From positions 1 through 29,411 of the IMG/VR virus record IMGVR_UViG_3300017917_000224: DNA of 29,411 bases; one strand, 5' to 3'. Source of the stretch: a virus. Of the stretch, positions 1 to 29,411 are shown piece by piece (within the stretch, counting starts at the first letter, position 1; each line of letters opens with the position of its first letter). A program made the position numbers and the translations under genes. Under the pieces are notes generated by a model. It made no database searches. It was not told where the DNA came from and saw only the letters and a list, made by a program, of their open reading frames with translations.

Positions 1-381
1 GCCGTTATACCAGTCTTTTGATTCTAGTACTCGATGGGTAAATTGTTCGCGGGCCTCTATATAACTGCATTCTGCTTTGCTAGAACAGTAAAAAAGTATG
101 TCTCTACGAAAGTTTTCTGTGCCTAATTCCGCAATATCTTTGCTTAGTTCCGGGCTTGATCCATAATAGTCACGCCAGTCACTGTCGATTTTACTGCGAA
201 TTTTCTTTTTCTTTTTGTTGCCGTTCTTGAGTTTTACAGTTTTATATGTGGTTTTACTAAATTTGGCTAATTTTTTGCCTATGTATCGCCTGCCGCTGAT
301 GAGGTTGGTGATGATATAAACAAAGCCTACGCAATCTTCAGGGAGTGTTTCGACTTGTTCATTATTGTAATACCATGTCAT
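1..381 (-). CDS. GIY-YIG endonuclease-like protein, 3' part beyond window edge
   Basis: I translated this frame by hand: 127 codons from ATG at 381-379 run open to base 1, so the C-terminus lies outside the window. Residues about 19-37 carry the paired GIY-YIG signature (GFVYIITN, then RRYIGKK). Further on come a WRDYYGSS segment, where the family places conserved residues, and an IEAREQF segment that could supply the metal-binding glutamate. A very basic lysine run near residues 54-60 may contact DNA. Proteins of this type are common in T4-like phages, as free-standing homing endonucleases or as nucleases of unknown target. The start overlaps the stop of the upstream gene as TGATG and no clear Shine-Dalgarno is present, so coupling is likely. 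Its place inside a tight operon argues for a resident function rather than a recent homing insertion. Nuclease activity is inferred. Confidence 0.75.
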   Translation of the reverse strand, partial: MTWYYNNEQVETLPEDCVGFVYIITNLISGRRYIGKKLAKFSKTTYKTVKLKNGNKKKKKIRSKIDSDWRDYYGSSPELSKDIAELGTENFRRDILFYCSSKAECSYIEAREQFTHRVLESKDWYNG

Positions 382-1157
382 CAACTATGTAGCTGATTGG
401 GTGCCTCGGGTTGGTTAATCGTGAATCGTTGTTTAAGTTTGTTTTCTATGTTTCTTGCTAAAATCATATGGCCTTTTTTCAATGGATGCCCTCCGGGCCC
501 GTAGTCTATGCCTGTGTATTGTTTGAGTATTGATTCTAAACTAAATTGATAGTGTTGTGCAGGTAGATCGCAGATTTCATTGAGCTGTGTGAGATACGGT
601 TTAAATTCTTTACTGCTGATATACCGTTCTAGTAGATTGTAGGGTTTTTTAAACACACTAAGACCTAGCACAGGGATATCGTTAGCTCGACAGAAACTGT
701 GGAAACTGATCATCTGTGTGATCCACTTGACTAGATCGCAGTAATCAGAACTCCATGTTCCCCAAAATTCTCTAACACCTTTGGGCAGTTCTGGATCATT
801 AGGATTAACAAATCCTCTAAATGACGGCCCACCCCGATTGGATACTTCAAATCGATGAAGTTGAGACCATGCAACTATCGCCATAACTCTACGACCCTGC
901 ATTTTTAACTGTGCTAGATCGTATATACTGGTTCTTAAAATACGATCATTTCCCGATCCAGGCTCTGAATTGTTGATCAATTCTGCACCAATCTGTTCAG
1001 CTATCAGCGTGGGCCATTTATATTTTTTTCTATAATTTTCGTGGATAGGATGAAAGTGATCCTGCAGATCGGGTCTGCTGGGATCTACTAGTTCACTGCC
1101 GTAGACCCACGAATCCCCGTTGATGTATAAGCAATCTATGGTTAATTTTTCAGACAT
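381..1157 (-). CDS. SGNH/GDSL-hydrolase-like conserved phage protein, function unknown
   Basis: This is a 258-residue protein. The N-terminus carries a GDSW motif (Gly14, Asp15, Ser16) directly after a hydrophobic beta-strand, as in the nucleophile block of SGNH hydrolases. A PGSGNDRI segment at residues 66-73 resembles the Gly/Asn oxyanion block. Near the C-terminus Asp218 and His224, in DYGPGGHP, could provide the Asp/His pair, although the spacing is longer than the usual DxxH. No signal peptide or membrane segment is seen, so it probably acts in the cytoplasm of the infected cell. T4-like marine phages often carry such proteins without known substrate. Its start ATG lies within the last codons of the upstream gene (8-base overlap), and its stop overlaps the next start by one base. 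Hydrolase chemistry is an inference from motif order; a non-catalytic relative is possible. Confidence 0.6.
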   Translation of the reverse strand: MSEKLTIDCLYINGDSWVYGSELVDPSRPDLQDHFHPIHENYRKKYKWPTLIAEQIGAELINNSEPGSGNDRILRTSIYDLAQLKMQGRRVMAIVAWSQLHRFEVSNRGGPSFRGFVNPNDPELPKGVREFWGTWSSDYCDLVKWITQMISFHSFCRANDIPVLGLSVFKKPYNLLERYISSKEFKPYLTQLNEICDLPAQHYQFSLESILKQYTGIDYGPGGHPLKKGHMILARNIENKLKQRFTINQPEAPNQLHS

Positions 1158-1386
1158 TATTTTTTCTACGCTCTTTTCTTGCTTCTAACTGCTGTTCTTT
1201 TTCAACAGCCCACTCGCGGATCGCAACTCTGCGCTTAGAACAAACGCGACGGATTTCCGATAATTTTTTACGCAGACGAATTGCAGACACTTTAGTACCT
1301 TCGTTGAGCCACTGTTGGTTAGCTTCAAAGTATTCTCGGAACACACGCAGTAACTCTGCATGTAGTTCTTCGTCCTGCGGCCGCAT
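1150..1386 (-). CDS. Small basic histone-H1-like (Hc1-like) protein
   Basis: The product has 78 residues, is rich in Arg, Lys and Glu, and is predicted almost wholly helical. The pattern of an aromatic helix, a WLNEGTKVSAIRLRKKL segment, then EIRRVCSKRR is reminiscent of the small Hc1/H1-like proteins annotated in several T4-like phages (typically FxxxGNKxAGxRxRKxLxELKK). Those are thought to bind nucleic acid, but the role in phages is not established. I prefer ATG at 1386, which overlaps the gp46 stop as TGATG. A GTG at 1389 directly before it is equally in frame and lies 8 bases from a GGAG, so the first residue is undecided. The C-terminal run of charged residues ends in RKERRKNNV. The gene certainly looks real (tight overlaps on both sides); the histone-like assignment is tentative. 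Confidence 0.55.
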   Translation of the reverse strand: MRPQDEELHAELLRVFREYFEANQQWLNEGTKVSAIRLRKKLSEIRRVCSKRRVAIREWAVEKEQQLEARKERRKNNV

Positions 1387-3164
1387 CACTCACTGATCTC
1401 CAAATCAGTTGCGTAGCTGGTAAATCCGTTTTCTTTGATTACCTTGAGCACGTTGTTAACACGACCTACTAGTTCGTCCTTGTGACTGATCAAGAATATA
1501 TTCTTGCTACGTTCTCGTGACATCTTTTTCAATACTGCTAGAGCATTTTCAACACCTGATGCGTCAAGGCCGTTGTCTACAAGTTCGTCAACAAACAATA
1601 AGTTAATATTCTGATACAAACTTTCCCACACATCACGGAAAGCCCAAGACAAACCAAGTATTAGTCTATTACGCTCGCCTCTACTAAGGTTATCAAAGTC
1701 TAGATCCTGTCCTAGCTGTGTGATCTCTACATTAAGATCGTTTTGGAATACTACAGTATGTGGTAGACCCATCTTGTCTAGATAGTAGGTCAAGCGATTG
1801 TTTAAGTATGCTAGATTTTGATCGATAATCTTTTTACGTATAAACGAATCCTTGCTGGTCAGTAGTTTAAGTAAAAACTCTTGGTGGTCTTTAAGACTGG
1901 TCAATTCGTTGACTTGATCCCAGGTAATCTCTTGCATGGCAGTATTCATCAGTTCTTCGATCTGTTCTTGATAGGGATCCTGCTCTCCTGCTCTAACGGT
2001 CAGTTGTGTTTCTAATGTTTTGAGATTGTTCTGATGTTTGAGTGCCTGCTCTAAGGTATCATAGTAAGTAGTCGGTTTATTACTTAACTCTCCAATGCTG
2101 GTTATTTCTGTCAGTATTTTATTCAAGTCGCCTTGGACCTTGTCCTGATACTTTTGAGCCTCTGATAAGTTTTGAGTAGCAGTAGCAGTCATTTCTTCAT
2201 GTTTGTGATCATGTAAGTCTTGTTCACAAGCATGGCATTTTTTGTTTGCCAGCGACTGCAACTCCGTTGCGTATTTTTTTACGCTTCGCTCTGCTTGCGC
2301 TGTCGCGCTTTCTAACGTAGCACGTTCCTTGTTTAGGCTTTTCAGCTTCGCCGACTTTTCTTCGAAAAGTTTTAGGTCGCTGTGCTTCGCAAGCTCAGCT
2401 TCAATATCTACATTTTCTAATTCAATTATAGCACGACCAATTTTTTCAACATCGTTGTCTCGCTGAGTGTTCCATGCTGTTTGTTTAGTAATCAGACTGT
2501 CGATGCTTTTTTGAATGCCTTCATTAGATTTTTTAGTTGCTTCAATTCTAGCTGACTCTTGTGTAATTTCGTCTTTAGTAGATCGAATAAGTTCTTTTAG
2601 TGTTTCTGCTTTCTCTGAAAGAATCGTTATACCTAATAACTGTTCGATAATAGCACGTTGTTCATTGGCCTTCATTGATAAGAACGGTTCGGTGTACGTG
2701 TTTAAAGCTACTATATGTTTGAACATATCGTGACTCATACCCAGCAGATCGTCTAGATCTTTCTGCGTTTCCCGCATATCTCCTTGGGCATCATCCGTTT
2801 CTTCAGTTTCTTGCTCTATATCGTTAACATAAAACTGTAGAATATTGGGTTTACGCCCACGCTCGATACGATACGATTGCCCGTCCTTTTCAAACGCCAA
2901 CGTAACTAACATGTTCTTATTGTTAATCTTGTTAATTAAATTGTCTTTCTTAATATTAGTAAGGGCGTTCCCAAATAACGCATAACTTAGGGCATTGACT
3001 ATGGTAGTTTTACCAGTACCGTTGCGTGATCCGCTGTCATCTCCGCCCATGTCTAAGTTTTCGCCTAAGACAAGAGTTAAGTTTTCTTTATCAAAATCAA
3101 CTGCTTGGGTTTGATTACCCACACTCATAAAGTTTTTTACTGTTAATTCTTTTATTCTAATCAT
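1386..3164 (-). CDS. 46: gp46-like recombination endonuclease subunit (Rad50/SbcC-type ATPase)
   Basis: The 592 residues (T4 gp46 has 560) show the full Rad50/SMC layout. Walker A is at residues 45-54 (GSRNGTGKTT). Long charged coiled-coil arms flank a zinc hook C310-H-A-C313. The ABC signature LSRGERNR is at 493-500, Walker B NLLFVDELVD is at 521-530 with Asp526/Glu527, and the switch histidine His561 lies in LISHKDE. Together with gp47 it forms the ATP-driven nuclease that resects DNA ends for recombination-dependent replication and helps degrade host DNA. Its start overlaps the gp47 stop as ATGA with no visible Shine-Dalgarno, so gp46 is probably translated by coupling, which would help keep subunit ratios fixed. 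The stretch coding for the coil around the hook has a different base composition from the rest of the gene (see findings). Confidence 0.97.
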   Translation of the reverse strand: MIRIKELTVKNFMSVGNQTQAVDFDKENLTLVLGENLDMGGDDSGSRNGTGKTTIVNALSYALFGNALTNIKKDNLINKINNKNMLVTLAFEKDGQSYRIERGRKPNILQFYVNDIEQETEETDDAQGDMRETQKDLDDLLGMSHDMFKHIVALNTYTEPFLSMKANEQRAIIEQLLGITILSEKAETLKELIRSTKDEITQESARIEATKKSNEGIQKSIDSLITKQTAWNTQRDNDVEKIGRAIIELENVDIEAELAKHSDLKLFEEKSAKLKSLNKERATLESATAQAERSVKKYATELQSLANKKCHACEQDLHDHKHEEMTATATQNLSEAQKYQDKVQGDLNKILTEITSIGELSNKPTTYYDTLEQALKHQNNLKTLETQLTVRAGEQDPYQEQIEELMNTAMQEITWDQVNELTSLKDHQEFLLKLLTSKDSFIRKKIIDQNLAYLNNRLTYYLDKMGLPHTVVFQNDLNVEITQLGQDLDFDNLSRGERNRLILGLSWAFRDVWESLYQNINLLFVDELVDNGLDASGVENALAVLKKMSRERSKNIFLISHKDELVGRVNNVLKVIKENGFTSYATDLEISE

Positions 3165-4174
3165 AGGTTATTGTAGATCGCTAGTAGCGTGTTTTTATTA
3201 TACGTGTCGCTTTCAATGTTTACAAGTTGACTGGACACAATCTGGTCGACTGATTCAAAAGATTGGATATCTATATTAGTATCAATTTCAACAGCTTTCT
3301 TTTCTGCAATCAAAGTTAATTCACGTATATCGTAATCGCCCATAAACTTTTCTTTGATAAAACTTGCTTCTTCATAGCTGATATCGATATCTAATGTTAC
3401 ACGTAAATGTTGCTTTGGTAGTATTAAACTGTCTGCTTCATCGATTAGTCTGCTTAGAGTTACAGTACGGAATGTCGGTTGTCCAGGCCAACTATAGTAT
3501 TCTGGTTGCCCACCCCACTCTAATATCATCATACCTCGTTCATCGTCCCATGCGTCAGCATAATTGTGCGGAAAAGCATTGCCGATATAGTGCATATTAC
3601 CTTTACTTTGGCGTTTGTGAAAATGACCACTAAACCCTAGATCGTAACCTTGGAATGCGTCTAACTGAATCTCACCGTGGTCTGGCATAGCAACCATAGC
3701 GTTCATGTAAAAGTGTGGCAGTTCAAAGTGACCAAAGATATACTTGGCTTTCTTTTTGCCTATTTGTTTCCACTCTTCCCCAACAAGCCACGGGCAAAGT
3801 GTAACGTCGCCTTCAGTCATCGGGTGGTGTACAACGGTAATACCGGGAATGTACTTTCCAAATTCAACAGAATGTATGTCGCGTTTATCTTTATAATAAA
3901 GATCATGGTTACCAGGAAAAAAGAAAAACTGATCAAAGGCACTACCCAGCTTTTCCAACGCTCTGAGGCTATAATCCATAGTAGTGATATTAAGGCTGTT
4001 GCGATTATGATGCCAATCTCCAAGAAATATTCCTGTATCACATCCTTCCTCCTTTGCTTTTGCGATGTACCAATCGACAAAATCTTCACAATCTTGATTA
4101 TGTACTCCGCTGTTAGATTTTAAACCAAAGTGTATGTCCGTAAAACACGCGGCTTTTTTAAAAAGATTACTCAT
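3161..4174 (-). CDS. 47: gp47-like recombination endonuclease subunit (Mre11/SbcD-type nuclease)
   Basis: The 337 residues (T4 gp47 has 339) contain every metallophosphoesterase block in order. DIH is at 13-15, GDWHHNR at 52-58, PGNHD at 87-91, GHFE at 148-151 and GHFH at 183-186. These residues bind two metal ions, usually manganese, for nuclease activity; the partner is the gp46 ATPase encoded next. I chose ATG at 4174 because AAGGA lies seven bases upstream; a GTG at 4177 directly before it is in frame but worse placed. The start overlaps the end of the gp55 gene by eight bases and the stop overlaps the gp46 start by four, so gp55, gp47 and gp46 are probably expressed as one unit. All catalytic motifs are intact. 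Confidence 0.97.
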   Translation of the reverse strand: MSNLFKKAACFTDIHFGLKSNSGVHNQDCEDFVDWYIAKAKEEGCDTGIFLGDWHHNRNSLNITTMDYSLRALEKLGSAFDQFFFFPGNHDLYYKDKRDIHSVEFGKYIPGITVVHHPMTEGDVTLCPWLVGEEWKQIGKKKAKYIFGHFELPHFYMNAMVAMPDHGEIQLDAFQGYDLGFSGHFHKRQSKGNMHYIGNAFPHNYADAWDDERGMMILEWGGQPEYYSWPGQPTFRTVTLSRLIDEADSLILPKQHLRVTLDIDISYEEASFIKEKFMGDYDIRELTLIAEKKAVEIDTNIDIQSFESVDQIVSSQLVNIESDTYNKNTLLAIYNNL

Positions 4175-5006
4175 CACTTGATCCTTCGCTGTGGCGTTTC
4201 ATTGCGGCTTCGTGTTCGCCCTGTCCTGTTCTAGAATAACTTGGGTTCATTCCGTTCATTTCTAAAATATCATCCCTAATATTTTGATTCCGCTTCTCAA
4301 TATTAATGACCCTAACAAATGAGTTTGTAACAGCGGCAGTAAAATAAGCAAAAGGATTATCAGACTTACTCTCATCAAATTGCAGTCCTATTTGTGTTAA
4401 CTGTAAAATAGCTTGCCCCTTCATTTCGTCGTTATAAGTGTAACCTCTAACGTTTCCACGAGTAGCATATCTTTCACACAGCTTGATCATCATCCGTGCA
4501 AGATTGTTTGTTATTTGCCCTGCATCCTTATCAAAGTGTCCTTTGATCAAATCGCCCTTCCAATGGCTCTTGCCAACACATATTAGCTGGTCATTATCGT
4601 CAAACTTCCAATGTTGGAATGGCGGAAAGTTAACTTTATCGTGTTTGTCTGCTGTACTTTTAGGATTTTTCTTTCTGCCAACGTTTGTAGGAATATGATC
4701 AAATGTCATGATTCTAAAAATTAAATCTGTTTTGGAAATCTTTTTATAATCAACTTCGCAATCTGCTAGTTTGATCTTTTCACCAGCGGCTTTGCGTTTA
4801 GCATATTCTTCGTCGCCTTGCCTTTTAGCCCTATTACGCTTGGCTTCTGCTATAGTTCTAATGTTAATTTTTTCAATATTGGGTAAAATAATATCGTATT
4901 GATGGTACTTTGGGTCGGTAAAACTACAGTAAGAACTTTTTGATTTGTGTATTTCCGACAACATATCCTTGTTGTTTAGGTAGTTAACTTTCGGTTGTAA
5001 TGTCAT
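4167..5006 (-). CDS. 55: gp55-like sigma factor for late transcription
   Basis: The protein is 279 residues long against 185 in T4. Its N-terminus (QPKVNYLNNKDMLSEI) aligns with T4 gp55 PKYNYVNNKELLQAI from memory. The sigma-region-2-like core occupies residues about 165-245, with GYTYNDEM, FDESKSDNPFAYFT and NIEKRNQ matching the T4 order. In T4, gp55 replaces sigma70 on host RNA polymerase and directs it to TATAAATA late promoters. Between N-terminus and core there is an extra segment of roughly 110 residues, first strongly basic (about 51-80), then with a GKSHWKGDLIKG stretch that I associate with gp55 of other marine T4-like phages. The acidic/polar C-terminus lacks an obvious hydrophobic SLDFLYE-like tail, which in T4 binds the sliding clamp. 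A GGAG in CCGGAGA precedes the start. It is the first gene of the leftward operon and faces the late genes it should activate. Confidence 0.93.
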   Translation of the reverse strand: MTLQPKVNYLNNKDMLSEIHKSKSSYCSFTDPKYHQYDIILPNIEKINIRTIAEAKRNRAKRQGDEEYAKRKAAGEKIKLADCEVDYKKISKTDLIFRIMTFDHIPTNVGRKKNPKSTADKHDKVNFPPFQHWKFDDNDQLICVGKSHWKGDLIKGHFDKDAGQITNNLARMMIKLCERYATRGNVRGYTYNDEMKGQAILQLTQIGLQFDESKSDNPFAYFTAAVTNSFVRVINIEKRNQNIRDDILEMNGMNPSYSRTGQGEHEAAMKRHSEGSSDE

Positions 5007-5023
5007 TATAATTCAGTCTCCGG

Positions 5024-5054
5024 ATTGTACAATTATAAACTACGCAGTTTATAA
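5024..5054. promoter_or_regulatory. Two dyad symmetries on the early promoter, candidate operator
   Basis: A perfect inverted repeat with 9-base arms (TTATAAACT at 5033-5041, AGTTTATAA at 5046-5054) and a 4-base centre fills nearly the whole spacer of the minus promoter and touches its -10. Next to it, a 10-base palindrome ATTGTACAAT (5024-5033) covers the end of the -10 and the predicted start site. Both symmetries are seen directly. That a dimeric repressor or other regulator binds them is inferred. Part of the symmetry may simply reflect the TATAAT/TTTATA composition. Confidence 0.45.
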
Positions 5055-5060
5055 AGTCAA
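5032..5060 (-). promoter_or_regulatory. Sigma70-type early promoter for the gp55-47-46 operon
   Basis: Read on the minus strand there is TTGACT (5060-5055), a spacer of exactly 17 bases, then TATAAT (5037-5032). The -10 hexamer is a perfect consensus and the -35 matches five of six. Transcription would start near 5025 and give a short leader carrying CCGGAGA before the gp55 ATG at 5006. This fits host-polymerase transcription of early or middle genes. It is the only strong promoter I recognise for the whole leftward gene block. Confidence 0.78.
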
Positions 5061-5067
5061 ATAAATA
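5060..5067 (+). promoter_or_regulatory. T4-type late promoter for the baseplate operon
   Basis: AATAAATA followed by CTTTA differs by one base from the T4 late consensus TATAAATA, the sequence read by gp55-loaded RNA polymerase. It lies 23 bases before the ATG at 5091, which has GGGGA seven bases upstream. It abuts the -35 hexamer of the leftward promoter, so the two promoters can hardly be occupied at once. TACGCAG starts 20 bases upstream of ATAAATA, as at the gp6 late promoter. Confidence 0.75.
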
Positions 5068-5090
5068 CTTTACCAAATGGGGAAATAGAT

Positions 5091-6095
5091 ATGGCAGTTA
5101 CTAGAGGACAAAGTTTTAATTCAAAAATCGCATCAACATCGGCAACGTTCGGTGCTGCCGCAAATGCAGTAGGAACTGCTAGTAGATTAAGTGCCGCTAT
5201 TAGCACAGGGTACCAAACTGGCGGTGTAGTTAGTGCTATACGAGCAGTTAACCTTCCAGCCGCAGGCGAAGCAATCGGTGACATTACTAGTGCTATAGCA
5301 TCCTTCGGCGGTGATGCAAATGCAAATGATTGGCGTGTCAGACTAAGTCTCCCAACGTGGACTAGTTTTAGAAATAGTCCTGTGCTTAAACCGCTCAAAG
5401 AATCAGGCGGCTTGATATTTCCCTATACGCCACAAATTTCTGTAAGGTCTTCTGCAAAGTACGGCCAAGATCAGATAGTTCATTCTAATTTTACATTCCA
5501 GTCTTTTAGGAATAGTGATCCTGGATCTATTGAAATTACAGCACCAATGAACGTTGAAGATAGTTCTCAAGCATTATATTGGATTGCGGCAGTTCATTAT
5601 TTACGTAGTGCGTCCAAAATGTTTAGCGGAAATGATCCAAAGGCAGGAAATCCTCCTCCGGTAGTGTTGTTGAATGGCTACGGTAATTATGTGTTCAAGA
5701 ATGTTCCGGTGGTTATTACCTCATTTAATTTACAGTTACCACAAGATTCAGATTATATCTCAACCGATGTTGTTGGTTCAGCCGCCGGCGCAGTAGCAGG
5801 TGTAGCAGACAGCATTGGCGGCCTTGCAGATACATTAGGAGAAACATTAGGTGGAGGCATTCCAGGAATAACTAGTACAATTAGTAATATTGCAGGCGGA
5901 GTTAGCCAAGTAGCAGGTCTGTTAGGCGCCTTTGGTATCGGAGGATCAACTAGCGGTGGCCGAGCTTATGTACCAGCAAAGAGTCAATTTACAATTAGCC
6001 TAATGCCAATGTACAGTCGTTCGAGTGCTCGTAAATTTAGCCTTGACAGATTTGTTACTGGCGGATATTTAAACGGCGGATTCGGATACATTTAA
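5091..6095 (+). CDS. Baseplate/tail-tube cap or initiator-like virion protein (gp48/gp54 position)
   Basis: This is the first gene of the late operon, 334 residues. Residues 1-75 are Ala/Ser/Thr/Gly-rich and probably flexible. A folded part begins at DWRVRLSLPTW (about 80-90), continues through GLIFPYTPQISV and HSNFTFQSF, and includes a helix ALYWIAAVHYLRSASKMF followed by GNPPPVVLLNGYG. A Gly/Ala-rich segment (about 225-285) precedes a C-terminal beta part ending in FVTGGYLNGGFGYI. I recognise this arrangement from T4-like marine phages, where such proteins are annotated as virion structural or as the gp48/gp54 tube cap and initiator. In T4 those proteins share the tube fold and seed tail-tube assembly on the hub. 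Placement next to gp53 and the hub proteins supports that role, but whether it equals gp48 or gp54 cannot be decided here. The gp53 gene follows after one base. Confidence 0.65.
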   Translation: MAVTRGQSFNSKIASTSATFGAAANAVGTASRLSAAISTGYQTGGVVSAIRAVNLPAAGEAIGDITSAIASFGGDANANDWRVRLSLPTWTSFRNSPVLKPLKESGGLIFPYTPQISVRSSAKYGQDQIVHSNFTFQSFRNSDPGSIEITAPMNVEDSSQALYWIAAVHYLRSASKMFSGNDPKAGNPPPVVLLNGYGNYVFKNVPVVITSFNLQLPQDSDYISTDVVGSAAGAVAGVADSIGGLADTLGETLGGGIPGITSTISNIAGGVSQVAGLLGAFGIGGSTSGGRAYVPAKSQFTISLMPMYSRSSARKFSLDRFVTGGYLNGGFGYI

Positions 6096-6096
6096 T

Positions 6097-6399
6097 ATGT
6101 CAGCAAACTATACAAATACCAGCCCATGGTTTACTACAGAGATATCTCAAGACTACCTAGACATCCTAAAAATTAGACCAGTTAGTGCTGAACCAGATGA
6201 TTTTTTATACACAATCGAAGCACAATATACATATCGTCCAGATTTGTTAGCATTTGATCTATACGGAGAACCTAGCCTCTGGTGGGTCTTTATACAAAGA
6301 AATCTAGATGTCTTACAAGATCCAATCTTTGATTTTGTTCCAGGAAAGAAAATTTATATTCCGAAGAACAGCAGTTTAAGAACTGTGTTAGGATTATAA
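6097..6399 (+). CDS. 53: gp53-like baseplate wedge protein, short form
   Basis: The 100-residue product is about half the length of T4 gp53 (196). The diagnostic part is residues about 45-95, with YRPDLLAFDLYGEPSLWW, then VFIQRNLDVLQDPIFDF and a terminal GKKIYIP. These match the conserved core of the gp53 family, which in T4 clamps neighbouring wedges around the hub and includes a LysM-like fold. The YDLYG/LWWVF pattern is hard to mistake. It starts one base after the preceding stop with only a weak ribosome site, and its own stop is one base from the next ATG. The start is the only ATG that keeps the N-terminal SPWFTTEI segment, so I keep it. Confidence 0.88.
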   Translation: MSANYTNTSPWFTTEISQDYLDILKIRPVSAEPDDFLYTIEAQYTYRPDLLAFDLYGEPSLWWVFIQRNLDVLQDPIFDFVPGKKIYIPKNSSLRTVLGL

Positions 6400-6400
6400 A

Positions 6401-8605
6401 ATGACAAATATTTTAGGATCAATTGCATCTGTAGCATCGTCAGTAAAATCAGCATTTACTAGCGTTGGAAAACTAGCATCTCCACTTGGCGGCGCACTTC
6501 CTGCACAGAATGTATTATCAAAGTATGCAAGCTATACCTATGTAATCGGCATTAGCTCGATGTCTATTAATGATGCAAACTATCCTGACATTTCTTATAG
6601 AGCGGGAAAAGTATTACCTTTAATTTGTAAAAGTGCAGGCGCAGATCCTGATAATCGTGTAAACACATTTTATGGAAAGTATGACTATTTTCTTGATAAC
6701 CTTAATTTTGAAAGTGTTATAGGATTAGAAGATGCTCGTTCCACTAACGTGACTACACTTCAGTTTGATATAGTTGAGCCTTACAGTTTAGGTGTGTTTA
6801 TGTTATCTTTGCAAAGTGCGGCATATCAGCAAGGATTTAAAAACTGGAGAGATGCTCCGTTTTTGTTAACAATCGAATTTAGAGGAAATACCGAAACAGG
6901 AACATTGTCTAAGATTCCATTTTCAACAAGACATATACCTTTTAAATTTAGTACGATTACAATGCGAGGCAGTGAACAAGGTTCTAGATACTCGTGCATA
7001 GGTTATGCAACAAACTCGGAAGCATTAACAACACGATACGCTAATTTAAAAACTGACTCATCAATTAAAGGAAAGACTGTACAAGAAATTTTACAAACCG
7101 GTGAACAAAGTTTACAGGCTGTTGTTAATCAACATCTTAAAGAATATAAAGATAAAGGAACAGTCGAGGTTCCTGACGAAGTAGTAATACTATTCCCTAA
7201 AGAAATAGCGTCATCGGCATCGTCAGCTAATGCTCCAACTGGCGGCGCAACAGCGAGTACAGCAACAGCTCAACCCTCAAGTACTGCGGCTGACATTAAT
7301 AAAAAATTAGGAGTAGCACAAAGTCCTGTTAACAAGACTCTAGTACAATCCGCGGGTGCTGTTAATGAGATCGGAAGCTCCGCTATGGGATTCAGCTATG
7401 CTCGAAAAGCAGATGGTTCTTTAGCTAAAGAAGGAGATACAGTTGACGAAAAGACTGGCAAGTGGTCTAGAGGAAGTTTACAAGTTAATCCCGAAGAAGG
7501 AACTTTGAAATTTGGTAAACAAATGGACATTCCTTCTGTGATTAATCAAGTACTATTGACTAGTAAGTACGCAGAAAATCAATTAAAAGAAAACAAATTA
7601 GATAATGACGGTATGCGTACATGGTGGAGAATAGATACGCAGGTGTATTATATTGATAGTCCTGAGAATGTTAAGAAAACAGGAGTATATCCAAGGATAC
7701 TAGTTTATAGAGTAATACCTTATAAAGCACACTCTGGCGCAATTACGGCAGTTAACGAACCACCACCAGGCTATACTAACATTCGCCAGCAGGTAGTAAA
7801 AGAATACAATTATATCTATACAGGAAAAAATACAGAAATACTAAAATTTGATATTGATTTTAGTGTAGGCTTTACTAATATTCTTGCCGCAGACAATTAT
7901 AAAGGATCTGCTGATCAGTCTCTAGCAGAAAGGAAAGCGCAATCAATTGATCCATCTGCTCCGGTAAAAGATGTACAGAAAGGATCTTTACCTCCTGATC
8001 AGCCAGGTAATTACGGTACGACGCAAAATCTTCCGATATTATTAGAAACAGCATATGACCGACTCGGCGGTGGCGGCACGGAAACACCGGCTATGAGAGC
8101 TGCCAAGGTATTCCATAATGCTATAACCAATCCAAACGATATGGTTGTTCTTAATATGGATATAGTAGGCGACCCGTACTGGGTCGTTAACAGCGGTCTC
8201 GGTAATTATACAGCAAAATCAGTAGATGGTGTAAAAGATTTAAACAAGGATGGATCAGTTAATTGGCAAAACGGTGAAGTTGATATATTAGTAAATTTTC
8301 GTAGTCCCTTTGATATTAATCAAACTACAGGAATGTATGATTTTAAATCTCCTAATATTTTCGATATCTCGTCAGCCTCGGGAGCAAGTCCTACACTAGG
8401 ATTCAGTGGACTTTATAGAATCAATAGAGTGACTAATATTTTCAGAGGCGGAAGTTTTAGACAAACTCTAAAAGGAAATAGACGACCTCTACAAGAATCT
8501 AAGAAAGCCCCAGATCCGAAGAAAACAATGAGTTCTAATACTCCTGTACCTGAATCAGATAAAAAAGGTTATGCAACCGACCCTAATGGAAACGGATTAT
8601 ATTAA
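6401..8605 (+). CDS. Baseplate hub-type virion protein next to gp5 (gp27 position)
   Basis: The protein is 734 residues and I cannot assign it firmly. The N-terminal domain (about 40-265) has a conserved-looking core: YDYFLDNLNFES, EPYSLGVFMLSLQSAA, NWRDAPFLLTIEF, TRHIPFKF and GSRYSCIGYATN. An Ala/Ser/Thr/Gly linker follows at about 268-300. The middle and C-terminal parts are beta-rich and end with FSGLYRINRV, GGSFRQTLKGNRR and a polar tail. The last motif pair is typical of tail hub proteins that bridge tube and spike. It sits directly upstream of gp5, where a gp27-like hub partner would be expected in function, and its stop overlaps the gp5 start by one base. T4 gp27 has only 391 residues, so if this is the hub it carries additional domains. 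AGGA lies seven bases before the ATG. Confidence 0.55.
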   Translation: MTNILGSIASVASSVKSAFTSVGKLASPLGGALPAQNVLSKYASYTYVIGISSMSINDANYPDISYRAGKVLPLICKSAGADPDNRVNTFYGKYDYFLDNLNFESVIGLEDARSTNVTTLQFDIVEPYSLGVFMLSLQSAAYQQGFKNWRDAPFLLTIEFRGNTETGTLSKIPFSTRHIPFKFSTITMRGSEQGSRYSCIGYATNSEALTTRYANLKTDSSIKGKTVQEILQTGEQSLQAVVNQHLKEYKDKGTVEVPDEVVILFPKEIASSASSANAPTGGATASTATAQPSSTAADINKKLGVAQSPVNKTLVQSAGAVNEIGSSAMGFSYARKADGSLAKEGDTVDEKTGKWSRGSLQVNPEEGTLKFGKQMDIPSVINQVLLTSKYAENQLKENKLDNDGMRTWWRIDTQVYYIDSPENVKKTGVYPRILVYRVIPYKAHSGAITAVNEPPPGYTNIRQQVVKEYNYIYTGKNTEILKFDIDFSVGFTNILAADNYKGSADQSLAERKAQSIDPSAPVKDVQKGSLPPDQPGNYGTTQNLPILLETAYDRLGGGGTETPAMRAAKVFHNAITNPNDMVVLNMDIVGDPYWVVNSGLGNYTAKSVDGVKDLNKDGSVNWQNGEVDILVNFRSPFDINQTTGMYDFKSPNIFDISSASGASPTLGFSGLYRINRVTNIFRGGSFRQTLKGNRRPLQESKKAPDPKKTMSSNTPVPESDKKGYATDPNGNGLY

Positions 8606-10071
8606 TGAGTGACAATAACGTAACTATATCATCAGATATGCCTCCGGTTGCCCCGGGTATATATCTTGCGACTGTAACGGGCATCCTCGATCCTTCGTTT
8701 AACGGAATGCTTCAAGTAAAATTAATCCATGCAGGTTCTGGAAACAGTAATTACAGAGGACAACATCTGCCAGTCAAATATATGAGTCCGTTCTTTGGAT
8801 CTACTAGTAGTAATTACACCAAGAAACAAGACGATTACGATAGCACACAAAAGAGTTACGGCATGTGGATGATTCCGCCAGATGTTGGCAATACAGTAAT
8901 TGTTCTGTTCATGCAAGGTAGTCCAAAGTTTGGATACTATATCGGGTGTGTTCCTGATGATGATATGAATTTTTCTGTTCCTGGACTTGCCGCAACAAAG
9001 TATAACATTGACGGTGTTGAAGAGCGTGTACCTGTAGCAGAATTTAATAGGAAAATAAATGACCAAGTTAAGACTCCTACAAAGATTCCTAAACCACAAC
9101 ATTTGTTTACTGAGAGATTAGTAGAACAGGGACTTATTAAGGACGACACTCGAGGAATAACAACCAGTAGTGCAAGACGAGAAGTACCAAGTACAGTTTT
9201 TGGAATATCTACCCCGGGGCCAGTCGATGAAGCCGGACCAAAGGGCGAAGTGGGCACAAAAGACGACTTCGCCAATGTTCCAGTTAGTAGGCTAGGCGGC
9301 ACGACTTTTGTGATGGATGATGGCGACTCATACTTTTTAAGAAAGACGCTAGCCGGAGAAGGCCCTCCTGAGTACGCTAGTGTTGAGAATGAAGACTTTA
9401 GCGGTTTGCTAGATGTTCCACACAACGAGCTTGTAAGGATTAGGACTAGAACAGGCCATCAAATACTGCTACACAATTCTGAAGACCTAATTTATATCGG
9501 TAATGCTAAAGGTACATCTTGGATAGAGTTATCTAGTAATGGTAAGATAGACATTTACGCTGAGGACAGCATCAGCATTCATACAAAAAATGATTTAAAC
9601 ATCCTTGCAGATAGAGATATAAATTTAGAAGCTAAAAGAAATATTAATATCAAAGCCGGAGGAACATCGCAGATAGAATCGGTAGTTAATACAAAAGTTT
9701 ATTCAGGCTCGAGTACATTCATTACCTCCGGCGGATCTTCACACATTAACAGCGGAGCAAATCATATCGAATCTACTGGAGGAAAAATTTACATGAATAG
9801 CTCAACTGGCGCTATTGCAGTCGAGCCATTAAAAACTTATAACTTACCAGATGAAACCGGCGAAGTATCTATAGAATCAATTATGTTGCGAGTTCCTACC
9901 CACGAACCTTGGCCACATCATGAGAACCTAGATCCTCTAGCAGTTTCTCCAGAAAAAACAGATTCGTCACAAGGCGCAGATATACCAGTACCAACTGCTT
10001 GGACTAACTATTCTCTAACAACAGATACATTTGAAATGTTTGTTAGACCAACACCTGCTCAGGAGGCATAA
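8605..10071 (+). CDS. 5: gp5-like baseplate central spike, without lysozyme domain
   Basis: The 488 residues have a VgrG/gp5 layout. An OB-fold-like N-terminal domain spans about 18-118 (APGIYLATVTGI to GYYIGCVPDD). A linker follows with REVPSTVFGISTPG (192-205) and GGTTFVMDDGD (231-241). Then TRTGHQILLHNSED (271-284), GTSWIELSSNGKIDIY and a series of short alternating strands (about 306-400) form the triple-stranded beta-helix spike. T4 gp5 (575 residues) has a lysozyme between OB and helix; here that space holds no recognisable lysozyme catalytic pattern and is too short. A C-terminal tail follows the helix (THEPWPHHENLDPL). It should form a trimer at the tip of the tail tube and pierce the outer membrane. 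Its stop is followed after three bases by the gp25 start. Confidence 0.9.
   Translation: MSDNNVTISSDMPPVAPGIYLATVTGILDPSFNGMLQVKLIHAGSGNSNYRGQHLPVKYMSPFFGSTSSNYTKKQDDYDSTQKSYGMWMIPPDVGNTVIVLFMQGSPKFGYYIGCVPDDDMNFSVPGLAATKYNIDGVEERVPVAEFNRKINDQVKTPTKIPKPQHLFTERLVEQGLIKDDTRGITTSSARREVPSTVFGISTPGPVDEAGPKGEVGTKDDFANVPVSRLGGTTFVMDDGDSYFLRKTLAGEGPPEYASVENEDFSGLLDVPHNELVRIRTRTGHQILLHNSEDLIYIGNAKGTSWIELSSNGKIDIYAEDSISIHTKNDLNILADRDINLEAKRNINIKAGGTSQIESVVNTKVYSGSSTFITSGGSSHINSGANHIESTGGKIYMNSSTGAIAVEPLKTYNLPDETGEVSIESIMLRVPTHEPWPHHENLDPLAVSPEKTDSSQGADIPVPTAWTNYSLTTDTFEMFVRPTPAQEA
10061..10066 (+). promoter_or_regulatory. Consensus Shine-Dalgarno AGGAGG for gp25
   Basis: A full AGGAGG lies inside the last codons of the gp5 gene, eight bases before the gp25 ATG at 10075. 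It is the strongest ribosome site I see in the window and fixes the gp25 start. It suggests that gp25 is made in more copies than its neighbours, in line with the wedge needing six or more subunits per baseplate. Confidence 0.8.
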
Positions 10072-10074
10072 AGC

Positions 10075-10518
10075 ATGGGAACAAATGCAAATTTATACGA
10101 TAAGGTAATTTTAAAACCTAACATTAGAAATGAATTAATTACTCCTAAGACTTATAAAGGTTTTAGCACAGTTAGTACTGATACAGAAAATTTTTCTTTA
10201 TATGATTTTCAACTGATACAACAAGATATATTAAATCATTTTTATACACGGCAAGGCGAACGCTTGATGAATCCTACATTCGGCACAATTATATGGGACT
10301 TATTGTTTGAACCTCTTACAGAAGAACTAAAAGATCTAATAGTTCAAAATGTCAACGAAATTGTAAACTACGATCCTCGGGTCAGGGCAGAAAATCCTAT
10401 CATTACACAATACGAATCTGGAATACAGATCGAATGTGTGCTTACCTATTTGCCGTACAACATCAGCCAAGCGATGCAACTACGATTTGATCAAGCCAAC
10501 GGATTACTTGTAGGATAA
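10075..10518 (+). CDS. 25: gp25-like baseplate wedge protein
   Basis: The 147 residues (T4 gp25 has 132) match the gp25/IraD-like family. A variable N-terminus is followed by NFSLYDFQLIQQDILNHFYTRQGERLMNPTFG, in separate blocks, and the FEPLTEELKD segment that holds the conserved Glu-Pro motif. Then come VNYDPRV and a C-terminal strand pair. In T4 and in type VI secretion (TssE), this protein lies at the core of the wedge and nucleates the sheath. It is encoded between the central spike gp5 and gp6, its direct partner in the (gp6)2-gp7 wedge core. All family landmarks are present and the start is set by a consensus ribosome site. Confidence 0.95.
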   Translation: MGTNANLYDKVILKPNIRNELITPKTYKGFSTVSTDTENFSLYDFQLIQQDILNHFYTRQGERLMNPTFGTIIWDLLFEPLTEELKDLIVQNVNEIVNYDPRVRAENPIITQYESGIQIECVLTYLPYNISQAMQLRFDQANGLLVG

Positions 10519-10540
10519 TATACGCAGATAATTTTTATCG

Positions 10541-10547
10541 ATAAATA
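10541..10547 (+). promoter_or_regulatory. T4-type late promoter in front of gp6
   Basis: ATAAATA preceded by G and followed by TTG lies in the only real gap of the structural operon (10519-10565). TACGCAG begins exactly 20 bases upstream (10521). A 12-base palindrome TTTATCGATAAA (10534-10545) overlaps it. It would give gp6 and the giant gene their own late transcript. The predicted start lies about ten bases before the gp6 ATG. Confidence 0.7.
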
Positions 10548-10565
10548 TTGTTATTAGGACAGATC

Positions 10566-13500
10566 ATGAGTGTAACTACTAGACAAAACAGATTATTAAT
10601 TGCGGAAGATTGGAAAAAGATATATCAAAGTTTCCGCAACGCAGATTTCCAAAGCTACGACTTTGAAAATTTACGTCGCACAATGATCGATTATATCCGT
10701 CAAAACTATCCAGAAGACTACAACGATTACATTGAATCCAGCGAATACCTTGCCCTAATTGACCTTATTGCGTTCTTGGGCCAAAGCATAGCTTTCCGTG
10801 TCGATTTAAATGCTCGTGACAACTTCCTAGAATTAGCAGAGCGTAGAGAGAGTGTTCTAAGACTTGCAAGAATGCTTAGTTATAATCCTAAGAGAAATAT
10901 AGCGGCAACAGGTCTTTTAAAATTCACATCAGTAACAACAACAGAGAATGTCATCGATAGTAACGGACGAAATCTGTCCGGACAAATTATTACATGGAAT
11001 GATCCTAGCAACTCTAATTGGTACGACCAGTTTATAAAAGTAATAAATGCCGGATTCTCTAAGACACAACAATTTGGGAATCCGTCGGACAAGGCTACAA
11101 TTTACGGCATACCTACAGAACAGTATCGCTTCCAGAGCTTGGGAGAATCTGCACCAGTTTTTGGTTTTACAAAAACCGTTGCCGGCCGACCTATGTCTTT
11201 TGAAGTAGTAAGCACATCCTTTAGCGGACAGAGCTACATATATGAAGAACAGCCAAAATTAGGCAATAAGATCAGCTGTATATATAGAGACGATGGTCGC
11301 GGCCCAAGTTCTTCTAGTTCTGGTTTCTTTATGAAATTTGTTCAAGGCGAATTAAACACTGGAACGTTTACTATATCACAGCCTGGTACTAATGAATCTA
11401 TTGACATTGATGCACAAAATATTAATAATACCGACGTATGGTTATACAAGTTAGATAAAGATGGCAACGAAGATGTCTTGTGGACACCTGTTAGTAATTT
11501 CGAAGCAAACAACATTATCTATAACAGCGTCAATAAAAGTATTAGATCGATTTACTCTGTGATTACTAGAAATAACGATGCCGTAAGTTTACAGTTTAGT
11601 GATGGTACTTTTGGAGATCTTCCACTGGGAACATTCCGTGTTTATTACAGAATAAGCAACGCATTGGAATATACAATCAATACACAAGATATTCGTAATA
11701 TCAGTATATCATTTCCTTATATATCAAACACTGGACAGCAAGAGACTTTATCAGTCACGATGAACTTGGCCTCGAGTGTAAGTAATGCAACAGCAGCCGA
11801 AACTAACGAAGACATTAAGGCAAATGCTCCTGCTACTTACTATACACAGAATAGAATGATTACAGGGGAAGATTATAACATAACTCCTTTATCGTCTAGC
11901 TCTCAAATAGCTAAAGTTAAAGCAGTTAACAGAACTAGTTCGGGTATAAGTCGATATTTTGATTTATCAGATCCTACAGGAAAGTACAGTTCGACTATTT
12001 TATTTGCGAACGACGGGGTCGTTTATCGAGAAGAATTTAAATCTTCAAGTCGGTTTTCTTATCAAAACAAAACAGATATTGAGGGAATAATCTATAATCA
12101 AATATTTGATATTCTTAAAGATCCTAATCTTAAAAATTTTTACTACGCTAATTTTATTGTGTTTATTACTTCAAGTCTTGATATTATTTGGAATAATATA
12201 ACATCTGATAGTAACTTATCTACTGGTTATGTTAGTTCCGGAGATACAATATTTAAAGTCGGAACATTTACTTCTAACGATTTAAAATATTTAAGATCGG
12301 GGTGTTTAATAAAGTTCTCTGCTCCTGAAGGAAAATACTTTGATACAAAAAATTCTAATCGACTAGTTACGGGATCAGCTACAGTTGCTGGCGCCGAGAC
12401 AGTCTTATGGGCTGAAGCTATAACAGTTGAAGATGACGGCACCGCTGCCGGCACAGGTGTAAACTCTGACGGTTTTGGTCCTATAACATTAAACAGAATA
12501 ATTCCTCAAGGGTCGATTATTACACAAATAATTCCAAGGTGGAGAACAGTCATTGAGACTTCAACGATTGCAACAATGGTTGATTTGATTTTTTCAAATA
12601 AGCCATTTGGTCTAAGATATGATTCAGAAAACCAGCAATGGAAAATTGTCTTTGAGTTAAATCTTGATGCACGAAATAATTTTAGTTTAGGTAAGCAAGG
12701 CGACCAAACAAATCAAAGACAAGATGCTAGCTGGTTATTGTTGTTTACTACAGATAACGAGTATTATACAGTTACAGCTCGAATTCAAAGATATGTATTT
12801 GAAAGCGATAAGGAAATCAGATTCTATTTTGATTCCAGCAACAAAGTCTACGACAGTAAAAATAATGCAGTTATAAAAGATACAATTAAATTCCTTAGTG
12901 TTAATACTCAGCCGGAAAACACACTAGCATTTACTAATGATAAGGTCTGGGACATTGTTAGCGAATACATCGGATTAGATGGGTACGTAGATACTAAAAA
13001 AATTATTATAGCATTCGGAGATTCAGATGATAATGGTGTAGTAGATAATCCAGAAATGTTTAATGAATTAGTCATACCTGCATCTGGAAATATCTCTTTA
13101 CAAAACAAATATATTGTTTTAGAAAAATATATTATTAGTGCCGGACAAGAAGATTATCAATATGTTGATAACTCCTCTGGCCTAGTAACTATTTTAGGAA
13201 CAAAGCCTACTAGTTATTCAGTCTCTGATAACGGAAAATATTTTTATTTTGTAGACACAAATACAGTTTGTAAATTAGATGTAACTCTTTCAAATCCGTG
13301 GATCCCGACATTGGATTATAAAATTTATATCGGAAGAGACAATCTTAAATTTCAATATAATCATAATGCTGATTACGAATCAAGAATTGATCCGGGCGTA
13401 AGCAATATTATTGATATTTTTGTGTTAACCAAGTCGTACGATACTAGATTTAGACAGTGGATTAATGGATCTATAGTTAATAAACCACTTCCTCCTAGTT

Positions 13501-14030
13501 CTTTAGAATTATATGATTTAGTTTCTTCAAACTTAAATCTTGTTAAAGCTATTAGCGATGAGATTATTTTTCATCCGGTGAGTTATAAAGTCTTATTCGG
13601 ATCTTCTGCTACTGAGGATGTCCAGGCTAGTTTTAAAGTTATTAAAAATCCTAATCGTGTTGTGTCTGATAACGATATTAAAACTAGAGTAATCACTGCT
13701 ATCGAAGAATTCTTTACATTAGAAAATTGGGATTTTGGAGATACATTTTATTTTACAGAACTTTCAACCTACGTAATGAGTCAACTAAGCCCTGACATTT
13801 CTAGTTTTGTTATAGTACCTAGATTGGGTGGTTTAGGGTTTGGAAGTTTGTTCGAAATTAAATCTGCAAGCGATCAATTGTTTGTCAATGGTGCGACTGT
13901 TGACGATATTGAGATAATACAAGGTATAACTGCTACATCAATTAAATCGATTTCAGGCACTACTGTAGATTCAACAGTGTCAGAACAGCAAAATGTAACA
14001 AGTTCGAATTACGGAGCAAATAATGGCTGA
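10566..14030 (+). CDS. 6: gp6-like baseplate wedge protein, enlarged
   Basis: I start this gene at ATG 10566, with AGGA six bases upstream. An in-frame TTG at 10548 would lie inside the promoter region. The 1154 residues are far more than the 660 of T4 gp6. The N-terminal helical domain (about 8-110) has EDWKKIYQSF, FQSYDFENLRRTMIDYIR, YLALIDLIAFLGQSIAFR and LARMLSYNPKRN, typical of gp6 and of the J-like baseplate family. The C-terminal region (about 930-1130) has RIDPGVSNIIDIFVLT, IIFHPVSYKVLFG, NWDFGDTFYFTEL and GATVDDIEII, also family hallmarks. Between them lie beta-rich insertions, including an EF-hand-like loop at residues 819-830. In T4, gp6 forms the ring that joins wedges. The stop overlaps the next gene by eight bases. 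Confidence 0.92.
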   Translation: MSVTTRQNRLLIAEDWKKIYQSFRNADFQSYDFENLRRTMIDYIRQNYPEDYNDYIESSEYLALIDLIAFLGQSIAFRVDLNARDNFLELAERRESVLRLARMLSYNPKRNIAATGLLKFTSVTTTENVIDSNGRNLSGQIITWNDPSNSNWYDQFIKVINAGFSKTQQFGNPSDKATIYGIPTEQYRFQSLGESAPVFGFTKTVAGRPMSFEVVSTSFSGQSYIYEEQPKLGNKISCIYRDDGRGPSSSSSGFFMKFVQGELNTGTFTISQPGTNESIDIDAQNINNTDVWLYKLDKDGNEDVLWTPVSNFEANNIIYNSVNKSIRSIYSVITRNNDAVSLQFSDGTFGDLPLGTFRVYYRISNALEYTINTQDIRNISISFPYISNTGQQETLSVTMNLASSVSNATAAETNEDIKANAPATYYTQNRMITGEDYNITPLSSSSQIAKVKAVNRTSSGISRYFDLSDPTGKYSSTILFANDGVVYREEFKSSSRFSYQNKTDIEGIIYNQIFDILKDPNLKNFYYANFIVFITSSLDIIWNNITSDSNLSTGYVSSGDTIFKVGTFTSNDLKYLRSGCLIKFSAPEGKYFDTKNSNRLVTGSATVAGAETVLWAEAITVEDDGTAAGTGVNSDGFGPITLNRIIPQGSIITQIIPRWRTVIETSTIATMVDLIFSNKPFGLRYDSENQQWKIVFELNLDARNNFSLGKQGDQTNQRQDASWLLLFTTDNEYYTVTARIQRYVFESDKEIRFYFDSSNKVYDSKNNAVIKDTIKFLSVNTQPENTLAFTNDKVWDIVSEYIGLDGYVDTKKIIIAFGDSDDNGVVDNPEMFNELVIPASGNISLQNKYIVLEKYIISAGQEDYQYVDNSSGLVTILGTKPTSYSVSDNGKYFYFVDTNTVCKLDVTLSNPWIPTLDYKIYIGRDNLKFQYNHNADYESRIDPGVSNIIDIFVLTKSYDTRFRQWINGSIVNKPLPPSSLELYDLVSSNLNLVKAISDEIIFHPVSYKVLFGSSATEDVQASFKVIKNPNRVVSDNDIKTRVITAIEEFFTLENWDFGDTFYFTELSTYVMSQLSPDISSFVIVPRLGGLGFGSLFEIKSASDQLFVNGATVDDIEIIQGITATSIKSISGTTVDSTVSEQQNVTSSNYGANNG
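13020..13055 (+). other. EF-hand-like calcium loop within gp6 (residues 819-830)
   Basis: The 12-residue stretch DSDDNGVVDNPE has acidic or amide residues at EF positions 1, 3, 5, 9 and 12 and the invariant Gly at position 6. It is the canonical calcium loop pattern, also seen in dockerin and thrombospondin-type repeats. It sits between beta-rich segments of the wedge protein. Calcium binding is inferred from the residues only. Confidence 0.6.
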
Positions 14031-17000
14031 GAGTAAGAAAATAAAAAACTTAAAAACAACAGCAACTGATTTATTACCTCGTTATTTTAAAACAGATGCT
14101 AATAAAAAGTTTTTACAAGCCACTATAGATCAGTTAATACAACCGGGTACTGTTAAAAAAGTAAACGGTTATATCGGTCGCCAAAATGCAAAATCAGCCG
14201 TCGGCTCTGATATTTTTATTACTGCTTCGACAAAAGATAGACAAGATTACCAATTAGAACCAGCTCTTACAATTAAAGACTCTATCGGTAATAATGTATT
14301 TTTCAAAGATTATCAAGACTATATTAACCAATTGTCTGTATTCGGATCAAACACAAAAAATCATAATAGATTAAATCGCCAAGAATTTTATTCTTGGAAT
14401 CCGCATATCGACTGGGATAAATTTGTTAACTTTCAAAATTATTACTGGTTACCATATGGCCCAGATACTGTAAGAATATTTGGCCAACAAGAAAATATTA
14501 TAAGTTCATATAAAGTAGATTTACAATCCGAAACTGATAATAATGTTTACGTGTTCAGCCCAGACGGTGCTACACAAAATCCTACTTTAAAATTGTTTAG
14601 AGGACAAACTTATAGATTTGAAATTAACAGTCCAGGAAATCCATTTAGTATTAAGACTGCAAGATCTCCCGAATCGTTTGATCGATATATTAATCCTGGT
14701 GTAACTGGATATGCTGTAGAAAATGGCGTAATTGAAATTACTTTACCATATAATAGTCCGGATATTCTTTATTATGTGAGTGAAACAGATATCGATCTCG
14801 GCGGAGTTTTTCAAGTAGAATCTATCGAGGAAAATACAGTTTTAGATATTTCGACAGATATTTTAGGAAAGAAAGAATACGTATTATCAGACGGAACAAA
14901 ATTAAGCAATGGAATGAAAGTTTCATTTGTGGGCAATGTCAGTCCTGCTGAGTATTCTGTTGGACAATATTATGTAGAAGGTGTTGGTAGGTCTATCCGT
15001 CTTGTAAACGAAAAAGTTTTAGAACTAATTAGTACCTATACTAATCAACAATCTGTACCGTTTGATTCCGGAAAATTTGACAGCCAGCCTTGGGACGATG
15101 CTATTTCATTCGCTGGAAAATCCGATTACATTGTTGTTAACCGTGCTAGTACCGATAGGAATCCTTGGAGTCGATATAATCGTTGGTTCCATAAAGATGT
15201 CATTGAGAAAAGTGCAACTTATAACAATAAAGTAGCTTCTATAGATCAATCAGCTAGAGCAACTAGACCTATTATCGAGTTCGAACCAAATATTAAACTT
15301 TATAATTTTGGAACTAGAGCCCTCGGCGATGTAGATGTGATTGACGATTATACTGTTGATGTTTTTTCTATGGTAGAAGGCCAGCTAGGATATAACGTTG
15401 ACGGAATTCAACTAGCTCAAGGTCAGCGTGTGTTGTTTACTGCTGATACCGACAGACTAGTTAGGAACAGAATTTATAAGGTTGATTTTTTATTACTCGA
15501 TGGCGTACGAAAAATACATTTAGTAGAGCAAGAGCTACCAGTTACAAACGATCTAGTATTGATCCGCCAGGGGAATAAGAATAAAGGACAGATGTATTGG
15601 TATGATGGAGATCAATGGAATCTAGGTCAGCAAAAAACCTCAGTAAATCAATCTCCTATGTTCGATGTATTTGACGAAACTGGACATAGCTTTGGAGATA
15701 AAACTGTTTATGACGGATCGACATTTAAGGGAACTAAACTCTTTTCTTATAAGCAAGGAACAGGTGCTAACGACGCAACTTTAGGATTTCCATTGTCTTA
15801 TAAAAACATAACCAATATTGGGGATATTGTTTTTAATTTTAATTTAGCAACTGATAAGTTTCAATACAAAGATATAGTTGATATCAAAGATAAACAAATT
15901 AAAGTAGGTTATCTTTTTAATTATGAAGATACTGACGCTGGATATATTAACGGTTGGACTACAGCCCGTACATTTGATGTACAACCAGCAGTAAGAATTT
16001 ATAAAAATTCTAACAAATTTAATAATTTTAATATCGATATTTTTGATGATATCGATAGTTTAGGCGATCTTCGAGTTAAGGTATTTGTTAACGGATTGTT
16101 TGTACAACCTGCCGACTATACAATCTCAACGAGTGGTCGATATAAAACAATTATTTTAAATAATGACATTCTAGATTCAGACGTTTTAACAATCAAATGT
16201 TATTCTAACCAACCTATTAATGAAAATGGTTATTACGAAGTTCCTATAAATTTACAAAATAATCCATCTAATAACGATATAGGAGATTTTACTCTTGGAG
16301 AAGTTATTGATCATGTTGGATCTATTGTAGAAAATTTAGAAAATTTCGAAGGGCAGTTTCCAGGACCAAATAATCTAAGAGATTTAGGCGGTGTTTCTGA
16401 TCTCGGAACTAAGTTTGTTCAACACAGCGGCCCGATGAGCTTGGTCTTGTATCATGTAACATCCGATACAAATAACATTATCAGAGCCATTGAATCGTCT
16501 AGAGAAGACTATAATAAATTTAAAAGAAATTTTGTTTCAGTAGCAGAAAATCTTGGGATTGATACTGACCCGGTAGAGTTAGTAAATCTAATTTTACAAG
16601 AAATTAACAAAGATAAACCAAAGTCAAGTCCTTACTATTTTAGTGATATGATCCCATACGCTGGCGGAATCAAAACTGAACTAACAGTAATTGACTATAG
16701 AATAAAAACATATCCTTTAACAAATAATTTTAATTTAGATACATTATCAAATAAGGCAGTTATCGTTTATCTTAATGACAACCAACTACTGTATGAAAAA
16801 GATTATACATTTAGTGATCAGGGATTTGTTGTTATTTCTGCAGAATTGCAAAACGATGATAAAGTTACAATATGGGAATTTGAAAATACTAATGGATGCT
16901 GTGTTCCACCAACACCAACTAAGTTAGGTATTTGGCCAAAATATGAACCTAAAAAGATTTATGATACCACGTTGGTAAATCCACGGTGGATGATACAGGG

Positions 17001-20000
17001 CCACGACGGTAGCTTAATATTGGCCTACAATGATTACAGAGACGATTTAATATTAGAATTAGAAAAGAGAATTTTTAATAATATTAAAATTAAGTACGAT
17101 TCTAACATATTTGATGTACAAGATTTAATTCCGTCTTTTAATAAGAGTAATAGATATTCGCTGTCTGAATTTAATGAAGTCCTCTCAATAAGTTTTTACC
17201 AGTGGTCGGGACTTGTTAGTAAAGATTTTACTAAACCGCTTGGTTATTCTAGAGATAATAGTCTTACTTTTAACTATAAAGAATTACCGGCATTAGACGG
17301 TTCTTCGCCTCTTCCGGGATACTGGAGAGGTGTCTATCAGTGGATGCTAGGAACAGATAGGCCGAACCTTTGTCCTTGGGAAATGTTAGGTTTTTCTATA
17401 GAGCCAAGTTGGTGGCAAGAAGTATATGGTCCTGCTCCATATACTAGCGACAATTTAATAATGTGGGAAGACATAGCCGATGGGCTAGTAAAGCAACCTA
17501 ATTCACCAACGGTGTATTTAGAAAAATACAAGAGGCCATATCTAAAAGGAAGAATACCGGTAGATCAAGATGGAAATATTATTAGTCCATTAGATTCTGG
17601 TTTAGCTCTAGGACCGATCACAACTAGCACAGCTAACGATTTTGTATTCGGAGACCAAAGTCCTGTTGAGACTGCTTGGCGAAGAAGTAGTTATTATCCG
17701 TTCAGTGTAATGGTTGCATCAATGTTGTTGCAGCCAGCAACTACCTTAGGAACTCTTTTAGATAGGTCAAGAATTGTTAGAAATTTAGCAGGGCAGTTGA
17801 TTTATAAAGATACTGGAGTTAGAATTACAGCCAGCGACATTGTATTGCCTAGCATCTATTCTAGCACTTCTAATATTAAATCTTCTGGAATTATTAATTA
17901 CATTGTAGATTATATCCTTAGTGACAATTTAAGATCTTATACTGAGTATCAATATAATTTAAAAAATATTCAAGCTAAACTATCGTACAGAATAGGATCT
18001 TTTAGCAGTAAAGAAAAATTTAAGTTATTGTTAGATAGTAAAACACCTTTAAGTCAAAGTAGTGTATTTGTTCCTCAAGAAGATTATGAGATTATTCTAA
18101 ATTCGTCTAGTCCTATCAAGAAGATATCATATAGCGGAGTAGTTATTACGAAGGGTGCTGACGGTTTTTCAGTAAAAGGTTACAGTAAAACTCAACCATA
18201 CTTTAAATATTATCCAGCTACTAATCTTGGTTTACTAATAAACATCGGCGGCATATCTGAGGGATTTGTTGAATGGACTTCTCAGTCAACATATTCTTCT
18301 GGTAAAGTAATATTTTACAATAATAGATATTACAGGTCAAAAGTTTTACATACAACATCAGATACATTTGATTCTAAATATTATCAATTACTACCGTCTC
18401 TTCCTCTAATTGGTGGTCGAGATGCCTATATACGAACAGAATGGGATAGGACCGAGGAAATCGTAGTTCCATACGGAACTAGATTTAGAACAATTCAAGA
18501 AGTTGTTGATTTCCTTTTAGGATACGGCGAATATTTGAAAGATCAAGGATTTATTTTTGATGACTTTAATGCAGAATTAAATGCTATAACTAATTGGGAA
18601 ACTAGTGCTAAAGAATTTTTATTCTGGACTACACAAAACTGGAGCACCGGCGAAGACCAATGGGACGACTGGAAGCCAAATGAATTTGTACCTGTAGGTA
18701 GTGTTGTAAAGTACGCCGGCGATTATTATAAATCAGTAGTTACATCGGATCCTTCAGAAGTTTTTCAAGAAGATAACTTTGTTAAACTTGACGGACTAAG
18801 TGACATTGGAAGTGCTGTAATAAGCCTAAGTCCAGCCGCAATTAAATTAACTTTCGAAGCACCGTTAAGTGTAGTTGACGACATTCGTAATTCTTTTAAT
18901 GGTTACGAAATATTTAAAGTTGACGGAACACCGATACAACCTAATTTTTTAAATAATTATAGAGAAGATAATGCAGTAAGTTATACACCAACTGAAGACG
19001 GTATATATGGTGCAACTTTTTATCTCGTGCAAAAAGAACAAGTTGTTATTCTTAATAATTCAACTTTGTTCAACGATACAATTTATAATCCTGAAAGCGG
19101 ATATAGACAAGAAAAAATTAAAGTATCCGGGTATGTTAGTAGCGAATGGAACGGATCGTTCAACATTCCAGGATTTATCTTCGATCAAGCGAAGATCGAT
19201 GATTGGGAGTCATGGAAAGATTATGCGCTAGGCGACATTGTAAAATATAAGCAATTTTATTATTCTGCTTCTCGATTTATTCCTGGAGAGGAGTCGTTTG
19301 ATAATAACAAGTGGATTAAGTTAGATCAAAAACCTACTCCGCGATTATTACCTAACTGGACATATAAAGCCGAGCAGTTTACAGATTTTTATAGTTTAGA
19401 TAGCGACAATTTTGACGGAGATCAGCAGGCAGTAGCACAACATTTAGTTGGATATCAAAAGCGTCAATATCTAAGTAATATTATTAAAGACGACGTTAGC
19501 GAATTTAAATTTTATCAAGGAATGATAGTTGAAAAAGGAACACAAAATGTTCTTAACAAACTATTTGATGTTCTGAGCGCCGATGATAAAGAAAGCGTTG
19601 ATTTTTATGAAGAATGGGCATTACGTACCGGGCAGTACGGTGCAAGCCAGGCATTTGAAAACATCGAATTTATAATTGATGAATCTGATGTAAAAAATAA
19701 TCCGCAAGGATACGAGCTAGTTAATCAAATTGACACATCATTGGTTGACTTTATAGTAAGACAGACTCCTAATGAAGTGTATCTTAAGCCAGTAGGATAC
19801 AGCAATAGTCCGTGGCCTGTTGCAGAAGATAAGCCGTCATTTTTAAGAACACCGGGATATGTAAGACCTAGCGATGTTAAGTATTCATTTGTGTCGCTCG
19901 ATCAAGTAATTAATACTGATATTACTGATTATGTTGAAGGTGATTATGTTTGGGTCGGATTTGAAGGCAGAGAATGGAATGTATATAGATACAGTCGACT

Positions 20001-23000
20001 AGAACAAACAGTTATCGATGCTGCCTATTCTACTAATGACAAGTTATTAACATTGGTCTTAGACAAGAACACTTCAGTACGCATAGGTGATATCATCGGA
20101 ATAGATCAAGTATCTACCTTTCCAGGATTTTATAAAGTTGTTGATATAGACTTAAAGAAAATTATTTTATCAGCACCGTCTATTACTAATTTTAGAACAC
20201 CGTTTACTGAACAAAATAAGATAGTAGTTTCAACATTTTATTCTTATAGGGTAAAAAATGTTGTTAATGATAACGGGTCAATTGACTATGCTATAGATAG
20301 GGCAGACCAAGTACTAAAGACTGCACCAAACAACGGTGAACTACTTTGGATTGACGACAACGGAAATAATAAATGGATGACATGGCAGTATAATCCAATT
20401 TACTCTTTAGATGAAATTATTAATACTGCTCCGCAAGAAGGTCTTTCATACGGAAGAAGAATTGTATTAAATCCTGGCGCTAATATTACTGCTATTTCTA
20501 ATGACCTTGGCGAAGTAATTATATATGATAAAGCCGGACCAGTTGCACCGTGGCTACAAAGACAAACAATAACTGTTCCATTTATATCTAAGAATACTGG
20601 TTTCGATGATAATGCTACGCCTGCGAGTTTAACCGGTGATGTTATAGCTATCTCCGGAGACAGTAGGTGGTTAGCAACTGGAACACCGTTGGCAAATAAT
20701 GTGTCTTCTAGATTGAAATATGTAGGAGGTTCTCCTCTGTGGTCTTCAGTGACAAGCTATGCTGTAGGCGATATAGTAATTTATAATTCTAAACCTTACC
20801 AAGCACAGTTTATTGTTGGCCTTCCTGCAAATTTAAATAAGAATCCAGAAACTCAAACAAATTTCTGGAAGGAAATTTCTTATATTCCAGTTGGTGAAGA
20901 TTCTTTATCAACAAACTCTAATTTAACAAAACAAGGTGTTGTTTCGATATACGAAAAAGATGCGAATAATATCTTTACGTTAGTTGCTACGATTGTTAGC
21001 CCGCATCCGTTGAATAATGAAAAATTTGGATCAAGTCTTGCATTCGGTAGCGATACTTTATTAGTCGGTTCCGAAGGATTCCAGAACGACACAGGTAAAG
21101 TTTATAGATTAACCTATAAGACAACTATCGAAGCCACTACAAACTATAACCCAGTTGGTAGTTCTGGACAGACATTAGTTGTGTCAAGTACTGCAAATAT
21201 ACGAGCAGGTATGCATGTGCTAGGAAATGGTTTCACTACACAATATGTAGCACAGGTAGTTAATTCTACAACATTAATATTAAATGCTCCCCCTGATTCA
21301 GATCCAAGTACAATATTATCATTTACTGTAACCGGTTGGAGATACGATACTAGTATAGTAGTCGGCGAGCCATTGCAGTCTGGAAGTAGGTTTGGTACAT
21401 CTACTATAGTAAGTAAAGATAATTCAACGCTTTTAGTTTCTGCACCAGGCGGCGTCTATGATAATAATAGTGAAAATTTATCAGTCGAAGGTGACGAATT
21501 AATTAAGATACCCGGAAAAGTTTTCGTCTATAAGTTAGCTTCTGGGCAATATTCTCTTTATACTGTTCTAACTAACGGATCACCAGATTACGGTACTTCA
21601 ATTACAGTTTCTAACACTGGGCAATATATTGCAGTTTCTTCTATTTTTGATGATAAAGAAACGATAGATCAAGGAACAGTTATTGTCTACAAGGACAACG
21701 GCACTGGTTATTCTCAATATCAGGAGTTATACAATCTTGATCCCGAAACTGCTGAATTCTTCGGCTCAAAAATATCTTTTATGAATGATTATGATACATT
21801 AGTTGTTTATAGCGAAGGTTCAGACACTAAAACAACAATGACGATCGATTTAGGATCAACAACATTTGATAATAACTTGACAAAAATTGTTGATGTCGCT
21901 GAGGATAGCGGTCGAATCGATGTATATGACAGGTATGGTAGCAAATGGATATTCAGTGAGAGCCTAGTAAATGGACAAGATATTTCTACAGGATATAGTA
22001 CAGGTTTAGCTGTAGGATCTGACGTTATCTTAGTCGGAGCACCATATGCCCTTGACCAAGGACTTAGCTCTGGTAGAGTACACGAATATAGAAAACCAAT
22101 AGGGAAATTTAGTTGGTCAGTCTTGCATCAAGAAACAGATAGAATTGATTTATCAAAGATTAAACGAGCATTCTTATACGATCGAAACACTAATAAATTA
22201 GTATCTTATCTTGATGTCATTGATTCTACACAAGGCAGAATTCCAGGCCTTGCTGACCAAGAAATTAGATATAAAACTTTTTACGATCCTGCAATTTATT
22301 CAGTTGGAAACTCTACAGTAAAAATTGACGAAGGAATGGCTTGGGGTAAAGCACAAGTAGGAACTCTCTGGTGGGATTTAAGAACTGCTAAATTTTACGA
22401 CAGTCAAGATAATGATCTAGTATATAGGAATAGTACTTGGAATACATTGTTCCCGGGAGCAAGCGTTGATATCTACGAATGGGTAGAAACAACATTAACA
22501 CCTTCTCAGTGGAATAGCAGAGCAGATACAGACGAAGGGCTAATAACAGGTGTTAGCGGCACTACTCTTTATGGTAACGATGTTTATGGTTTAATTAAAA
22601 AATATGATTCTGTCGCTAAAACATTTAAGAACACTTATTATTATTGGGTTAAGAATAAGAAAACTATTCCAAATGTTAACTTTAGAAAAATCCCTGCTAA
22701 TGATGTAGCAGAATTAATTTCTAACCCTAGGGGGTATGGTTACAAATATCTTGCATTAACAAGTCCTAATTCGTTTAGTCTTGTTAACGTTAAGCCTTTG
22801 CTTCAGGATTCAAATATTGTTTTATCCGTTGAATACTGGACCGGGAATTACGATAATAAAAACATTCATAACGAATGGAAAATTATTAGTAACAATCCAA
22901 ATTCTTCGATTCCTCGTTTCATTGAAAACAAATGGTTTGACAGTTTATGCGGTAAAGACGAGGCAGGTCGACTAGTCCCAGATACTACACTACCTCCAAA

Positions 23001-26000
23001 AATAAAATACGGCATAGAATTTAGACCAAGACAGGGAATGTTTGTTAATAGATTTGAAGCATTAAAACAGTTTATCGAACAAATAAATCTTGTTCTAATT
23101 AATAATCTGATCGTAGAGAGATCTGATTTATCAAGCATAGAACAATTTGAAAAAGAACCTTCGGAGATATCGGGTCTGTACGATTCGGCAATTGATTCTG
23201 AAGAAGAATTACGATTTACGAATATTGGAACATACGAAAAGGCAGTACTAAAACCGATTATTAATGATGGAAGAATAACAGGAATTGATATTGTACAAAG
23301 AGGTAGAGGATATTTAATTGCTCCTTATTTGACAATTAGCGGTACTGGCACCGGTGCAGTAGTTCGATCAGTCCTTGATACTCGAGGGAGAATTACCGGA
23401 GTTGAAATTATTTCTCAAGGAGAAGGATACTCTGATCAAACAACAGTTATAGTTAGAAATTATTCTATACTAGTACACAGTGATAGTACAGCGTACGGTA
23501 ATTGGAGCATATACTCATATGAGCCTCTATCTTTAACTTGGTCAAGAGTACAAACACAATCGTATGACGTAAGAAATTATTGGTCATATGTGGATTGGTA
23601 TGCTCCGGGCTACAATCAATTTACTGCTATCGATTTTTCTGTAAGCTCCTTTGTAGACCTAAATAATTTAAAGACAGATATTGATCAAATAGTTAAGATT
23701 AGAACTACTAATAACGGAACTTGGTTGTTATTAAGAAAGTATGCCGAGTCAACATCAGTTGACTGGACACAGAGCTATGAAGTAATTGGTAGCGAAAAAG
23801 GAACAATACAGTTTAATTCTAATTTGTATAGCTTCTCAAATACACAATATGGTTTCGATGCTTCGCTTTATGACTCATCGATATTTGATAATTCTGCTTC
23901 GATAGAATTGCGAATTATTTTAAATGCAATTAAGAACAATATTCTTACAGACGACCTAAAACAATCATATCTTGATTTATTCTTTAATAGCGTAAGATAT
24001 GTATTAAGCGAACAGAACTATGTAGATTGGATATTTAAAACTAGTTTCGTTAAAGCTAAACACTCAGTCGGCGAATTAAAACAAAAAGTCACATACAATA
24101 ATGACAATCTTGAAAACTTTGAAGATTTTATCAACGAAGTTAAGCCATATAGAACTAAGATAAGAGAATTTATTAGTTCATACGACAAAGTTGATAATTC
24201 TTTATTGTCAACAACTGATTTTGATTTACCAGCGGTATTTGAAGATGGTGCAATAACTCCGATAGATGTAGTCGTTAGAAACGGTATAGTACAAACTAAT
24301 TCCAACAAATTATTAGAATATCCATGGAAGCATTGGTACGATAATTTAGGATATAATATCACGTCAATAGTTGTTTCGTCGCAAGGCGCTGGATATGTAA
24401 GTGAACCTGTTGTAAGAATAATCAGCAATTCCGGATCCGGCGCTCGTGCCAGAGCGTTTATAACTAACGGAAAAGTTACAAGAATATCTTTAATTAATCG
24501 TGGTTCAGGATATCTTGATGCTCCTGTAATCGTCCTCGAGGGAGGTCTTGGTACAACTGGAGTACAGGCTAGGGCCGTGGCTATTATAGGTGACGGCGTT
24601 ATTAGAAATAATCACATCGGAATAAAGTTTGACAGACTAACACAACGTTATTTTATTACAAGTTTGCAAGAAACTGAAACTTATTCTGGTAGTGTTGCAG
24701 TTTCTGGTTCTAGACTACAGTTTCCTCTAAAGTGGGCACCTGATATTGTTAATACATTTGCTAATAATGTTAAACTTGGAATCGAAACCGTTACAATAAA
24801 TGATGTAGAAGTATTAAAATCAGATTATAAATTATCAACTGTTAAATCTACATCCAGAGGTTATACAAGTTATAGTGGTCTATTAACATTTGACGTTGCA
24901 CCTGCAAGAGGATCTACAGTTAAAATTAACTATACTAAAGATTGGTCAGTCCTTAATGCGGCTGACAGAATTCAATATTATTATGATCCAGCAGCCGGAG
25001 AGCTCGGTAAAGAGCTAGGACAGCTAATGACCGGAGTCGATTACGGTGGTGTCAACGTTACCGGACTATCATTTGAAGTTGGTCAGGGATGGGATAGTGT
25101 ACCGTATTATACAGACAAATGGGATAGCTCAGACACTACATTTAGCGATTATATTGTAACTGTTGCTGCCAATACACATAGCTTCACCCTGCCATATGTT
25201 CCTCCTAACGGAACAGAAATGAACGTTTATTATTCTAGTAAGAATATTGAAACTTATCCCGGTGACGGATTCACAAAAATTTATAATTTTAACATTTTAA
25301 ATATCTATCCGCCAACAGTTAGAGTAGAAACTACAGTTGAATTTGATGATACAGCTACTACTAATGTTGAAGGTAGCAATACAATTACCTTAGTAAGTGT
25401 TAATAACATCCAAGTCGGTGACATAGTAACAATAATTCCAGATGTTGAGAAAACTATTGGTTTAGACACTAAGGTAATAGAAGTCAATACTATTAACAAA
25501 ACAGTTAAGCTAGATCAAATATTGTTTAAAGACATCGAAACAGGAACTTCTGCTGTGTTTACAAGAACGCTAGTAGATCCTATAGATTGTACTATAAATT
25601 CTAATGGAACAGTATTTTTAAATGATGCAGTCCCAACAGGTAGTAATATTGTTATAACAGCATTTTTTGATCCTGTTCGATTAGACGATCCTTATTATAA
25701 TAGCAAAACATCGGCTCAAGAAACATTAGCCGATGCTCAAGAAGTATTAACTACGAAAACTAATGAATATTATACATTAGTAAACAGTGAAGTAGATTTA
25801 CAGGAACAACTTGAATCTCTTACTGACGAAATTTATCAACTACAAACGGAATTAAATGCATTAAATGTCATTATCGATGGACTTGATCCAAGCAATCCTC
25901 TATACATTGAATCAGTTAACCGTATAAATGATTTAGTGAATACAGAAATTCCTGCGGTACAAGATCAAATAGATTCAGTAAGTAATGATTTATCAAATCT

Positions 26001-28740
26001 TGATCAAGATATTGCAGATAAGTTAGCTGAAAAGAATCATGCACAGATAGAAGTAAACATCGCTCAAGATACATACGACTCTATTCCAGTGTTGTTGAAT
26101 TCTACAGCTATCATGCAAACTATTATATCTGATGGAATACCTGATGATTTAGTTAATCCTACATATAAAACTTTTAGTATTCCATCAACATTTACAGTAC
26201 TCGACGGCGACAGATTTATATGGCGCAAGAGTACTAGCGACGGATCAATCGTTCCACAAGATACTGATTATGATACTGCTCTAAGCGGTGGAAATTTAGC
26301 ATATTCAACTGCTACAGGATTAGCTGCCGATGATATCTTAGTTGATGGCGACGGATTTGTTACTCCTACATCGAGCCCTGCTCCTGAAGAAGTAGTTCCG
26401 GGACAAATTGTCGATGCTGTTGCGATTAAAGTCTACGATAGGCCAAGCGCCGGTTCGGCAAATATTAAAGTAGATAGCTATATCGCCGATGGAGTAACGA
26501 AAGAATTTGCTGTTAGCCAACAACCAAATAGTCCTTCGGCATTAATTGTTAAATTTACCACCGGTGAACGAGATGAAATTACCGACGAGCTGGTTTCTGT
26601 TTCATCGATTAAATCTCTAGGAGAAGATTTCACTTTCGATTATTCTAATAGATTAGTAACTTTAAACGAAGCACCTCCTGAAGGAACGCTAGTTTCTATT
26701 TTTAGTTTTGAATTTAACGGTTCTAAGATATTAGACATTAACTATTTTATCGGAGACGGTGTTCAGACCGAGTTTGTTACTAATGCTCCATATGTAGATA
26801 ATATAACATATCAAGTATATGTTGATGGACAACCAGCACAACCTGGTAATCCTGCATTGTTCGAAACAGATTTATCTTATGAGTCACCAGGTAGAGTTGG
26901 TCTTTATTTTAGTGTACCTCCAGCGAACGGATCTCTAGTAAATTTCATTCTCATTAGCGGTAATGAAAGAACATATTCGATTGCCACAACTGAAAAGTTT
27001 CCAGGTAATGGCGGATCGTTATACGATTTGTACTATGTAGTAGGTGATATTGTTCCTGTTGAATCAAGTATGCTTGTTCGCGTAAATCAAAGAATCTTAA
27101 AAGCACCTAACAGCAGTTATTACACTATTGAGCCTGGGATTGTAGAATATTTTATCGATCCTGCAAAATATTTGCCTTATAGCATTTCTACAGATGACAT
27201 TGTTGTATTAGCTGATAGTCAAGTATTAAATGGTGGTGTTGATTATACTGTTGAATTAAGTAATATTAGTATTGTCTTAAATGAATATGTAGCACAAAAC
27301 TACGTAGGAAAAAAATTAATTATCGCAGTACGTCGAGATCAAGAGTACACTTACGTACCTCCGACTGAGACAGAAGGGCCAAAAATACAATTTATAGAGA
27401 ATTTTGATCCTTCGGATAGTATTGAAGTTATTAGTTTTTATAAACATGACATCCTAGACATCCAGAGATCGAGAATTCGAATATCTTCTAATTTATCGTT
27501 GACTCCTGATACTCCTGAATACTATGAATACAGAGGACTAACAGGCGGCCTAATACAATTAGATCGATCAGTTCTTGATGAAAGTTATGTTTGGGTAGTT
27601 AAAAATGCTAGTCTTTTAACACCGAGTGTTGATTACAAATTAAACAAGGATAGACACAGTATTAAATTAGCTTTACCTGCAAAGATCGATGACGACTTTA
27701 CTGTTATTACGTTTAGTAGTAATGTTTTAACGTCGGGTGTGTCTTATATGCAGTTTAAGGATATGCTTAACAGAGTTCATTTTAAGAGATTAAACGCAGA
27801 TAAGAGAACTCGTTTAGTAAAACCACTATCTTATACAGATACTACAATTGAAGTGGAAGATGCAAGTAATTTTGATTTACCAAGCACAGCAAATAACAAA
27901 CCTGGCGTAGTTGAAATCAGAGGTGAAAGAATTGAATATTTTAGTATCAGCGGAAACGTATTAGGACAGTTACGTCGAGGAACGCTTGGTACTGGAGTTC
28001 CATCACTGCATCCAGTTAACAGTTACGTTCAGGATATAGGAGCTAGCGAAACACTACCTTATGTTGAAAGTTCAGTAATTGATCAAGTTAAAGCTGACGG
28101 CACAGAAAATGTAGGTTTATCATTCGTTCCTGGAAACTTTGACACTTCTTGGAGATATCAGGGTAGAGCCATGACAGCACAAGAAGCAACAGGCCTTGCT
28201 AAAAGCTCCATTGAAGCATTCGTTGGTGGATATAGTTCAGTTCCGTGGCAGTCAGGAGTATCTTATAAAGTCGACGATGTTGTTGAGGTTGGAACTTATA
28301 CATATAAATGCGTTTTAGCACATACAAGTTCGGATAATTTTAAATCTGATTCGACTAAGTGGTCTTTCTTTGTTGGAAATATAAGACTGAAGAAAGACAG
28401 TTATTCGGTTCATAGTGTTGCAATTCATCCAGAAAGTCCCGAAGGCGATGTTGTATTAGACGCTGACTTTACAGTTGATAATCAAACAGCAAATTTAACA
28501 TTAACTAACAACTTAAAACTTGGTACTAGGGTTACTGTTGTAAAAAGAACAGGAACCGACTGGGATTCTGTAACTAGTATTTTAGATGAAGATAATAAGA
28601 TTTCGAGATTCCTAAAAGCGGCGCCTGTAGTATGGTATGCAACTATAGGTAAATATGACAGTACTTTAGGTGATCCGAATACATTTGATAGAGATGATGG
28701 AACATTTGATAGTACATCGATCACGTTTGATCAAGGATAA
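14023..28740 (+). CDS. Giant modular virion protein in the gp7 position (4905 residues)
   Basis: One uninterrupted frame encodes 4905 residues, nearly five times T4 gp7 (1032), at the place of gene 7 after gp6. GGAG lies six bases before its ATG, which overlaps the gp6 stop by eight bases. The N-terminus (LPRYFKTDANKKFLQATIDQ, then NGYIGRQ and WNPHIDWDKFVNFQNYYW) is a type I associate with baseplate-linked proteins of marine T4-like phages. Landmarks in order: cupredoxin-like fold (186-266), CPWEMLGF...PSWWQEVYGPAPYT (1117-1141), CBM-like units (1418, 1547, 1728, 2240, 4742), an FG-GAP-like propeller (2205-2703), GSGY repeats (3089-3146, 3448-3525), QNYVDWIF...KPYRTKIREF (3331-3383), GDG modules (3745, 4153, 4241, 4326), a coiled coil (3894-4020) and an ERIEYF module (4594-4680). 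No signal peptide or protease is seen. The likely role is baseplate periphery and host contact; identity with gp7 is unproven. Confidence 0.8.
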   Translation: MAESKKIKNLKTTATDLLPRYFKTDANKKFLQATIDQLIQPGTVKKVNGYIGRQNAKSAVGSDIFITASTKDRQDYQLEPALTIKDSIGNNVFFKDYQDYINQLSVFGSNTKNHNRLNRQEFYSWNPHIDWDKFVNFQNYYWLPYGPDTVRIFGQQENIISSYKVDLQSETDNNVYVFSPDGATQNPTLKLFRGQTYRFEINSPGNPFSIKTARSPESFDRYINPGVTGYAVENGVIEITLPYNSPDILYYVSETDIDLGGVFQVESIEENTVLDISTDILGKKEYVLSDGTKLSNGMKVSFVGNVSPAEYSVGQYYVEGVGRSIRLVNEKVLELISTYTNQQSVPFDSGKFDSQPWDDAISFAGKSDYIVVNRASTDRNPWSRYNRWFHKDVIEKSATYNNKVASIDQSARATRPIIEFEPNIKLYNFGTRALGDVDVIDDYTVDVFSMVEGQLGYNVDGIQLAQGQRVLFTADTDRLVRNRIYKVDFLLLDGVRKIHLVEQELPVTNDLVLIRQGNKNKGQMYWYDGDQWNLGQQKTSVNQSPMFDVFDETGHSFGDKTVYDGSTFKGTKLFSYKQGTGANDATLGFPLSYKNITNIGDIVFNFNLATDKFQYKDIVDIKDKQIKVGYLFNYEDTDAGYINGWTTARTFDVQPAVRIYKNSNKFNNFNIDIFDDIDSLGDLRVKVFVNGLFVQPADYTISTSGRYKTIILNNDILDSDVLTIKCYSNQPINENGYYEVPINLQNNPSNNDIGDFTLGEVIDHVGSIVENLENFEGQFPGPNNLRDLGGVSDLGTKFVQHSGPMSLVLYHVTSDTNNIIRAIESSREDYNKFKRNFVSVAENLGIDTDPVELVNLILQEINKDKPKSSPYYFSDMIPYAGGIKTELTVIDYRIKTYPLTNNFNLDTLSNKAVIVYLNDNQLLYEKDYTFSDQGFVVISAELQNDDKVTIWEFENTNGCCVPPTPTKLGIWPKYEPKKIYDTTLVNPRWMIQGHDGSLILAYNDYRDDLILELEKRIFNNIKIKYDSNIFDVQDLIPSFNKSNRYSLSEFNEVLSISFYQWSGLVSKDFTKPLGYSRDNSLTFNYKELPALDGSSPLPGYWRGVYQWMLGTDRPNLCPWEMLGFSIEPSWWQEVYGPAPYTSDNLIMWEDIADGLVKQPNSPTVYLEKYKRPYLKGRIPVDQDGNIISPLDSGLALGPITTSTANDFVFGDQSPVETAWRRSSYYPFSVMVASMLLQPATTLGTLLDRSRIVRNLAGQLIYKDTGVRITASDIVLPSIYSSTSNIKSSGIINYIVDYILSDNLRSYTEYQYNLKNIQAKLSYRIGSFSSKEKFKLLLDSKTPLSQSSVFVPQEDYEIILNSSSPIKKISYSGVVITKGADGFSVKGYSKTQPYFKYYPATNLGLLINIGGISEGFVEWTSQSTYSSGKVIFYNNRYYRSKVLHTTSDTFDSKYYQLLPSLPLIGGRDAYIRTEWDRTEEIVVPYGTRFRTIQEVVDFLLGYGEYLKDQGFIFDDFNAELNAITNWETSAKEFLFWTTQNWSTGEDQWDDWKPNEFVPVGSVVKYAGDYYKSVVTSDPSEVFQEDNFVKLDGLSDIGSAVISLSPAAIKLTFEAPLSVVDDIRNSFNGYEIFKVDGTPIQPNFLNNYREDNAVSYTPTEDGIYGATFYLVQKEQVVILNNSTLFNDTIYNPESGYRQEKIKVSGYVSSEWNGSFNIPGFIFDQAKIDDWESWKDYALGDIVKYKQFYYSASRFIPGEESFDNNKWIKLDQKPTPRLLPNWTYKAEQFTDFYSLDSDNFDGDQQAVAQHLVGYQKRQYLSNIIKDDVSEFKFYQGMIVEKGTQNVLNKLFDVLSADDKESVDFYEEWALRTGQYGASQAFENIEFIIDESDVKNNPQGYELVNQIDTSLVDFIVRQTPNEVYLKPVGYSNSPWPVAEDKPSFLRTPGYVRPSDVKYSFVSLDQVINTDITDYVEGDYVWVGFEGREWNVYRYSRLEQTVIDAAYSTNDKLLTLVLDKNTSVRIGDIIGIDQVSTFPGFYKVVDIDLKKIILSAPSITNFRTPFTEQNKIVVSTFYSYRVKNVVNDNGSIDYAIDRADQVLKTAPNNGELLWIDDNGNNKWMTWQYNPIYSLDEIINTAPQEGLSYGRRIVLNPGANITAISNDLGEVIIYDKAGPVAPWLQRQTITVPFISKNTGFDDNATPASLTGDVIAISGDSRWLATGTPLANNVSSRLKYVGGSPLWSSVTSYAVGDIVIYNSKPYQAQFIVGLPANLNKNPETQTNFWKEISYIPVGEDSLSTNSNLTKQGVVSIYEKDANNIFTLVATIVSPHPLNNEKFGSSLAFGSDTLLVGSEGFQNDTGKVYRLTYKTTIEATTNYNPVGSSGQTLVVSSTANIRAGMHVLGNGFTTQYVAQVVNSTTLILNAPPDSDPSTILSFTVTGWRYDTSIVVGEPLQSGSRFGTSTIVSKDNSTLLVSAPGGVYDNNSENLSVEGDELIKIPGKVFVYKLASGQYSLYTVLTNGSPDYGTSITVSNTGQYIAVSSIFDDKETIDQGTVIVYKDNGTGYSQYQELYNLDPETAEFFGSKISFMNDYDTLVVYSEGSDTKTTMTIDLGSTTFDNNLTKIVDVAEDSGRIDVYDRYGSKWIFSESLVNGQDISTGYSTGLAVGSDVILVGAPYALDQGLSSGRVHEYRKPIGKFSWSVLHQETDRIDLSKIKRAFLYDRNTNKLVSYLDVIDSTQGRIPGLADQEIRYKTFYDPAIYSVGNSTVKIDEGMAWGKAQVGTLWWDLRTAKFYDSQDNDLVYRNSTWNTLFPGASVDIYEWVETTLTPSQWNSRADTDEGLITGVSGTTLYGNDVYGLIKKYDSVAKTFKNTYYYWVKNKKTIPNVNFRKIPANDVAELISNPRGYGYKYLALTSPNSFSLVNVKPLLQDSNIVLSVEYWTGNYDNKNIHNEWKIISNNPNSSIPRFIENKWFDSLCGKDEAGRLVPDTTLPPKIKYGIEFRPRQGMFVNRFEALKQFIEQINLVLINNLIVERSDLSSIEQFEKEPSEISGLYDSAIDSEEELRFTNIGTYEKAVLKPIINDGRITGIDIVQRGRGYLIAPYLTISGTGTGAVVRSVLDTRGRITGVEIISQGEGYSDQTTVIVRNYSILVHSDSTAYGNWSIYSYEPLSLTWSRVQTQSYDVRNYWSYVDWYAPGYNQFTAIDFSVSSFVDLNNLKTDIDQIVKIRTTNNGTWLLLRKYAESTSVDWTQSYEVIGSEKGTIQFNSNLYSFSNTQYGFDASLYDSSIFDNSASIELRIILNAIKNNILTDDLKQSYLDLFFNSVRYVLSEQNYVDWIFKTSFVKAKHSVGELKQKVTYNNDNLENFEDFINEVKPYRTKIREFISSYDKVDNSLLSTTDFDLPAVFEDGAITPIDVVVRNGIVQTNSNKLLEYPWKHWYDNLGYNITSIVVSSQGAGYVSEPVVRIISNSGSGARARAFITNGKVTRISLINRGSGYLDAPVIVLEGGLGTTGVQARAVAIIGDGVIRNNHIGIKFDRLTQRYFITSLQETETYSGSVAVSGSRLQFPLKWAPDIVNTFANNVKLGIETVTINDVEVLKSDYKLSTVKSTSRGYTSYSGLLTFDVAPARGSTVKINYTKDWSVLNAADRIQYYYDPAAGELGKELGQLMTGVDYGGVNVTGLSFEVGQGWDSVPYYTDKWDSSDTTFSDYIVTVAANTHSFTLPYVPPNGTEMNVYYSSKNIETYPGDGFTKIYNFNILNIYPPTVRVETTVEFDDTATTNVEGSNTITLVSVNNIQVGDIVTIIPDVEKTIGLDTKVIEVNTINKTVKLDQILFKDIETGTSAVFTRTLVDPIDCTINSNGTVFLNDAVPTGSNIVITAFFDPVRLDDPYYNSKTSAQETLADAQEVLTTKTNEYYTLVNSEVDLQEQLESLTDEIYQLQTELNALNVIIDGLDPSNPLYIESVNRINDLVNTEIPAVQDQIDSVSNDLSNLDQDIADKLAEKNHAQIEVNIAQDTYDSIPVLLNSTAIMQTIISDGIPDDLVNPTYKTFSIPSTFTVLDGDRFIWRKSTSDGSIVPQDTDYDTALSGGNLAYSTATGLAADDILVDGDGFVTPTSSPAPEEVVPGQIVDAVAIKVYDRPSAGSANIKVDSYIADGVTKEFAVSQQPNSPSALIVKFTTGERDEITDELVSVSSIKSLGEDFTFDYSNRLVTLNEAPPEGTLVSIFSFEFNGSKILDINYFIGDGVQTEFVTNAPYVDNITYQVYVDGQPAQPGNPALFETDLSYESPGRVGLYFSVPPANGSLVNFILISGNERTYSIATTEKFPGNGGSLYDLYYVVGDIVPVESSMLVRVNQRILKAPNSSYYTIEPGIVEYFIDPAKYLPYSISTDDIVVLADSQVLNGGVDYTVELSNISIVLNEYVAQNYVGKKLIIAVRRDQEYTYVPPTETEGPKIQFIENFDPSDSIEVISFYKHDILDIQRSRIRISSNLSLTPDTPEYYEYRGLTGGLIQLDRSVLDESYVWVVKNASLLTPSVDYKLNKDRHSIKLALPAKIDDDFTVITFSSNVLTSGVSYMQFKDMLNRVHFKRLNADKRTRLVKPLSYTDTTIEVEDASNFDLPSTANNKPGVVEIRGERIEYFSISGNVLGQLRRGTLGTGVPSLHPVNSYVQDIGASETLPYVESSVIDQVKADGTENVGLSFVPGNFDTSWRYQGRAMTAQEATGLAKSSIEAFVGGYSSVPWQSGVSYKVDDVVEVGTYTYKCVLAHTSSDNFKSDSTKWSFFVGNIRLKKDSYSVHSVAIHPESPEGDVVLDADFTVDNQTANLTLTNNLKLGTRVTVVKRTGTDWDSVTSILDEDNKISRFLKAAPVVWYATIGKYDSTLGDPNTFDRDDGTFDSTSITFDQG
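14578..14820 (+). other. Cupredoxin-like domain without copper ligands (residues 186-266)
   Basis: The segment runs NPTLKLFRGQTYRFEI, then PGNPFSIKTA, GVIEITLPY and PDILYYVSET, ending DLGGVFQVE. This follows the plastocyanin-like pattern often found in phage proteins (RGxTYxF, GHPFxI, PxxLYYxCxxHxxMGG). The His after PG is Asn here, and the Cys/His/Met ligand loop is replaced by VSETDIDLGG, so it should not bind copper. The fold assignment is inference. Confidence 0.5.
18274..18396 (+). repeat. CBM5/12-like module, copy 1 (residues 1418-1458)
   Basis: The pattern is W, then TYSSGKVIFYNNRYYRS, then an aspartate/phenylalanine-rich turn and YYQLLP. This fits the Wx(4-5)YxxGxxVxYxxxxY signature of the short three-stranded chitin-binding-type modules (CBM families 5/12). 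Sugar binding is inferred. Confidence 0.55.
18661..18795 (+). repeat. CBM5/12-like module, copy 2 (residues 1547-1591)
   Basis: WDDWKPNEFVPVGSVVKY is followed by AGDYYKSV, an acidic turn and NFVKLDG. It has the same tryptophan, G-x-x-V-x-Y and YY spacing as copy 1, 129 residues upstream, and shares the closing hydrophobic strand. Confidence 0.55.
19204..19329 (+). repeat. CBM5/12-like module, copy 3 (residues 1728-1769)
   Basis: WESWKDYALGDIVKYKQFYY is followed by SASRFIPGEESFDNNKWIKL. This copy keeps the G-D-x-V-x-Y core and the terminal Trp typical of the family. It also resembles copy 2 at its start (WxxW) and end (KLD). Confidence 0.6.
20740..20880 (+). repeat. CBM5/12-like module, copy 4 (residues 2240-2286), inside the propeller region
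   Basis: WSSVTSYAVGDIVIYNSKPY is followed by QAQFIVGLPANLNKNPE and a terminal FWKEIS. It is the closest of the five to the family pattern, including the asparagine/proline-rich loop before the last Trp. It sits between the first two propeller strands, as an insertion in a blade. Confidence 0.62.
21157..21330 (+). other. Small beta-domain inserted in the propeller (residues 2379-2436)
   Basis: The segment contains SSGQTLVVSSTANIRAGMHV, then GNGFTTQYVAQVVNSTTLIL and NAPPDS. This GTTLxVxSxxxIxxGMxVxGxG...TxLxLxxxP module recurs in many phage structural proteins. Here it separates two blades, which are 122 residues apart instead of about 60-80. Confidence 0.5.
23287..23460 (+). repeat. GSGY beta-repeat pair 1 (residues 3089-3146)
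   Basis: Two half-repeats, VQRGRGYLIAPYLTI...GTGTGAVVRSV and GVEIISQGEGYSDQTTVIV, follow the scheme V..GxGY..aP.v.i..GxGA.a.a.v. The same unit occurs again at 24367. The function is unknown; this is probably a stacked beta-structure. Confidence 0.6.
24367..24597 (+). repeat. GSGY beta-repeat pair 2 (residues 3449-3525)
   Basis: SSQGAGYVSEPVVRI with SGSGARARAF, then INRGSGYLDAPVIV with a GVQARAVAI ending, repeat the pattern of pair 1. The two pairs flank a helical segment with QNYVDWIF and KPYRTKIREF (residues 3331-3383). Confidence 0.6.
25702..26082 (+). other. Long coiled coil in the giant protein (residues 3894-4020)
   Basis: About 125 residues rich in Glu, Gln, Asp, Lys, Ala and Leu show heptad-like spacing, for example DLQEQLESLTDEIYQLQTEL and NDLSNLDQDIADKLAEK. 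A short break with Pro (GLDPSNPLY) divides it into two arms, so it may form a hairpin. It is the only long coil in an otherwise beta-rich protein. Confidence 0.75.
26479..27354 (+). repeat. Tandem GDG-type beta-modules (residues 4153-4444)
   Basis: Three successive units of about 85-120 residues begin YIADGVTKEF (4153), YFIGDGVQTEF (4241) and FPGNGGSLYDLYY (4326). They continue with VxVxxxxQ-type strands and an AxPxxGxLVxxxxF-like end. A fourth copy, YPGDGFTKIYNF, is at residue 3745, before the coiled coil. Such units are common in phage fibre and baseplate proteins. Confidence 0.55.
27802..28062 (+). other. ERIEY-type phage structural module (residues 4594-4680)
   Basis: KRTRLVKPLSYTDTTIEVED is followed by FDLPSTANNKPGVVEIRGERIEY, read in two blocks, then GNVLGQLRRGTLGTG and a histidine before NSYVQDIG. 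I recognise this PGxxxIxGERIxY...LRRGxxGT pattern from large marine phage structural proteins. No function is assigned to it. Confidence 0.6.
28246..28377 (+). repeat. CBM5/12-like module, copy 5 (residues 4742-4785)
   Basis: WQSGVSYKVDDVVEVGTYTY is followed by KCVLAHTSSDNFKSDSTKW. It retains Trp, Tyr and the closing Trp, but D replaces the usual glycine before the valine strand. It lies about 2450 residues after copy 4, close to the C-terminus. Confidence 0.55.
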
Positions 28741-28743
28741 AAC

Positions 28744-29411
28744 ATGGCAAAGCAAACAATAAATTTTGGAACCACGATAAACGACGGCACAGGCGACACG
28801 TTAAGAGCCGGCGCTCAGAAAATCAACGCTAATTTTACTGAATTATATGATGCATTTTCTGCAGACGGGACATTAAGTGTTGTTTCAGGAGTTGTTGCAG
28901 GAAACGGTATATCAGTTAGTAATCCATATGGTTCAGTTACTGTTAACGCATTGCCTGCATCAGAAACACAGGCAGGTGTAATCAAAGTAGGTAGCGGACT
29001 AACTATCACTGATGGAATATTATCAGCTACAGCCTACTCCCTGCCAAAGGCTGCATCTAATATATTAGGTGGCATCAAAGTCGGTGATAATCTAACGATT
29101 AATAATGAGGGTGTACTAAGTGCAGTCGCTACTCCTTATACCTTACCAACTGCTAGCCCAACAACTAAGGGCGGAATTAAAGTTGGAGACGGGCTAGAGA
29201 TTGTTGATGGAGTTTTAAAGGTGGCAAGCATTGGAATAGCATCTGCTCTAGAATCCGGAAATGCTATTCTAACTTATAGCGAAGTAGAGGGATTAACTCA
29301 CAGTATTTTGCAATCAGATTTTGGTGTTTCGTTGTTTACTACCGGAGAAATTAATTATACTAGTTTAGGGTGGACAGATGGAACAGAGATAGTTAATCAA
29401 GTAACTGTCAC
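28744..29411 (+). CDS. Tail-fibre-like virion protein, 3' part beyond window edge
   Basis: I translated this frame by hand: 222 codons from ATG 28744 run open to the end of the window. AAGGA lies six bases before the ATG, three bases after the giant gene's stop. The N-terminal motif GDTLRAGAQKINANFTELYD (residues 19-38) is widespread in virion proteins of T4-like marine phages and probably anchors the protein to the baseplate. It is followed by three degenerate repeats of about 31-34 residues: GVIKVGSGLTITDGILSATA, GGIKVGDNLTINNEGVLSAV and GGIKVGDGLEIVDGVLKVAS. Such glycine-rich, strand-turn repeats are typical of trimeric fibre shafts. In T4 this map position holds gp8 to gp12, so a wedge-tip or short-fibre role is plausible. 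The receptor-binding C-terminus is not in the window. Confidence 0.75.
   Translation, partial: MAKQTINFGTTINDGTGDTLRAGAQKINANFTELYDAFSADGTLSVVSGVVAGNGISVSNPYGSVTVNALPASETQAGVIKVGSGLTITDGILSATAYSLPKAASNILGGIKVGDNLTINNEGVLSAVATPYTLPTASPTTKGGIKVGDGLEIVDGVLKVASIGIASALESGNAILTYSEVEGLTHSILQSDFGVSLFTTGEINYTSLGWTDGTEIVNQVTV
28975..29226 (+). repeat. Three fibre-type repeats in the last gene
   Basis: Units begin at 28975, 29068 and 29170 with G(V/G)IKVG(S/D)xL and end with (I/V)L(S/K)(A/V). The DNA copies differ at many positions, so the repeats are old rather than recent duplications. Confidence 0.7.

What the first reader, a model, noticed from the sequence alone, without database searches (positions are those of the whole stretch)
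5024..5067. Compact early/late switch: gp55 promoter back-to-back with the late promoter gp55 should activate
The minus strand holds TTGACT-N17-TATAAT, and the plus strand holds AATAAATA directly abutting its -35. The early promoter drives gp55; gp55-loaded polymerase would then bind the late promoter and probably block or compete with the early one. This gives a built-in feedback switch in about 45 bases. Hexamers and spacing are seen; the feedback is inferred.
Basis: partly seen in the sequence, partly recalled or inferred. Interest (0 to 1): 0.75.

Follow-up and report, generated by a model that had tools for sequence, protein, structure and literature searches.

The report
Sigma-gene promoter nested in late promoter
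In a large family of uncultured T4-related phages, the promoter that makes the late-gene switch protein (gp55) is interleaved, on the opposite DNA strand, with a late promoter that gp55 should turn on, and that late promoter carries a second conserved control sequence that T4 late promoters lack; this suggests, but does not prove, a built-in switch.

Summary
In detail: minus-strand TTGACT-17-TATAAT (5060-5032) faces gp55 (4167-5006), and plus-strand AATAAATA (5060-5067) overlaps its -35 by one base. It is not chance: all 87 distinct sites from close relatives keep TATTTA[G/T]TTG without any spacing change, while distances to both genes vary. gp55 faces away from the same baseplate operon in most cultured jumbo relatives examined (PA5oct, RaK2, 121Q, XaC1, Hallingskeid, Vibrio 2.275.O), but not in T4-like cyanophages.

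The conserved 17-bp "spacer" changed the picture. It is not an early-promoter feature but mostly an 18-bp upstream element (UE, 5035-5052) exactly 8-9 bp before TAAATA. The same UE-gap-TAAATA occurs at gp6 (window 10515-10547), tail tube and one other gene, where no sigma70 promoter was found. A scan of 2.9 million viral contigs gave at least 119 stretches with 8-9 bp spacing against one with 12-13 bp.

So the gp55 promoter is nested inside a bipartite late promoter. Mutual exclusion, hence gp55 shut-off, is plausible but inferred; "early" (versus middle) is untested. T4 late promoters show no conservation at -35, so the UE is the novel part.

The parts
4167..5006 (-). gp55, late-transcription sigma factor (279 aa)
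   Evidence: phrog_12791 E=1.2e-74; PDB 7d7c_F gp55 E=9.9e-7, with profile E=1.4e-9; predicted fold best PDB match 7d7c_F, Foldseek probability 1.00 but E=0.02
5032..5037 (-). -10 hexamer TATAAT of the gp55 promoter
   Evidence: TATAAT in 78 of 87 relatives
5055..5060 (-). -35 hexamer TTGACT of the gp55 promoter
   Evidence: TTG 87/87, TTGAC 84/87
5035..5052 (+). upstream element (UE) ATAAACTACGCAGTTTAT of the late promoter, imperfect dyad, 9 bp before TAAATA; overlaps the gp55 -10
   Evidence: same element at the same 8-9 bp spacing at other late promoters
5053..5061 (+). 9-bp gap between UE and TAAATA, holding the gp55 -35 hexamer on the other strand
   Evidence: GTCAA in the gap at 84/87 gp55 sites, 0/62 gp6 sites
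5060..5067 (+). late box AATAAATA (core TAAATA 5062-5067)
   Evidence: TAAATA core 87/87; its motif is concentrated in intergenic DNA of sibling genomes
5091..6095 (+). first gene of the late baseplate operon (virion structural protein, phrog_12050)
   Evidence: synteny with 121Q
10515..10532 (+). second UE in the window (ATAATATACGCAGATAAT)
   Evidence: UE best match at gap 8-9 upstream of nearly all gp6 homologues read
10540..10547 (+). second late box GATAAATA (core 10542-10547), no sigma70 partner
10566..14030 (+). gp6-like baseplate wedge gene controlled by the second bipartite promoter
   Evidence: phrog_10646 E=4.4e-301
3161..4177 (-). gp47/SbcD-like gene downstream of gp55
   Evidence: phrog_100 E=1.4e-69
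1386..3164 (-). gp46/SbcC-like gene downstream of gp55
   Evidence: phrog_77 E=4.1e-108

Best explanation
The 5030-5070 region is a nested divergent promoter pair. On the minus strand host RNA polymerase with a sigma70-type factor would make gp55 (start near 5025). On the plus strand gp55-loaded polymerase would use a bipartite late promoter (UE 5035-5052, 9-bp gap, TAAATA 5062-5067; start near 5073) to make the baseplate operon. The gp55 -35 lies in the late promoter's gap and its -10 overlaps the UE, so an initiation complex, or a UE-binding protein, on one strand should exclude the other. Once gp55 is abundant, late complexes on this site would damp gp55 synthesis while opening the baseplate operon: an auto-limiting early-or-middle to late switch. 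Shown by sequence: the elements, their conservation, their fixed interleaving, the recurrence of UE+TAAATA at other tail genes without sigma70 hexamers. Inferred: promoter activity, start sites, gp55 specificity, a UE-binding factor, mutual exclusion and feedback.
For: 87/87 conservation and invariant junction while box-to-structural-gene distance mostly varies 16-25 bp and -10-to-gp55 distance mostly 17-26 bp; fourfold-site baseline. Late motif intergenic: ATAAATAT 13 of 13 in the sibling genome, GATAAATA 10 of 12 in another. UE: model trained only on gp55 sites finds other late promoters at gap 8-9 (26 of 29 hits with gap 0-30); 65 of 65 distinct gp6 upstreams carry TAAATA and 59 score positive for UE at gap 8-9. 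Natural control: sigma70 hexamers of 10 or more of 12 at 86/87 gp55 sites and 2/62 gp6 sites. Collection scan: at least 119 stretches at gap 8-9, 1 at gap 12-13, 3 in the bacterial/archaeal genome collection; 80 of 84 sites read lie before the same four tail-related genes. Divergent gp55/baseplate order in cultured jumbo phages, each with TATTTA between the genes.
Against: No transcript data. In the PA5oct-like clade the -35 lies 43 bp from the late box in 25 of 27, so tight overlap is not universal; in the 121Q/RaK2 group the late box is kept but no UE was found. gp33 and gp45 homologues, the T4 partners of gp55, were not detected, but that search is uninformative because its controls also failed. 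Clade members share ancestry, so 87 sites are not 87 independent events.
Confidence: 0.55

Rival explanations
1. Compact divergent promoters with no regulatory coupling: an early/middle unit and a late unit begin back to back, and the overlap merely saves space. Each promoter obeys its own factors.
For: Divergent order is old and occurs with differing spacings, so coupling is not required everywhere; the intergenic region is only 84 bp.
Against: In the window clade the late box and -35 share no spare base in any of 87 sites, and the -10 is built into the UE; an uncoupled pair could drift apart, as the flanks did. A fixed late-box to -35 distance is also seen in 25 of 27 PA5-like sites. Two elements already touching have little room for indels, so this is suggestive only.
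Confidence: 0.3
2. The UE is the operator of a phage or host regulator (dimer) that primarily represses or times these tail promoters, and at the gp55 locus also represses gp55. gp55-RNAP competition is secondary.
For: Imperfect dyad: conserved columns are symmetric; fixed position (about -38 to -21 of the late start); only about three to four sites per genome, all before tail genes; the UE overlaps the gp55 -10.
Against: No candidate binding protein identified; a repressor need not sit at a fixed 8-9 bp from the box, which favours contact with the polymerase complex.
Confidence: 0.3
3. TATTTA next to the -35 is only an A+T-rich (UP-like) extension of the sigma70 promoter and not a late promoter.
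For: It abuts the -35 in this clade and is A+T-rich.
Against: The same box with UE sits before gp6 without sigma70 hexamers; in PA5-like phages it is invariant (27/27) although 43 bp from the -35; it lies mostly 16-25 bp before the structural gene start.
Confidence: 0.03

Closest known systems
T4 late promoters and gp55 (PMC2988020; structures 7d7c, 7d7d)
   Same: TATAAATA-type box, with A in place of T at -13 (as in AATAAATA here) at nine T4 sites; gp55-family sigma factor; late structural genes.
   Different: The T4 review states there is no sequence conservation at the -35 position; here a conserved 18-bp element sits there at a subset of late promoters. gp55 is 279 aa with about 125 extra residues between the T4-like N-terminal motif and the sigma-2-like region; T4-like cyanophage and Moby gp55 genes are co-directional with the uvsW helicase gene, not divergent.
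Phage CBB/GAP32 (Asteriusvirus/RaK2-type jumbo phages; PMC5259590)
   Same: gp55-like sigma downstream of a sigma70-like promoter; ATAAATA before structural genes; related phages 121Q and RaK2 have the same divergent gp55/baseplate order with TATTTA between.
   Different: gp55 promoter has a TGAAACG -35; no UE found; the paper section read does not discuss the overlap of the two promoters.
phi29 early A2b/A2c and late A3 promoters (PMC3100819)
   Same: Early and late promoters side by side, early proteins repress the early promoters while activating the late one through sites overlapping the early -35.
   Different: phi29 uses p4/p6, not a phage sigma factor; here the binding factor is unknown and the promoters are interleaved.
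T4 middle promoters (MotA box near -30; from general knowledge, not tested)
   Same: A sequence element near -30 read by a phage activator.
   Different: Different sequence, and here it is paired with a late box instead of a sigma70 -10.

Membership tests
T4 gp55-family sigma factor | Sequence/fold similarity to gp55 domain 2 | tested here: met
T4 gp55-family sigma factor | C-terminal sliding-clamp-binding epitope | not tested
   C-terminus ends ...RHSEGSSDE; epitope not compared; clamp homologue search uninformative
T4-type late promoter | TATAAATA-like box about one helical turn before the start, upstream of late genes | tested here: met
   Box and gene context; transcript start itself not testable here
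T4-type late promoter | No conserved sequence in the -35 region | tested here: not met
   UE at fixed 8-9 bp spacing; so a variant of the T4 type, not a plain member
sigma70-type promoter | TTGACA/TATAAT-like hexamers 16-18 bp apart, conserved | tested here: met
sigma70-type promoter | Transcription start about 7 bp after the -10 | not testable with these tools
   needs 5' end mapping
phi29-type early/late switch | Reciprocal regulation of adjacent early and late promoters by phage proteins | not testable with these tools
   only the overlap is shown

The most novel reading that the evidence does not exclude
These jumbo phages have a second class of gp55-dependent late promoter that needs a sequence-specific factor at -38 to -21 (the UE), dedicated to the baseplate/tail genes, perhaps doing the work of gp33/gp45; the gp55 promoter is embedded in one of them so that activating the tail regulon shuts off the sigma factor.
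Probability: 0.4. Interest if true: 0.75.

Novelty: new variant of a known kind. Interest (0 to 1): 0.62.

Why it matters
T4 late promoters are the textbook case of a minimal promoter with nothing conserved at -35. A conserved, precisely spaced element there, limited to a few tail genes, implies an additional late regulator and a sub-programme within late transcription in a widespread phage group. Its overlap with the promoter of the late sigma factor gives a concrete, testable feedback design. How jumbo relatives such as CBB, in which gp33 and gp45 homologues were not detected (PMC5259590), control late genes is an open question that this makes testable. Relative 121Q, an E. coli phage, has the same gp55/baseplate order and can serve as a laboratory comparison without the UE.

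Tried and rejected
1) Spacer element as a general early-promoter motif: searched 12 sibling records; the full promoter-plus-spacer pattern has its strong hits only at gp55 (an earlier pattern was off by one base and is discarded). 2) Spacer as an operator belonging to the sigma70 promoter: rejected because the element keeps its position relative to the late box, not the sigma70 hexamers, in PA5-like phages, Phosso, Atu_ph07 and L141/L142 and recurs at gp6 without a sigma70 promoter. 3) UP-element reading of TATTTA: rejected. 4) Strict palindrome by covariation: only one column pair clearly covaries (20/29, P 0.001 by shuffling), so dyad symmetry is supported mainly by symmetric conservation. 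5) gp33 and gp45 searches by Pfam: no hit, but controls also empty, so nothing concluded. 6) UE in 121Q: none found. 7) Suspicion of a recoded genome in the PA5-like clade: false alarm, the gene after the UE there is a short gp25-like gene. 8) The 12-13 bp spacing control hit, L526, also has a TAAATA at 8 bp, so it is not a real counter-example.

Full report
OBSERVATION. The two motifs are present as described, with the small correction that AATAAATA (5060-5067) shares base 5060 with the -35 hexamer (5055-5060). The sigma70 match alone would mean little, as 72 such sites were found against 73 in shuffles. The late motif is different: WATAAATA occurs once in the window against 11.9 expected, and TAAATA 18 times against 57.

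GENES. The minus-strand gene is a gp55-family late sigma factor (phrog_12791 E=1.2e-74; T4 gp55 7d7c_F E=9.9e-7 by sequence). Its AlphaFold model (mean pLDDT 81) has 7d7c_F as best PDB match with probability 1.00 but E=0.02, aligned over 88 columns. gp47- and gp46-like genes follow it. The plus-strand genes are a baseplate operon: structural protein, gp53-like, structural, gp5-like, gp25-like, gp6-like and a 4905-aa structural protein. The same order is found in E. coli phage 121Q.

CONSERVATION. Eighty IMG/VR loci with a close gp55 were read first; more were added from three further queries, one from a fourth. In the window clade 87 distinct sites all keep TATTTA[G/T]TTG; TATAAT is kept in 78 and the rest are single changes. 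The junction between late box and -35 never changes length, while the distance from late box to structural gene is mostly 16-25 bp and from -10 to gp55 mostly 17-26 bp. At 42 fourfold-degenerate gp55 sites the mean information content is 0.46 bit and the maximum 1.10, so shared ancestry alone does not account for columns near 2 bits.

DEPTH. Cultured relatives with 37-48% gp55 identity, PA5oct, Hallingskeid, 121Q, RaK2, XaC1 and Vibrio phage 2.275.O, have gp55 divergent from the same structural operon; Atu_ph07 and Phosso have a cytidyltransferase or adenylyltransferase gene in between. All eight have TATTTA between the divergent genes. Cyanophages S-PM2 and S-SM1, pelagiphage HTVC008M and Stenotrophomonas phage Moby instead have gp55 co-directional with a uvsW-type helicase gene. 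The divergent arrangement is therefore a feature of the jumbo lineage. Overlap of the two promoters varies: tight in the window clade and Atu_ph07, close in the 121Q/RaK2 group, separated by about 35 bp more in the PA5-like clade.

THE UPSTREAM ELEMENT. The 17 bp between -35 and -10 were far too conserved for a sigma70 spacer, and the whole pattern had strong hits only at gp55 in 12 sibling records. In the PA5-like clade a similar element, ATAAA-N8-TTTAT, lies at the same distance from the late box although the sigma70 promoter has moved. A weight matrix trained only on gp55 sites was then scanned over nine sibling records. It found other late promoters with the element exactly 8 or 9 bp before TAAATA: 26 of 29 hits in the range 0-30 bp. 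The genes are gp6, a tail-tube-like protein and a phrog_11259 protein. For 65 distinct gp6 upstream regions fetched independently, all have TAAATA and 59 have a positive UE score at 8-9 bp. In the PA5-like genomes the second site lies before the gp25-like gene, again at 8 bp.

A NATURAL CONTROL. gp6 sites and gp55 sites share UE and TAAATA, but GTCAA in the gap is found at 84 of 87 gp55 sites and 0 of 62 gp6 sites, ATT before the UE at 78 of 87 and 0 of 62, and sigma70 scores of 10 or more at 86 of 87 and 2 of 62. Two separable constraints are therefore superimposed at gp55: a bipartite late promoter and a sigma70 promoter on the other strand.

COLLECTION SCAN. In 257 billion bases of bacterial and archaeal genomes it gave three, in unrelated species. 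Of 84 viral sites read, 39 precede gp6, 38 the gp55-adjacent gene, 2 the tail tube gene and 1 the phrog_11259 gene; 2 were too close to a contig end and 2 were unassigned.

MECHANISM. If the late box occupies -13 to -6 as in T4 (PMC2988020), the late start is near 5073 and the UE lies at -38 to -21. The gp55 start is near 5025. RNA polymerase footprints known from E. coli and T4 (general knowledge) would overlap over most of 5035-5080, so simultaneous initiation complexes are unlikely. gp55 made from its sigma70 promoter would then, with the late machinery, occupy the site and reduce its own synthesis. This last step is inference. The UE is at the place where T4 late promoters have no conservation, and near where the MotA box sits in T4 middle promoters (general knowledge), so an activator contacting polymerase is the simplest reading; a repressor is the main alternative. 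No binding protein was identified. The fold of the extra gp55 N-terminal region (residues about 25-150, confidently modelled) has no convincing PDB match and is one untested candidate, weakened by the presence of that region in 121Q-type phages that lack a detected UE.

LITERATURE. The CBB paper reports ATAAATA before structural genes, a gp55 gene behind a TGAAACG/TATA promoter class and no gp33 or gp45 homologues (PMC5259590). The phi29 A2b/A2c/A3 region is the nearest described regulatory analogue (PMC3100819). A search for 'late promoter', 'upstream element' and 'gp55' together found no phage paper; only open-licence papers were searched, so priority is not established.

Noticed in passing
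L089:4197-5224 and homologues in L273, L283, L289, L294 and others: The tail-tube-like gene has its late box only 4-5 bp before the ATG, so a T4-like start point would give a leaderless mRNA; this is seen in several sibling genomes.
   Followed up: no
window 14023-28740: A single open frame of 4905 aa (phrog_10938, virion structural), half of the window.
   Followed up: no
window 4167-5006 (gp55 residues about 25-150): gp55 carries about 125 extra residues compared with T4 gp55, modelled with high confidence and without a convincing PDB match; present in all jumbo relatives aligned.
   Followed up: partly
L084-L087 (sibling genome G002), e.g. G002 116269-116297 and 109382-109411: Sigma70-type promoters in which a TAAATA late box lies on the same strand in the spacer or overlaps the -10, suggesting tandem overlapping early/late promoters elsewhere in these genomes.
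   Followed up: no
L092:2026-2051 (G001 62026-62051): Two late boxes face away from each other about 20 bp apart between a baseplate-hub gene and a 668-aa gene.
   Followed up: no
window, whole: TAAATA is depleted about threefold over the window (18 against 57 expected), as if spurious late starts inside genes were selected against; codon usage was not controlled for.
   Followed up: partly

Follow-up and report, generated by a model that had tools for sequence, protein, structure and literature searches.

A giant protein encoded at the gp7 position in T4-related phages as a probable single-chain arm of the baseplate wedge

We propose a model for the 4905-residue protein encoded in a 29,411-base IMG/VR virus record (IMGVR_UViG_3300017917_000224, the whole of which is called the window here), in which it is likely to form a single-chain arm of the baseplate wedge in a T4-related myovirus (jumbo-type). 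The arm would combine a conserved scaffold with variable modules that probably face outward. Translated directly after gp6, the giant would join the inner wedge of gp25, gp53 and gp6 via its conserved parts, residues 1-1950 and ~2640-3750 forming the scaffold. The modules that lie between these parts or beyond them (an FG-GAP propeller, CBM5/12-like modules and a coiled coil) are variable and would reach outward; near the periphery they would anchor the gp9/10-type fibres, and before the sheath contracts they may contact surface glycans. As a wedge arm, the giant would be expected in six copies per particle. Its genomic position points to membership of the wedge and to occupancy of the place of gp7, while the type of its modules suggests glycan contact and signal transmission; the giant is probably the arm that links the tail tip to the parts that contact the host.

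Reading frame and locus

The giant gene runs from an ATG through 4905 codons without interruption, and its product has a computed mass of 549.7 kDa (~550 kDa). At the base composition of the window the log10 probability of meeting no stop is about -170, so that chance alone could not realistically produce such a long open frame. A second, independent contig (L003) aligns to the window at 99.27% identity with 0 gaps over 25,389 bp, and the two copies of the giant gene differ at 68 bases, distributed 7/5/56 over codon positions 1/2/3, with only 9 nonsynonymous codons. In the two pairs of giants compared by 500-codon blocks (L048/L074, and the window with L010, which differ in 35% of amino acids), substitutions are fewest at the second position and most frequent at the third in each block, so that a single frame is under purifying selection along its full length. 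The giant gene is a single unbroken coding sequence constrained at the protein level and not an assembly fusion, as the earlier note had judged by eye when it described an uninterrupted frame and excluded a fusion artefact. That assembly or annotation merged several genes has a negligible probability, given the independent contigs, 58 full-length copies, the uniform excess of third-position changes and the masses of homologues in virions; nothing was found in its favor, and we reject that reading for the frame.

The gene belongs to a tail operon in the order gp53, unnamed virion protein, gp5, gp25, gp6, giant and gp9/10-N:

6097-6399, + strand: gp53-like wedge protein
from 6401, + strand operon: unnamed virion protein, between gp53 and gp5
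8605-10071, + strand: gp5-like hub/spike protein with an OB domain (Pfam match just below the cut-off)
10075-10518, + strand: gp25-like baseplate wedge protein
10548-14030, + strand: gp6-like baseplate wedge protein, 1160 residues (PHROG 10646, 219), overlapping the start of the giant
14023-28740, + strand: giant virion/baseplate protein, 4905 residues, PHROG 10938 member
28744-29409, + strand: fibre-like protein with gp9/10-type N-terminal domain, cut by the window end

This gene order argues for the wedge arm, as does the recurrence of its neighbours: gp6 lies immediately upstream of the giant in each of the 56 copies open to this check, and 31 of 53 have a gp9/10-N gene after it. The copy of this gp10-like gene in L003 encodes 667 residues from its ATG. 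In a 259-kb record (L025) the gene after the giant encodes 1019 residues, the C-terminal part of which resembles a tail-collar fibre by eye. Salicola phage SCTP-2 (MF360958.1) differs from the other relatives checked, with the giant at ~136 kb on the minus strand and gp6 at ~231 kb on the plus strand, about 90 kb apart, so that adjacency to gp6 is not essential.

PA5oct also keeps the wider gene order, its gp46/gp47/gp55-like genes lying on the other strand. By matching that order, the minus-strand genes at 1386-5006 of the window, divergent from the tail operon, are named as gp46/gp47-like recombination genes and a gp55-like late sigma factor. Adjoining the recombination genes is a DUF6071 protein at 381-1157 on the minus strand (PF19547, E 5e-14), and a partial minus-strand frame at 1-384, cut by the window end, is GIY-YIG endonuclease-like by eye (VGFVYIITNLISGRRYIGKK). 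A search of the record with PF06841 gave no match, and its control gave no signal either.

A widespread family present in virions

The giant matches PHROG 10938 (3324 aa, 'virion structural protein', assigned to the category 'head and packaging') at E=0 and 1111 bits in five stretches, and six of its ten 500-residue slices match at E<=0.01, which places it within that family. The members, among them PA5oct gp355, Atu_ph07 gp180, 121Q gp582/phAPEC6 gp245 and proteins of RaK2, GAP32 and CBB, are homologous to the window protein over its conserved parts and are encoded directly after gp6. The N-terminal 1159 residues are 26-31% identical to those of PA5oct and Atu_ph07; overall the window giant is ~1050-1580 residues longer than its PA5oct and 121Q counterparts, and the 121Q protein is missing several segments, among them the cupredoxin-like stretch (143-274).

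The earlier note had held that giants of this size are rare in phages of this type, which is contradicted by a whole PHROG family and by its relatives. Scanning IMG/VR with the whole protein returned at least 151 related stretches, of which 79 loci were kept, and the full-length giants number 58 (52 distinct, 3336-6444 aa), a count that takes in the window, PA5oct, Atu_ph07 and 121Q. The N-terminal 1159 residues match 67 phage-collection records, including PA5oct gp355 (3857 aa), Atu_ph07 gp180 (4449 aa) and 121Q gp582 (3323 aa), the weakest of these matches having the cupredoxin-like domain alone in common. Rarity is further contradicted at the equivalent locus of Syn9, where a 6076-residue product (gp101) is encoded between gp6 and a gp9/10-like gene; the PHROGs for cyanophage giants include ones of 6136, 4179 and 3231 positions. 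The giant is a fresh member of a known, widespread and mostly 'hypothetical' protein family of T4-related jumbo-type phages. Its largest relative in the set (L053, 6444 aa) carries most of its large inserts in the FG-GAP region, at residues ~2138-3630. Some relatives (L224-L231) lie on contigs binned in metagenome-assembled genomes of Neomarinimicrobiota, Endomicrobia, Pelagibacter, Rickettsiales, Porticoccaceae, Betaproteobacteria and Puniceicoccaceae, which may be hosts or binning errors.

Syn9 gp101 and the other cyanophage giants (PHROG 701, 2885, 4406) share the gp6-gp9/10 locus, the size class and a GxGY module (HHalign probability 98%) with the window giant, but no match was found for their N-terminal parts, and matches to the Syn9-type giants (PHROG 701/2885) are confined to repeat-type and small modules.

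The description of the giant as a virion protein gains support from two relatives. PA5oct gp355 is flagged in its record as found by ESI-MS/MS, and the phAPEC6 virion table lists gp245 (381.88 kDa, 17 unique peptides, 7.6% coverage) beside the wedge protein gp244 of 131.18 kDa (PMC7247149). According to that paper phAPEC6 and 121Q belong to a single species (PMC7247149), and the 121Q pair gp582/gp583 computes to 381.87 and 131.21 kDa, an agreement that places the giant family in particles, as an intact or, at this peptide coverage, perhaps a cleaved chain. Virion detection thus refers to PA5oct and phAPEC6, the window giant being known from its gene; the presence of relatives in virions, and of gp245 beside wedge gp244, is consistent with a wedge arm.

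Conserved parts and variable modules

An alignment of 48 giants divides the protein into residues 1-1950 and ~2626-3750, which are conserved with few indels, residues ~1951-2625 and ~3750-4050, which are variable, and residues 4051-4905, which are intermediate. Insertions in the family cluster near residues 2250-2500 and 3750-3800, and residues ~3895-4020 are missing in many members. The alternation of conserved parts with variable modules is a further point in favor of a scaffolded wedge arm. The features, all on the + strand, are as follows:

14023-19872, +: most conserved part, residues 1-1950, few indels in the family
14482-14835, +: cupredoxin-like fold, residues 154-271 (Z ~11 to copper proteins)
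18271-18357, +: CBM5/12-like module, residues 1417-1445, below the Pfam cut-off
18661-18792, +: CBM5/12-like motif, residues 1547-1590, by pattern only
19204-19266, +: CBM5/12-like module, residues 1728-1748, below the Pfam cut-off
20590-22122, +: probable FG-GAP beta-propeller, residues ~2190-2700 (FG-GAP_2 matches)
20740-20802, +: CBM5/12-like module, residues 2240-2260 (E 2.5e-4, below the Pfam cut-off)
21940-25302, +: second conserved part, residues 2640-3760 (model pLDDT 69, pTM 0.41)
23233-23451, +: G-x-G-Y repeat module, residues 3071-3143
24355-24612, +: G-x-G-Y repeat modules, residues 3445-3530
24664-24942, +: small phage adaptor-type beta domain, residues 3548-3640, by structural match
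25711-26016, +: probable coiled coil, residues 3897-3998 (weak Pfam coiled-coil matches)
28246-28338, +: CBM5/12 module, residues 4742-4772, above the Pfam cut-off

The modularity claimed in the earlier note stands, although its count of at least seven kinds of module falls to about six that are documented by tools. The AlphaFold model of residues 1-1150 has pLDDT 75 and pTM 0.55. The cupredoxin-like domain aligns over 97 residues at rmsd 2.2 (Z 11.3), and the overlapping residues 157-265 match part of PHROG 677, a family of gp9/10-like connectors. Residues 154-271 of the window giant contain no His or Cys copper ligands and hence no type-1 copper site, and a copper-binding identity is rejected for this domain. 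One CBM5/12 module lies above the Pfam cut-off and about four are weaker. The FG-GAP_2 matches at residues 2319-2361 and 2662-2687 are just above the cut-off, and part of the region gives a weak match to an integrin propeller; it belongs to the most variable, insertion-prone region of the family. The GxGY module at 3071-3143 is common to cyanophage giants (PHROG 2885, 701) and cyanophage gp8 (PHROG 438), and residues 3548-3640 resemble the DT57C neck protein (Z 7.4), CBA120 TSP4 (Z 7.3) and T4 baseplate chain 5iv5_B (Z 5.1). The coiled-coil stretch is absent from many relatives. Pfam matches to HJURP_C, eIF3h_C and ISAV_HA were weak, below the cut-off, and were set aside.

Relation to gp7, gp8 and gp10, and the proposed role

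By position the giant occupies the place of gp7, as the earlier note had claimed: it lies between gp6 and a gp9/10-like gene, and this is well supported. It follows gp6 as T4 gp7 does (1032 aa, PHROG 964), but is nearly five times longer and has no detected match to gp7 in sequence or fold. HHalign of five segments of the giant against T4 gp6, gp7, gp8, gp9 and gp10 profiles gave no match, with a weak positive control (the window gp6 reached a probability of only 12% against T4 gp6). In Foldseek/VIA searches with moderate-confidence multi-domain models, where the cupredoxin-like domain and a single small adaptor domain accounted for most entries, the gp7 fold was not among the listed matches. 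A short T4 gp7 motif (731-774) is detectable in the Syn9 giant; none was detected in the window protein. Counted against the wedge arm are this lack of a gp7 match, the lack of a family-member structure (a PDB sequence search with the giant gave no match, and none was found), the 'head and packaging' label of the PHROG and the separation of giant and gp6 in SCTP-2. In its favor, PHROG 964 has no match at E<=1 in the complete genomes of PA5oct and Atu_ph07 or in the 121Q record, in a search that recovered T4 at full score, the Syn9 giant stands at the same place, and T4 gp7 is reported to be absent from cyano- and pelagimyophages, apparently substituted by VrlC (PMC7029224).

An alternative that we regard as unlikely is that the giant serves mainly as a device for host recognition at the periphery, as a very large fibre or adhesin attached to the baseplate and not as a wedge component. 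The CBM5/12-like modules, FG-GAP propeller, coiled coil and GxGY repeats would suit such a device, similar modules occur in cyanophage fibre proteins, and Syn9 gp101 is annotated 'putative fiber'. However, the longest parts of the giant are highly conserved with few indels, unlike typical adhesins, its coupling to gp6 is strict, and separate fibre-type genes follow it.

The earlier note had also suggested that the giant replaces gp8 and gp10. For gp10 this is not supported, since PF07880, the gp9/10-type N-terminal domain, has no match within the giant and is present in the next gene, directly downstream at 28744. A further alternative, that a single chain stands in for both gp7 and gp8 and possibly for additional wedge parts, also appears improbable. 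It is favored by the lack of any match to PHROG 977 (gp8) in the contigs of eight relatives, PA5oct or Atu_ph07, and of any match to PHROG 438 (cyanophage gp8) in PA5oct; in Atu_ph07 only the GxGY stretch of PHROG 438 (positions 185-273) finds a match, which lies within the giant, and no gp8-like protein was matched. Against this, a diverged gp8 could escape, as PHROG 977 matches even the recognised gp8 of Syn9 weakly (E 3e-11), the eight contigs may be fragments and hold other partial PHROG 438 matches, and Syn9 retains gp8 alongside its own giant, so that the two can coexist. PHROG 438 signals from relatives were not taken as gp8: most fall on the GxGY stretch that giants share, and the rest are partial and lie in other large frames. 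It is more doubtful still that one ~550-kDa chain has taken on what gp7 and gp8 do in the wedge and also carries its own glycan-sensing propeller and CBM modules; if true, receptor contact would in this lineage be relayed to the contraction trigger inside one polypeptide.

The reading as a wedge arm places an abundant and mostly 'hypothetical' giant at the gp7 position of the baseplate across a large and diverse set of phages, and tells a conserved scaffold apart from variable, probably surface-exposed modules. Cultured relatives, 121Q and PA5oct among them, then offer a way to test what the giant does in assembling the wedge and in contacting the host.
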